From Hyphomicrobiales bacterium (GTDB taxonomy: Bacteria > Pseudomonadota > Alphaproteobacteria > Rhizobiales > Rhizobiaceae): a stretch of DNA of 47,682 nucleotides. The stretch spans positions 1 through 47,682 of the forward strand of contig UCOA01000122.1 of the NCBI GenBank assembly GCA_900474095.1, read 5' to 3'. Shown piece after piece: positions 1 to 47,682 of the stretch (position 1 is its first letter; every line of letters starts with the position of its first letter). The position numbers and the translations under genes were made by a program. The notes below the pieces were generated by a model. It saw nothing but the letters and a program-made list of their open reading frames with translations. It was not told the DNA's origin and ran no database searches.

Positions 1-99
1 CCCGACACGGGTACGACCTGTTCTATATCGCGGACGACTGCCACGGGGGCTGCCGCCTCTTCACGCGTCCAACCGGCGCGGATCGCTTCGTCCAGTGAA
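1..99 (-). pseudogene. Truncated copy of the small protein encoded at 690-908
   Basis: Read on the minus strand, bases 99 to about 45 give LDEAIRAGWTREEAAAP, which closely matches MEEAVRAGWTREEAAAAL in the small protein at 690-908. The DNA at 51-83 and 771-803 is nearly identical. After this stretch the two sequences diverge, and the reading frame runs off the left end of the window. No start codon or ribosome binding site is visible upstream in this frame, so this looks like a degenerate paralogue, cut by the window edge. Function unknown. Confidence 0.4.
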
Positions 100-335
100 A
101 CCAACGGCGATGGCGTTGGAGGAGCTTGGCACCTGGCCAAATAGCAGAACCGGCGATTTGCATGGGGTCTTCGGACCGCCGCTGGCGCAAGACTAACCCG
201 GGGTTGGGAGAACAACCGCTCCGAAGTCCCTGTGGGGGTATAGCGGGCGTCGTGCTGCCTATCCCCCGACACCATTCGACGCCCAAATCGCGGATGCGAC
301 TATTTTCCTCCGCTCGGCGTTGCGGCGCTCAGAGT

Positions 336-602
336 TTATCTGAAGTTCGATACGTCCAGTAGAACTGTGGCCTGCGGTTTGGAGTTGTATGCGCGCTTCG
401 CAGCGTCCAGGATATTCGCCCGCATCTTGTCGAAGGCTTCAAGATATTCTCGTTCTGCCGGCGTTCTCATAGCCAATCCCCTGGCGAGAACATCGACGGT
501 CACGAAAAATCTGACCTCAAACATTCCATCGTAACCGGTAAAGCGAACGCGCCTGTGGGTTTCGTCATAACTGCGGGCACTATTGGGAAATGAGAGGGTC
601 AT
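336..602 (-). CDS. DUF1488 family protein
   Basis: An 88-residue protein. Its opening (MTLSFPNSARSYDETHRRVRF) followed by a GYDGMFEVRFFV stretch is the pattern of the DUF1488 family, common in Rhizobiales, with no known function. It has no signal peptide or membrane segment and is probably a small cytoplasmic protein. The middle, rich in A, E and K, suggests a helix. The length fits the family, so it looks intact. The ATG at 602 has only a weak purine stretch upstream. It points the same way as the small gene at 690-908, with 87 bases between them. The family call is by sequence pattern; function is open. Confidence 0.75.
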   Translation of the reverse strand: MTLSFPNSARSYDETHRRVRFTGYDGMFEVRFFVTVDVLARGLAMRTPAEREYLEAFDKMRANILDAAKRAYNSKPQATVLLDVSNFR

Positions 603-689
603 GACGCACTATCCGTTCGAGCGAAATGGAAGAAACTAGCGCAAGACTAAGTAGGCGACAAAAGATCGGGGGAGAGAGTCTAGAGCGAT

Positions 690-908
690 TCAGTTCGCAG
701 TGTCGTCGTTCGCCTTCCTATTTTCGATCGCCAGTTCCCTCACCAAATCGGCAACTTCGACGAGTGCCGCTGCCGCCTCTTCACGCGTCCATCCGGCACG
801 GACTGCTTCTTCCATAACCTGTTGAATCTTGTTCTCAATGGCTTCCTGACAATCGAGAAATCGGTCGTCGTAGTCGCCATCCTGCTTCGGGGCTCTAATC
901 GGCTGCAT
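690..908 (-). CDS. Small helical hypothetical protein
   Basis: A 72-residue protein starting MQPIRAPKQDGDYDDRF. I chose the ATG at 908 because GGAGGAA sits at the right distance upstream; the longer open frame above it has no such site. The centre (EAVRAGWTREEAAAALVEVADLVRELA) looks like one long amphipathic helix. A broken relative of this segment is at the left edge of the window, so the gene has been duplicated nearby. I recognise similar short proteins in rhizobial genomes but no named function. It may form an operon with the DUF1488 gene downstream. Confidence 0.6.
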   Translation of the reverse strand: MQPIRAPKQDGDYDDRFLDCQEAIENKIQQVMEEAVRAGWTREEAAAALVEVADLVRELAIENRKANDDTAN

Positions 909-1317
909 GTTGGTTCCTCCGGCCGGCGACGGGACAGCATGCGCCAATAAGAATTGCCAGCACGACATCGTCCACCTGACGCCTTCTCCTAATATACCGC
1001 AAAAGATCCCGATGTGCCGGTGAAGATAATTGTTCGGCATGCGGCCTGTTTCCAAGGCCTGTTGGTCTGACCCGTCCGAAATCACCGCCAGTGGTGTGGG
1101 TGACTTGGTACAGCCATGCAAGGCCCTCCCCAGTCCATAACCTCTCGCACCGAGCTCGAAACGGTGATTGCTGGCGTCCAATGCCTCTTGTCGTAAATTC
1201 TGTCGAATGGAACCAAACCCGGTTCCGGACGTTAACTGACGTTGGAGTGCCATTACCGAACAACGCATCGTGCAGGTAAGCGCGATGGAGTTGGTCAGGC
1301 ACTCCGAGGAGACGTAC
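909..1317. other. Intergenic region, no convincing gene
   Basis: Frames are open on both strands but none has a family resemblance or a good start site. The last part carries the ribosome binding site (GAGGAGA) of the small membrane peptide at 1318. Confidence 0.5.
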
Positions 1318-1401
1318 ATGGATCTCACCACACTTCTCATCATTGTTCTTATTCTTGTTCTGCTGGGCGGCGGTTGGTTCGGCCGAGGGCGCTGGTATTA
1401 A
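1318..1401 (+). CDS. 27-residue single-pass membrane peptide
   Basis: The ATG at 1318 follows CCGAGGAGACGTAC, a strong ribosome binding site. The peptide opens MDLTTLLIIVLILVLLGGG and ends in a WFGRGRWY-type tail: a hydrophobic helix, then glycines and positively charged aromatic residues. This matches a family of very short inner-membrane proteins I have seen repeatedly in Rhizobiales. Function is not known to me. It is easily missed because of its length. The adjoining kinase and regulator genes are broken, while this one is intact from binding site to stop. Confidence 0.6.
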   Translation: MDLTTLLIIVLILVLLGGGWFGRGRWY

Positions 1402-1430
1402 CGCCTGAGCGGTCGCCGGAGTGCAATCGG

Positions 1431-1619
1431 CTTCTCCTGCGCTGGCAGGAGAAAGACGGCCCGTCCGTGGCACCACCGTCCCGGAAAGGGTTCGGCTCGC
1501 GGGTGATCGAGCGCGGTCTAGCGCATGAGTTGGAGGGCGCGGTTGATCTAGACTATCCGACGGACGCCGTCATCTGCATGATCAACTTTCCTGCACCGAA
1601 CGGTGCTCGCGATGGATAA
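1431..1619 (+). pseudogene. C-terminal remnant of an HWE-family sensor histidine kinase
   Basis: In frame from about 1431 to the TAA at 1617, the translation contains LRWQEKDGPSVAPP, then KGFGSRVIERGLAHEL, then a DLDYPTDAVICMINFP-like end. This is the last part of the ATPase domain of HWE histidine kinases, where a GFGSRLIERGLA block is typical. The sensor, dimerisation and most of the ATP-binding region are absent; upstream DNA in this frame has no resemblance. The stop overlaps the start of the response regulator at 1612, the usual arrangement for such a pair. It cannot act as a kinase. Confidence 0.65.
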
Positions 1620-1957
1620 ATTCCTTTTGGGTCGGCGAGTTCTTGTTGTCGAGGATGAAATGCTGATCCTCATTATGATCGAAGACATGCTGGCGGACCT
1701 GGGTTGTGAGGCTGTGAATGCCGCCACTACGGCCAGCCAGGCCCTGGCCGTCATTGAAGCCCAAATCTTCGATGTTGCCATGTTGGACATGAATCAGTCA
1801 TGCGGTGGCAGAAGCGCTGGCTGCGCGAGATGTTCCGTTTTCGACCGGCTATAGCGGTCACGAGATGAGAGATGGTTACCGCGACCGGCCCGTTTTGAAG
1901 AAACCGTTCATGGAGAAGGACCTGGCCGAGATGCTTAGGTGCCTTCTTGCTCCTTGA
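1612..1957 (+). pseudogene. Broken single-domain response regulator
   Basis: The start (MDKFLLGRRVLVVEDEMLIL) and the FDVAMLDMN stretch, holding the phospho-acceptor aspartate, are a normal CheY-like receiver domain. Just after MLDMN the frame slips. The correct frame resumes at about 1804 as VAEALAARDVPFSTGYSG, then RPVLKKPFMEKDLAEML, ending at the TGA at 1955. The residues normally linking the two halves are missing, so a short deletion removed roughly 15-30 bases and shifted the frame. In the first frame a premature stop follows at about 1852. Together with the kinase remnant upstream this is a dead two-component system. Confidence 0.7.
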
Positions 1958-2167
1958 ATGCCGTCCGATGCGTATTCTCTGGTTGTCCCTGGTGCGCCGG
2001 CAGAATCGCGAAATTCATGTTGGCGCTTTCGGTTGATGCGCCGGATCGAGATTGCGCCGGTCGTCCTAAAATGGGGCGGTGCGGGAGATCCCAGCGCCGG
2101 CGCTCTCTGAATAATGTGTGGAAGCTTGTCGATGGAAAGGCGTCGCAAGGAAACAGGTGAGCTGGTC

Positions 2168-3280
2168 ATGGGGCCACTTAGCCGACGGATCGGACATGTT
2201 CTGGGCATCGGCGCGCTTGCGCTGCTGGTGATTGGTTGCGCTCTGGTCCTTTGGCCCTTCTTGTCGGCAATATTGTGGGCTGCGGTGATTTGTTTCTCAA
2301 CGTGGCCTATCTACCGCCGATGCGAACGCGCTGTCGGAGGCTATCGGGCGGCGGCGGCCGCAGCTATGACGATTCTGATGGTCTTTGTCATGGCCGCACC
2401 GCTTGCTTTACTTGTGACGGCGCTTGCCGACGACATAACAAATCTGGCCGAGGGAGTAACGCGCGTCCTGGAACAGGGGCCTTCAGCGCCACCAAACTGG
2501 GTGAAAGGCCTGCCGGTTGTTGGCGAGAGCTTGGCTGCTTACTGGGAAAACCTTGCGCATGACGCTCCCGCATTTATCGTCGAGCTTAAAAAGCTGACCG
2601 GCCCTGTTACCGATATTGCTCTTGCTGGCGGGGCAGCGTTCAGTATCGGCCTCCTCGAACTTGCGCTCAGCATATTCATCACTTTCTTTTTGTTCCTGCA
2701 CGGTCGACGCCTGATCAGTTTCATGCGCCAGATCGGTGAGCGCGTTGCAGGTCCTCGCGCCAGGAGGTTGCTCAAGGTCATCGGCATGACGGTGAAAGGT
2801 GTTGTCTACGGAATGATCGGAACGGCCCTTGCGCAAGGCCTGCTGGCAGGCATCGGCTTCTGGATCGCCGGCGTGCCTCAATCATTGTTGCTGGGCTGCC
2901 TGACCTTCGCGCTGTCGTTCGTGCCCGGCGGGCCACCGTTCGTGTGGGGCCCGGTTGCGCTTTGGTTGCTCATGCAAGGATCTGTAGGATGGGGCATCTT
3001 CATCGCGATATGGGGCTTGCTTCTCGTCAGCAGCATTGACAACTTCCTTCGACCGTATCTGCTGAACCAAAACAGCAACCTGCCTGTGCTGCTGGGCCTG
3101 TTTGGGCTCATTGGCGGCGTCCTGGCCTTCGGCCTGATAGGGCTTTTCCTGGGGCCCACCTTGTTGGCGGTTGCCTACAACCTTTTCCTGGAGTGGGTCG
3201 CAGCGGAACTCGAAGATCGCAAGCAATCCGCGTCGCCATCCGTTGCGGCTGAGCACTTCCACACCGGTCCAAAGGATTGA
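2168..3280 (+). CDS. AI-2E family (PerM/YdiK-type) membrane transporter
   Basis: From the ATG at 2168 the protein is 370 residues, the usual family length. It has paired N-terminal membrane helices (GIGALALLVIGCALVLWPFL and onward), a central soluble part, then several C-terminal helices with the conserved features GMIGTALAQGLLAG, FVPGGPPFVWGPVALWL and IDNFLRPYLL. These identify the AI-2E exporter family (PF01594), inner-membrane permeases thought to move small molecules or ions; the substrate cannot be told from sequence. An earlier in-frame ATG at 2114 would add 18 residues, but AGGTGAG lies just before 2168. The C-terminus is charged and cytoplasmic. It stands alone with no operon partner. 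Confidence 0.8.
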   Translation: MGPLSRRIGHVLGIGALALLVIGCALVLWPFLSAILWAAVICFSTWPIYRRCERAVGGYRAAAAAAMTILMVFVMAAPLALLVTALADDITNLAEGVTRVLEQGPSAPPNWVKGLPVVGESLAAYWENLAHDAPAFIVELKKLTGPVTDIALAGGAAFSIGLLELALSIFITFFLFLHGRRLISFMRQIGERVAGPRARRLLKVIGMTVKGVVYGMIGTALAQGLLAGIGFWIAGVPQSLLLGCLTFALSFVPGGPPFVWGPVALWLLMQGSVGWGIFIAIWGLLLVSSIDNFLRPYLLNQNSNLPVLLGLFGLIGGVLAFGLIGLFLGPTLLAVAYNLFLEWVAAELEDRKQSASPSVAAEHFHTGPKD

Positions 3281-3404
3281 GGTTGGCGTATTTCATTTCA
3301 TTAGCGGCGCGCCCTGCACCATAGCCTTCCGGATTATGCTCCCCTTCACGATGCTGAGAAGTCCTTTCTCATTCGCGGAAAGTCAACTGTGGGTGCCGAG
3401 CGGC

Positions 3405-3980
3405 CTATTTGTTCTGGTGGACGAGGAGTGCAGTCAGCAAGTCAATTTGTTGCTGCTGTTTTTCAACGAAAGACTTCAGTTCAATGTCGCGCATCTGATC
3501 CAGCTTGTCGTGTAGCGCCATGATTTCAATCTCCGCCTTCAGATTGACCTCATAGTCGTGCGCCGCATCGACCCTGTCTTTGACTGAGTGTCTGTTTTGA
3601 CTCATCATGATTACGGGTGCCTGAACGGCTGCGAGCATCGAGAGAATAAGGTTGAGAAAGATAAAGGGGTAGGGGTCGAACGCACGCGCTGTTGCAAGAA
3701 GGTTCGATACCACCCAGAGCGCGAGCACCAGCGCAAAAATCATGATGAAGGTCCACGAGCCGCCGAACTCGGCGACCTTGTCCGCCAGGCGTTGACCGGA
3801 TGTCAGCGTCTCGTCAAAAGTGCGGTTCGAGTCCCGCGTTATCGCTCGCCGGGCAAGGTGGCGTCGAAACACTACGCGTTCCCGATCGGTTAGTAGCTCA
3901 ACAGGTTTTCCAAGATAGCGGTTCGCACCATCGGCAATCTCCCGCCTTGCGCCGCTGTTGTCGTCTGTTTCTCTGGGCAT
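3405..3980 (-). CDS. DUF1003 family membrane protein
   Basis: A 191-residue protein starting MPRETDDNSGARRE. I preferred the ATG at 3980 because GGAGGAAGC precedes it at good spacing; another ATG lies 12 bases upstream. The middle has two membrane helices, around WTFIMIFALVLALWVVSNLL and PFIFLNLILSMLAAVQAPVIMMS, joined by a short DPYPF turn. The latter is the hallmark of DUF1003. After the conserved SQNRHSVKDRVDAAHDYEVNLKAE the C-terminal third is a coiled coil with a QQQQ run. It is an inner-membrane protein of unknown role. Length and motifs are complete. Confidence 0.85.
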   Translation of the reverse strand: MPRETDDNSGARREIADGANRYLGKPVELLTDRERVVFRRHLARRAITRDSNRTFDETLTSGQRLADKVAEFGGSWTFIMIFALVLALWVVSNLLATARAFDPYPFIFLNLILSMLAAVQAPVIMMSQNRHSVKDRVDAAHDYEVNLKAEIEIMALHDKLDQMRDIELKSFVEKQQQQIDLLTALLVHQNK

Positions 3981-4330
3981 TGCTTCCTCCATCCTTGCGT
4001 GGGCGCTACACTCTAAGCGGGTTGTGAGCAGTTTGTTAGATCGCTAACAGGGCGCGCACCGACGTGACGAGTGAGGGAAAACGTGCGCAGAAGGGGCGAT
4101 CGTCAACTGCGCATTCTCATTGATGTCTTTCAATCGCGTGGAGTGGGCGCTGTTTTCGTTGTCGATCAACGCGGACAACGATGCACCGGCAACCGGCGGC
4201 GGCAGGGCCGGAACAGTCATTGCCCTCACGCTTTTGCATTTTAAGTCACGTCTTCCAGAAGCGGCTTAGCCCACCGAACTTCTCGCCACTGTGGGCGTAC
4301 AACTTTCGCGAAAGTCTTTACGCAAGTCAT
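3981..4330. other. Intergenic region between two minus-strand genes
   Basis: No supported gene here. It includes the promoter region of the DUF1003 gene. Short open frames at 4044-4229 have no resemblance to a known protein and no clear start site. Confidence 0.5.
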
Positions 4331-4783
4331 TCACGCGTTGGTAACCTGCCGTCCCGATAGTGTTTCAATTTGGATCTTGTAGAAGACCGGAAGCGTCTCC
4401 TTGTTCGACGCTGCCGCATCAGTGGGTTTATACGCGCCCGGTTCCCACCAATTGCTCCGCTCCTGCAAAAGCGACCAAGCGTAGACGTGTTCGCCATGCC
4501 ACTTGTCGTCGTCGGGTAGCTCTTGATAGAGTCCTTCTACCACAACACTCTGCCATTCCTCGGTTGTCCTCAGGTGTTCAACCTGGACGCAGGCATGCGG
4601 ATTGGCACGAAGGCTGTCGATTTTTTTCCCAGGTAGCGAAAAGCTGTAAAACGCCCCGTCCCGAAACATGTAACGGATCGGTACGACATATGGGCGACCT
4701 TCAGCAATGCAGCCCAAGTGCCCAATCCTATTGGCCGCGAGCATCGCCTCGCACTCCGAAATTGTCATGGCTCGCAAGTTCAT
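4331..4783 (-). CDS. Pyridoxamine 5'-phosphate oxidase family flavin-binding protein
   Basis: A 150-residue protein. The ATG at 4783 has AAGAGGAGCG upstream and gives the typical family opening MNLRAMTISECEAMLAANRIG. The frame extends 35 residues further up, but that part has no resemblance. The blocks IGHLGCIAEGRPYVVPIRY, IDSLRANPHACVQVEHL and WQSVVVEGLYQELPD form the split beta-barrel of FMN-binding proteins in the NimA/heme-utilisation-like branch. Such proteins reduce nitroaromatics or bind flavin or haem; the substrate here is unknown. It is not the phenazine oxidase PhzG, which lies at 29227-29856 and looks quite different. Confidence 0.8.
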   Translation of the reverse strand: MNLRAMTISECEAMLAANRIGHLGCIAEGRPYVVPIRYMFRDGAFYSFSLPGKKIDSLRANPHACVQVEHLRTTEEWQSVVVEGLYQELPDDDKWHGEHVYAWSLLQERSNWWEPGAYKPTDAAASNKETLPVFYKIQIETLSGRQVTNA

Positions 4784-4945
4784 TTGGCGCTCCTCTTGAC
4801 CACGTACGAACCAAACCTCTGGCAATCGGAGATTTGAGCGACGGCAGGTAGCCTTGCGCCTTTTTACCGCATCTAGCAAATTCAGCATTCATGTGGGGGA
4901 CAGCACTGATGGTTGCAATCGGCCCGTACGAATGCTTAGCGGCCG

Positions 4946-5560
4946 CTAGCGCGTTGACCAAGCAATCCACAAGGCAACACCGACAAGTGCGAGCGCGAAG
5001 AAACTGCCGGCTGTCGCCATCACGCGCTTGTTGGCCAGCACCGGTCGTAGGAGGCTGGCCAAGGTTACAATCGTTGCATGCACGGTCGTAGCCACCAGCA
5101 CATAGATAGCGGAGAGTATTACTGCCTGCCCCGCAGGGTGGAAAGCGGGATCAAGGAACGTGGGCAAAACCCCGATGTAGAACATTGCCGCCTTGGGGTT
5201 GAGGAGGTTGGTAATCAAACCCCTCACGAAGAACCGCGCGGCAGACTCGACTGGAACGTCGTCCGAACGCGTGCTGTCGCGCCAAGCGTCCCAGGCGAGG
5301 TAGACGAGATAAGCGACCCCTAACCACCGTAAGGCGGCGTAGAGCAGCGGCGAGGCCGTGATCACTGCGGACAGGCCGAGCGCTGTTGCGAGGCCAATCA
5401 CCCCCAGCCCGAGCGCGACTCCGGCCACTGCCGCATACCCGGCTCGTCGCCCTGCTTGGACGCCTACCAACGCCAAATAGGTCATATTCGGGCCAGGCGT
5501 GAGCTCGATAAGGAGGCTCGTGAGCGCAAATCCTAGGGCCGTTGAAAGAGCAATGTCCAT
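4946..5560 (-). CDS. LysE/RhtB family amino-acid exporter
   Basis: A 204-residue membrane protein with about six hydrophobic segments. Near the N-terminus it has LTSLLIELTPGPNMTYLAL, the family's signature (TPGPN), and later GVAYLVYLAWDAWR and ITNLLNPKAAMFYIGVLPTFL, both conserved in LysE/RhtB exporters. These inner-membrane carriers expel amino acids or related small compounds by exchange with protons; which one cannot be told. The ATG at 5560 has AGGA upstream. Length is normal and the gene appears intact. It is on the same strand as the flavin-binding gene downstream, but 162 bases separate them. Confidence 0.88.
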   Translation of the reverse strand: MDIALSTALGFALTSLLIELTPGPNMTYLALVGVQAGRRAGYAAVAGVALGLGVIGLATALGLSAVITASPLLYAALRWLGVAYLVYLAWDAWRDSTRSDDVPVESAARFFVRGLITNLLNPKAAMFYIGVLPTFLDPAFHPAGQAVILSAIYVLVATTVHATIVTLASLLRPVLANKRVMATAGSFFALALVGVALWIAWSTR

Positions 5561-5682
5561 CTATGTCCTGACAACCCGGTTATACATCAGATCACCATCC
5601 CGACGCCGATGCCCGTTGCAAGGGCCAATAGAACCGACCGTATGCGTGATGGAACATGCGCATGCTGTTTCCTTTCATAGGT

Positions 5683-5709
5683 GGTGAACAGAAACCCCGC
5701 CTCGGGGTT
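5683..5709 (-). terminator. Rho-independent terminator after the DUF2171 gene
   Basis: On the minus strand the sequence is AACCCCGAGGCGGGGTT followed by TCTGTT. It forms a 7-bp GC-rich stem with a 3-base loop and then a T-rich tail, about 45 bases after the stop of the gene at 5752. Confidence 0.6.
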
Positions 5710-5751
5710 ACCGCGGCGGGGGCGATTTGGTCCTGGGCTGAACGGGAGGAA

Positions 5752-6009
5752 TTACGCCGGGCCGGCGCCTTCTTCCTCCTCGAATGTCACCGCGACATCG
5801 CCATTTGCCGACAGCCGCACTTTGTCGCCTTCAACTTCCGCCACCAATCCTAGAGGGATATAATGATGATGGCCGCGATGCGAGCCTTCGCCACTGTCCT
5901 CCTTGGTGAGCTTGATCCGATTGTCCTCAACGTGGTCGACTGTGCCGATGTGGACGCCATCGGCTCCGATAACTTCGGCGTGTTCCTTGATCTGCGCTAC
6001 ATCTACCAT
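5752..6009 (-). CDS. DUF2171 family protein
   Basis: An 85-residue protein from the ATG at 6009, which has AAAGGAGAAT eight bases upstream; an upstream in-frame start lacks this. It begins MVDVAQIKEHAEVIGADG, continues with VGTVDHVE-like and DRIKLTK-like blocks, and has HHHYIPLGLVAEVEGDKVRL in the middle. This is the pattern of the DUF2171 family: small soluble beta-rich proteins resembling the PRC-barrel, often stress-induced in Rhizobiales. The C-terminus is strongly acidic (FEEEEG). A terminator follows, so it is likely a single-gene transcript. Role unknown. Confidence 0.8.
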   Translation of the reverse strand: MVDVAQIKEHAEVIGADGVHIGTVDHVEDNRIKLTKEDSGEGSHRGHHHYIPLGLVAEVEGDKVRLSANGDVAVTFEEEEGAGPA

Positions 6010-6211
6010 TGCGATTCTCCTTTGCGCATCCAACGCGGGAGAACGAGATAAGATCCATGACGACGAAAAGACCCGTCTACCGGATGGCTATCATTGTGGC
6101 TGGCCGCTCATCCCGAGCTTCCGGCGCGCCCCTGCCAGCTCCGAGGTGTGGCCTGCTGCCGGTTTCGCGTACACCGAGTTAAGGTGCCCCTCCTGAAACC
6201 GGAGAGTATGA

Positions 6212-6640
6212 ATGCAACGACGGAAGTTCAGCCGCGGATACAAGCTTGAAGCGGTGAGGTTGGTGAAAGAGCGCGGTGTCAGCGTAGCGCAGGCGGCCCG
6301 CGATCTGGATGTTCATGAGAATGCCTTGGGTAAATGGGTCAGGGAATTTGGCGCTGATCCGAAACAGGCGTTTCCCGGCCATGGGCAGGTGAAGCCGGAG
6401 CAACTTGGAATCGACAGGCTGCGCCGTGAGGTCGCAAAGCTGAAGGCGGAGCGCGATATCCTAAAAAGGCCGCAGCCTACTTTGCAAAGGACGCGATATG
6501 AAGTTCGCTTTCATTGCAAAGCACCGTTCGATCTTGCCGGTGGCATGGCTCTGCGAAGCGCTGGGTGTTTCTCGTTTTGGTTTCCATGCCTGGCTCGTCG
6601 ATCTCATCGATGACTGGTTCTCATATTAAATGCTAAAATC
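6212..6640 (+). mobile_element. IS3-family element remnant (orfA plus start of orfB)
   Basis: The ATG at 6212 opens a typical IS3 OrfA: MQRRKFSRGYKLEAVRLVKE, then helix-turn-helix VSVAQAARDLDVHENALGKW, then a leucine zipper ending LKAERDIL. At about 6463 the run CTAAAAAGG appears one A short of the family's slippery site, so the frame departs from the usual KKAAAYFAKDAI ending. OrfB begins at 6498 with MKFAFIAKHRSILPVAWLCE, continues LGVSRFGFHAWL, and stops after about 43 residues, so the whole catalytic DDE domain is gone. The element is dead. Confidence 0.8.
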
Positions 6641-7396
6641 CGCACAAATATCTCACATTTACTGCCTCGTCTCACTTTAAGTGCCGCGCTATCATATTGA
6701 AACTATTGAAGTGCAAGTCTTACGGTTAACTGCAAAACGACAGCGGTGGTCAGCAGCGCCGTGGGTTGGATGATGAAAGTAGGCTATCTTTGACCAGCTC
6801 GCCGGATGTTACGGCGAACCAGACGCTGGCCGTTAGTCCTGGCTGGAAAGGACTTTCCATTCGCTGGGAGCAATCAGATTGTTCCGGGCGACCCATTCGA
6901 TCGGCACGCGGGAAGGGGCCGCCGATGGCTTTTCACGTTGTTTAGTCCCTATGAATATTTTCCCTTTCTGAAGCGATCGATGGTGTCTGAGTCGCTTCAG
7001 ACGCTAATCGAGCGGCATTCGAACAGAGTTGTCGAAGGGGGCGAGGAAAAGGAAGCTTAGCCGGCGGATGAAAAGGGACTTGACCAAACCGGCCCATTAC
7101 GGAAGTCAGAGCGTCAATACCACGGGAACCTGATCTTCCCCTGTCGCGAAAGTTGGTCGCCAAACACCGACTTTGGCGAGGGAGGTTACTGCTGAGCTGT
7201 CGTCACACCGACCCCGCGGGGTGCAAGACAGCGGTCTTCGGACCTGACCTTTCATACCGCAACCTGCGCTCATTTTTGATCCTTTCACTTGGCAGCGCCT
7301 CGCGGTATAATTAGGGCGGGCTAAAATAGAAAATGGAGCGGCCGTCAAACAGAAAACCTCCGGTCTTTGGGCCGGGGATCAACTAGGGGGTTGAAC
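6641..7396. other. Long region without a supported gene
   Basis: AT-rich DNA follows the IS3 remnant. An open frame at 6806-7060 has no family resemblance or ribosome binding site and I leave it out. A TATAAT at 7306 upstream of the next gene could be its -10 box, but the -35 at the proper distance is poor. A short GC hairpin lies near 7210-7222. Confidence 0.45.
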
Positions 7397-8749
7397 ATGC
7401 TTAGCGGCTTTAGCAGGGCCTGCGCGCTAATCCTTTTGTCAGGGAACTTCGCTTTCGCCCAATCGGATCAGATAGAGCCAAACGCTGGAACGTGGAAGAC
7501 GTGGGTAATCACGTCGGGCAAAGACTTCCGAGTCCCGCCCCCACCGGATACTTCCGAATCCGAGTTGGAGCAGGTCCGCGAACTTGTCGCAAAGAACGAT
7601 GCGCAGGTCGCCGCCAAGATCACGTTCTGGGACGCCGGCTCGCCCGGCTATCGATGGATCGACCTAGTCAACAACCGTCTTCTGGCAAACCAGACGATCC
7701 CCAATGCGCATCGCGTCTACACCTATTTGACGATGGCGGTCTACGACGCCACCGTCGCGGCTTGGGAGTCGAAATACTTCTACAATCGCCCCCGCCCGAG
7801 CGAGGTGGATACGACACTGCCGACTGCGCTGCCTACGCCTCGGAGTCCCGCTTATCCATCTGAACACGCGGCCGCCGCGGCCGCCGCCGCGACCGTTCTT
7901 GCCTATTTCTTTCCGGACGAGGCGTCGTCGTTCCGGGTGATGGCCGAAGAAGCCGCACAGTCGCGTGTCCTTGCCGGTGTCCAGTTCCCAAGCGACTCTT
8001 CCGCTGGCCTGGAACTGGGGCGACGCGTGGCAGAGCAAGTGATTGCGCGGGCAAAGGCCGACGGCTCCGATGCCGTCTGGACCGGCACGGTGCCGACCGG
8101 GCCGTGCATGTGGGTCGGAGACAAACCCGCCAATGCAAACATGCCAAACTGGAAGCCGATCCTGCTCGAGGCAGCCGATGAATTCAGACCACCGACTCCG
8201 CCCGACTGCAAGTCTGCGGCCGTGAAGGCCGAGACAGATGCAGTCCGGCAGTTTGAGCGAAAATTCCCCAACAGCTACAAGGCGTTCTACTGGCAAAGCC
8301 CATCCGGCCTGTTCACCGACTGGTATGACTACGCCAGCAAGTGGATGTTCGAGGACAAGACGGATTCGAACCCGCCGCGCGCTGCACGGGCTTACGCGAT
8401 GCTCGCAACGGTCTACTACGACGCCTACATTGCAAGCAACGACGGGAAATACGCTTATTGGTACCTGCGGCCCAACATGCTTGACCCGAGCATCACTCCC
8501 CTGTTCGCAGTGCCGGCCCATCCCAGTTATCCGTCGAACCACTCCACGTTGTCGACTGCCCGATGCGAGGTGCTGGCCTACCTGTTCCCCGACCAGGCGA
8601 AGTTCATCCGCACGGTCGGCAAGGAGGCGGGCGATTCCCGCATCTGGGCCGGCATCCACTATGAAATGGACAACCGGGCCGGTGCCGCACTTGGCAAAGC
8701 GGTCGCCGGGAAATTCATCGAGCGGGCAAAAAAAGACGGGGCAGACTAG
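7397..8749 (+). CDS. Exported vanadium-haloperoxidase/PAP2-like phosphatase
   Basis: A 450-residue protein from the ATG at 7397, preceded by AGGGGG. Residues 1-23 are a signal peptide (LSGFSRACALILLSGNFAFA), so it is exported. Two PAP2-like halves follow. The second has LRP, PSNH (382) and SRIWAGIHYEMD (R415, H421), the complete lysine-arginine-proline / PSxH / SRxxxxxH active-site set. The first has KYFYNRPRP, PSEH (157) and SRVLAGVQFPSD, where the last histidine is replaced by glutamine. The family includes acid phosphatases and vanadium haloperoxidases; whether it hydrolyses phosphate esters or oxidises halide cannot be told. It converges with the sulfite-oxidase-like gene at 8880, which is also exported. 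Confidence 0.78.
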   Translation: MLSGFSRACALILLSGNFAFAQSDQIEPNAGTWKTWVITSGKDFRVPPPPDTSESELEQVRELVAKNDAQVAAKITFWDAGSPGYRWIDLVNNRLLANQTIPNAHRVYTYLTMAVYDATVAAWESKYFYNRPRPSEVDTTLPTALPTPRSPAYPSEHAAAAAAAATVLAYFFPDEASSFRVMAEEAAQSRVLAGVQFPSDSSAGLELGRRVAEQVIARAKADGSDAVWTGTVPTGPCMWVGDKPANANMPNWKPILLEAADEFRPPTPPDCKSAAVKAETDAVRQFERKFPNSYKAFYWQSPSGLFTDWYDYASKWMFEDKTDSNPPRAARAYAMLATVYYDAYIASNDGKYAYWYLRPNMLDPSITPLFAVPAHPSYPSNHSTLSTARCEVLAYLFPDQAKFIRTVGKEAGDSRIWAGIHYEMDNRAGAALGKAVAGKFIERAKKDGAD

Positions 8750-8879
8750 AGGCCTGTTTGATCCGCTGCCAGCGGATGACCGCCGGCGCCTTCTCCTGAA
8801 ATGTCGCAATCCCAAGCGAGGGGTTCTCGGTGGAACGTTCCGTTCACTCAGCAGCCGACGTGCGAGGCAGCAACGTTTC

Positions 8880-10034
8880 TCAAACGATGCGGATGCGGCG
8901 CGTCACCTGGCCATTGCTTTCCCAGTATGTGTGCTTTTTGGCGATCAAGGGATCGTCCATCGCCGGTTGAATTTGCCCTGCGGTACTGATCGCGCGCGAG
9001 GTCACCGTGTGTTCTCCAGGCGAGGGATTTGGCCAATCCAGTGACCAAATCTTCCAGGCGTATTCGGCCTCCTCGCTGTGATCGATGACTGCCGGCATCC
9101 AGGGCCCTTGATCGATTTTCAGTTCGACCCGGTCGATCGGTGCACCCCAGGCTGCGCCAACGATCCGGTGACCCGAGTCGTTGCGCGTGACCTTCGCGGG
9201 CGCGGATTTCAGCAAGGCCCGGCCGACCGAGGTCTCGGCCCACACGCTCTCGCCGTTGTGCTCTTCCTCCCGGATGGTGACATAGTCGCGGCCCATCAGC
9301 AGGCTCATGAAGCGGGTGTCGCGAACCTCGATGCCCTTCAGCCACTTGACGTTGGCGATCCCGTACCAGCCCGGAGTTATCAGCCGCAGCGGGAAACCGT
9401 TGGGAGCAGGCAGGGTCGCCCCGTTCATTTCGTAGCAGAGCAGATTGTCGGGGTTCATCGCGTCGGCGAGCGACATGCTGCGAGCGAAGTTCTGTTGCAT
9501 CTTGATGTCGCGAATCGTGACCTCGCCTTTGTCGGTGCCGAAGAAGACGACCTCGATGCCACTATCAAGGACCCCGGCTTCCTGGAGGATCGGGGCAAGC
9601 GGCGTGCCTGCCCAGCGGGCATTGCCGATGCCGCCGGTGAAGAAGGGGAAGCCGTGGTTGCCCGAGCATTCCACGGTGAAAACGACCTCCTGCCGCGGCC
9701 GCGCCTTGATGTCGGCGAGCGTCAACTTCAAGGGCGTCTTGACCAGCCCTCCGATGTCGAGGGACCATGACTTGTCGTCAATCGTCGGTCGATCGAAATG
9801 CGAGATGCTGAAGAACTTGTCGTTTGGGGTTATCCAGGCATCCAGATCCTCCCAGACAAGCTGGGTCTGAATCCCTACCGGATCGGGGCTTTCCGTCGGC
9901 TGATCGAGCCATGGAATGACTGTCTCGCCAAGCCGCGTCGGAAAAGCGTAGGCCAGCGACGAATAGAGACCCGCCATTCCGGCGAGAACCGCGCTTCCCT
10001 GAACGATGAATTCTCTGCGTTGAATGTCAGGCAT
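8880..10034 (-). CDS. Tat-exported sulfite oxidase family molybdoenzyme
   Basis: A 384-residue protein from the ATG at 10034, preceded by GGGAGGG. The N-terminus carries a twin-arginine signal (QRREFIVQGSAVLAGMAGL), so it is folded with its cofactor and sent to the periplasm. C123 in VFTVECSGNHG is the residue that binds molybdenum in this family. PNGFPLRLITPGWYGIANVKWL is the conserved cofactor-domain end, and the C-terminal part (VELKIDQGPWMPA, TVTSRAIS) is the Ig-like dimerisation domain. It resembles SorT/SorA-type sulfite dehydrogenases, which oxidise sulfite to sulfate. No cytochrome subunit gene is next to it, so the electron acceptor is unknown. Confidence 0.85.
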   Translation of the reverse strand: MPDIQRREFIVQGSAVLAGMAGLYSSLAYAFPTRLGETVIPWLDQPTESPDPVGIQTQLVWEDLDAWITPNDKFFSISHFDRPTIDDKSWSLDIGGLVKTPLKLTLADIKARPRQEVVFTVECSGNHGFPFFTGGIGNARWAGTPLAPILQEAGVLDSGIEVVFFGTDKGEVTIRDIKMQQNFARSMSLADAMNPDNLLCYEMNGATLPAPNGFPLRLITPGWYGIANVKWLKGIEVRDTRFMSLLMGRDYVTIREEEHNGESVWAETSVGRALLKSAPAKVTRNDSGHRIVGAAWGAPIDRVELKIDQGPWMPAVIDHSEEAEYAWKIWSLDWPNPSPGEHTVTSRAISTAGQIQPAMDDPLIAKKHTYWESNGQVTRRIRIV

Positions 10035-11103
10035 GTTTTTCCCTCCCAGATACTTCCGGAACGGGCTGCAACGCGCTTTCGGCCTTAGCCTAAGCACGGA
10101 AATGCGCACAATGTTTCCCCCACCCGGAATTGTTCGGAGCGAGGTCAAGCGTCAGCTGCGCATTCAAACATGCAGCGCCGGACGGTTTTCCAGTTTGCGT
10201 CTCCTATTTTCAAAATTGCGCCTTTGCAAAAGAAGAGTCCATAGCCGTCGATTCGCCGAGTTCGAGGTGAGCGTCGATATTCAGGATCGACTGCAAGGCT
10301 GCTATGGTCGAGACGCGCCCTCGCGTCATCACCAGCAAAGGTTCGGAAGTGGCGCGAAGGAGACGATCTCTCAGGTCGCCTCATGGCCCGAAGGCGCCCC
10401 ACATTCCGAGGTGTGAAAACGTGCGGAAGCTCTGTATATCAGCCCGGTAGCAGCCGACTATGTGACATAGCCGGTCGCGCTCGCTGCGGGCACACATCCC
10501 CGCAGGGCGACCATCCGCCAGCCCCGATTTTCATCGCTATGAATCGCCTCGCGCTTACGTCCGACCAAATCACCCGGAGAGGTGGCAGGGTGGTCGAATG
10601 CACCGCACTCGAAATGCGGCATTCCTGCAAGTTCCGGCTTGGATGGGTTATAGGAGATGCCGCGTTCCTCGAAGCTTGGCGTCGTTCGAAATGGAAGTCT
10701 CGATCGGCCAAATTGTCAGCCGATCACTGGTGGCGCGCAAATCGGACCTATGTCCCGATGTTCTCGTTCTGTGCTCCGGCAGTCGCATAATGTCTCCTCA
10801 GGAACCGCAGGTTTTGCGTTTTCAGCTGACCACTTACCCCGGAAGAGAAGATGGGTTGATCAGTCGGATGCCTTGACAGCATCGGAACGGCAGAACCAAC
10901 AGCAGATCGCCAGCCTCGTCAAGATCTCGATGCTGCGAACGGCATGTCAAAGCAAGAAATTGAGATGTGCGTTATTCAGACAGAAGCAGTAGCCACTGCC
11001 AAAAGCCGCTAAATCATTCATGGGTCAGCGGCAGGTCGTCGCCGTCTGCGTTTGGACTGGGAAAGACAGCGACGTTCGTGCGCCAGGCCGTAACGCACTC
11101 CAG
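10035..11103. other. Gene-poor region with a tRNA fragment
   Basis: More than 1 kb without a convincing protein gene. The open frames on both strands lack family resemblance. The only recognisable item is a broken tRNA-Ser gene at 10576-10637. The rest looks like accumulated junk next to former integration sites. Confidence 0.5.
10576..10637 (+). pseudogene. 5' part of a tRNA-Ser (CGA) gene
   Basis: The stretch begins GGAGAGGTGGCAGGGTGG, matching the acceptor and D-arm of bacterial tRNA-Ser. It continues with stem CCGCA, loop CTCGAAA (anticodon CGA) and stem TGCGG, a perfect anticodon arm. After the start of the variable arm the sequence departs: the GGTTCGAATCC T-arm and the 3' acceptor strand (CCTCTCC) are absent. 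It is therefore a truncated copy that cannot fold into a working tRNA. Such scraps are often left by integration or recombination at tRNA genes. Confidence 0.5.
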
Positions 11104-11469
11104 CTACTCAAGCCCATTCTTGTGCTGCGATTCCTGTATCATCACGTTAAGACGCCGTTGCAAAGCTGGCGGTTCAAACTCCATCCGAACGTTGCTAAGC
11201 GCGTAGCACATTGCGGGCGTGAACGGCATCCAGTGCCTTAAACGATCGAGCAAAGTATCGGACATCATGTTTTCAAGGGGGCCGACACCCAACTGACCAA
11301 GCGCCTTCTCGTGATCTGGTAATTGGGCTTGTGCGATGATGGCGAGGACCCGTTTTAATACGACGTCCGCCTCGCGCGCTGAATAATGGTTCGTTGACCA
11401 CCAGTACGTGCCTGGATCAGCGAGGTACGACCGCACATAGGCGTCTGCGTTGACGGGCTGCTGTTCCAT
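11104..11469 (-). CDS. DUF6869-like hypothetical protein
   Basis: A protein of about 121 residues if it starts at the ATG at 11469 (MEQQPVNADAYVRSYL). The frame is open up to 11790, but the upstream residues look like random, arginine-rich sequence. The block ADVVLKRVLAIIAQAQ followed by LGQLGVGPLENMM resembles the DUF6869 pattern, in which a helical repeat is followed by an AGPLE motif. The start has only a weak GGA upstream, so it could be a truncated gene whose N-terminus was lost. Soluble, function unknown. Confidence 0.45.
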   Translation of the reverse strand: MEQQPVNADAYVRSYLADPGTYWWSTNHYSAREADVVLKRVLAIIAQAQLPDHEKALGQLGVGPLENMMSDTLLDRLRHWMPFTPAMCYALSNVRMEFEPPALQRRLNVMIQESQHKNGLE

Positions 11470-11945
11470 TTCCGGCAGATCCGCCCATGAAATATCCAAT
11501 GCAATTTCTGACGGTGTGAAGGCAGTTTCCGACGAAGCGTCCAAGCGACGCCTTTTCGACAGCTGCTTTCGACGACGCGCCACAGTTGTGTCCCCCAAAC
11601 ACTGTCGCCAATGTCCCAACGTTTGTTCGGATTCTGCGACTAATTTTTGCAACACCCAAGCTTTGGCCCGAGCGAAAACCGCAGTCAATATCCCACATTT
11701 GTTCGGACCGACTGGGCCGCATAACGTGGTTGTGAACTGTAGGCGACGGGTCACCGGTTCTATTCCGTTCAAGGCGAGCAATGGAGGCATAGACCGCTAT
11801 TCGCCATTCGACCGCCGCAAAGGTTGGGCCACTTGGGCCGGCCTTTGCGAGCAGGTTCGTCAAAGATATTTCCGGTATAAACGAATGGCGAAATCCTTAT
11901 CACAAATTCTAAGGTTACCGCGGCAGTGTTGCCCGATACCAACGT
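11470..11945. other. Region without a supported gene
   Basis: Several frames are open on both strands, with proteins of odd composition and no recognisable domain. They overlap each other and none has a good start site. I see no repeat or RNA gene. Confidence 0.4.
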
Positions 11946-12395
11946 TTACCTTGGCAACGGGTGTTCGATAGATTGCTCCTGCTCACCAGGTGTGGGGAAC
12001 CGGGCAGCAAAGACTTCCTTGGCTGCGAACAAGCCATTAAGTGCCGCAGGAAAACCGGCGTAAACGGCCATCTGCATAATGGTTTCGGTAATTTCCTCCT
12101 TGGTTAGACCGACATTCAGGCCCGCTTCTATATGAACCTTCAGTTGCGGAGTAGCCGTTCCCATCGCAGTCAGCGCCGCGATAGTGGCGATCTCGCGGGC
12201 GCGCAGATCGAGGCCAGGGCGGCTGTAGATGTCGCCAAATGGAAACTCGAACACGTAGTTTGCGAAGTCGGGGGCGATGTCCACCAGAGCGGCTATGACA
12301 TTGTGGCCGGCCGCGCCGTCGATTTCAGCGAGCGCCCGCTTGCCGCGTTCCAGCCGGCTTTCGCCGGCGTTCGGGGATTGGTGCGTCATGGTCAT
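11946..12395 (-). CDS. Carboxymuconolactone decarboxylase family protein
   Basis: A 149-residue protein from the ATG at 12395, preceded by AGAGGAAAA. It is a small all-helical protein of the AhpD/CMD type: LDLRAREIATIAALTAMGTATPQLKVHIEAGLNVGL, then TKEEITETIMQMAVYAGFPAALNGL. The second cysteine-containing CxxC of true AhpD peroxidases is not visible, so it belongs with the CMD-like branch rather than the peroxidase branch. Its start overlaps the end of the MerR gene by 71 bases, so the two are surely co-transcribed. In other bacteria such MerR/CMD pairs respond to aldehydes or oxidised compounds; the substrate here is inferred only. Confidence 0.8.
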   Translation of the reverse strand: MTMTHQSPNAGESRLERGKRALAEIDGAAGHNVIAALVDIAPDFANYVFEFPFGDIYSRPGLDLRAREIATIAALTAMGTATPQLKVHIEAGLNVGLTKEEITETIMQMAVYAGFPAALNGLFAAKEVFAARFPTPGEQEQSIEHPLPR

Positions 12396-12753
12396 TTTTC
12401 CTCTGTTCCTTGCCGACATATCCGGCAATCTTGGTGTCGAGGACGAGAAGGCAGGCTTGCAGTTCGGCCACATGGGCACGGACACGCTCACGGTGCTGTT
12501 CAAGCAACGCGCTGCGCTCCGATTCCGTGCCGACGCCGCGCTCCCGTAGAGCTGCGTAGTGCAGCATTTCCCGAATAGGCATCCCGGTTGATTTGAGACG
12601 GTCGAGAAATTCTATCCAGATCAGGATTGACGCGTCGTAATCACGTTGGCCCGATTGGTCTCTGCCGGCATGAGGAAGCAACCCGATCCGCTCATAATAG
12701 CGGATGGTGTAGGCTGACAGTCCCGAACGCTTTGCCAGTTCGCCAATCTTCAT
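12325..12753 (-). CDS. MerR family transcriptional regulator
   Basis: A 142-residue protein. Residues 1-70 are a MerR winged helix (MKIGELAKRSGLSAYTIRYY, then ERIGLLPHAGR), followed by a dimerisation helix (ALLEQHRERVRAHVAELQAC). It contains a single cysteine near the end of that helix and no metal-binding cysteine cluster, so it is likely of the aldehyde/redox type (AdhR or NmlR-like) rather than a metal sensor. The ATG at 12753 has GAAGGGC upstream. It is first in an operon with the CMD-like gene and has a characteristic MerR promoter directly upstream (12784-12814), which implies autoregulation. Confidence 0.85.
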   Translation of the reverse strand: MKIGELAKRSGLSAYTIRYYERIGLLPHAGRDQSGQRDYDASILIWIEFLDRLKSTGMPIREMLHYAALRERGVGTESERSALLEQHRERVRAHVAELQACLLVLDTKIAGYVGKEQRKNDHDAPIPERRRKPAGTRQAGAR

Positions 12754-12783
12754 AAATGCCCTTCTTTCGTCACGACGTACGGG

Positions 12784-12814
12784 ACGCTACCGGTTAGAGC
12801 GCACTCTAAGTCAA
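12784..12814 (-). promoter_or_regulatory. MerR-type promoter with a 19-bp spacer and operator
   Basis: On the minus strand: -35 box TTGACT (12814-12809), a 19-base spacer, then -10 box TAGCGT (12789-12784). The spacer starts within the inverted repeat TTAGAGTGCGCTCTAA (12809-12794). An overlong 19-bp spacer with a dyad inside it is the classic target of MerR-family activators, which twist the DNA to bring the boxes into line. It drives the MerR/CMD operon about 30 bases downstream. Confidence 0.7.
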
Positions 12815-13149
12815 GCCACTAAAAGCGGATTACGCAAAAATTCGCGAAACCGGCATTGTTTCCCGACTTTTGCGAGGGTCGCAAAGTCCGTTTCTGGGCG
12901 CCAAACGGAAGCGAACGGCGTTCGCGTTTGGGGCTCGCAGGATCGCATAATATCTCGTGCGGAACCTCGGCAGCCCCACCGCGATATAAGGAGCGTCCAG
13001 CTTCAGTTGGCACGGCCCCCTTAAGACGAAGAAGTAAATCGGAGTTTGAAACGAGAACGGGCGACGTTCGCGCGACTGATAGTAGCAAACTGGATCAAAG
13101 CCAAGCGACAGACGGCAAGTCGGAAGCCACGTGTATGAGTCATTCTCGC
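12815..13149. other. Region without a supported gene
   Basis: Overlapping frames on both strands have no family resemblance. Nothing else recognised. Confidence 0.4.
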
Positions 13150-13368
13150 TTATTGCTGGGGATCGGTTGTTTGAATGGGACGCTTGAAGCAAACAGGATC
13201 ACCTTCTCCCACGGGTAAACAGGTCCACTCAGGTCCAAAACCATGATTGGCCTTTTCCGCCAATCTGGGATGAAATGTTCCCATATATAAAAGTCCGACA
13301 ATCAGAGCAATGATTAAGAGTATCGCAAATATATCACGGCGCGTTATCAGATGACGCCAGTACATCAT
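13150..13368 (-). CDS. Small single-pass membrane protein
   Basis: About 72 residues from the ATG at 13368, with CGAGGG nine bases upstream (a GTG at 13374 is the alternative). It has a positively charged start (MMYWRHLITRRD), one hydrophobic helix (IFAILLIIALIVGLLYMG), then a short outside tail with two cysteines in WTCLPVGEGDPVCF. Similar short proteins with a cysteine pair in a GEPVC-like setting occur widely in Rhizobiales. The two cysteines may form a disulfide in the periplasm. Function is unknown. Confidence 0.5.
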   Translation of the reverse strand: MMYWRHLITRRDIFAILLIIALIVGLLYMGTFHPRLAEKANHGFGPEWTCLPVGEGDPVCFKRPIQTTDPQQ

Positions 13369-13374
13369 TTTCAC

Positions 13375-13914
13375 TAACCCTCGTTATTGTTGGTAGCGAC
13401 GAAGCCAAAATCGATGAACGGCAAGCGCAAAACTGGCCAATGTGAAATCGGTAATCCCCCCATTCTTAACGGGGCTAACAGTAGAATTCACTCCGATCCT
13501 ATCCGTTTTCTTGCGCCTAGGTGAATGCGGCCGCCATCTTGCGTGACTCTATCCAAGTTTACAGCCGAGGGGGATGCCGTTGGGTTTTTTTTGGACAGTC
13601 TCAGTAGCCGACAAAGAGCGCTTTCTCGCTGCGGCTATCGGGCTCATGGCGTTGCTGCCGCCGGGCATGCTGCGGTTTATGCCACGTGGCCATTCTGCCA
13701 TTCTGGGATGCGCTGCGCTACGCCCAAGGCTCAGGCCACCATGCGGGGGCGCGAACGCAGCCGTAGTCGACCTTCTTCGTGCGGCCCTCGTCCATTCACT
13801 CGAGGCGCTGCGCTCCGCGACAGACCCTGAGCCGACCTTCAATAATTCGGCGGAACGGATGCCAGTTGGAAACGTTTAGCCGGAACTGACCCCAATTTCA
13901 GTGCTGCCTGCCAA
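13375..13914. other. Region without a supported gene
   Basis: A 540-base stretch. Frames are open on both strands from 13525 to 13879 but are arginine/serine-rich and resemble no protein I know. It leads into the Tn3 transposase fragment and is probably debris from that transposon. Confidence 0.4.
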
Positions 13915-14250
13915 GGACAGCAGCCCACAAAAAAGCTCGCAACTACAGCACGCGCCGTTGCCCGACGCCGAGCAGAAGCGGCATTGTTGGCGGGCTTCCC
14001 CGAAGTGCGTTTGGTCGATCTCGACGATCTTCTCTCGGTCGATCCGGAGATTGAGCACACTCGTTTTCATTGGATTCGGTCTGTCCGCTCCTTGGAGATC
14101 GATCCCCAACTTCAGAATCGGATTCATCCGGAACGCTGGAACCAGATGGTTCGCGAAGGAGACGTTACGCCGGCTTGGCTTGTCGCCGATTTCAATGTCG
14201 CGCGCCGTCGGGCGACTATCGTCGCCCAGCTCATCAAGCTCTCCACGATT
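13915..14250 (+). mobile_element. Tn3-family transposase fragment with internal deletion
   Basis: In frame, the translation contains ATTARAVARRRAEAALLAGF, then VRLVDLDDLLSVDPEIEHTRFHW, then without a gap LEIDPQLQNRIHPERWNQM and WLVADFNVARRRATIVAQLIKL. These blocks match the N-terminal half of Tn3-family transposases, where about 30 residues usually separate the FHW block from LEIDP; that linker is missing here. No start codon and no catalytic domain remain. The homology ends at about 14250, where it meets the truncated regulator on the opposite strand. Confidence 0.6.
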
Positions 14251-14306
14251 GACAGCCTGCCGTCGCTTTGAAGTTCCGTCAGAATACGTTGATCGATGCG
14301 ATCCAT
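14241..14306 (-). pseudogene. N-terminal scrap of an AsnC/Lrp family regulator
   Basis: The minus-strand frame starts MDRIDQRILTELQSDGRLSI, the standard opening of Lrp/AsnC regulators. It then runs into the reverse side of the Tn3 fragment, so only about 22 residues remain and the DNA-binding helix is lost. It faces away from the MFS gene at 14461, which it once probably regulated. Confidence 0.6.
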
Positions 14307-14460
14307 GAATACGGCCCCCGTTTGGTTTTAATTCCTGCCATTCGGCCAATTGGCAGATCAAATGGCCTTAAAATCCTGAAATTTAGAGCCACTTCCGAGG
14401 CAATCTGTCTCATACTCCAGGTTGTTATGACTAGTCAACACGTCCATAGGAGGAGCAACA

Positions 14461-15787
14461 TGTCATCTATTGCTGATACCGCTGTCGTGTCGGAGGAGGC
14501 CCCGGCGGCGTTCAAACGACGTTTCATGAGGAGAATGATCGCCGTTCTTACCGGCGGGATGCTGCTCGACGGCTACATCCTTGGGGTCATCGGCCCGGTG
14601 ACGGATGTGATGAAGGCAGATATGGCATGTCGACGCTCGACATGGGCCTGGCCGCATCGGCAGCGCTGTTCGGGATCTTGATCGGCTCGCCGCTGGGCGG
14701 GTGGGCCGGCGACAAGTTCGGCCGTAAACCGCTGTTCATGATCGACATGGGGCTGTTCGTGGTCGCGTCAGCGATGCAGTTCTTCATCACCTCGGTGGAA
14801 ATGCTGATCGCAGTGCGGCTATTGATGGGCGTCGCGATCGGCGCAGAGTACTCCGTCGGCTGGCCGCTGATGTCGGAGTTCGCGCCCGCCCGGCTGCGGG
14901 GACGTCTGATGGGCGTCACGATCCTCGCCTGGTACGGGGGATTCATGATGGGTTACACGGCGGGTTACGTCCTGAACCTGCCGGAGCCGATGCCGTGGCG
15001 GGTCATCATCGGAACGAGCACGCTAATCGCGGTCGTCTTGTTCGTCGCCCGGCTCGGCCTGCCCGAGTCGCCGCGCTGGTTGTGGAGTAAGGGCCGCAAG
15101 GACGAGGCCCGCGCTGTCGCGCACAAGTATCTGGAGAGTGCCGAGGACATGGCGGACATGGAGAAGACGGAGGTGCGCCAAGGCCGATTTGCTGACCTTT
15201 TTTCTCCGCAGTACTTGCGGATGACGATCTTCGTTTCGTGGTTCTGGTTCTGCAACGTGCTGCCGTATTTCGCCATCGCAACCTTCGCCGACAGCGTGCT
15301 GGCGAAATACGGTCTCGCTGGGGGCGTGGGGTTGTCGATGGTGGCGGTTGCCGGGGTTGCCGTCACGGTGGCGTTGATCGACAAGGCCGGTCGCCGGCTG
15401 TTCACGGTCCCGCCGCAGTGGATCACCATGGTCGTCTTCCTGGTCATCGGCCTGTGGTCGGATGCGCCTTCGGCCGTCGTGCTGGGTCTCTTCCTTGTCT
15501 TCTCGTTCTTGAATGCGATGAATGGGACGCTGACGAGTATCTACCCCGGGGAGGTCTTTCCGACCGAGGTCCGTGGTGTCGGCACCGGTTTCGCCGCAGC
15601 CGTCAGCCGGGTCGGCGCCGGTATGGGCACGTTCCTGTTGCCGATAGGGGTAGAGCAATTCGGTGTTTCGGCGGCGATGCTTGTCGCGGCGGTCGTGGTC
15701 TTCAGCGGTGCCTTGGTGTCACAGTTGTGGGCTCCGGAAACGAAGGGGAAGAGCCTTAGCGAGACGGCCGCCGGGTATTCGCACTAA
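14461..15787 (+). pseudogene. MFS transporter (sugar/aromatic acid porter type), single-base frameshift
   Basis: The ATG at 14461 has AGGAGGAGCAAC upstream and gives MSSIADTAVVSEEAPAAFKR, then GGMLLDGYILGVIGPVTDVMKADMA. Around 14625 one base is missing: restoring it joins the first frame to MSTLDMGLAASAALFGILIG, after which the second frame is open to 15787. The rest is a full MFS porter, with GGWAGDKFGRKPL, RLLMGVAIGAEYSVGWPLMSE, PESPRWLW and PTEVRGVGTGFAAAVSR, motifs of sugar or aromatic-acid symporters. Total length would be about 441 residues. Unless the missing base is a sequencing error, the gene is dead or makes only a 12-helix protein lacking its first helix from 14627. Its regulator upstream is also broken. 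Confidence 0.75.
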
Positions 15788-16358
15788 CGGTAGCCGGCTC
15801 TGCCGGCAGAAGTAATGCAGAGCTAGGTGGAGTGGCTGCGGGATGCCCGCCGGCACCGCGACCACTCCACCAGGTCGGCTCGGGCGCGTGCGTAGCTCGG
15901 GCAGGCCAGGCGGCGCGTGACGCGCACCCTGACTCCTCAGCTATTTCAAGAGAAAGCATAACCTGTCCGTGAGCGGATGCGTTGGTGTCTTTCTCAATCT
16001 CATCACCATCAAGGCAAGTATGGGCTGTTCGCTGAAAGAACTTTACCCCTGGGGAACAGCAATGACCGTTGATGCTTGGACGAAAATACGGAAACTGCAT
16101 GATGCCATAACGATACACGCCTTGTGATCGCGTAATAGCCGTTTTGGAACCGCGCAGGCCAAGTATGCTGCCTCTTTCAGACAACGCGCTTTTTGCCCAG
16201 CTTATCGTTTATTAGAAGTGGAAAACGATCTTTTCGCGCGCTTGCCATCTCATCTCACCCTGCGCATGCTGGGGAAACGGGCCGGCGAGCCTCCAAATAA
16301 GGATGAGCAAGGGCAGGGTACGACCACCGTCAACAGAACGCCGCCAGAGCATCCATGA
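15788..16358. other. Region without a supported gene
   Basis: It begins with a small GCCGGC-TCT-GCCGGC hairpin after the MFS gene. The remaining frames resemble no protein. No RNA gene recognised. Confidence 0.4.
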
Positions 16359-16520
16359 CTATTGAGGCGGGGTTCTTATCACCGGCAGAATTAGCTGGCC
16401 ACCCATTGGCTTCAACTCTGGCTCGATTGGTTCAAACATTGCCAAACTCAGTACGATCACTATAAGGCCGCACAATAGAGCCAAGAATACAACTCCCGCG
16501 GTGTCTGTCCATTTGCCCAT
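16359..16520 (-). CDS. Possible 53-residue single-pass membrane protein
   Basis: The minus-strand frame from the ATG at 16520 reads MGKWTDTAGVVFLALLCGLI, has one hydrophobic helix through about residue 29, then a proline-rich tail (FEPIEPELKPMGG) to the TAG at 16359. The composition looks like a real membrane peptide, but there is no clear ribosome binding site upstream. I do not recognise the family. Confidence 0.35.
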   Translation of the reverse strand: MGKWTDTAGVVFLALLCGLIVIVLSLAMFEPIEPELKPMGGQLILPVIRTPPQ

Positions 16521-16719
16521 ACAAAAGATTGTGATGAGACAATAAGAAAAATTTGAGGCAGCCCACCTCGTTGGTCAGCAGCATAGTGCGCTTTTGCCGC
16601 AGTTCCGTATCAGTGATCGTGCTGGTCGCCTCAACGCCAAACTCGGCCGCGTGGTGGTGTCGATGTTTTCGGTAATGGATCGGAATCCGAGGCCCTTGCT
16701 CTCCAGTCGGGTAGTGATT

Positions 16720-17017
16720 TCGATCAGGCCCTTGCAAAAACCGACCTGCTCATTCTCGATGACTGGGGGCCAGAGAAGCTCAGCGACGAGCAGCGGCGCG
16801 ACCTCCTGGAGATCGTTGAGGACCGCTATAAGAAACGATCCACCATTGTAACCAGCCAGGTGCCCGTCGAGCAGCACTGGCACGACATGACCGGCAACCA
16901 ACGATCGCCGACGCCATCCTTGACCGGCTCGTCCACAATGCCTACCGCATCGAGCCGACTGGCGAGAGCATGCGAAAGCAACGTTCCGTGACCGCTGCTG
17001 AAACAACCCAGACTTGA
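16720..17017 (+). mobile_element. IS21-family istB (ATPase) C-terminal fragment
   Basis: From about 16724 one frame reads [18 protein letters not shown], then [20 protein letters not shown] and [13 protein letters not shown]. This is the Walker B and downstream part of the IstB transposition helper of IS21 elements. Near 16895 the frame shifts; a second frame then continues with an [20 protein letters not shown]-like end and stops at 17015. The N-terminal part and istA are missing. It marks the left border of the phenazine-type cluster. Confidence 0.7.
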
Positions 17018-17113
17018 CCACCAAGCGGCTTCAAGTCTTTCTTGGGAGCCGAATTGGAATCCCGCTTAAGGTAAGCGTGGCATCTTGTCCGCGGCACTGC
17101 TCCAGGGCAGTTA

Positions 17114-17593
17114 TCACAATGACGCGACGGCGGCGATGTCCGCAGCCGTCCAGCGGCATTTATGGCGTCCCTCATCGATTTTCGCGCCAAGCCCGCGGTA
17201 GAAGCCGATGGCAGGCTCATTCCAATGCAGGACGGACCATTCCATCCGCCCCAGCCTCTCATCGGAACATTTGCAGGCTAGGTGGGACAGCAGCGCACGG
17301 CCTATTCCCTTGCGGCGAAATTTTTCCGCGACGAACAGATCCTCCAGCCAGAGGCAGCTTTTCCCGAGGAAGATCGAATAATTATAGGACCAGATCGCGA
17401 AGCCGGCCGGTTCGCCATTCCATTCGGCCAACTCACAATAAGCCGACGGCCGCTGGGAGAAGAGCGAAGAGGCGATATCAGCCGGGGTCGCGACGACATC
17501 TTGGAGACACCCCTCGTAACGTGCGAGCTCTCGCGTGAGTTCGACGATCGTGCCGGCATCGTTCACCTCTGCCCGCCGTATTTCCAGCGACAT
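17114..17593 (-). CDS. GNAT family N-acetyltransferase
   Basis: A 159-residue acetyltransferase starting MSLEIRRAEVNDAGTIVELT. I chose the ATG at 17593 because AAAGG is 8 bases upstream; a second ATG at 17599 is possible. The acetyl-CoA site is LEDLFVAEKFRRKGIGRALL (the R-x-x-G-x-G/A loop), followed by EWSVLHWNEPAIGFYRGLGA, which is typical of diamine- or small-amine-acetylating GNATs. It likely transfers an acetyl group to an amine on a small molecule in the cytoplasm. The operator palindrome at 17621 lies 28 bases upstream, identical to the one in front of phzA/B, so it is probably co-regulated with the phenazine genes. A self-protection or tailoring role is inferred from that. Confidence 0.85.
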   Translation of the reverse strand: MSLEIRRAEVNDAGTIVELTRELARYEGCLQDVVATPADIASSLFSQRPSAYCELAEWNGEPAGFAIWSYNYSIFLGKSCLWLEDLFVAEKFRRKGIGRALLSHLACKCSDERLGRMEWSVLHWNEPAIGFYRGLGAKIDEGRHKCRWTAADIAAVASL

Positions 17594-17620
17594 CTTCATC
17601 TACCTTTCGACACTGTAAAA

Positions 17621-17637
17621 TGACTGTCCGTCAGTCA
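17621..17637. promoter_or_regulatory. TetR-type operator 1 (upstream of the GNAT gene)
   Basis: TGACTGTCCGTCAGTCA, a perfect inverted repeat of TGACTG/CAGTCA with a 5-base centre. It lies 28 bases before the GNAT start. The same 17 bases occur at 18512. Confidence 0.8.
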
Positions 17638-17690
17638 TTCTACACATTGCGATGATTCTGACAAGATGGCCCGCGGTGGCGGAGGGAGGA

Positions 17691-18317
17691 CTAAGGCTGG
17701 TCCGGAACGCGGTGCTGTTGGACACGGGTGCTGACTGTCCGGGCGAATAGCTCACGCATTTGCCGGACCAGCACGGTTCTGTTCGGCGCGGACGAGGCTT
17801 TGGCATCGTTGACAACCCCGTGCAGCGCGTTGAAGAGAAAGATCGCCGTAAAGCGGGGGTTCTTAACTGTCCAGGCGCCAGCGGCATCGCCGCCGGCGAG
17901 CAGCCCGGTCAACTGGTCGACGATGGGATTGTTGCTCAGTCCCGTCCGGCTCGGGGGCGGACCCTCGGAGAAAATGATGTCGTGCAGCCGGGCGGCGTCG
18001 AGATAGGCTTTCGTACAACCAAGGACCCAGCCTGCAAGCTTGCCATCCCAATCTTCCTTGCGTTTGCCCTTCAGCCCGCTATTGATGCCGCCGAGGACAA
18101 TGTGAACGAACTGATCCCGCAGGGCGTTGACCACGTCGTCCTTTGACGAGAAATAGAGATAGAAGGTTCCTTTCGCGACGCCCGCTTCAGCCGTGATCTG
18201 CTCGACCGTCGTCGGTTCGATGCCGTTGATTTGAAAGAGATGGGCCGCTGCGGCGATCAAGTCTTCGCGGCGCTCTTCTGCGGGTTTGGTTCTTCGGCTC
18301 GCGGAACGTGCAGGCAT
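17691..18317 (-). CDS. TetR family repressor of the phenazine-type cluster
   Basis: A 208-residue regulator. Residues about 14-60 form the TetR helix-turn-helix (RREDLIAAAAHLFQINGIEP, then AEAGVAKGTFYLYFSSKDDV), followed by an all-helical ligand domain. The start at 18317 has AGGAG upstream. It is transcribed away from phzA/B, and the shared spacer carries operator 2 (18512). Four more copies of that palindrome lie before other units of the cluster. TetR proteins usually repress and let go when a small molecule binds, so a phenazine or precursor is a likely ligand. That this gene is the one binding the palindromes is inferred from position; the other TetR gene (37128) has a different palindrome beside it. 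Confidence 0.88.
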   Translation of the reverse strand: MPARSASRRTKPAEERREDLIAAAAHLFQINGIEPTTVEQITAEAGVAKGTFYLYFSSKDDVVNALRDQFVHIVLGGINSGLKGKRKEDWDGKLAGWVLGCTKAYLDAARLHDIIFSEGPPPSRTGLSNNPIVDQLTGLLAGGDAAGAWTVKNPRFTAIFLFNALHGVVNDAKASSAPNRTVLVRQMRELFARTVSTRVQQHRVPDQP

Positions 18318-18511
18318 TCTATTCTTCTCCTGATCAAGCGCATGATCTCATGCGTTCGCTGCGAGTTGCAACACCTGCGGCGATATGGGGGTGGCAAACC
18401 ATTTCCGGCGGGAGCCGTCTTGCAGCGAAACGGTGTGAGGTAGCGAGCGCGCGCTCCACCTAAGGTTTCAAACCTTTTCACGTTGCAATTCATCGAAGAT
18501 ATGCTACGACA

Positions 18512-18528
18512 TGACTGTCCGTCAGTCA
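18512..18528. promoter_or_regulatory. TetR-type operator 2 (between tetR and phzA/B)
   Basis: TGACTGTCCGTCAGTCA, identical to operator 1. It sits in the 296-base spacer between the divergent TetR gene and phzA/B, 86 bases before the phzA/B start, where it could control both directions. Confidence 0.82.
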
Positions 18529-18613
18529 ATCGGCCGTCTTGAAATTGCCATGATCGTCCGTCGTCCGTCGGCATAAATCCAAACGCATCTTGAACACTCG
18601 AAGAGCTGGGAAA

Positions 18614-19099
18614 ATGGAAAACGTTCTGGAACATGATGATGTGCTGCGCGAGAAAAACCGCAATGTTGTGAAAGATTATATGAGCCGGAAGGGTGAGAGC
18701 CGGCTTACAAGATATATGTTGTTTGACGATGACGGGATGGGTGGCCTTTGGACCGCCGATACCGTGGATCCCATCGTCGCAAAGGGGCGCGATGCGTTGA
18801 AGTCCCATGGAGAGTGGTCGTTGAAGTGCTTTCCGGATTGGGAATCGAAGAATGTCGAGATCTACGAAACGCAAGACCCGAACAAATTCTGGGTGGAATG
18901 TGACGGAGAGGGGCAGATACTCTTTGCTGACTATCCGGACGGATACTACAAAAATCACTTTATCTTCTTCTTCCTATTGGAGGATGGAAAGATCAAGCAG
19001 AGCAAGGAGTTCATGAATCCCTATCAGCAACTACGTGCGCTAGGGATTCCGATTCCCCAGGTCAAGCGGCATGGTCTGCCCCAGCACGCCGAACACTAA
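18614..19099 (+). CDS. phzB: PhzA/B, phenazine ring-forming protein
   Basis: A 161-residue protein of the NTF2-like PhzA/B family. It brings together two molecules of the aminoketone made by PhzF and helps them condense into the tricyclic phenazine precursor. Strong matches to known PhzA/PhzB are GGLWTADT, HGEWSLKCFPDW, FWVECDGEGQILF, GYYKNHF and the C-terminal EFMNPYQQLRALGIPIPQ. Length equals that of the family. Pseudomonas has two copies (phzA and phzB); here there is one, as in many other phenazine producers. The ATG at 18614 is supported by the family start; a TTG at 18590 is the alternative. It is the first gene of a plus-strand group with the transporters that follow and is controlled by operator 2. 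Confidence 0.92.
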   Translation: MENVLEHDDVLREKNRNVVKDYMSRKGESRLTRYMLFDDDGMGGLWTADTVDPIVAKGRDALKSHGEWSLKCFPDWESKNVEIYETQDPNKFWVECDGEGQILFADYPDGYYKNHFIFFFLLEDGKIKQSKEFMNPYQQLRALGIPIPQVKRHGLPQHAEH

Positions 19100-19279
19100 G
19101 CCGGCGGCCGCCCGGACGGCGAGCCGATGCAACATTCACTTCCTATCGGCGCCACTCCACCAGAGTGGCGCCCTTTTGTATGGGGAGGCATCGCCCCAGC
19201 GGGAGCGAGTTCATGCCTTGGTCGGCCGCCGATCGGCGCCCGCTTCGGAGGGGTGTCGTCGGAAATTTTTGGAGATCTA

Positions 19280-19308
19280 TTGACTGACGGTCAGTCAGAA
19301 TGTAGCTT
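19280..19308 (+). promoter_or_regulatory. Promoter with TetR-type operator 3 (upstream of the MFS gene)
   Basis: TGACTGACGGTCAGTCA at 19281-19297 is a perfect TGACTG-N5-CAGTCA palindrome. It overlaps a plausible promoter: -35 TTGACT (19280-19285), 17 bases, -10 TAGCTT (19303-19308). A repressor bound here would cover the -35 box and spacer. The MFS gene starts at 19393. Confidence 0.72.
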
Positions 19309-19392
19309 AAACTAATTCCGAAACCCAGCCGGCGTTGGATTTCCCGTCGCAATTCGGCGAAACGTCGTGGCTAAGCTGTTCGTGAGGGCGTC

Positions 19393-20577
19393 ATGTTAGT
19401 CTCAACACAGAAAGTGGGGCAGGGGCCGTGGCACGCCTTTCTTGTGCTGGTCGCGGTCGTCCTCGTATGCCTCAACCTGCGGATCGTCTTTGGGGGGGTG
19501 GGGCCTCTCATCCCTTACATGCATCTGTCGGCTGCCACCGCGAGCGCGCTGACTGCGTTCCCTCCGCTGTGCATGGGGCTTTTCGCGCCTCTCGGTCCCG
19601 TTTTCAGCCGCAGGTTCGGTCATTCGCGAGCGCTCTTTCTGGCGATGCTTATCCTCGTCGTCGGAATTCTCGTCCGTTCCTCAGGCCTGGCGGGCTTGCT
19701 GAGCGGAACGGTTATCGCGAGTGCCGGAATTGCGGCCCTCAACGTACTTACGCCAGTCTTCATTCGCCATCAGTTCGCTTCAGACCGGATTGGTGTGATG
19801 ATGGGTGTGTATGCGATGATGATGGGTGGGGGAGGCGGGCTCATGGCCGCATTTGCGATCCCACTTTACGGCGCCGCAGGCAACTCCTGGGCTTTTGCTC
19901 TGGGGGTCGCCGTCCTGCCTGCCCTGATGGCGCTCGGTGCTCTGCTGCCGCTTTTCGACAGCGCAAAGTCCACTCAAGTTTCTGCCCAGCGGCGAAACTG
20001 GAGTGCAATGCTCCGCAAAAGAATTGTTTGGAGCCTGATCGCTTTTTTCGGCGTGCAGACGCTCGTCTTCTATGCCGTCCTGGCGTGGCTACCAGCCATT
20101 TATATAAGCAAGGGAATGGATGCCGCAGCCGCGGGCTTCAATCTTGCACTTTGTATCTTCGCCGTGGCGGTCGGCGGCTTTCTCGGACCGATGATCGCTG
20201 CGAAGCATGACGACCAGCGTTCGCACATTCTGGCCTCCATTGGTCTGTGCATCGTGGGCCTTGCGGGCGTGTTGTTGTCGCCCCCGTCGTGGGCGCCGGT
20301 CTGGGTCATCCTTCTGGGCCTAGGCTTGGGGGCAGGGCAGGGCATTCCAAGCGTTCTCTTCGCTAAGCGGTCCGTCGGCCCGGCGCAAATGGCCGAACTG
20401 TCCAGTGTCGTGCAGATGGGCGGTTATCTCATAGCGGCGTCGGGGCCGGTCCTTGCAGCGGCGTTGCATGGCTGGAGCGGCGGATGGACCTGGCCCGTCG
20501 CCGCCTTGCTTGCCTTGCTCGCCATAAATGCCGTCGCAAGCCTTCCTGGAGGGCGCAACCATGTCGCAAGCTATTAA
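19393..20577 (+). CDS. MFS transporter, CynX/NimT family
   Basis: A 394-residue inner-membrane protein with about twelve hydrophobic helices. The early CLNLRIVFGGVGPLIPYM and GIAALNVLTPVFIRHQF segments are typical of the CynX/NimT branch of the major facilitator superfamily, whose members carry cyanate, nitroimidazoles or related small compounds. A loop around KSTQVSAQRRNWSAML divides the two six-helix halves. It follows phzA/B by 293 bases with its own operator-promoter and is followed 81 bases later by the ABC exporter genes, so it likely begins an export operon. Movement of the phenazine product or a toxic intermediate is inferred from context only. Confidence 0.85.
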   Translation: MLVSTQKVGQGPWHAFLVLVAVVLVCLNLRIVFGGVGPLIPYMHLSAATASALTAFPPLCMGLFAPLGPVFSRRFGHSRALFLAMLILVVGILVRSSGLAGLLSGTVIASAGIAALNVLTPVFIRHQFASDRIGVMMGVYAMMMGGGGGLMAAFAIPLYGAAGNSWAFALGVAVLPALMALGALLPLFDSAKSTQVSAQRRNWSAMLRKRIVWSLIAFFGVQTLVFYAVLAWLPAIYISKGMDAAAAGFNLALCIFAVAVGGFLGPMIAAKHDDQRSHILASIGLCIVGLAGVLLSPPSWAPVWVILLGLGLGAGQGIPSVLFAKRSVGPAQMAELSSVVQMGGYLIAASGPVLAAALHGWSGGWTWPVAALLALLAINAVASLPGGRNHVASY

Positions 20578-20658
20578 CTTTCCGACCCGTCCTCTCGCTC
20601 TTGCAACCGGCATCAGTTGGCCGAGCAGCGTTGGTGTAACAATCCTGGAGATCGTGCG

Positions 20659-22383
20659 ATGCGAGCTCAACTAGTTCTCGGCAGCAGCGGAATTACGCGC
20701 TGGACATTGGCTTCTGTTGCGGTCGGTCTCCTGATTGTGGCATGCGGCTCCGGTCAGGCGATGCTGCTGGCCGCCATATTGGCCGAGGTGCTCAGCGATA
20801 TGACCGCAACCAGCGTCACGCCCTTGCTGCTCGGACTTGGTGGCATACTGGTCGTGCGGGCTGTTTCGATCTGGCTCGCCGAGTTAGTCGCTCAGGCTTG
20901 TGCCCAAGCGGTCAAGGCCGATCTCAGAAAAAGGCTTCTCTCGCATCTCCTAGTCCTCGGGCCCGGTGTTACGCTTGTACGACAGACCGGCGAACTCCAG
21001 GCGACCATCGTCAGCGGCGTGGAGGCACTTGAGATCTATTACTCTCGCTACCTTCCGGCCGTGGCGATCGCGATCATTGGCTGCACCGGCATCGTGCTCG
21101 TGATCGCTGCCCTTGACTGGGTGTCGGCCCTCTTGCTGGCCTTCTGTCTTCTCGCGTTCCCGATGGTAGACGAGGCATGGATGCGCTGGCGGATGCCCAA
21201 GGGATCAGGCGTCTTTGCGGCCATGGGAGCGTTCGCGGCCTATCTGCTCGATAGTCTGCAGGGGATCGTTTCGATAAAGGCTTTCGGAGCGGCGGATGCG
21301 CGCCGGTCGGTGCTGGCGGCGAAGGCAACGGCGTTGCGTCAGCAGGCGATGACGACATTGCGGGTCAGCCTGTTGCGCAGCGGTCTGACCAGCTTCGTGA
21401 TGCTGTCGGGAATTGGCGTGCTGGTCTTCGTCAATGCCCTGCGGGTCGATTCGGGCAATCTTGCACCCTACGTCCTGCTCGTCACGTTTTTCCTTGCGCC
21501 TGAGGCCTTCCGGCCACTGAGCCGCGTCGAAAAGGAGTTTCATACGGCCTGGGCGGCGAGCGGCGCCATCGCCCCGATCGAATCCTTCCTGGCCCTCAGC
21601 CCTGCAGTCGTCGAACCGCTTCGGTCGGCCGACAAGCCTTCCATCGGCGACGTCGCGTTTGCCGATGTCAGCTTTGCCTATCCGCAAAGCACCGACACTG
21701 CTCTCTCCTCTCTTTCCTTTCACGTAAGCGAGAAGGAATTCGTAGCACTGGTCGGCGCCTCGGGCGCGGGTAAGTCCACCGTTACGGCGCTGCTCCTACG
21801 TTTCTTCGACCCCTCATCCGGCCGTATTTATGTCGGGGGCGTCGACATACGGGACCTATCGCTGAAGGACCTGCACTCCCTCGTCAGTGTCGTGTCTCAG
21901 GACACGTTCCTCTTCAGGGGCACGATTGCGGACAATCTACGGTTCGGCAAGCCAGAGGCGACGGATGATGACCTATGCGCTGCGGCCCGCGCGGCCCATA
22001 TCGCAGACTTTATCGAGAGCCTGCCGCAAGGCTACGAGACGGAGATCGGCGAACGCGGAATACTCCTTTCCGGCGGGCAGCGGCAGCGCCTTTCGATCGC
22101 CCGCGCCCTCCTGAAGGATGCTCCCATCCTCATCCTCGACGAGGCGACGTCGAACGTGGATGCGCAGAGCGAGAAGGCCATACAGGCCGCGTTCGAGGCC
22201 GTCGCAGGCAAGCGGACGATGCTGGTCATCGCGCACCGGCTTTCGACGATCGCGCGCGCCGACCGCATCCTTGTCCTGGATGGTGGTCGGCTGGTGAAGA
22301 CCGGAACCCCGGCCGAGCTTGGTCGAAGCGGAGGTGCCTATGGCGATCTTCTCGCAGCCGAAATGGAAAGGATGACACAATGA
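20659..22383 (+). CDS. ABC exporter half-transporter A (CydD-like)
   Basis: A 574-residue fusion of a six-helix membrane domain and an ATP-binding domain. The ATG at 20659 has GGAG nine bases upstream. In the ATPase part are the Walker A loop GASGAGKST (from about residue 366), the ABC signature LLSGGQRQRLSIARALL, Walker B ILILDEATS and the H-loop IAHRLST, so it should hydrolyse ATP. The membrane part resembles CydD-type exporters of the thiol/heme family. Its stop overlaps the start of the next gene (ATGA), which encodes the likely partner. Together they would form a heterodimeric exporter; the cargo is unknown but the surrounding cluster suggests a phenazine derivative. Confidence 0.87.
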   Translation: MRAQLVLGSSGITRWTLASVAVGLLIVACGSGQAMLLAAILAEVLSDMTATSVTPLLLGLGGILVVRAVSIWLAELVAQACAQAVKADLRKRLLSHLLVLGPGVTLVRQTGELQATIVSGVEALEIYYSRYLPAVAIAIIGCTGIVLVIAALDWVSALLLAFCLLAFPMVDEAWMRWRMPKGSGVFAAMGAFAAYLLDSLQGIVSIKAFGAADARRSVLAAKATALRQQAMTTLRVSLLRSGLTSFVMLSGIGVLVFVNALRVDSGNLAPYVLLVTFFLAPEAFRPLSRVEKEFHTAWAASGAIAPIESFLALSPAVVEPLRSADKPSIGDVAFADVSFAYPQSTDTALSSLSFHVSEKEFVALVGASGAGKSTVTALLLRFFDPSSGRIYVGGVDIRDLSLKDLHSLVSVVSQDTFLFRGTIADNLRFGKPEATDDDLCAAARAAHIADFIESLPQGYETEIGERGILLSGGQRQRLSIARALLKDAPILILDEATSNVDAQSEKAIQAAFEAVAGKRTMLVIAHRLSTIARADRILVLDGGRLVKTGTPAELGRSGGAYGDLLAAEMERMTQ

Positions 22384-24143
22384 GCAAGGGCAGCACCTCC
22401 CGGGTGGATTTCCTTGACTCTGCCGCATCCATCCTCGGGCTCATCCCACTGCTGAAAGGTCATCGCCTCAAGCTCTTCCTCACCGTACTTTCAGCGATCT
22501 GCTCTCACAGTGGCATGCTGGTCAGCCTCGGTGTTGCCGGGTGGCTGGCGGGAAGGGTGATGACAGGTACAGCGCCGGGGGGATTGTTCGCGGTCTTCCT
22601 CTGGCTTGCTGGGTCTATCGTCGCGACGGCTGCGGCCCGCTGGTGGCAGGCCTATATCTCGCATGCGCTCGCCTTCTCGGTAATCGAGACCCTGCAACTG
22701 GGCGTCTATGACGGGCTGGCACGCGCTGCCCCTTTAGATATCCTCGGGCTCCACACAGGCGAGCTCGCATCGGTCGCGATTTCCGACGCGGCGCTGATGG
22801 AGCACTTCTATGCCCATACGCTGGCAGATTACTGTGCCGCAATCCTCGTGCCGCTCATGGCCTTGATCGCCATTTTTTATGTGGAGCCGGCAATCGGAAT
22901 CGGGCTTCTGCCCTTTCTCTTTTTTGTCGCAAGCGTTCCCTACTGGTTCTCGCGTCGGGCGCAGCGACAGGGCAGTGCCATTCTCGGCAATCTCGGCGCG
23001 TTGAACGCCGAGACGGTTGAGTTCATCCTCGGTCAAAGGGAGTTGATCATCTTCGGTCGTGGTCAGGATTTCTTGAACAGGCTGATGCGCCGTACATCGA
23101 GTGTGTCAGCAGCGCAGCGGCAATATGGTGCGCGCGCCGGCCTGGAACAGGCGCTGATTGATTTTCTAACGGGTTCTTCCGTCCTGGTTTCGGTCTTCAT
23201 CGCCATCACCCGCATCAACGATGGAAACCTCGATGGGTCGCTTCTTCCGCTGATTGTCGTACTTGCCGGTGGCGCCCTGGTGCCGATCGTCGAGGTCAGT
23301 CAAACGGCACGCAAACTCGGCGAATTGAAAGCCGGCGCACGCCGCATCCTCGCCATTCTTCGTCAGCCTTCTCAAGTCGCCGACACGGGCAAGGCATCCG
23401 CGCCGCTCGGCAGGGCAATTCGGTTTCAAAACGTGACTTTCGCCTATGATGCGAACAGGAGCGAGGTCCTGAAAGGCCTTGATCTGGCCATCCCCGCCGG
23501 CAGCCTGGTGGCGTTGGCCGGTCGGTCGGGTGCGGGAAAAAGCACCGTCATGAACCTGCTCCTGCGCTTTCGCGATCCCTCGGCAGGCACGATTTCGATT
23601 GGAGCGCTTGATATCCGTGACCTGCCCCTCGACACGCTCAGGTCCCTGATCGCCTATGTTCCGCAGGACATCCATCTTTTCAACGAGACGATCGCGGACA
23701 ATATCCGATTGGGCCGACCGGACGCATCGATGGCCGATGTCGACGAGGCGTGCCTAATGGCACAGGCGGATAATTTTATCAAAGCCTTGCCCGACGGCTA
23801 CGAAACGATGTGCGGCGAAGGTGGCGCTAAGCTGTCAGGGGGTGAACGCCAGCGTCTGGCCATCGCCCGGGCACTCGTTACCAAGGCTCCCATCATTCTC
23901 CTCGACGAAGCGTCGTCCAATCTCGATACGGAAAGCGAAAGAGCGTTCGGGCAGGTGGTCGACTTGATACGCGGTAGCCGGACGGTTATCCTCATCGCGC
24001 ACCGCCCCTCCACGATCCGCCGAGCGGACAGGATCGTGGTCCTGCAGGACGGCGCAATTGTGGAGGATGGTTCCCATGCCACGCTAGCGGCACAGGGTGG
24101 CGCCTATACCAGGCTCATCGGGGAAGGAGGCCAGCCGGCATGA
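22380..24143 (+). CDS. ABC exporter half-transporter B (CydC-like)
   Basis: A 587-residue membrane-plus-ATPase protein. The start ATG overlaps the stop of the first half-transporter by four bases, implying translational coupling. It has the Walker A loop GRSGAGKST (about residue 381), Q-loop AYVPQDIHLFNETIADNIRL, signature LSGGERQRLAIARAL, Walker B IILLDEASS and H-loop IAHRPST. All catalytic elements are present in both halves, so neither site looks degenerate. It ends eight bases before the stop of phzF on the opposite strand, so the two transcripts converge with almost no space and no visible terminator. Confidence 0.87.
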   Translation: MSKGSTSRVDFLDSAASILGLIPLLKGHRLKLFLTVLSAICSHSGMLVSLGVAGWLAGRVMTGTAPGGLFAVFLWLAGSIVATAAARWWQAYISHALAFSVIETLQLGVYDGLARAAPLDILGLHTGELASVAISDAALMEHFYAHTLADYCAAILVPLMALIAIFYVEPAIGIGLLPFLFFVASVPYWFSRRAQRQGSAILGNLGALNAETVEFILGQRELIIFGRGQDFLNRLMRRTSSVSAAQRQYGARAGLEQALIDFLTGSSVLVSVFIAITRINDGNLDGSLLPLIVVLAGGALVPIVEVSQTARKLGELKAGARRILAILRQPSQVADTGKASAPLGRAIRFQNVTFAYDANRSEVLKGLDLAIPAGSLVALAGRSGAGKSTVMNLLLRFRDPSAGTISIGALDIRDLPLDTLRSLIAYVPQDIHLFNETIADNIRLGRPDASMADVDEACLMAQADNFIKALPDGYETMCGEGGAKLSGGERQRLAIARALVTKAPIILLDEASSNLDTESERAFGQVVDLIRGSRTVILIAHRPSTIRRADRIVVLQDGAIVEDGSHATLAAQGGAYTRLIGEGGQPA

Positions 24144-24151
24144 GGCGCGAG

Positions 24152-25006
24152 TCAGGACCAGCGCAGAAACTCGCCACGCGCGACGACGGTCACCGCGCCC
24201 GAAACCTCGATCGCTTCGATCGTGAGCGGCCGGGATCCGCAAATGCGGGCATGCATGAGGGAGTGCCGGCCCATCTCGACGCCCTGATGGATATTTATCT
24301 GGTCGTCGAAATCGATGATCCCGTGCCGCAAGAGGTGCAACGCCAGCGGTCCGGCCGCGGACCCCGTCGCCGCATCCTCGACGACGCCGTAGGCGGGGGA
24401 GAACATGCGCATCCTCCATTCCAATTCCTGACCGGCGAAGCAGTTGATCGCAACATCCGGCAATTGCGCCAGCCGATGGTGGTTGGGTTTGATTGCCGAA
24501 AGCGCCTCGATGGACGGTAGTCCGACGAAGACGTGACGGGGCCCGTTGCGGTATATCTCGACAGGGAAGCGGGAGTGGCTCAGCCCCAGGGCCTGCAGAA
24601 CTGTTTCTTTTTGATCATAGTCCTGCCAAGTCGGTATGGGTTGCCGCATCGTGACGGCCTCGATGTCACCACAACGAGAGCGATCCAGTCTGAAGGGGAC
24701 CGGTCCCATCTTGGTCTCGAGGACGAGGCGACCGGAGGCGTGGGATTGCCCGAGGACTGCCGCGGCTCCTAACGCCGGGTGACCGGCGAAAGGCAACTCG
24801 TTGACCGGGGTGAAGATACGGATCCTGAAGTCGCCCCCGTTATCGGGGGGAAACGTGAAGACCGTCTCAGACAGGTTCAGTTCATTGGCGATATTTTGCA
24901 TGTCGGCATCGCGAAACCCGGCGGCGTCAAGAAAGACTGCAACCGGGTTTCCCTTCAGCGGCCGATCCGAAAAGGCATCGGCAAGGACATAGGAACGTGC
25001 GTTCAT
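24152..25006 (-). CDS. phzF: PhzF, trans-2,3-dihydro-3-hydroxyanthranilate isomerase
   Basis: A 284-residue protein closely matching PhzF of pseudomonads. It isomerises 2,3-dihydro-3-hydroxyanthranilic acid (DHHA) to the reactive ketone that dimerises into the phenazine skeleton. The catalytic glutamate is E47 in NELNLSETVF. Other conserved blocks are IRIFTPVNELPFAGHPALG, YRNGPRHVFVGLPSIEALSA and MFSPAYGVVEDAATGSAAGP. It has the two-lobed diaminopimelate-epimerase fold and is cytoplasmic. It is last in the minus-strand operon phzD-phzE-phzF, 57 bases after phzE. The ribosome binding site is weak (GGGATTT). Confidence 0.95.
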   Translation of the reverse strand: MNARSYVLADAFSDRPLKGNPVAVFLDAAGFRDADMQNIANELNLSETVFTFPPDNGGDFRIRIFTPVNELPFAGHPALGAAAVLGQSHASGRLVLETKMGPVPFRLDRSRCGDIEAVTMRQPIPTWQDYDQKETVLQALGLSHSRFPVEIYRNGPRHVFVGLPSIEALSAIKPNHHRLAQLPDVAINCFAGQELEWRMRMFSPAYGVVEDAATGSAAGPLALHLLRHGIIDFDDQINIHQGVEMGRHSLMHARICGSRPLTIEAIEVSGAVTVVARGEFLRWS

Positions 25007-25063
25007 GTCGAAATCCCATAGAGGAACAAACGTCTGTCACTGGGGAGAGGCGATGGCTGGTTT

Positions 25064-27016
25064 TTAACCAGCCATGCCGATCGAATTGAAGTCGAGCGCT
25101 GATTTATGATTTGCGGGCGCGTCGAATGCCTGGATACTGCCTCCGACCAGGTGGAGGATGGCTTGGCGCAGGATTCCAGGCCCGTCCTGTGTAAGCAGGG
25201 ATTCCGGGTGGAACTGCATGGTGCTGAAGAAGGCGGAGCGCATGGCGTGGACTTCTCCGGTCGTTTCGCGGCTGACCTCGACCAGAATCCCATCAACGAG
25301 GTAAAGGAAGTCCCGAGCGCAATTCGCGACATAGCTGTTATAGAAGCCAACCCTCTGCCAATCGCCGAAGTAATTTATTTCCCGCTGGATACCCTGATTG
25401 GGCGTAGCCCGGCGAAGCACTTCAAGCCCCAACTCCCTCGACAGGATCTGATGGCTCAGGCAGACGGCTATGAAGGGACGACGCTCGGCCAAGAGCGTTG
25501 CCATCGTCCTTTGCATGGCCGCGATGCGGGGATCCTTGCTATCGTTGGGGTTGCCCGGGCCGGGCCCCATGACAACCAGATCCCACTCGCCATGAAGGAC
25601 ATCTGCGCATTGGAAGCTGCGTTTCGTCACCTCAAGCCCAAGCGCAGCGAGCTGTTGCGCCAGCATTTCAGTAAACTCGTCCTCGGCATCGACGACCAGT
25701 GCGGAGAGGCCGCTCAAAGCCGGGTCGGGCCTCCTCCGCTCGTTGCATTCTGTAAGCCAAAAGGAAGAAACCAGCGCGTTTCGCTGCTTCAATACCGCTT
25801 GCACTGACTGGTCGTCACTGAGGCGCCGCCGCGGTTCAAACCCGAAGGCGCCGAGCATTGCTTTCGCCTTGGAAAGCGTTTCCGACGCCTCCTGGGCCGG
25901 ATCTGAATGGCGCACGATCGTTGCGCCCACGCCCAGAGCGACACCTCCATCCATGCCGATGGATGCCGTTCGGATGAGGATGGCCGAATCGAGCGTTCGC
26001 GTACCGGAATGGTCGCGACCAAACAGCGCCAAGGTGCCGGCATAATAGCCTCTGCCGGCAGGCTCGTATTTCGCAACGACGCGGCAGGCGTTTTCGAGCG
26101 GGCTGCCGGTCACCGTTGGGGCAAACATGGTGTGGACCAATACCTCGCGCGGATCGGCGGGCGTGTTCCCCTTGATCAGATATTCGGTATGGGCGAGGCG
26201 GGACATTTCTTTCAGGAACGGCCCGACGACAGTTCCTCCCTTGGGGCAGAAGCGGGCCATCATCTTCAGTTCCTCGTCGACGACCATATAAAGCTCGTCG
26301 CGCTCCTTCGTATCGGCGAGGAAGTTGACCACCCCGGACAGGGATGGGCCAGACGGCGGATAGCGATAGGTGCCGCTGATCGGATTGATGGTCGCGACGC
26401 CACCCTGCAAGCTCACCTGCCGCTCGGGACTTGCGCCGACTAGCAACCGATCACCCGTAAAAAGGAGGAAGGCCCAATAGGCGCCGGCTTCGTCCTGCAG
26501 AAGCCGCCTGAAAACGGCAAAGCCGGCCTCGACGGCATCGGTTTCGAGTTGGGCGGTAAACGAGCGCTTGATGACGAAGTTCGAACCTTCGCCATTGCCG
26601 ATCTCGTTGTCGATCACCGCGCGGACGAGATCGGCATAGTGCTCATCGTCGATGTCGAACCGGCCGTTCTTCAGCTGGATCGGTGCGGCAGGCAGTTTCG
26701 CCAGGACTTGGCTCAGAGGGACGACATCCCGTTCGGCGATCTGTAGGGTCAGCAAGGGCATTTCATCGTCGATGCAGGCAAATCCCCGTTCGGCGAGCTG
26801 GCGAAAAGGAATGAGGGCAAGCACGTCGGCTTGCTCCGTGCCCATCTCCGGCGCGCCGTCCGGCAGCTCGATGGAACCGATGAGGTCGGCTTTCTCCACA
26901 TTGCCGGAGAAAACCTCCAATGCACCGGAGTGGGGACCCTCCGGCCTGAAGATCAAGGCGAAAGGCACCCGCTCGTCCTTGCAACGAATAATTCTGTCGA
27001 GCAATCCCAGCGTCAT
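25064..27016 (-). CDS. phzE: PhzE, 2-amino-2-desoxyisochorismate synthase
   Basis: A 650-residue fusion that converts chorismate and glutamine to 2-amino-2-desoxyisochorismate (ADIC), the committing step of phenazine synthesis. The N-terminal two-thirds is the chorismate-binding domain (ATINPISGTYRYPP, AHTEYLIKGNTPADPREVLV, MFAPTVTGSPLENACRVV, GYYAGTLALFGRD). The C-terminal third is a glutamine amidotransferase with GPGPGNPND, the nucleophilic cysteine in FIAVCLSHQILSRELGLEVL, and histidine/glutamate in MQFHPESLL. This order, synthase then amidotransferase, is PhzE rather than TrpE or TrpG. The ATG at 27016 overlaps the phzD stop (ATGA) and has GAGG upstream; the frame runs 13 residues further up. 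Confidence 0.95.
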   Translation of the reverse strand: MTLGLLDRIIRCKDERVPFALIFRPEGPHSGALEVFSGNVEKADLIGSIELPDGAPEMGTEQADVLALIPFRQLAERGFACIDDEMPLLTLQIAERDVVPLSQVLAKLPAAPIQLKNGRFDIDDEHYADLVRAVIDNEIGNGEGSNFVIKRSFTAQLETDAVEAGFAVFRRLLQDEAGAYWAFLLFTGDRLLVGASPERQVSLQGGVATINPISGTYRYPPSGPSLSGVVNFLADTKERDELYMVVDEELKMMARFCPKGGTVVGPFLKEMSRLAHTEYLIKGNTPADPREVLVHTMFAPTVTGSPLENACRVVAKYEPAGRGYYAGTLALFGRDHSGTRTLDSAILIRTASIGMDGGVALGVGATIVRHSDPAQEASETLSKAKAMLGAFGFEPRRRLSDDQSVQAVLKQRNALVSSFWLTECNERRRPDPALSGLSALVVDAEDEFTEMLAQQLAALGLEVTKRSFQCADVLHGEWDLVVMGPGPGNPNDSKDPRIAAMQRTMATLLAERRPFIAVCLSHQILSRELGLEVLRRATPNQGIQREINYFGDWQRVGFYNSYVANCARDFLYLVDGILVEVSRETTGEVHAMRSAFFSTMQFHPESLLTQDGPGILRQAILHLVGGSIQAFDAPANHKSALDFNSIGMAG

Positions 27017-27639
27017 GATAAAACCTCGTCGGCTGCGACGATCTTTGCACAGCAATTTGCCCCGTATTCGAGAGCGGCCAGATGTCGGTTGATGGAAAAG
27101 TCGGCAACGGCGTCACCAACCACGAAAGTCTCGATGTCGTGCGAGAACGCTTCCACGGCCGTGATTAGGATGCCGATATGGGCGTAGACGCCGCATATGA
27201 TAATCTGGTCGCGCCCCTGCCTGCGAATTTCCTCGAGAATGCTCGAGTTGTAGAAGGCGCTGTAGCGCCATTTCGTTGAGATCATGTCAGGTTGTTCCGG
27301 CGCCAACTCGTCGATCACCTGCCGGTCCTCAGCCGTGGCCTCCATGCCAGGACCCCAAAAGGCCTTGAGAAGTCCTCTTTGGGTGGGCGTCATGCTGCCA
27401 GGTTGTGTCGTGAAGATGATGGGGACGCCGGCGGCACGGCATTTCCTCTGAACGGCCGCGACGTTGCTGATCAACGCATCCTTCGGATACGGGGCTGGAA
27501 TGGGGCGAAGAAAGAAGCGCTGCATGTCGTGGATGAGAAGAATGACGCGCTCCGGGTCGATTTGCCAGTCCACGCGGCTGGCCGGCCAACGGGACTGATC
27601 CGGCATGCGATATTCTTCGATTTGCGGTATACCAGGCAT
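27013..27639 (-). CDS. phzD: PhzD, ADIC hydrolase (isochorismatase family)
   Basis: A 208-residue protein that splits pyruvate from ADIC to give DHHA. The ATG at 27639 (MPGIPQIEEYRMPD) has AAGGAAAGG upstream and matches the known PhzD start. Catalytic residues are D38 in LLIHDMQRFFLRP and K123 in STKWRYSAFYNS. In CGVYAHIGI, glycine occupies the place where hydrolase relatives have the nucleophilic cysteine, the distinguishing feature of PhzD and isochorismatases. It is first in the phzD-phzE-phzF operon. The leader of 227 bases reaches up to operator 4 (27866), so the whole operon is probably under the TetR repressor. Confidence 0.95.
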   Translation of the reverse strand: MPGIPQIEEYRMPDQSRWPASRVDWQIDPERVILLIHDMQRFFLRPIPAPYPKDALISNVAAVQRKCRAAGVPIIFTTQPGSMTPTQRGLLKAFWGPGMEATAEDRQVIDELAPEQPDMISTKWRYSAFYNSSILEEIRRQGRDQIIICGVYAHIGILITAVEAFSHDIETFVVGDAVADFSINRHLAALEYGANCCAKIVAADEVLS

Positions 27640-27865
27640 GGCACCTTTCCTTGTTCTCTGTTGAAATCGCAACCTCTTGAAGTGAGGTCATGGCGGCTAC
27701 CGCGCTACACGCGCCAGGCCGCACCGCCGGCCCTGATGTCGATCGAGGTAGCGGATGGAATTAATCGGCGGCGTGCCGACGTCGGGAAAATCCTGGTGCT
27801 CGCGCTCCATCTCACCTTGAATATGCAGCACTTCATGACGAAAATCCGGGGCGGTGACTGAAGAC

Positions 27866-27882
27866 TGACTGACTATCAGTCA
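27866..27882. promoter_or_regulatory. TetR-type operator 4 (phzDEF side)
   Basis: TGACTGACTATCAGTCA, perfect arms with a 5-base centre. It is 227 bases before the phzD start. Confidence 0.8.
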
Positions 27883-27938
27883 TAAGTCAATGGGTGTATC
27901 GTTTGATTTATTTCTACGTCTTGGTGCAGATTTATTAT

Positions 27939-27955
27939 TGACTGACCCTCAGTCA
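27939..27955. promoter_or_regulatory. TetR-type operator 5 (tailoring-operon side)
   Basis: TGACTGACCCTCAGTCA, perfect arms with a 5-base centre. It is 103 bases before the start at 28058 and 73 bases from operator 4, centre to centre, close to seven helical turns. Confidence 0.8.
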
Positions 27956-28057
27956 TATGCAAACTTTCCTGAGCTTCGAACGTGTAGGGATGCGGTCCCG
28001 CTTGACCGATCGTCAAGGCCGCGCGGGTCCCCCGGAGGAGGCTGTAGAAGATCACAT

Positions 28058-29200
28058 ATGAAGGGATTGCCTGTGACACCTCTCGGCGCAGCGGCGATAT
28101 CCAGCCATCGAACAACGGAAATGACCATTCTGCGAAGACTGGTCGCGGAACGCTCGGGCAATGCCGACGAAGAGCGCCGACTCCAAGAAAGGGCGGTTCA
28201 TGGGTTGCGTGAAGGTGGGTTCCCATCCCACTTCGTGCCAGCGCCTTACGGTGGAGGGCAATCGAGTTTTGTCAATTTATTGAGTGACGTACAGTCAGTT
28301 GCGCAGGGGTGTGCATCGGCGGCGTGGTGCGCGACGATATATGCGGTCGCCAGCCGAATGGCAGCCTATTTGCCGGCGGAGGGGCAGCGCCAGATCTGGG
28401 GGAAGGGGGCAGACGTCCTCATTTCTGCCTCCTTCCGGCCCTCTGGGAGTGCCTCCGCAGGGGGCACGGGATGGATGCTCAGCGGCAACTGGCACTATCT
28501 CTCGGGCATCACTTATGCCGACTGGGCACTGGTCTGTTTCGCTCCAAACGGCGAGGGTGCTCGGTATGCTGCCATTCCGGTATCGGAATTGCACATTGTC
28601 GATGATTGGTCGACGCTCGGCATGCGCGGGACGGGAAGCCACAGCGTCCAGCTGAACGAAGTATTCGTGCCCGAGCATCGCACATTCCTGAAGCAGGACC
28701 TGTGGGGCGGCAAGGCGCGAGCCGCGGCCGGACCCTCCTACCAGGTTTCGCCGGTTGACAGCGATCCGCCCCTCTTTGCAGGTGTTGCCTTGGGTGCTGC
28801 CCGCGCCGCGATCGATCTTTGGACAAGCCGTTGGCGCGATTTTCGGCCAGACAGCGAGATGGGCATCGCCTATGCGCGTTCCCTTGCCGAGCTCGATGCG
28901 GCCAGTCTGCTGCTGGAACGTGCATGTCGCGCCTCCGATACGGGGCTTTTGTCGGTGATCGATACCGGCAGGAACGGGCGCGATTCCTCCCTGGCGATCG
29001 AGTATATCCTGACGGCGATCGGGCGAATTTTCCGGCTGAGCGGGAGTCAGGCACATTTCGATCAAAGCCCGGCCCTGCGCCACTGGAGGGATGTGCAGAC
29101 ACTCGCGTCGCACGTGGCGCTACGGCAAGACCTGAATTTTTCGCAATACACCAAGGGCCTTTGGCAATCCCAGGAAAGCGTTGACCCGCGCGCGGCGTGA
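28058..29200 (+). CDS. Acyl-CoA-dehydrogenase-fold flavin enzyme (class D monooxygenase-like)
   Basis: A 380-residue protein. I start it at the ATG at 28058 (MKGLPVTPLGAAAI); the frame is open to 27890, but that part covers operator 5 and has no resemblance. The order of blocks is an N-terminal helical domain (GLREGGFPSHFVPAPYGG), a middle domain with ASFRPSGSASAGGTGWMLSG and NWHYLSGITYADWALVCF, and STLGMRGTGSHSVQLNEVFV before a C-terminal helical bundle. This is the layout of flavin-dependent hydroxylases related to HsaA/HpaB-type enzymes rather than of fatty-acid dehydrogenases, whose catalytic glutamate I do not see. It may hydroxylate the phenazine ring or an N-atom using reduced flavin; a reductase gene is not nearby. 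It is first in the plus-strand tailoring operon. Confidence 0.75.
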   Translation: MKGLPVTPLGAAAISSHRTTEMTILRRLVAERSGNADEERRLQERAVHGLREGGFPSHFVPAPYGGGQSSFVNLLSDVQSVAQGCASAAWCATIYAVASRMAAYLPAEGQRQIWGKGADVLISASFRPSGSASAGGTGWMLSGNWHYLSGITYADWALVCFAPNGEGARYAAIPVSELHIVDDWSTLGMRGTGSHSVQLNEVFVPEHRTFLKQDLWGGKARAAAGPSYQVSPVDSDPPLFAGVALGAARAAIDLWTSRWRDFRPDSEMGIAYARSLAELDAASLLLERACRASDTGLLSVIDTGRNGRDSSLAIEYILTAIGRIFRLSGSQAHFDQSPALRHWRDVQTLASHVALRQDLNFSQYTKGLWQSQESVDPRAA

Positions 29201-29226
29201 TCCGCGTCAGCAGAGAGGCAGCAGTT

Positions 29227-29856
29227 ATGAAGCATATTCTCGAACCCGTTGTCGCAGTGCCGTGCACGGACATTTTTCTGGCCGAACCGGAGAACCCTCT
29301 CGATGCCGTCAAGGTATGGTTCGATCAGGCCATTTCGGCGAAGGTGTTGGAGCCGGGAGCGATGGCGTTGACGACACTGGGTGTCGACAGCGGCCTCTCC
29401 AGCAGGACCATTCAGGTTCTCGAAGTCGGCTGTGACGGTCTTGTTTTCGCGACGCATGCGGGCAGCCCGAAAGGCAGAGACATTGCTGAAACCGGGAAGG
29501 TTTCCGGCGTGCTCTACTGGCGGGAACTGAAGCAACAGGTCATCGTGAGCGGCCGCGCCGAGGTGCTTTGCTCGGCCGAGGCCGAGCGGCTCTGGCTAGG
29601 CCGGCCAAGAGAGTCCTGCGCGATGTCGATCGTTACCCGCCAGAGCCAACCGTTGCTCGACGAGGCGGATTTGAGGGCGAAGGCCGCGATTTTGTCCGCG
29701 TCGTCCGAGCGGCTCGAACGGCCGGCCGGCTGGCTTGGCTACCTCATTCGCCCAACTACGGTCGAGTTTTGGCAATTTTCGCCCGATCGGCTCTACAAGC
29801 GGCTCAAATACGAGATCACGCGGTCGGGCTGGACCCGGTATCGGCTCCAGCCTTAA
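29227..29856 (+). CDS. phzG: PhzG, FMN-dependent phenazine precursor oxidase
   Basis: A 209-residue protein of the pyridoxamine-phosphate oxidase fold. PhzG oxidises the hexahydrophenazine formed after PhzF and PhzA/B, leading to phenazine carboxylic or dicarboxylic acid. Matches to known PhzG include FATHAGSPKGRDIAETGKVSGVLYWRE (read in two parts: ATHAGSPKGRD, SGVLYWRE), QQVIVSGRAEVL, SIVTRQSQPL and a C-terminal VEFWQFSPDRLYKRLKYE block followed by GW-x-x-x-RLQP. I chose the ATG at 29227, with AGAGAGGCAGC upstream; a GTG/ATT-type start 30 bases earlier overlaps the previous gene. The family start also fits. It lies 26 bases after the flavoenzyme gene, in the same operon. Confidence 0.92.
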   Translation: MKHILEPVVAVPCTDIFLAEPENPLDAVKVWFDQAISAKVLEPGAMALTTLGVDSGLSSRTIQVLEVGCDGLVFATHAGSPKGRDIAETGKVSGVLYWRELKQQVIVSGRAEVLCSAEAERLWLGRPRESCAMSIVTRQSQPLLDEADLRAKAAILSASSERLERPAGWLGYLIRPTTVEFWQFSPDRLYKRLKYEITRSGWTRYRLQP

Positions 29857-29902
29857 GGGCTCTTCACAGGATCCCCGGTCCCAGATTGCAGGGAGAGGAA
29901 AG

Positions 29903-31150
29903 ATGCGACCCTTTGGTCAAACACACGCCGATTTTGATGCAAACACGAGGAATTTCCTGGTTGCATCCGGCTTCATGGGGCTGGCGAACGGCAGCTTCGA
30001 CGCCGTCTTCAACTTCTACCTTGAAAACCAGGGCCTGGACAAAGTCGCCATCGGCCAGATCTATTCGATCTCCATGATTGGCATGGGGATCGCCGTCCTC
30101 CTGCAGGGGTTCGCGTCTCGGCGCTACGGCTTGCGGCCGGTTCATAGGCTGGCCTCCTGGCAGTTTGCGCTCACGCTGTTCCTCATCCCGCTGTGTCATT
30201 CGGTGCTCGTGACGAGTATCGTGCTGAGCTTCGTCTCCGGCGGCTTCATCGGCATGCTTTCGACCGGCGCCGCTATCTTCGGGAACCGCGTCAGGGCCGA
30301 CAGGCGAGTCCAGCTGTTCAGCCTGTTCTTCGCGTCCTACTTGGTCTGCACCATGCTCGGCTCGGTCTTCGCCGCCGGCCTGAACTGGCTGCTACCCATG
30401 TCACCGGAACGGAGCTATGTTCTCCTCCTCCTCCTTTCGGGCGGATTTGCGCTCGTCATGTGCGGCTTTCGGGAAACTTCCCTTAGAATGGGCGAGCCGG
30501 AGGAGGTGAAGAGCGTTCACATACAGGGCATGAAACGGCACGATTGGCTGCCGCTCCTGATGCTGTTTGCATCCTCGTTTTTCCTCGGTGGGTCCATCCT
30601 TCTCGTCTTCCGTTTCTCGAACATCATCTTGACGTCCGATTACGGCCTGTCGGTGAGCACGAGCGCGGTCGTGCTGGGCGCCGAAAAGATCTTTGCGCTC
30701 ACGGGCGCGCTCCTGGCACCATCGTTCAAGCGAATGGCCGCGCACCGCACACTGATCCTGCTGATCACGGTAGTCACGGCGTTCGCGCTTGCCATACAAG
30801 CGGCACTGCCGGCTATCGCTCTTTTCCTTGGCGTCTACTTCATGCGCATCGCAATGAACTATACGCTCATGCCGATTTTGGATGCGGTGACGATCTCCGC
30901 CTTCACCAAAGAGCAATCCATCATATCGACGACAAGCCGGCAACTCGCCTTCTACATCGGCGGCTCTGCGGCGGCTTTCGCCTACGGATTGCTGCTGCAG
31001 GCGGGCCAATCGAGCACGGCGATTGCGCTTTCCGGCGTGATGGCGACGCTTGGCGGCCTGCTCCTGCTCATGGTTCGTGAACACGAGCCGACGCTTGCCG
31101 CCGAGTTGCTGCGGCAGCGTTCCGAACAAGCCGCTGCGAAAGCAGCTTAA
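29903..31150 (+). CDS. MFS efflux transporter of the tailoring operon
   Basis: A 415-residue inner-membrane protein with about twelve helices. The ATG at 29903 has GGGAGAGGAAAG before it and gives MRPFGQTHADFDANTRNFLV; the frame is open for another 56 residues upstream but those overlap phzG. Typical early motif: NGSFDAVFNFYLENQGLDKV, then GFASRRYGLRPVHRL between helices 2 and 3. It belongs to a drug-exporter-like branch of the major facilitator superfamily; I cannot place it closer. It lies between phzG and the ATP-grasp gene with gaps of 46 and 15 bases, so it is surely part of this operon. Efflux of the finished compound is the likely job. Confidence 0.8.
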   Translation: MRPFGQTHADFDANTRNFLVASGFMGLANGSFDAVFNFYLENQGLDKVAIGQIYSISMIGMGIAVLLQGFASRRYGLRPVHRLASWQFALTLFLIPLCHSVLVTSIVLSFVSGGFIGMLSTGAAIFGNRVRADRRVQLFSLFFASYLVCTMLGSVFAAGLNWLLPMSPERSYVLLLLLSGGFALVMCGFRETSLRMGEPEEVKSVHIQGMKRHDWLPLLMLFASSFFLGGSILLVFRFSNIILTSDYGLSVSTSAVVLGAEKIFALTGALLAPSFKRMAAHRTLILLITVVTAFALAIQAALPAIALFLGVYFMRIAMNYTLMPILDAVTISAFTKEQSIISTTSRQLAFYIGGSAAAFAYGLLLQAGQSSTAIALSGVMATLGGLLLLMVREHEPTLAAELLRQRSEQAAAKAA

Positions 31151-31165
31151 ACCTGGAGCGATACG

Positions 31166-32518
31166 ATGAAGAACCTCCTGCTGGTCGCCGGCTTCGGTGG
31201 ACCCCCAATTGACTTTGCGCTGACACGCCTCAAGCCGCTTGGCCGCGTGCACGTCCTTTATGCCGACACGCTTGCGGCTGCCAAGGTCGAGGCCATTGAA
31301 CGTCTGGCCGCTGTGGCGATCCGGCGCACAGTCAAAGACGAGGACGACCTTGCCGCTGCGATCATCGAGACCATCAAGGCATACCGGATCGATGGGGTTC
31401 TAACCCTGGACGAATTTTCGGTCGGTCCCGTTGCCGTGGCAGCGCGGCGCGCGGGACTGGACGGAGCCGGTCAGTATGTCCAGCTCTCCCGCAACAAGTG
31501 GCAAATGCGAAGCGCATTCGAGGCGGCAGGCGTGAAGAACCCGCCGTTCCGCCGTGTGACGAGCCATGACGAGCTGAGGCGAGCGGTTGGCGAACTGCGA
31601 CTGCCGGCGGTCCTCAAGATGACCGAGGGCGCGATGTCCGCCGGGCACACGATCGTCGATGTCGGCGACGATCTCGCAGCGATCTGGATGAAGAACACCG
31701 CGTTGATCGAACGCCTCGCCGCCGAACGGTCTTTCGGCGTCGTAGACGGGCTGCTGGCTCCCGAATTCATTCTCGAGGAGATGATCGATGCCGATGCCAC
31801 GTGGTGGTATGGCGACAGGTCTTTTGGCGACCTGGTCAGCGTCGAAGGCCTGGTGGTCAACGGCGTCTATCAACCCATTGCCGTCACTTCGAAGTATCCG
31901 CTCGTACAGCCCTTCACCGAAATCGGGCAGATCACGCCGTCGATCCTGTCCCTGGACAAGCAGCAACTCATCGTGGACTTTGCGCGCAGAGCCGTGGACG
32001 CGCTTAAGCTCGAGACCTGCGCAACCCATACCGAGATCAAGCTGCAGGCCGACGGCGAACTCTGCATGGTAGAATCGGCAGCCCGCACGCCGGGAGCCCT
32101 AATGACCAGGCAAATCCTGGAAGTGTTCGACGTGGATATGATCGGCTGCCTTGCCCGGGCGCTCCTCGGGGAAGATTTCGATGTTCCGGGCTTCCAATAC
32201 CTCGCCAAGAATGGCGCTGCGGGACCGGTGGCGATCATTACGCAGGATTCCCGCGGCGTTCCGTGGGAAAGGCACCCGAAGGTCAACAAGGCGCTCGATC
32301 TTCGTCGATATCTCGATCCCGAGGTGAAGTACGAAATCGCGTGGAGTGCGGACATCGAGGATGGTTCACCGTCAAGGGCCTACGACCCGCATCTCGGGTC
32401 GATGAACTACATTGCCAACGTTTTCCTGAAGGCCCCGTCCGTCGATATTCTGATCCAGTCGCAGAGGCAGATCATGGACAGTGCGGAAAGGATCTTCATC
32501 GAGCAGGAATTGCATTGA
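31166..32518 (+). CDS. ATP-grasp carboxylate-amine ligase
   Basis: A 450-residue enzyme. The start (MKNLLLVAGFGGPPIDFALT) opens a Rossmann-like pre-ATP-grasp domain. YVQLSRNKWQMRSAFEAAGVKNPPF leads into the ATP-grasp fold, with PAVLKMTEGAMSAGHTIV as the lysine/glycine-rich ATP loop, EFILEEMIDADATWWYGD and, near 280-300, THTEIKLQADGELCMVESAAR, where E and N/S residues bind magnesium. The layout is that of L-amino-acid ligases (BacD/DdaF-like), which join a carboxylate to an amine through an acyl phosphate. Here it could couple the phenazine carboxyl group to an amino acid or amine. GGAGCG precedes the start. The gene follows the MFS gene by 15 bases. Confidence 0.83.
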   Translation: MKNLLLVAGFGGPPIDFALTRLKPLGRVHVLYADTLAAAKVEAIERLAAVAIRRTVKDEDDLAAAIIETIKAYRIDGVLTLDEFSVGPVAVAARRAGLDGAGQYVQLSRNKWQMRSAFEAAGVKNPPFRRVTSHDELRRAVGELRLPAVLKMTEGAMSAGHTIVDVGDDLAAIWMKNTALIERLAAERSFGVVDGLLAPEFILEEMIDADATWWYGDRSFGDLVSVEGLVVNGVYQPIAVTSKYPLVQPFTEIGQITPSILSLDKQQLIVDFARRAVDALKLETCATHTEIKLQADGELCMVESAARTPGALMTRQILEVFDVDMIGCLARALLGEDFDVPGFQYLAKNGAAGPVAIITQDSRGVPWERHPKVNKALDLRRYLDPEVKYEIAWSADIEDGSPSRAYDPHLGSMNYIANVFLKAPSVDILIQSQRQIMDSAERIFIEQELH

Positions 32519-32676
32519 TCCGGATCTGCACTGCAGGTTCGGTTTTGTGGTCCCTCTCACGATGGCCAGGTAACTGACTTACGCAATTTTATTTTTGGAG
32601 ACGGCGCCATGACCGATGGCGGGCCGGAGGCCATTTGCGCGCCCCTTCAAGCAGCGCTCAATGAGGAGATTAAACA

Positions 32677-33519
32677 ATGAACATCGCAGTGGATACCTCT
32701 GCCGAGACGGCGAGGAAACTTCAGACCGAGGCCTTCCACCGCCTGAAGCCGAACAGCGGTCTGCCCTATTGGGACAAGGCGGAACTTGGGGGCTTCCAGA
32801 CGGGGCACCTGCCGCAGTGGGCTCGGGACGGCTTGACATCGTTCCGGCGGGTAATCCTGGATCAGCGGTTCCCTTGCACCTTCGCGACAACGGCCGAACG
32901 GAACGGTCAACTGGTCTATGCGTTTGCTGAGACGGCGACCGAGAAAGGCGACGTCAAGCATATTGCGGGCGCCATTGTCGCCTATTTGGACAGCCTCGCC
33001 GATCTTCCGCCGAACAAGGTGGATTTCCAGGTCCTGGTAGTCCTCATCAAGCCGATGATGGACTGCCCGCTTGAAGAGTACGGAACGATGGCGCAGGCTC
33101 TGTTGCAATCTCTGCATGAATGCGATCCGGCTCCGTGGCCTGCCGAAATTCCCACCGACGAGAACGACCCCCTGTGGTCGTTCGCTTTCGCCGGCCGGGG
33201 CCTGTTCATCAATTTCTCGACGCCGGCAAATCACGCCCGGCTCTCCCGCAATCTGGGCGTCTGCATGGCTCTCATCATCTCACCGCGCGACGTCTTCGAT
33301 CGGGTGGCGGGGCCGACCGACAAAGGCCGGCGCGTGCGAAGCATGATCCGGGAGCGGACAAAGGACTATGACGACGGTCTGCCCTTCGCGCCGTGGAGCT
33401 CATCTGCTTACGGCGAGGGCGCCGTCGGGACAGAACGCAGCCAATATGTCCTGTCGGACGACAATGAGACGCCGATCTCCCTGTCTCTGAAGCAATGCCC
33501 CTTTCACGCAAAAAGCTGA
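32677..33519 (+). CDS. YqcI/YcgG family protein, possible haem N-oxygenase
   Basis: A 280-residue protein with the pattern of the YqcI/YcgG family (PF08892): RFPCTFATTAERNGQLVYAF, PLWSFAFAGRGLFINFSTP, HARLSRNLGVCMALIISPRDVFD, and an ending with SLKQCPFH. Recalled from the literature, family members such as DcsA of cycloserine synthesis are haem-dependent enzymes that hydroxylate guanidine nitrogens; the ligand here has not been shown. In this cluster it could N-hydroxylate an amino acid such as arginine before ligation, or the product afterwards. The start is supported by GAGGAGA eight bases upstream. The 158-base gap before it is the longest in the operon, so an internal promoter is possible. 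Confidence 0.78.
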   Translation: MNIAVDTSAETARKLQTEAFHRLKPNSGLPYWDKAELGGFQTGHLPQWARDGLTSFRRVILDQRFPCTFATTAERNGQLVYAFAETATEKGDVKHIAGAIVAYLDSLADLPPNKVDFQVLVVLIKPMMDCPLEEYGTMAQALLQSLHECDPAPWPAEIPTDENDPLWSFAFAGRGLFINFSTPANHARLSRNLGVCMALIISPRDVFDRVAGPTDKGRRVRSMIRERTKDYDDGLPFAPWSSSAYGEGAVGTERSQYVLSDDNETPISLSLKQCPFHAKS

Positions 33520-33544
33520 GCCGCGACGAGACCAAGGAATTGCC

Positions 33545-34300
33545 ATGCTTACACCAACGCAAATAAGACAATTCGAAGAGTCGGGGTATATGGTTGTCCC
33601 CGACTTTCTACCGGACGACGCGCTTTCCCAAATTCGCTCCGTCGCTCGGGACATGGGTGCGCGCGAACCGCACCGCAATTCCTGGAACGAACGATCCTGC
33701 TTCCGGCGCCCCGATTTTCTCCGCATGTTCGACGCCCCGCTTCTCATCGGGGTCGCCGAAGCGTTGATCGGGCAGGACATGCAGTTGCTGCAGTTCGATC
33801 TTCTGCGGACGCGTTCGGACGACGCCAAACCGGAATGGCATCGCGACACCGATTTCTCCTGCAGCAAGACGCTGGCGATTAGCATGGCCATTTATCTACA
33901 AGACACCCCCGTCGGGGCAGGTCCCCTGATGGTCGTTCCTGGCTCGCACCGCCGCGACGAGGGGCCACCCACCCTCTATGGAAACCTGCCTGATCAAGTC
34001 CCGATTCCGGTCAAAAGAGGCGCAGCTATCATTCACGACTCGGCGCTCTGGCATCGGGCATCGCTGGATGGCCCCGGTATCGATTGCTGGGCGCTCTTTC
34101 CAATTTTCGGGAGGTTCTGGATGAAACGGCGGGATGTCGACTGCCTTCAGCCGCCGCCGGCAACCGTGCTTGCCCTTACGGCCCCCCTGCAACGGCAGCT
34201 CTTCGGCTTCGATCTTCGCGACCATGCTCCAACCCTCCTTGGCGGAGGTGAACAGTATAACCGGCGCGGCGATGCAGGGGTGGACTTCTTGGCGGAGTGA
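33545..34300 (+). CDS. Phytanoyl-CoA dioxygenase family (Fe/2-oxoglutarate) oxygenase
   Basis: A 251-residue protein. The iron-binding HxD is H99 and D101 in KPEWHRDTDFSCSK. The likely distal histidine is H170 in DSALWHRASLDG, and MVVPGSHRRDEGPP is the loop typical of PhyH enzymes. The N-terminus (MLTPTQIRQFEESGYMVVPD) is the usual family start. It should use 2-oxoglutarate and oxygen to hydroxylate an unactivated carbon, which would create the hydroxyl group that the carbamoyltransferase next door could modify. The start has AAGGA upstream and is 25 bases after the previous gene. Substrate is inferred only. Confidence 0.85.
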   Translation: MLTPTQIRQFEESGYMVVPDFLPDDALSQIRSVARDMGAREPHRNSWNERSCFRRPDFLRMFDAPLLIGVAEALIGQDMQLLQFDLLRTRSDDAKPEWHRDTDFSCSKTLAISMAIYLQDTPVGAGPLMVVPGSHRRDEGPPTLYGNLPDQVPIPVKRGAAIIHDSALWHRASLDGPGIDCWALFPIFGRFWMKRRDVDCLQPPPATVLALTAPLQRQLFGFDLRDHAPTLLGGGEQYNRRGDAGVDFLAE

Positions 34301-34347
34301 CGAACGTCACCATCGCCAATCATCATAGTGTTTCTTAGGAGATAGAG

Positions 34348-36108
34348 ATGAATATCCTCGGCTTAAACTACATATTTCATGACGCATCCGCTTGCATCAT
34401 CTCGAACAACGAGATCAAATGCGCAATCGAGGAGGAACGGCTCTCGCGGGAGAAGCACACCTCGAAATTCCCGATACGCGCTATTGCCAGATGCTTGAAG
34501 CAGGCCAATCTGACACTGGACGAAATCGACCACATCGCGATTTCGGTCAATCCGGATATCGCCATTGCGAAGAAGGTGCAGTATGCCGCATCGCTCGGGC
34601 CGGCTGCGCGGGAGTTTCTGGATTCCGAGATCGGCGGCCAGAACCAAAAGCATCTCGCCTTCTGGAACTGGTACAACCACAGTTGGCCCGTGAGCAACGC
34701 GCGGAGGCCGGCCGTGCACTTCGTCGATCACCACTATTCCCATGCCATCGGCTCTTTCCACGTCTCGCCTTGGACGGAGGCGGCGGTGCTCGCCATCGAC
34801 GGCGGCGGAGAGTGGCGAACCGTCTGGATGGGCGAGGCCAGGAATGGAACGTTCTCGCAATTCAGCGAAACCCTTTTCCCGCACTCGCTCGGAACCTTCT
34901 ATTCCGCGGTGACGGAATATTGCGGATTCAAGGTAGAATATGACGAGGGCAAGACGATGGGGCTCGCCCCGACCGGCGACCCGACGCGCTTCTTCGAAAT
35001 CGTCGATGAAATGGTGCGGGTCAAGGATGACGGCGCGGTGGAGCTCGATCTCTCCTGGTTCGACCTACCGGCGTCCATCACGGGCCGGTTCTGCAGCGAA
35101 AAGCTGATAGCCGCCTTGGGGGCGCCCCGCCGGCCAGGTGAAGAGATTCGCGAGCATCATCGCGACGCGGCAGCGGCTTTCCAGGCGGTTCTGGAAAAGA
35201 ATGTCCTGAAGATGACGTCGATGCTGGCTGCGAAGACGAAACTGCCCTTCCTCGTCCATTCCGGCGGTGTCGCGCTCAACAGTGTCGCCAACGGCAAGAT
35301 TCTCCAGGCCGGCCACTTCGACGACATCTACGTCATGCCCGGCGCGGGCGACAACGGAACGGCGATCGGCGCTGCGGCCTATGTCTACAAGGACATCCTG
35401 GGGAACCGGGAAAAGCTCTATCACGTCAATCCCTTCGTTGGGGACGAATATGACAATCAGGAGATAGAACGCTTCCTGAAATCCGCGAAAATAGCCTATC
35501 GCAAGTCGGACGATGTATGCCTCGAGGCGGCCAAGTCACTTTCCGACGGCAAGATCATCGGCTGGTTTCAGGGAAAGATGGAGTTCGGACCGCGCGCGCT
35601 CGGCGGACGCAGCATCCTAGCCGATCCGACACGCGCCGGCATGAAGGACAAGATTAACGCGGAAGTGAAGCACCGGGAGGCCTTCAGGCCGTTTGCGCCT
35701 TCCGTCATCGCGGAACGGGCCAGCGATTACTTCGAGACGACGGTCGAGGTGCCGTTCATGCTGACGGTGTTCCCAGTTCGCGAAGAAATGCGGGCAAAGA
35801 TTCCGGCGATCGTCCATGTCGACGACACGGCCCGCCTACAAACGGTCCGACGGGATTGCAATGAAAGGTATTACGACCTGATCCGCGAATTTGGAAAGCT
35901 GTCCGGCCATCCAGTAGTCCTGAACACCAGCTTCAACGTTATGGACGAGCCCATCGTCGCCAGTCCCTACGACGCGGTCCGCTGCTTCTATTCCACAGGC
36001 ATTGACATTCTCTACATCGGGGACTTCGTGCTGGAAAAAGAGCCGGCGAAGGCAATTCACGTCGAGCGCAGTATCCAGGTGCCGCAACTCAGCATCCATG
36101 GTGGCTAA
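34348..36108 (+). CDS. Carbamoyltransferase of the NodU/CmcH/TobZ family
   Basis: A 586-residue enzyme, the normal length. The N-terminal part is the Kae1-like domain (MNILGLNYIFHDASACIISN, VDHHYSHAIGSFHVSPW with metal-binding histidines, LAIDGGGEW, YSAVTEYCGFK). The C-terminal part carries GKIIGWFQGKMEFGPRALGGR, the family's most conserved block, and HPVVLNTSFNVMDEPIV. Such enzymes make carbamoyl adenylate from carbamoyl phosphate and ATP and pass the carbamoyl group to a hydroxyl on an antibiotic or Nod factor. GGAGATAGAG precedes the start, 47 bases after the dioxygenase. It is the last gene of the operon. No other nodulation genes are in the window, so a role in natural-product tailoring fits better than nodU. 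Confidence 0.9.
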   Translation: MNILGLNYIFHDASACIISNNEIKCAIEEERLSREKHTSKFPIRAIARCLKQANLTLDEIDHIAISVNPDIAIAKKVQYAASLGPAAREFLDSEIGGQNQKHLAFWNWYNHSWPVSNARRPAVHFVDHHYSHAIGSFHVSPWTEAAVLAIDGGGEWRTVWMGEARNGTFSQFSETLFPHSLGTFYSAVTEYCGFKVEYDEGKTMGLAPTGDPTRFFEIVDEMVRVKDDGAVELDLSWFDLPASITGRFCSEKLIAALGAPRRPGEEIREHHRDAAAAFQAVLEKNVLKMTSMLAAKTKLPFLVHSGGVALNSVANGKILQAGHFDDIYVMPGAGDNGTAIGAAAYVYKDILGNREKLYHVNPFVGDEYDNQEIERFLKSAKIAYRKSDDVCLEAAKSLSDGKIIGWFQGKMEFGPRALGGRSILADPTRAGMKDKINAEVKHREAFRPFAPSVIAERASDYFETTVEVPFMLTVFPVREEMRAKIPAIVHVDDTARLQTVRRDCNERYYDLIREFGKLSGHPVVLNTSFNVMDEPIVASPYDAVRCFYSTGIDILYIGDFVLEKEPAKAIHVERSIQVPQLSIHGG

Positions 36109-36158
36109 ATTTGGTCTAGCCGATCCAGGTAACACTTGGCCGTGCTCGAGTTGCTCCA

Positions 36159-36195
36159 GAGCGTTTCCGCTTTTCTTCGAACCGCGAAAACGCTC
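36159..36195. repeat. Palindromic repeat after the cluster, possible terminator
   Basis: GAGCGTTTCCGC (36159-36170) and GCGAAAACGCTC (36184-36195) pair with one mismatch around a 13-base T-rich loop. Dispersed palindromes of this kind are frequent between genes in rhizobia. It lies 50 bases after the carbamoyltransferase stop and may end that transcript. Confidence 0.6.
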
Positions 36196-36384
36196 ACACT
36201 CTTGTTTCGGCCCCTCTCCGTAGTACGCGAATGAACCCGTGCGCCTGGACCACGCGTTCCGAAAAATACTGATACGCTGCGTGAGCCTTGAACGGAAAGG
36301 CTAACGAAGTCACGGGTGCTCTGATGCATTAATGCATGATTGATCGAGCTGTGCGGCCGATTTTCGGTGGAATTTTTGAGGAGA

Positions 36385-36570
36385 GATTTCAAGTGGCATC
36401 ATCTTGAGGGTGAGGTGATTTTTGGGTGGTGCTCGTGCGGCAAATTGGGCGTTAACTACCGCAACCTTGAAACTATGCTCTGCGAACGCGGTGTCACGAT
36501 TGATCACACGAGGATCTATCGCTGGGCCTAACATTACGCGTCTGAGATGGTAAAGCGCCACCCTGCTGTC
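36385..36570 (+). mobile_element. IS6-family transposase N-terminal fragment
   Basis: The frame reads RDFKWHHLEGEVIFGW, NYRNLETMLCERGVTIDHTR and IYRWA, then stops at a TAA where IS6-family proteins usually continue. Ignoring that stop, HYASEMVKR matches the usual next residues. The helix-turn-helix part is there but the catalytic domain is missing. It overlaps the 3' end of the DinB gene and marks the right side of the phenazine-type cluster. Confidence 0.65.
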
Positions 36571-37060
36571 GCCGTTCCGGCTCGCTCTGGTGAAGGTAGA
36601 CGGCGAAGATGTCCCAAGGCGGGGTGATGGAAAGTTGCCAGAGTATCCGGCCAACCTCGCCCCGATGATAACCGCCGTGCAGGGCGACATGGGTCAGCAT
36701 TTCCTCTCTGGTCATATAACCCTCGTCGCCATCGGTGAAAGTGAACGGGATGGTATCCGCCAGATTTTCCGGCGAGACGCCGCTAAGGTAATCGAGATAC
36801 CATTGATCGGTAGATGCTACGGCAGCACGCAGTTCCCCCAAAGTTGGCGTCTCCTCCGTATTGTCGGAGGTATAGCCATGTTGCGCGCCAATTAGATGCG
36901 CGGCGAAGATTCGGGCCACGACATAATAGTGATTGATCAGCCGCAAGGCGGTGTGCAGTTCGGCGTTGTGGTGTTCCTGATCCAAAGTCCCCAATTTGTC
37001 GAATAGGTGAGTATTTGCCCAAGCGTTATAGCCATATAGTTTTTGGAGCAACGTGCTCAT
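36494..37060 (-). CDS. DinB family protein with an altered C-terminus
   Basis: About 188 residues from the ATG at 37060 (MSTLLQKLYGYNAWANTHLF), with AAGGGCC upstream; the frame extends 15 residues further without support. DinB/YfiT proteins are four-helix bundles with three metal-binding histidines. Here candidates are the H in LRLINHYYVVARIFAAHLIG and two in LTHVALHGGYHRGEVGRILW. They are thiol-dependent metalloenzymes of mixed function. The normal family ends near WDIFAVYLHQ; the following 30 residues (rich in S, R, Q) are translated from the reverse side of the IS6 fragment, so the original end was replaced by the insertion. It is divergent from a TetR gene that likely controls it. Confidence 0.8.
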   Translation of the reverse strand: MSTLLQKLYGYNAWANTHLFDKLGTLDQEHHNAELHTALRLINHYYVVARIFAAHLIGAQHGYTSDNTEETPTLGELRAAVASTDQWYLDYLSGVSPENLADTIPFTFTDGDEGYMTREEMLTHVALHGGYHRGEVGRILWQLSITPPWDIFAVYLHQSEPERRQQGGALPSQTRNVRPSDRSSCDQS

Positions 37061-37090
37061 GAGGGCGGCCCTTTCGAGTTTATGAAATGC

Positions 37091-37103
37091 GAGTAAATTA
37101 CTC
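37091..37103. promoter_or_regulatory. Palindromic operator between dinB-like gene and tetR
   Basis: GAGTAAATTACTC, a perfect 6+1+6 inverted repeat, lies 31 bases before the DinB start and 25 bases before the TetR start. It is the likely binding site of the adjacent regulator and differs from the operator of the phenazine-type cluster. Confidence 0.65.
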
Positions 37104-37127
37104 ACATTCTGTACAAGGGAGGCTCAG

Positions 37128-37769
37128 TTGTCTACTCGCATTTCAAAGCAGCAGTCGGTAATGCGCAAGGAGCCGCGGCAGGGCCGTTCCCGCGCGACTG
37201 TCGAAACGATCCTTCAGGCTGGTGCTCGCATTTTGAGCGCTGAAGGATGGGCCGGATTCACGACCAACAGGGTCGCAGATTTGGCCGGAGTAAGCATCGG
37301 TTCGCTTTATCAGTATTTTCCGGACAAGCTTTCTCTGGTCGATGCGATCCGCCGACGCCATCTCGATGACTGTCTTGCCGTCATGCGAAAATCCAAAGCC
37401 ACAGGGCTGTCACCGGTGCAGTTCCTGGCGAACTTGGTTCGCGCGATGATTGGCGCTCATAGCATTTACCCTGGACTGCATAGGGTGTTGCTCGATGAAG
37501 CCCCAAGCTCGGCCGACTATCGCAACGTCAACAGCGAATTTGAGATCGAATACCTTGGATACTATGCAGAGGCCGTAGCTGCCTATCGAAACCGCCAGCT
37601 CTGCACGACCGATCAAACCGCCACGCTGATCATTTCCGATGCGATTGATGGGGTCATTCACAATGCCGCGCGCCGTGGCATGTTGGGTGACCCCATCGTG
37701 CAGAGTGAACTCATCCGGCTGGTCAGCCTATACCTAGAAGACGCTGGCGACGGCTCTACAGCTAAATAG
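37128..37769 (+). CDS. TetR family regulator
   Basis: A 213-residue protein with a TTG start at 37128 preceded by AAGGGAGGCTC. Residues about 15-65 are the helix-turn-helix domain (RQGRSRATVETILQAGARIL, then TTNRVADLAGVSIGSLYQYF with PDK), the family's best-conserved part. A helical ligand domain follows. It is transcribed away from the DinB gene, and a palindrome in the 67-base spacer (37091) suggests it represses both. No sign that it acts on the phenazine genes. Length is normal and no defect is visible. Confidence 0.88.
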   Translation: MSTRISKQQSVMRKEPRQGRSRATVETILQAGARILSAEGWAGFTTNRVADLAGVSIGSLYQYFPDKLSLVDAIRRRHLDDCLAVMRKSKATGLSPVQFLANLVRAMIGAHSIYPGLHRVLLDEAPSSADYRNVNSEFEIEYLGYYAEAVAAYRNRQLCTTDQTATLIISDAIDGVIHNAARRGMLGDPIVQSELIRLVSLYLEDAGDGSTAK

Positions 37770-37896
37770 ATGGTTAGATTTCGCATAACTAATCGTCTCG
37801 CGCGGCGCACATAAAGCACCGCCGGGCCGGACGTAACCTGCGCGATTGTCGAAATGAACATGCGGTGCATGCGTCCGAGAGCCACAAGCGAACATG

Positions 37897-38238
37897 CTAA
37901 TTGGCAGCCGCCTGATTTGAGTTTGACAGCTCTCGATGAAGGCTTTCCCGGAACTCGTTCGTCTGGTTTTGAACCATGCGTGCGATCAGGAATAGGTCGT
38001 TGATGACCCAGATCACGCCAGTGACGAAGAACAGCGCTCCGACTCGGAACTGAGCCAGCCCAACGCCGAGAACCATCAACACAAGCATGGCCAGGCCGGA
38101 GGCGGGATGTCCGATGTAAAACCGATGGGCACCAAAACCGCCAAGGAAAAGACACAGAATATATGCAACTCGGCTTGACTTCGCTTCGTTAGTGACGCGC
38201 TGCTCGATCAACATCTGTTCTGAAGTTGAAAGTTCCAT
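37897..38238 (-). CDS. TM2 domain membrane protein
   Basis: A 113-residue protein from the ATG at 38238, with GGAG six bases upstream; longer versions of the frame reach back into transposase debris. After a short charged start (MELSTSEQMLIEQRVTNEAK) come two membrane helices. The first is followed by GGFGAHRFYIGHPASGLAML, with the G-x-H-R-F-Y-x-G motif of the TM2 family. The second is FFVTGVIWVINDLFLIARMV. TM2 proteins are widely distributed; bacterial members have no established role. The C-terminus is cytoplasmic and glutamine/asparagine-rich. Confidence 0.85.
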   Translation of the reverse strand: MELSTSEQMLIEQRVTNEAKSSRVAYILCLFLGGFGAHRFYIGHPASGLAMLVLMVLGVGLAQFRVGALFFVTGVIWVINDLFLIARMVQNQTNEFRESLHRELSNSNQAAAN

Positions 38239-38309
38239 CGTCGCTCCAAACATTTCAATGTGCACGCAGTAGATGCATCTATTGCATAGTGCGCGCATAG
38301 CGTCAAGAT

Positions 38310-39385
38310 TGGCTACAACGCCGCTTGCCAGTATCGCGGCCCGGCTATCGCGATCGAGCGTTTGTAACCACAGGCAGGGCAAATTCTGCCATCCGGCCAC
38401 ACCATACCTTCCAGCACCCGGCGACATTGCTCCTCATCCCGGAAGGCCACGATCATATCTTCAGCAGTCCGAATGTTGCTCAGCGCTGTAAACATCGTTT
38501 CCGGCATTCTTGCGCGTCCTATAAATGCTCCAGCGGCGATTGCCGGACCTTTGCATTCCACAAAGCTTCCGTTGCGTGTTTGGCACGGGCCTGTGGCTAG
38601 TGCCGCAGTCGGATAAAGGCTTGTCCTCGGTGCGCCTGGCCTAGGCTCTGGGGGTGAGCCAGCCGATGGCCTGGCGGATGGGACACGCGCTGCGTCTCAT
38701 GGCGGCGCGGGAGCACATGCTCGATGGCACGGTCGAGGTTGACCATTTCCATCTCGGTGGGCGAACGAGAAAGCATCCGGACAATCCACCTCCTGGACGA
38801 GGCCGGAAAGGTCAGGCGAATACGCAGAAAACGCCTGTCATGGCAATAGTGCAACGACCGAAGGACGTTACACCGCGTACTCCAGCCGGTGGCGCGCGTG
38901 CTGTGGTCGTGACCGGTCTTTCGTTACGTGCAGCCGAGCGCGCTGTCGAAACGCAGATCGAACCCCATACTGTCTGATGAGCGATGAGGCGAAGGCGTTC
39001 ATGGCCAGTGGCGAGAGCTTCGCCAAGCATGAGGCCGTGAAGCACTCAAGCCGCGAATACGTTCGTGACGCCGTTCACGTCAATTCGGTCGAAGGGTTCA
39101 ATTCACGCGTCGCACAATTGCCGGCGTCTTTCATCACATCAGCCCGCAGCATGCCGACCTGTATTTCCACGAGATCGGCTTCCGCTGGTCCCAGCGCATC
39201 GTTACAGGCCAGGCGGTGCGCAAAAGCCGAAATGGCCGGGAAAGCATGAAAACCCTTTGGTCGCGGGTGCCGTCGGCGCTGCAATTACTGCGAGTGTTCC
39301 GCGCTGCTACCGGCCGTGAAATGGCAAGAGCCCGGATGGCGGCATCACCATCAAATCGGCCGTAGCTGTCTTTGGTTCATAAAGG
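38310..39385 (+). mobile_element. IS1595-family transposase remnant with inverted 5' part
   Basis: The C-terminal two-thirds is on the plus strand from about 38520 in several frames: YKCSSGDCR, LHSTKLPLRVW, VSQPMAWRMGHALRLMAARE, HMLDGTVEVDHFHLGGRTRK, PVMAIVQRPKDV, MSDEAKAFMASGESFAKHE and VFHHISPQHADLYFHEIGF. There are at least four frameshifts and a stop. The N-terminal zinc-ribbon part is on the minus strand at about 38340-38470 (TAEDMIVAFRDEEQCRRVLE, MVWPDGRICPACGYKRSIAI). The two parts meet near 38500-38520 just where they would join if the 5' part were flipped back. Dead element. Confidence 0.75.
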
Positions 39386-39468
39386 CCTCGGACAGATCCA
39401 CAACTTTCGTGTCGTGACGCCCACCTGGCTTGTTCTCGGAAAGAAGAGAAAACGTCTGCAACCTTGAA

Positions 39469-39497
39469 TTGACATGCGCTTTTATTCGCGCTAAAGA
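39469..39497 (+). promoter_or_regulatory. Sigma-70-type promoter for the small basic protein
   Basis: TTGACA (39469-39474), a 17-base spacer, then TAAAGA (39492-39497), about 29 bases before the ATG at 39526. The -35 box is a perfect match to consensus and the spacing is ideal, so this should be a fairly strong promoter. Confidence 0.65.
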
Positions 39498-39525
39498 TTA
39501 GGACGCAAAAAACGGAGGAATGCAA

Positions 39526-39807
39526 ATGGCATACGCAAAGAACCCCTTCCTTCAAGCAGCGCGTGCAACCTCGTCTACGAAACCGCCCAGCGGTTTCTGG
39601 GCATCCCCGGCGGGAAAACATATGCGTCTCGCCAAGAGCTGCTTCGCATTGGCCAAAAAGCACCAGACGGCTGGTAATAAGAAAAAGTACTGGAGCTTGC
39701 TGAAGACGGGTCGCGGAGCCTTGGCTCTGGCCCGGCAGGAGATTTATCTCTGGAAGCGCGGGCAGAACATCCGGCGCAAGTCTTACGCGATCCACCGCGC
39801 CGCCTAG
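39526..39807 (+). CDS. Small basic hypothetical protein
   Basis: A 93-residue protein starting MAYAKNPFLQAARATSSTKP. GGAGG lies seven bases before the ATG at 39526; another ATG at 39520 is too close to that site. It is rich in lysine and arginine (net strongly positive), with a helical middle (KHMRLAKSCFALAKKHQTAG) and an end RRKSYAIHRAA. It has no signal peptide. One cysteine. I do not recognise the family. It could bind nucleic acid or be a precursor-like peptide; nothing in the sequence decides. It has its own good promoter, and a hairpin separates it from the operon behind it. Confidence 0.6.
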   Translation: MAYAKNPFLQAARATSSTKPPSGFWASPAGKHMRLAKSCFALAKKHQTAGNKKKYWSLLKTGRGALALARQEIYLWKRGQNIRRKSYAIHRAA

Positions 39808-39872
39808 GTGGAACGGTTCACCTTTGCTTAGGACCGTGTTTCCCCCTTGATTCATTCAGTAGCAGAGGACGG

Positions 39873-39894
39873 TTGCCTTGCCATAGGCAACCTG
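39873..39894. promoter_or_regulatory. Perfect 8-bp hairpin between the small basic gene and the next operon
   Basis: GGTTGCCT-TGCCAT-AGGCAACC forms an 8-bp stem and 6-base loop. No T-run follows, so it is more likely an attenuating or processing hairpin, or a protein-binding site, than a normal terminator. Confidence 0.45.
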
Positions 39895-39947
39895 CCTCGC
39901 AGCAGCTGCTCCGATCTCTGGAGGAATACTTATTCGGAGAGAATGAG

Positions 39948-40364
39948 ATGAGTGACTCCTTGCTTTTTGGATATTCGGTAGAAGAGAACGGCGGCAAGTT
40001 TGTAATTACACTAGCGGGCACGCTTGCCGTTCCGATTATGCAGGACATTGCGGCCAATATCGGCCCCAGCGGCGCTGGTACGACCGGACTACCGATGATG
40101 TTCCCCTATACCCTTCTAGCATCCCACGCCGTTAGGATGACGGCTCAGGCGGGAGGCGAGACCGAGGAGCAGGAGGACGCTTCGCTGGCGGATATCTTCG
40201 GTCAGGGCTTCGACAAGGATCTCAACGAGTTCGACCGGCAGTTAGGGCGTTATCGGGCTCTGTTGTCGGCGACCGTCGAAGTCGGCCAAGGGCTCGAAGT
40301 ACCATTCACGAAGGGTGAGGCCAACGACGCCGCCAGGCCAAAGAGGGCCGAGATCAAAACCTAA
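39948..40364 (+). CDS. Hypothetical protein, first gene of an unrecognised operon
   Basis: A 138-residue protein from the ATG at 39948 (MSDSLLFGYSVEENGGKFVI), which has CGGAGAGAA upstream. The start is beta-like, the middle contains a flexible glycine stretch (IGPSGAGTTGLPMM), and the second half is acidic and helical (GGETEEQEDASLADIFGQGF, DKDLNEFDRQLGRYRALLSA). No membrane helix, signal peptide or cysteine. I do not recognise a family. It is 21 bases ahead of the nucleotidyltransferase gene and surely co-transcribed, so it may be a partner or substrate of that enzyme. Confidence 0.65.
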   Translation: MSDSLLFGYSVEENGGKFVITLAGTLAVPIMQDIAANIGPSGAGTTGLPMMFPYTLLASHAVRMTAQAGGETEEQEDASLADIFGQGFDKDLNEFDRQLGRYRALLSATVEVGQGLEVPFTKGEANDAARPKRAEIKT

Positions 40365-40385
40365 GAGTGTTCAGGGAGAGAAACG

Positions 40386-41501
40386 ATGGTTCAGCTGTCC
40401 CGCGAGGAGACCTTCCTGCTGCTGACTTCCAGACCGTGTCTGACGCCCTCCGACGATCAACGCCTGCTGCACATCGTCGAGCCGGATCTGGATTGGTCCT
40501 TTGTGCTCTGGCGGGCGGAAAGCTATCAGACGCTGTCGTTGTGTGGCTTCCACCTAGGTCGACTGGGCCTGATCTCCCGGACGCCGGCTTGGGTGATCAG
40601 CTACATTCACACTTGGTCGCAGCTGTCCAAGGCGCGGAGTGAGGTGCAGTTCCGCCAGCTTGGTGAACTTCTGGCCCATTTCCGCGCCTGCGGTCTGGAG
40701 CACTATTTGTTCAAGGGTCCATTGTTATCCGCCCTAGTCTATCCTGATCCGGCGTGGCGGCCCATGCAGGATCTGGACATCATGGTGCGCATGGCGGATG
40801 TCCGACGGGTGCAGAAGGAACTCTACCAGCTTGGCTACAAGCACGGCGTTTTTAATCCTGCCGACGGTGTCTTCACGCACATGTTCCGCAAGATCACGCC
40901 CGAGACCTTGGAGCACAAATACGCGCTTCATTCGGTCACCAAAGTCGAGGTGATCCGGCCGAGTTTCGATACGAACCTGATAGCACCTGAATGGCGGATG
41001 CGGCAGATCAAGTCCTTCGTTCAGGATGATGGATTGGTAAGGATGCCGGTGTTCATCGACATCCATTTCAATCTCGGCGCCGGCATGGACGAGGACGACG
41101 TCTGGCGCCACATGCGCTCGCGCAAGTTACTCGGCCACGATGTGCCTTGCCAGTCGCTTACTGCCGCACTCTGGTTCAGCGCCGCCCGCATCTATTTCGA
41201 AGCCTATCAGCACGGTACGCTCAAATTGCAGATGCTAGGGGATATCGACGCTCTGCTGCGTCTACACCCCGAAGACCTCGACTGGGCGGAGCTGCTTGCA
41301 GTCGCGTCAAAATACGGTTTCTCGGCAGCGATCTTCTACGTTCTAGAGCAGGTACGGCGTCTGTTCGATACGCCCGTTCCGTTAAAGGTGCTGGCGCTAC
41401 TGATGCCGGATCCGCAACGACAGCCGGATCCGGCAGACTTCGGAGACATTATCCCGAAACTGTTGTCACGAACCGTTGTAAGCGACTTACAACTCGCCTG
41501 A
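40386..41501 (+). CDS. Nucleotidyltransferase family protein (PF14907-type)
   Basis: A 371-residue protein. Around residues 110-135 it has HYLFKGPLLSALVYPDPAWR followed by PMQDLDIMV, where D129 and D131 form the metal-binding pair of the nucleotidyltransferase fold; a third acidic residue is likely in PVFIDIHFNLG. The helical start and end (FLLLTSRPCLTPSDDQRLLHI; DWAELLAVASKYGF) match the PF14907 group of uncharacterised nucleotidyltransferases, which turns up in natural-product and lasso-peptide gene clusters. It should move a nucleotide or similar phosphate group to an unknown acceptor. GGAGAGAAACG precedes the start. The gene is intact and neighbours a thymidylate-kinase-like gene and an FAD enzyme. 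Confidence 0.8.
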   Translation: MVQLSREETFLLLTSRPCLTPSDDQRLLHIVEPDLDWSFVLWRAESYQTLSLCGFHLGRLGLISRTPAWVISYIHTWSQLSKARSEVQFRQLGELLAHFRACGLEHYLFKGPLLSALVYPDPAWRPMQDLDIMVRMADVRRVQKELYQLGYKHGVFNPADGVFTHMFRKITPETLEHKYALHSVTKVEVIRPSFDTNLIAPEWRMRQIKSFVQDDGLVRMPVFIDIHFNLGAGMDEDDVWRHMRSRKLLGHDVPCQSLTAALWFSAARIYFEAYQHGTLKLQMLGDIDALLRLHPEDLDWAELLAVASKYGFSAAIFYVLEQVRRLFDTPVPLKVLALLMPDPQRQPDPADFGDIIPKLLSRTVVSDLQLA

Positions 41502-41620
41502 GACGCAGCGTCCGCAGCCGCCCTCGGAAGTAACACTTATCTCATCGACCCTTCACCCACAGCGCGCTGGGACACGTCGCCGCATCGCAGAACAATGCCC
41601 ATTTTCATGAGGAGCAAACA

Positions 41621-42982
41621 ATGGAATGCGTGGCTATTATTGGAGGGGGCCCGGCCGGCCTCGCGACCGGTCAAGCCCTTGCCAGGCAGGGTATCGAATT
41701 TGTCTTGTTCGAGGCAGGCCCACCGCTTGCCGAACGCAGGCACGACGAGGCAGCCCAACTCGGGAGCGGAATCGGCGGCGCGGGGCTTTTCTCGGACGGC
41801 AAGTTCAGTTTCTTTCCTTCCGGCACGCATCTCTACAGCCTGGAGAACCGCGGCCGCCTTCACGAGGCCTATGGCGCGATCGAGTGCCAGCTGACGCAAG
41901 TCGGGATCTCAGCGCCACCCTTGACCGATGAGTTAGTCCCCGGCTTCGCCGGTCAAGATGAAAGCATGGTATCCAAGCCCTATCTTTCGACCTACGGCTC
42001 GCTCGAACAACGCGACGCGTTGATTGCTGCCATGAGTGACGAGTTTCGCGACAAGATCCGCGCCAACACGCGCGTAGAAAAAATCCTCCCCTCGCCTGTC
42101 GGCTATATGGTGCGCAGCCGCGGCGCCGATGGGACCATTAGGGAGGACACCTTCGATCACTTTGCCATCGCAACCGGACGCTTTGGTCCGCAAGCGCTCC
42201 CGGACATGCTTCCAGCACCGGCGATGACCGACTTGCGATACGAATTCGGCATTCGTATCGAGCATCCAAACGGGATCGGATTCCTTGAGGTAGTGAAGCG
42301 GCCCGATGTTAAGTACATCCTCGACGCAGCCGAAACGGAGGTGCGGACTTTTTGCACCTGCCGAGATGGCGAAGTCTGGATGATCCCTTATGGCAATTTG
42401 GCCGCGCTCTCAGGCCGCTCCGACGGACCGCCGAGTGGATACTCCAATTTCGGGCTGTTGGCGCGTTTCACTGGAGACAATCTCGACAAAGGTCGGCAGA
42501 TTTGGGCGGAGCTGCAACATCAGCTCGGGGACGATGTGCCAGCGACATGGCAGCCGCTCGCCGAATTCCTTAAGGGCTCATCCGAACCGAGCAGGCGCGA
42601 TCCAGAGCCGGCTCGTCGCCCCTGGTTTCCGCAGAAACAGTTTCGCCGCGGCGACGTTGCCGCCCGGCTGCCGTCCGAACTCTACCGGATCCTTGCCGAA
42701 AGTGCGCGTATGATCATCAAGCGGTTTCCCGACATGGCAACGCCGGAGGCAATCTGCCTGTTTCCGGCGGTGGAGGGTGTCGGCGCTTTTCCTGCCATCG
42801 ATGCAGGCCTGCGGGATCACAGTGGACACATTTGGTATTGCGGCGACGTGGTCGGCCGGTTCCGCGGGCTGGTACCGGCCCTCGTCAGCGGATATTACGT
42901 CGGAACGGCCATTGCGGCTCATCTCCGCGAAAAGGAGGACAAGACGGCACCGGGCGAATGGCAGGTGGCAGCGGCGCAGTAG
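41621..42982 (+). CDS. FAD-dependent oxidoreductase
   Basis: A 453-residue enzyme. The N-terminal dinucleotide fold is CVAIIGGGPAGLATGQALAR (glycines at about 8-13), ending in an acidic residue of FVLFEAG. GIGGAGLFSDGKFSFFPSG, after the first strand, is characteristic of a group of uncharacterised FAD dehydrogenases (COG2509-like). FAIATGRFGPQALPDML is the second FAD contact and GHIWYCGDVVGRFRGLVPAL the C-terminal FAD-binding end. AGGAGCAAAC precedes the ATG. The substrate is unknown. It is 119 bases after the nucleotidyltransferase and 91 bases before the kinase gene, on the same strand. Confidence 0.85.
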   Translation: MECVAIIGGGPAGLATGQALARQGIEFVLFEAGPPLAERRHDEAAQLGSGIGGAGLFSDGKFSFFPSGTHLYSLENRGRLHEAYGAIECQLTQVGISAPPLTDELVPGFAGQDESMVSKPYLSTYGSLEQRDALIAAMSDEFRDKIRANTRVEKILPSPVGYMVRSRGADGTIREDTFDHFAIATGRFGPQALPDMLPAPAMTDLRYEFGIRIEHPNGIGFLEVVKRPDVKYILDAAETEVRTFCTCRDGEVWMIPYGNLAALSGRSDGPPSGYSNFGLLARFTGDNLDKGRQIWAELQHQLGDDVPATWQPLAEFLKGSSEPSRRDPEPARRPWFPQKQFRRGDVAARLPSELYRILAESARMIIKRFPDMATPEAICLFPAVEGVGAFPAIDAGLRDHSGHIWYCGDVVGRFRGLVPALVSGYYVGTAIAAHLREKEDKTAPGEWQVAAAQ

Positions 42983-43073
42983 CCCCAGACACCGGCAGCC
43001 ATTTTCAACAGCTCGGTCGGACTCCGACGGCAGAAGCCGACGCGATGGGCGACCATCAGCAAGGACAAAAAAA

Positions 43074-43796
43074 ATGCTGGTAGCTATCGAAGGAATTGAC
43101 GGGGCGGGTAAAACCCATATTGCGCAAAAGCTCGCCCTCAAACTGAGCGAACGAGGGTACAACGCTCGGTATCTAAACAAGAGCGATATAGTGTTCGGAG
43201 ATGATTTTGCCGACAGCCGGCTTGGGCTGCTCCGGCAGATTATCTGGCCGGAAAAGGGCGAACCGAAGCAAGACTTGCTTGGCACGCATTTTTATCTGTT
43301 CCTACTCGCCTCCTGGTTCTCCGCGGTGGGAAAGATACTCCGCCGGGAGCAGAGCTCCGGTCGCCGCGTCACGGTGATGGACGGGTCGCATTACCGCGTC
43401 GTTGCCAAAGCGCATTGCAGGGCGCGGATCGATCTGAGCCAGCTTTTCGGGTTGTTTGCGCAGGCTGCCGAGCCAGATTTGGTCGTCCTGCTGGAGATCG
43501 ACCCGCACGTGTCATGGCATCGGCGCACGGCCTTCAAAGAGACCGAGATCGGACGCTGGGACGGTTACCGCGGCGATCCCCGCGAAGCTTACTGCGCCTA
43601 TCAATCGACGATCCAACAGAGCTTGCGCCACATGGCCCGGGAGCGCGGGTGGGTGGTCATTCCTCAGGACGAAACCACGCGGGATACTGACATAGTCGAA
43701 TGCATTCTCCATCACGTTGCCAACGCAACTTCCCGCGAAAGAGGGCAGTCCAACCAAGACTTCCTTGTCGAGCGAGCAGAGACGGTCTCAAGATAA
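43074..43796 (+). CDS. Thymidylate-kinase-like P-loop kinase
   Basis: A 240-residue protein from the ATG at 43074 (AAGGA nine bases upstream). The opening MLVAIEGIDGAGKTHIAQKL contains the P-loop GxxGxGKT in the form used by thymidylate kinases. DGSHYRVVAKAHCRARIDLS is in the place of the usual DRY/R motif region, and LVVLLEIDPHVSWHRR matches the strand before the LID. It is longer than the housekeeping enzyme (about 210) and differs around the substrate site, so it probably phosphorylates something other than dTMP. It is the last plus-strand gene of the operon. Confidence 0.8.
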   Translation: MLVAIEGIDGAGKTHIAQKLALKLSERGYNARYLNKSDIVFGDDFADSRLGLLRQIIWPEKGEPKQDLLGTHFYLFLLASWFSAVGKILRREQSSGRRVTVMDGSHYRVVAKAHCRARIDLSQLFGLFAQAAEPDLVVLLEIDPHVSWHRRTAFKETEIGRWDGYRGDPREAYCAYQSTIQQSLRHMARERGWVVIPQDETTRDTDIVECILHHVANATSRERGQSNQDFLVERAETVSR

Positions 43797-44113
43797 CATA
43801 AATCGCAGCCTTGGAGACACCGACACGGTCATGGGTTAGGCCCTTTGGCGCTGGAGGTCCGTATCCTAAATTTAGTCCCGTCGACGTCGACGGCTGCAGC
43901 TCCCAGTCGGCCCCAGGGCAGTGGGTGGATCGCTTCCGCCTGATGACGGTCGTCGATTGCTCGCTCTACACCGTAAAGGTGATGTCAGCCAATAGGGTCG
44001 GCGGTAGATCGAGACAGGTCCGGACAAGGATAAAAGATTCCCACATAGGAAGATTGCCTTGCTTACACGGTTCCCCCGCCGGACCGCAGTTCCCCATGGG
44101 CGGCGACTACAAG
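43797..44113. other. Spacer between two convergent genes
   Basis: A 317-base stretch between the kinase gene and the Hint-domain gene, which point toward each other. I see no gene and no clear terminator. Confidence 0.45.
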
Positions 44114-44941
44114 CTATGTCCTCGTTTGTCGGGCGCGTGTCGCAATTCTCTCGTAGACGCCATGAATTAGTTCACGCATCTGAAAAGTGCGACGAACCCC
44201 CAGCGGCAGAAGTGCCTTCAGGTGCTCTCGGCCGGAATCAAGACTCACGATGGGTGCGAAAGGCTTCATGGCCCTATGCGCGGGACCAGGATAGAGGCGC
44301 GCGAATTCAACGAAGTTCGTGAAGTCCTCGAAGTTGTTGGACTCGACGAGGAACGTCTCGGCTGGAACACCCTCGGCCAAAATCACTTCGTGCGTATCGA
44401 GCACAATGTGGAAATATTCAATCATCTCCCGGTTTGCGGGGAGGGCAGTCGCAATCGAGATCCCATTGATGAGGTCCTTCACTCTGACGAGCACGCCGTC
44501 AATGAACAGGGCGTGTCCTGCAGAGAGATAGAGATCCCTGTGAGGTGTCTGATGGTCAAGGGCGTGTCGCGAAATGCGGATTGGGACGACGCTGTCATTC
44601 CAGGATGGGCCGCTTCGCTTGTAGAGACGGCGACCGATCCATTTCGCCGCCATGGCTTCGCCGCGCACCGTTTCAATGAGATCGCCGATTTGAAGATCCT
44701 CAATGCAGACCTCGCCCGTCGGGGTCATCACGGCGGTGCCTCGCAGAAAGCACATCGGACCACCGCCGGGCTTGCCGTCTTTCTTCCACCACTTCCTTCC
44801 CTTGGCTTGAGCCATCGAAGACGGAAACATTGCTGCCGCGAGGGTACCCATCGCTGCAATTCGGGCACCCGTTGCAGCGGCCAGACCGAGGAAGTGACGC
44901 CGTGCCCCGTTGAGCTGTACATTTGGTTCATTGCCCGACAT
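44114..44941 (-). CDS. Tat-exported Hint-domain protein
   Basis: A 275-residue protein from the ATG at 44941, with AAGGAGAGAAC upstream. Residues about 12-45 are a twin-arginine signal (NGARRHFLGLAAATGARIAA). After a lysine-rich stretch the Hint domain begins at the cysteine of MCFLRGTAVMTPTGE, continues with IEDLQIGDLIETV and WIGRRLYKR, and has LYLSAGHALFIDGVLV and FHIVLDTHEVILAEGVPAET. This is the Hedgehog/intein fold of the Hint_2 type, which can cleave its own backbone at the cysteine. Such domains usually sit at the end of large secreted proteins; a short stand-alone form behind a Tat signal is unusual. It converges with the kinase operon, which may or may not be connected. Confidence 0.82.
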   Translation of the reverse strand: MSGNEPNVQLNGARRHFLGLAAATGARIAAMGTLAAAMFPSSMAQAKGRKWWKKDGKPGGGPMCFLRGTAVMTPTGEVCIEDLQIGDLIETVRGEAMAAKWIGRRLYKRSGPSWNDSVVPIRISRHALDHQTPHRDLYLSAGHALFIDGVLVRVKDLINGISIATALPANREMIEYFHIVLDTHEVILAEGVPAETFLVESNNFEDFTNFVEFARLYPGPAHRAMKPFAPIVSLDSGREHLKALLPLGVRRTFQMRELIHGVYERIATRARQTRT

Positions 44942-45133
44942 CGTTCTCTCCTTTCCCCATATTGCGCAAGTTTCCCGAGCATGCCGCAAACAAATTTGCA
45001 CCAGTTCGCAATCTGAGAATATCGCTCTTTTCGGGTAGGTCGGGTTGCATTCGAGAGCTGGTTGTCGGCGTCGGGGAAGTAGTCAATTGTATCCGTTGCG
45101 AGCGCCCCACAGCCATGGGCATGATGCCGCGCA

Positions 45134-45969
45134 TCAATCCGGACTAAGCGTCGTTGGCGGGGGCAGGGCCCGCTTGCCATAGCCGGCAACAGCCTGCCAT
45201 CTCAGCCGACCGTCGCGTGCTATTGCGGCAATGTGCTTGTCCCTTTGACAAGGCGGTCCGGTATCACCGCTTTCCACCGCCGTGACACGCGGTAGAATGA
45301 CGATCTTCGCGGTGCTGCTATGCTGCAGGATCGTCTGATAGGTTGGCTTGCCGTCATAGGCGCTGTCGGCTGTGAACTGGTCGATCTCGCCGTCGATCTG
45401 ATCGAGCAATTGCGTCACCTGGGAAGGATCATCCGTGTTCTGGTCTGTCAGACTATGGGCGATGATTTCGCCACTGTCGGCATCCACTGCCAGATGGAGC
45501 TTGCGCCAGTTGCGACGGGATCTGGCGTCATGCTTCTCCTCCAGCCATTGCCCCGCGCCGTAGACTTTCAATCCGGTACTATCGACAAGCACATGCGGCA
45601 GAGGCCGGTTTCGTCGGGCTGATGGCTCCCACTTCTGCGCCCGACGGCTCAGCGTCGTATGATCCGGAACAGGGACTTTCAGCTCCATGAGATCCAACAG
45701 CGAGTGTAGCAATCCCTCGGTCTGGCGCAGCCGCATTCCGAAGACGCAACCCAGCGTCAGGGCCCTTTTGATGGCGAGATCGGAATACCGGGCTTGGCCG
45801 CCTCGGGTCTTGCGTCGGGGAGCGCGCCACCCGACCAGTGCCTCCGGCGTTACTCAAAATGTCAGGCTACCAGTCGGCGCAGACATGCCTCGTAATCCGC
45901 CCAGTTCGTCACCTTGAATTTCATCTTCTCGATGTGGTGACGGCGCGCAGAATTATGTTCGTAGGGCAT
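45134..45969 (-). mobile_element. IS5-family transposase, broken
   Basis: Starting at the ATG at 45969: ARRHHIEKMKFKVTNWADYE, then a frameshift near 45870 and a TGA where the family has tryptophan (SLTF*VTPEALVGW). The frame from 45857 is open: GGQARYSDLAIKRALTLGC, VFGMRLRQTEGLLHSLLDLM, PHVLVDSTGLKVYGAGQWLE, FTADSAYDGKPTYQ. It ends abruptly after LRWQAVAGYGKRAL with an unrelated tail, so the last 40-50 residues, including the final catalytic glutamate region, are gone. Not able to transpose. I could not find intact terminal repeats. Confidence 0.8.
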
Positions 45970-46083
45970 GGCACGGATCAAGCTGATTGCGATCCCGTCT
46001 GCCTAGCGCCAAACCGTTGACGAAGTATCCACGCACCAACGCTTGTCGGAAGCGAAGGCATGGAGCCCACGGTGTCGCGCGTC

Positions 46084-46818
46084 TTATTCCAGAATGTTTT
46101 CTGGGCTGTGGACGGTGAAGGGCAAGCTCGGCCGGTGGACCGGTGTTGTTCCCGGAACTCCGACAAATCCCACCCGGTCGAGAGCCATTTCCAGCGCAAG
46201 ACGCGCTTGTTTTTCGGGATTCTGGTCGATCGCCAGCGCCATCAGGCGTGAGTTCAGCAACTCCCGGGTTACTTCGTTGAGTTCATGGCCGACAAACAGG
46301 GGGCGATGATTGCGTGCCAAGTTTTTAATGGCCGCCGCGACGCCTCTGTTTCCCCCTCCAACGTTATAAATCGCCACCGTGTCCGGGTGGCGGACCAAAG
46401 CAGGACGAAGGAGCAATTCTGACAAGACGTCGTCGTCGCGACCCTCCAATATTTCGGAGACGTGAAGACGACGCGCAGAACCGGCGAGAAAGTCCTTGAA
46501 CCCGCGCAATCGTGTAGCGTGGGCTTGGAAGCCGAGATGATTACAAAGGATAAGAACAGAACCCTGCTTCCGGACCATGCTCTCGATGAAATAATCGGCC
46601 GTCCGCCCCGCTTTGTAATGATCGATCCCTGCATAGGCGAGCCGCAGTGAGCGGGGCAGATCGGAGATGATGGTGACGGTCGGTATACCTTTGGCGGCGA
46701 TCGAGCCGATCGCGCGATGGATGGCGTCGTGCTCCTGGGTATAGACGATAACGGCGTCGCACTGGGTCAGTCGCAGTGCTTGTGCCATGGCTTCCGGTTT
46801 TTCATCTGCCAGAATGGT
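46084..46818 (-). pseudogene. LacI family sugar regulator lacking its DNA-binding domain
   Basis: From about 46818 the frame reads QTILADEKPEAMAQAL, then CDAVIVYTQEHDAIHRAIGS, GIPTVTIISDLP and IDHYKAGRTADYFIESMV, which is the sugar-binding domain of LacI-type regulators. VAIYNVGGGNRGVAAAIKNL and FVGHELNEVTRELL follow, and the end is normal. The N-terminal helix-turn-helix and the first strand are absent; the frame runs a few residues into unrelated sequence up to 46854. It is not likely to bind DNA. The break coincides with that of the permease gene on the other strand. Confidence 0.72.
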
Positions 46819-46829
46819 CTGCAGCATCC

Positions 46830-47393
46830 AGCAGCTTCTCACCAACGGCGGCAATCCGGTCTATCTGCCGCCCGTCGGCGTCCCAGAAGCGTTCCGGTTC
46901 GTTGGACATGGTACGGTGTTCGGCATTATTTCCGCTGATCGTCGTTCTTGTTGTGGTCGTCGTCAGTGGAGTCGTCTTGTCGAAGACACGCTATGGCCGC
47001 GTACTCACCTCGATCGGGATCCAGGCCAGCGTGACCCGCTATTCGGGCGTTGCCGTTCCGGCGCATGTTGCCGCGACCTATGTTCTGACAGGTGTGATTG
47101 CGGCGATTGCCGGACTGATCCTGACATCGACAGTCACCGTCTACATTCCCTCATCCGGCAATGCTTTCCTGCTCAATGCCATCGGTGCGACCTTCATCGG
47201 CACGACGTTGAGCCCGCTCGGACGTCCCAATGTTCTCGGAACCGTCCTCGGCGTGCTGCTGCTTAGCATTGTCGCCAACGGGTTGCTGCTCACGGGCTTG
47301 AACTTCTACTGGCAGCAGGTGGGCACCGGTTTGCTGATCTTTGCCGTCCTGTCGATTAGCTTCATCAATCAGAAGGCGAAGCGGCGGGCATGA
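46830..47393 (+). pseudogene. Ribose-type ABC sugar permease, C-terminal half with frameshift
   Basis: The first frame gives QQLLTNGGNPVYLPPVGVPE and AFRFVGHGTVFGII. Near 46938 the frame shifts by one base and the second frame continues IVVLVVVVVSGVVLSKTRYG, GIQASVTRYSGVAVPAHVAA, TYVLTGVIAAIAGLIL and ATFIGTTLSPLGRPNVLGTV to 47393. These are the last helices of RbsC-type permeases. The first half is gone and no ATPase or binding-protein gene is in the window, so no working transporter is made here. Confidence 0.75.
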
Positions 47394-47599
47394 GCCTGCG
47401 GCTTGACGCCGGGCGGCCGATAATGAAACTTTGCCGTATCGATCGGCTTAACAGACGCCTTGCCCGGGTGAGGGTGACCAGACATCTCCCGCATCGGATG
47501 TTGCAAAGTCTCTATCCAAGGCAGAAGGCGAAGAGCCAATTCTACAACGTCCAAAGCGGACATTGTCTCTGGATCATCGACAAGTTCATCAAGTCGCAA
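47369..47599 (-). CDS. Possible small hypothetical protein
   Basis: A frame of up to 76 residues with a TTG start at 47599 and an acidic, helical opening (LDELVDDPETMSALDVVELA). The opening looks protein-like, but the C-terminal part (HYRPPGVKPQAHARRF) overlaps the end of the permease fragment and looks random. I do not recognise it. It may be a fragment of a gene whose other end was lost. Confidence 0.25.
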   Translation of the reverse strand: MRLDELVDDPETMSALDVVELALRLLPWIETLQHPMREMSGHPHPGKASVKPIDTAKFHYRPPGVKPQAHARRFAF

Positions 47600-47682
47600 T
47601 CCTCATCTCCTACCCATAATACCAACCGTCATCATAGACATCGATTTTGTGAGGGTGACGACATTGCGGTCAAAGCAGGAAG
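47600..47682. other. Right edge, nothing recognised
   Basis: No gene or repeat recognised in the last 83 bases. Confidence 0.4.

Follow-up and report, generated by a model that had tools for sequence, protein, structure and literature searches.

A predicted phenazine gene cluster with a shared operator palindrome in a Rhizobiaceae genome

Core phenazine genes of the locus

The stretch of DNA analysed here (47,682 nucleotides, below called the window) carries the five core genes of phenazine biosynthesis in one locus, where they are spread over several transcription units:

18614..19099, + strand: phzA/B, condensing enzyme (PF03284, PHZA_PHZB, 6e-70; best solved relative PDB 3ff0, record name PhzB2, 2e-65)
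24152..25006, - strand: phzF, DHHA isomerase (Pfam PhzC-PhzF 8e-72; PDB 1u1v, named PhzF, 2e-99)
25064..27016, - strand: phzE, ADIC synthase with fused glutamine amidotransferase (Pfam chorismate-binding and GATase; PDB 3r74 1e-190)
27013..27639, - strand: phzD, isochorismatase (Pfam isochorismatase; PDB 1nf9, named PhzD, 9e-75)
29227..29856, + strand: phzG, FMN-dependent oxidase (Pfam PNP_phzG_C; PDB 4hmw 4e-43)

An earlier note on this DNA had reported all five enzymes as intact, and the reading frames are indeed open and contain no internal stop; phzD and phzE overlap by 4 bp. The residues named in that note were also found, i.e. D38, K123 and a Gly (G156) at the Cys position of PhzD, E47 of PhzF and C519 of PhzE. 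In addition, H65, S69 and E132 of PhzA/B, H76 and D211 of PhzF, and H603 and E605 of the PhzE amidotransferase part are kept, and we take the residues checked in these four proteins to have catalytic roles.

The core proteins were also compared with solved structures. For PhzE, the next distinct entry after 3r74 was at 1e-22; the 3r74 record is named as an anthranilate/PABA synthase component, and we take it to be PhzE. The next other isochorismatase after the PhzD match was at 9e-54, and the first entry not named PhzF was at 1e-27, so the isomerase is of the true PhzF type and not only a member of the general family. The locus thus has a PhzA/B of PF03284 with its His, Ser and Glu, a fused PhzE, a Gly-type PhzD and a true PhzF. 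For PhzG, the record of the top match is named PNP oxidase, the PhzG-named entries 1ty9 and 4hms followed at 4e-38, and other PNP oxidases were at 6e-22 or weaker. Two of the four nearest structures are PhzG by record name, and 4hmw and 1t9m are presumably PhzG too. The best NCBIfam score of this protein was to phena_PhzG (NF038138), but its 215 bits are below the cut-off of 270; it scored 144 against the broader subfamily model PRK05679.1 (pyridoxal 5'-phosphate synthase; cut-off 129) and 140 against the pdxH model (cut-off 180). The phenazine assignment of the earlier note therefore passed the family, structure and residue comparisons and the protein tree described below, with PhzG alone below its curated cut-off. 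Judging from these sequences, we read the locus as a working pathway to phenazine-1-carboxylate or phenazine-1,6-dicarboxylate.

phzA/B lies by itself, is followed by a terminator-like hairpin and has a GC content of 0.50 versus about 0.60 in its neighbours, so this gene may have another history.

A palindrome shared by the transcription units

The palindrome TGACTGnCnnTCAGTCA occurs at five intergenic sites in the cluster, and a TetR-family gene lies among them:

17621..17637: operator site 1, TGACTGTCCGTCAGTCA, about 20 bp upstream of the GNAT gene start
17691..18317, - strand: TetR-family regulator, predicted repressor of the regulon (PF00440 1e-15)
18512..18528: operator site 2, between tetR and phzA/B
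19281..19297: operator site 3, upstream of the MFS-ABC-ABC unit
27866..27882: operator site 4, in the divergent phzD/monooxygenase promoter region
27939..27955: operator site 5, in the same divergent promoter region

The sites face phzA/B and tetR, the exporter set (MFS and ABC pair), phzDEF and monooxygenase-phzG, and the GNAT gene. The operator pattern was matched 11 times in the window, where 0.27 matches were expected, and none of 100 shuffles reached that count. When up to one mismatch was allowed, the 6.4 Mb genome held five sites, all of them in the cluster, and the reversed control gave none. This confinement to the intergenic regions of the cluster is the pattern of a TetR regulon. 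The exact 12-base half-site pattern was found in none of 103 other loci, and promoter-like matches were at chance level (4 versus 5.0 expected).

From its adjacency, the TetR protein is likely to recognise the palindrome, and the dispersed genes have the look of a single regulon. The earlier note had counted three transcription units; the genes are split over several units as it said, but four intergenic control regions with one shared operator describe the locus better. Because one operator ties the units together, the split layout does not require separate control. The TetR protein would probably bind the five palindromes and keep the units repressed; an inducer, which could plausibly be the phenazine itself, would free it. 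A regulon with a single operator makes a testable case.

Phylogeny and distribution of the phz genes

In the concatenated PhzA/B-D-E-F tree, the locus groups with phz clusters of Lysobacter, Dyella, Burkholderia and Paraburkholderia with an SH-aLRT support of 99 in 69 rows, and of 100 in 33 of those rows chosen by hand. Its Phz proteins thus lie in a Burkholderiales/Xanthomonadales clade, apart from two other Rhizobiaceae phz clusters, and its branch is long (0.67 and 0.8 in two trees). The AU test rejected a common Rhizobiaceae phz ancestor (p = 0.00025 against a single clade), for a group named after the first tree had been seen and with long branches in play, and the joining of loci L008 and L032 may be false. 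As the Rhizobiaceae clusters do not group, this suggests at least two acquisitions of phz by the family from different lineages. Phenazines are known from members or kin of the clade: Dyella japonica produces them (PMC7591250), myxin is made from PDC in L. antibioticus (PMC7927275), and for P. phenazinium iodinin production is reported in PMC4882756, and a strain is cited for PCA by a title in the reference list of PMC11477647.

Parts of the flanks nearly match Rhizobium and Sinorhizobium plasmids, which agrees with the rhizobial setting proposed in the earlier note. Strong PhzA/B matches were found in 1 of 26 genus genomes, 1 of 151 family genomes and 1 of 397 order genomes, and such rarity is as expected of an acquisition. 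Weak PF03284 matches of 20-28 bits in four further genomes of the family and four of the order (two of each four above the 24-bit cut-off) are probably SnoaL-like proteins and were not counted as phenazine genes. Going by these sequences, the cluster was apparently acquired from elsewhere.

The earlier note had also supposed that few if any phenazine clusters are described from Rhizobiales. This holds for the genus and order genomes sampled but is too strong for sequence data at large, where all five phz genes occur in Rhizobium leguminosarum CC283b and in a Rhizobium MAG; with these two other Rhizobiaceae clusters, a rhizobial phz cluster is not unprecedented. PhzA/B is present in four R. leguminosarum plasmid records from Trifolium ambiguum, of which the CC283b record is one. 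In the literature searched, a scope outside which the producer list in the supplement of Dar et al. 2020 lay, no phenazine cluster of a rhizobium is described. What it yielded were single genes of Hartmannibacter, Methylobacterium and Bradyrhizobium, named phzF, phzD or "phenazine biosynthesis protein" (PMC6754898, PMC7038796 and PMC3899966).

Export and accessory genes

The core genes are surrounded by candidate export and tailoring genes:

17114..17599, - strand: GNAT acetyltransferase, possible self-protection or tailoring (Pfam Acetyltransf_1 7e-18; operator upstream)
19393..20577, + strand: MFS transporter, nearest the CynX/NimT subfamily, putative exporter (PF07690; TIGR00896 271 bits, below cut-off 406)
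20659..22383, + strand: ABC transporter half 1, fused permease-ATPase (PF00005/PF00664; searched as 20641-22383)
22380..24143, + strand: ABC transporter half 2 (PF00005/PF00664; searched as 22392-24143)
28058..29200, + strand: HsaA/XiaF-type flavin monooxygenase, oxygenase component, putative phenazine hydroxylase (NF045629 168 bits, below cut-off 450; searched as 28028-29200)
29903..31150, + strand: second MFS transporter (PF07690 1e-15)
31166..32518, + strand: BacD-like ATP-grasp ligase, putative amide-forming tailoring enzyme (PDB BacD 3wo1 5e-44; NF053745 179 bits, below cut-off 850)
32520..32542, + strand: terminator-like hairpin after the ATP-grasp gene
32677..33519, + strand: YqcI/YcgG protein, remotely related to heme N-hydroxylase GntA and of uncertain membership in the phenazine system (PF08892 5e-48; NF041366 42 bits, below cut-off 145)
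33545..34300, + strand: PhyH-type dioxygenase, membership uncertain (PF05721 3e-16)
34348..36108, + strand: O-carbamoyltransferase of the NodU/TobZ/GdmN type, membership uncertain (PF02543/PF16861; PDB 7xb6 2e-90, GdmN 7vzq 6e-89)

The monooxygenase gene lies directly 5' of phzG with a gap of 26 bp. Its product is nearer to monooxygenases (Rv3094c 7f72 3e-31, 3-HSA hydroxylase 2rfq 2e-30, XiaF 5lvu 1e-29; 3e-31 to 3e-26 with C2-HPAH included) than to dehydrogenases, as entries named acyl-CoA dehydrogenase reached no better than 4e-5, apart from two "type 2 domain" entries at 3e-10.

The PhzS of Dyella marensis, used as the single query, had its best match in the present genome (a draft of 279 contigs) at 31% and none in the window at E 1e-3, whereas it matched at 46-50% in P. 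phenazinium, L. antibioticus and D. tabacisoli. With no close PhzS by this one query, iodinin or myxin was set aside as product. Among the annotated cluster ORFs there is no PhzNO1-like protein. DAHP synthases of three phz clusters had no match in the window at E 1e-3, and such a match was present at 1e-20 in 67 of 95 phz loci.

The set of accessory genes is unusual for its HsaA-type monooxygenase by phzG, its lack of a close PhzS and its BacD-like ATP-grasp ligase. Homologues of the ATP-grasp, YqcI, PhyH and carbamoyltransferase proteins were absent from 88 other phz loci within the flanks examined, which reached at most about 10 kb either side of phzA/B (18 kb for L007, 15 kb for L008, 12 kb for some plasmid loci). 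In 385 class genomes (E 1e-15), YqcI outside the present genome was found only as distant proteins (32-35%) in three genomes of one genus. Close ATP-grasp relatives were found in none of 150 other family genomes (E 1e-20) and none of 397 other phylum genomes (E 1e-30; at most four candidates per genome among the matches listed). The FVG (gvg) cluster was tried as a model for the carbamoyltransferase cassette and dropped as no link was seen: the main text of PMC8064604 has no phytanoyl, YqcI, ATP-grasp, heme, dioxygenase or ligase.

Proposed pathway and alternative readings

We consider it highly probable that the locus is a full phenazine cluster which was gained by horizontal transfer and lies in an accessory region of a Rhizobiaceae genome. 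From the known pathway, PhzE would convert chorismate and glutamine into ADIC, PhzD would remove pyruvate to give DHHA, PhzF would isomerise DHHA, and PhzA/B would join two molecules. PhzG would finish the oxidation to phenazine-1-carboxylic acid (PCA) or, more likely, 1,6-dicarboxylic acid (PDC), although PDC rather than PCA is a guess. Chorismate would come from the shikimate pathway of the host, as the window lacks a DAHP synthase of the kind found in other phz clusters. The HsaA/XiaF-type monooxygenase probably hydroxylates the ring. Since no close PhzS was found, the product should retain at least one carboxyl, which the ATP-grasp ligase could amidate, and the MFS and ABC proteins would export this product.

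The extra enzymes beside the core may decorate this product, and the link of the YqcI, PhyH and carbamoyltransferase trio to phenazine is putative. Carried to its end, such decoration would give a phenazine-amino-acid conjugate. Its phenazine part would keep a carboxylate and be hydroxylated by the HsaA-type enzyme, and the BacD-like ligase would join it to an amino acid or amine on which YqcI has carried out an N-oxygenation, PhyH a hydroxylation and the NodU-type enzyme a carbamoylation; one dedicated TetR operator would control the core and export genes. We regard this full structure as rather unlikely. The product would be new if the ligase and the carbamoyltransferase do act on phenazine; phenazines matter here as redox-active antibiotics relevant to root health.

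The chances are about even that two clusters are neighbours here. One would be a plain phenazine cluster that runs from the GNAT gene through phzG. The other (second MFS, ATP-grasp, YqcI, PhyH, carbamoyltransferase) would make an amino-acid antimetabolite, an amino acid or dipeptide with an N-O or carbamoyl group, and leave the phenazine untouched. The phenazine core is the same in both readings, and they part only downstream of phzG. The ligase is nearest the alanine-anticapsin ligase BacD, and enzymes of the BacD type link amino acids. The absence of the four proteins from the 88 other phz loci also speaks for two clusters, and so does a Priestia plasmid where YqcI occurs with LysE, ATP-grasp and others, with no phz gene listed in that stretch. 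YqcI has no operator in front, and the hairpin follows the ATP-grasp gene; however, this hairpin is weak, because the region has 28 such sites against 17.7 expected. Against two clusters, the gaps from phzG to the second MFS gene and on to the ATP-grasp gene are short (46 and 15 bp) behind an operator-bearing promoter region, and gene GC is alike from the monooxygenase through the carbamoyltransferase (0.585-0.617). That no family or phylum genome had a close ATP-grasp without phz among the matches listed fits either reading.

A silent or decaying remnant, with genes that look intact but are unexpressed and scattered by rearrangement, is improbable. The genes do lie in several units, the contig has transposase-domain ORFs (6212-6613 and 45134-45736), and none of the 25 other genus genomes searched has PhzA/B, but the cluster genes examined have no internal stops, and five conserved palindromes placed before the units suggest that common control has been under selection. 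Parts of the Phz set serve other products and an Agrobacterium plasmid encodes a PhzE-like protein with no other Phz gene annotated nearby, but that the core enzymes here stop before phenazine and feed a DHHA or 3-hydroxyanthranilate-type block into another product is very hard to believe, because the post-DHHA enzymes PhzF, PhzA/B (the condensing enzyme) and PhzG are all present, the first two with their checked residues.

Comparison with known systems

The phenazine cluster proposed here shares its core chemistry with Pseudomonas phzABCDEFG, which differs in being a single operon with both phzA and phzB, PhzC and quorum-sensing control. The R. leguminosarum CC283b plasmid pCC283b_4 (locus L008) is also from Rhizobiaceae and also has five phz genes with phzF apart from the others, but its Phz proteins are of a different clade, and its accessory genes include asnB, a methyltransferase and a multicopper oxidase. 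The closest core proteins are those of the Lysobacter antibioticus and Dyella clusters (L016, L017, L022), with 61% over the concatenate and 74% for PhzA/B of L. antibioticus 13-6. PhzS-type proteins occur there, and an O-methyltransferase in both Dyella loci examined, whereas the three genomes have no HsaA-like protein at E 1e-20.

According to PMC4549113, the lomofungin cluster of Streptomyces lomondensis also combines a phz core with an acyl-CoA-dehydrogenase-like gene, lomo9, but the enzyme shown to act as hydroxylase in that cluster is Lomo10, a flavin monooxygenase of another kind. Strain JCM 4866 has an HsaA-like match of 30%.

Paraburkholderia phenazinium LMG 2247 differs from the present locus in having one run of genes that includes DAHP synthase, a PhzS-like gene (46%) on another contig, no ATP-grasp homologue in the genome at E 1e-10 and, within its phz locus (L027), no exact match to the operator pattern. 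It shares the Phz clade, the ABC pair beside the phz operon (55% for half 1, and 53% for half 2 over the available part) and an HsaA-like monooxygenase (50-51%) directly before phzG (4202 to 4226 in L027). This uncharacterised monooxygenase, common to both, may be a phenazine hydroxylase.

Core genes and gene neighborhood

The window (G000:C88:1-47682) comes from a draft genome of 6.40 Mb in 279 contigs. The five core genes that the earlier note had claimed as intact (PhzA/B, D, E, F and G) were all found there with open frames, and the catalytic residues it named were present.

Features of the phenazine region and putative operator sites
17114-17599, minus, GNAT acetyltransferase, leftmost gene of the cluster
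17621, operator site before the GNAT gene
17691-18317, minus, TetR, between the GNAT gene and phzA/B
18512, operator site between tetR and phzA/B
18614-19099, plus, phzA/B
19281, operator site before MFS-ABC-ABC
19393-20577, first MFS transporter, after phzA/B
20659-24143, two ABC transporters (fused permease-ATPase), between first MFS and phzF
24152-25006, minus, phzF
25064-27016, minus, phzE
27013-27639, minus, phzD
27866 and 27939, two operator sites, divergent phzD/monooxygenase region
28058-29200, HsaA/XiaF-type flavin monooxygenase, directly before phzG
29227-29856, plus, phzG
29903-31150, second MFS transporter, after phzG
31166-32518, BacD-like ATP-grasp ligase, after second MFS
after ATP-grasp, YqcI/YcgG, then PhyH
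34348-36108, NodU/TobZ-like O-carbamoyltransferase, after YqcI and PhyH

The minus-strand order was phzF-phzE-phzD, followed by the HsaA-like monooxygenase gene. Pfam and PDB searches showed that the nearest solved relative of each core protein was a Phz enzyme, with a wide margin for PhzE, PhzF and PhzA/B. The best PhzE match, 3r74, and the top PhzG match, 4hmw, are Phz enzymes whose PDB records bear general names. The catalytic residues H65/S69/E132 of PhzA/B and C519/H603/E605 of the PhzE amidotransferase were present as well. On the features tested in sequence, the locus belongs among the phz clusters and would work as they do, the one reservation being PhzG. With the NCBIfam PhzG model this protein reached 215 bits, below the cut-off of 270 although its best NCBIfam score; it scored 144 bits (cut-off 129) with PRK05679.1, a broader subfamily model for pyridoxal 5'-phosphate synthase, and 140 (cut-off 180) with pdxH.

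DAHP synthase queries from three other phz clusters had no match in the window at E 1e-3, and 67 of 95 loci matched one of the three at 1e-20. GC content (2-kb windows) was 0.58-0.62 across 19-36 kb and 0.54-0.57 in the adjoining 16-19 and 36-40 kb, with values up to 0.60 also elsewhere in the window. phzA/B itself had 0.50, against about 0.60 in neighbor genes. Transposase-domain ORFs (6212-6613 and 45134-45736) flank the cluster, and 44114-45001 encodes a protein with a Hint_2 domain, whose N-terminus looks Tat-like by eye.

Putative operator sites

A repeated palindrome was first spotted by reading the intergenic DNA of the window. With up to three mismatches, TTGACTGACNNTCAGTCA was matched 11 times in the window, where chance predicts 0.27, and 0 of 100 shuffles reached this count; ten were both strands of five palindromes and the eleventh lay within the monooxygenase gene. 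The 17-base palindrome with at most one mismatch occurred at five places genome-wide, all in the window, whereas a reversed control pattern had none genome-wide. At two mismatches the pattern was barely commoner than the control (19 against 17 strand hits), which leaves the sites with at most one mismatch as the only informative ones. Judging by adjacency, TetR may be the protein that binds the palindromes. A looser form of the pattern, matched exactly, was absent from all 103 other loci, phz loci included, so this mode of regulation appears particular to the window locus among those compared.

Genes after phzG

Gaps of only 46 and 15 bp separate phzG, the MFS gene and the ATP-grasp gene, so the latter may well be part of the phenazine operon. 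Between the ATP-grasp gene and those for YqcI, PhyH and carbamoyltransferase lie 158 bp that include a terminator-like hairpin, and neither the window nor the whole-genome pattern search found an operator site before YqcI. This trio looks as if it might make a carbamoylated N-O amino acid. There is an even chance that two clusters adjoin here, a phenazine cluster from GNAT to phzG and a separate amino-acid antimetabolite cluster comprising the second MFS, ATP-grasp and the trio; the hairpin and the lack of an operator site before YqcI fit such a division, and the short gaps behind phzG favor a shared operon. ATP-grasp, YqcI, PhyH and carbamoyltransferase had no homologue (E 1e-5) in any of the 88 other phz loci within the flanks compared. 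For ATP-grasp, no relative was found in 150 other family genomes (E 1e-20) or 397 other phylum genomes (1e-30), and plasmid relatives reached 37%. The nearest plasmid relatives of the carbamoyltransferase (about 40%) were from Methylosinus and Bradyrhizobium.

Phylogeny and distribution

A PhzA/B alignment was scanned against one genome per species (84,980 species); 208 relatives were confirmed and the best 80 of these taken further, and 88 phz loci, plasmid loci included, were available for comparison. In the concatenated PhzA/B, D, E and F tree (68 four-gene loci plus the window, 20 loci dropped) the window fell, at SH-aLRT 99, in a clade that also contains Lysobacter, Dyella, a Burkholderia ubonensis plasmid and Paraburkholderia phenazinium, and a mixture-model tree of 33 hand-chosen rows gave the same clade with support 100. 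Two other Rhizobiaceae clusters, from Rhizobium leguminosarum CC283b and a Rhizobium MAG, lay elsewhere. A single grouping of the three was rejected (p-AU 0.00025, for a group picked after the first tree). All three had long branches, and the tree program warned that the CC283b/MAG joining may be false.

Strong PhzA/B matches occurred in 1 of 151 family, 1 of 397 order and 1 of 26 genus genomes, each time the source genome itself. Weaker matches (20-28 bits) in four other family and four other order genomes, two of each four above the family cut-off, were set aside. The window flanks matched Rhizobium and Sinorhizobium plasmids piecewise, so location on an accessory replicon is likely.

Among the compared plasmids, Agrobacterium tumefaciens pAtCFBP5499c encodes at 12001-13950 a PhzE-like protein (48%) whose neighbors include oxidoreductases but no further annotated phz gene; it perhaps belongs to an ADIC-using pathway of another kind. 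An E. coli O170:H18 plasmid has a phenazine cluster (5135-17587) that includes genes for aldehyde dehydrogenase, NRPS and DAHP synthase and lies within a few kilobases of the plasmid's replication gene. Two Streptomyces plasmids (L010 and L015) have two PhzA/B genes per cluster, the second one in L010 being divergent, at 46% to that of the window.

Monooxygenase and expected product

HsaA-like proteins were matched in 11 of 88 phz loci (E 1e-5), the nearest being that of P. phenazinium (51%); family and position suggest a ring hydroxylase. In L. antibioticus, phenazine 1,6-dicarboxylic acid is converted to iodinin via LaPhzS and LaPhzNO1 (PMC7591250). P. phenazinium, L. antibioticus and D. tabacisoli have 46-50% relatives of a PhzS-type protein from Dyella marensis, whereas its best match in the source genome was 31%, similar to Burkholderia sp. 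D-99 (32-34%); this single query found nothing in the window. By this one query, the locus fell outside the iodinin/myxin type. Since neither the source genome nor the window gave a close match to this query, the product is expected to keep a carboxylate.

Comparison with known systems

Dar et al. 2020 (PMC7591250) list 181 genomes of producers from 15 orders; "Rhizobi" is absent from the main text, the list being in the supplement. For Hartmannibacter, Methylobacterium and Bradyrhizobium, mention is made of isolated genes under the names phzF, phzD or phenazine biosynthesis protein (PMC6754898, PMC7038796, PMC3899966). P. phenazinium, reported to produce iodinin (PMC4882756), resembles the window in having an HsaA-like gene directly before phzG and an ABC pair adjoining the phz operon. 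Apparently new are the putative split regulon with a single operator, the occurrence in a rhizobium of an HsaA-like gene paired with phzG, and the linkage of ATP-grasp to phz genes.
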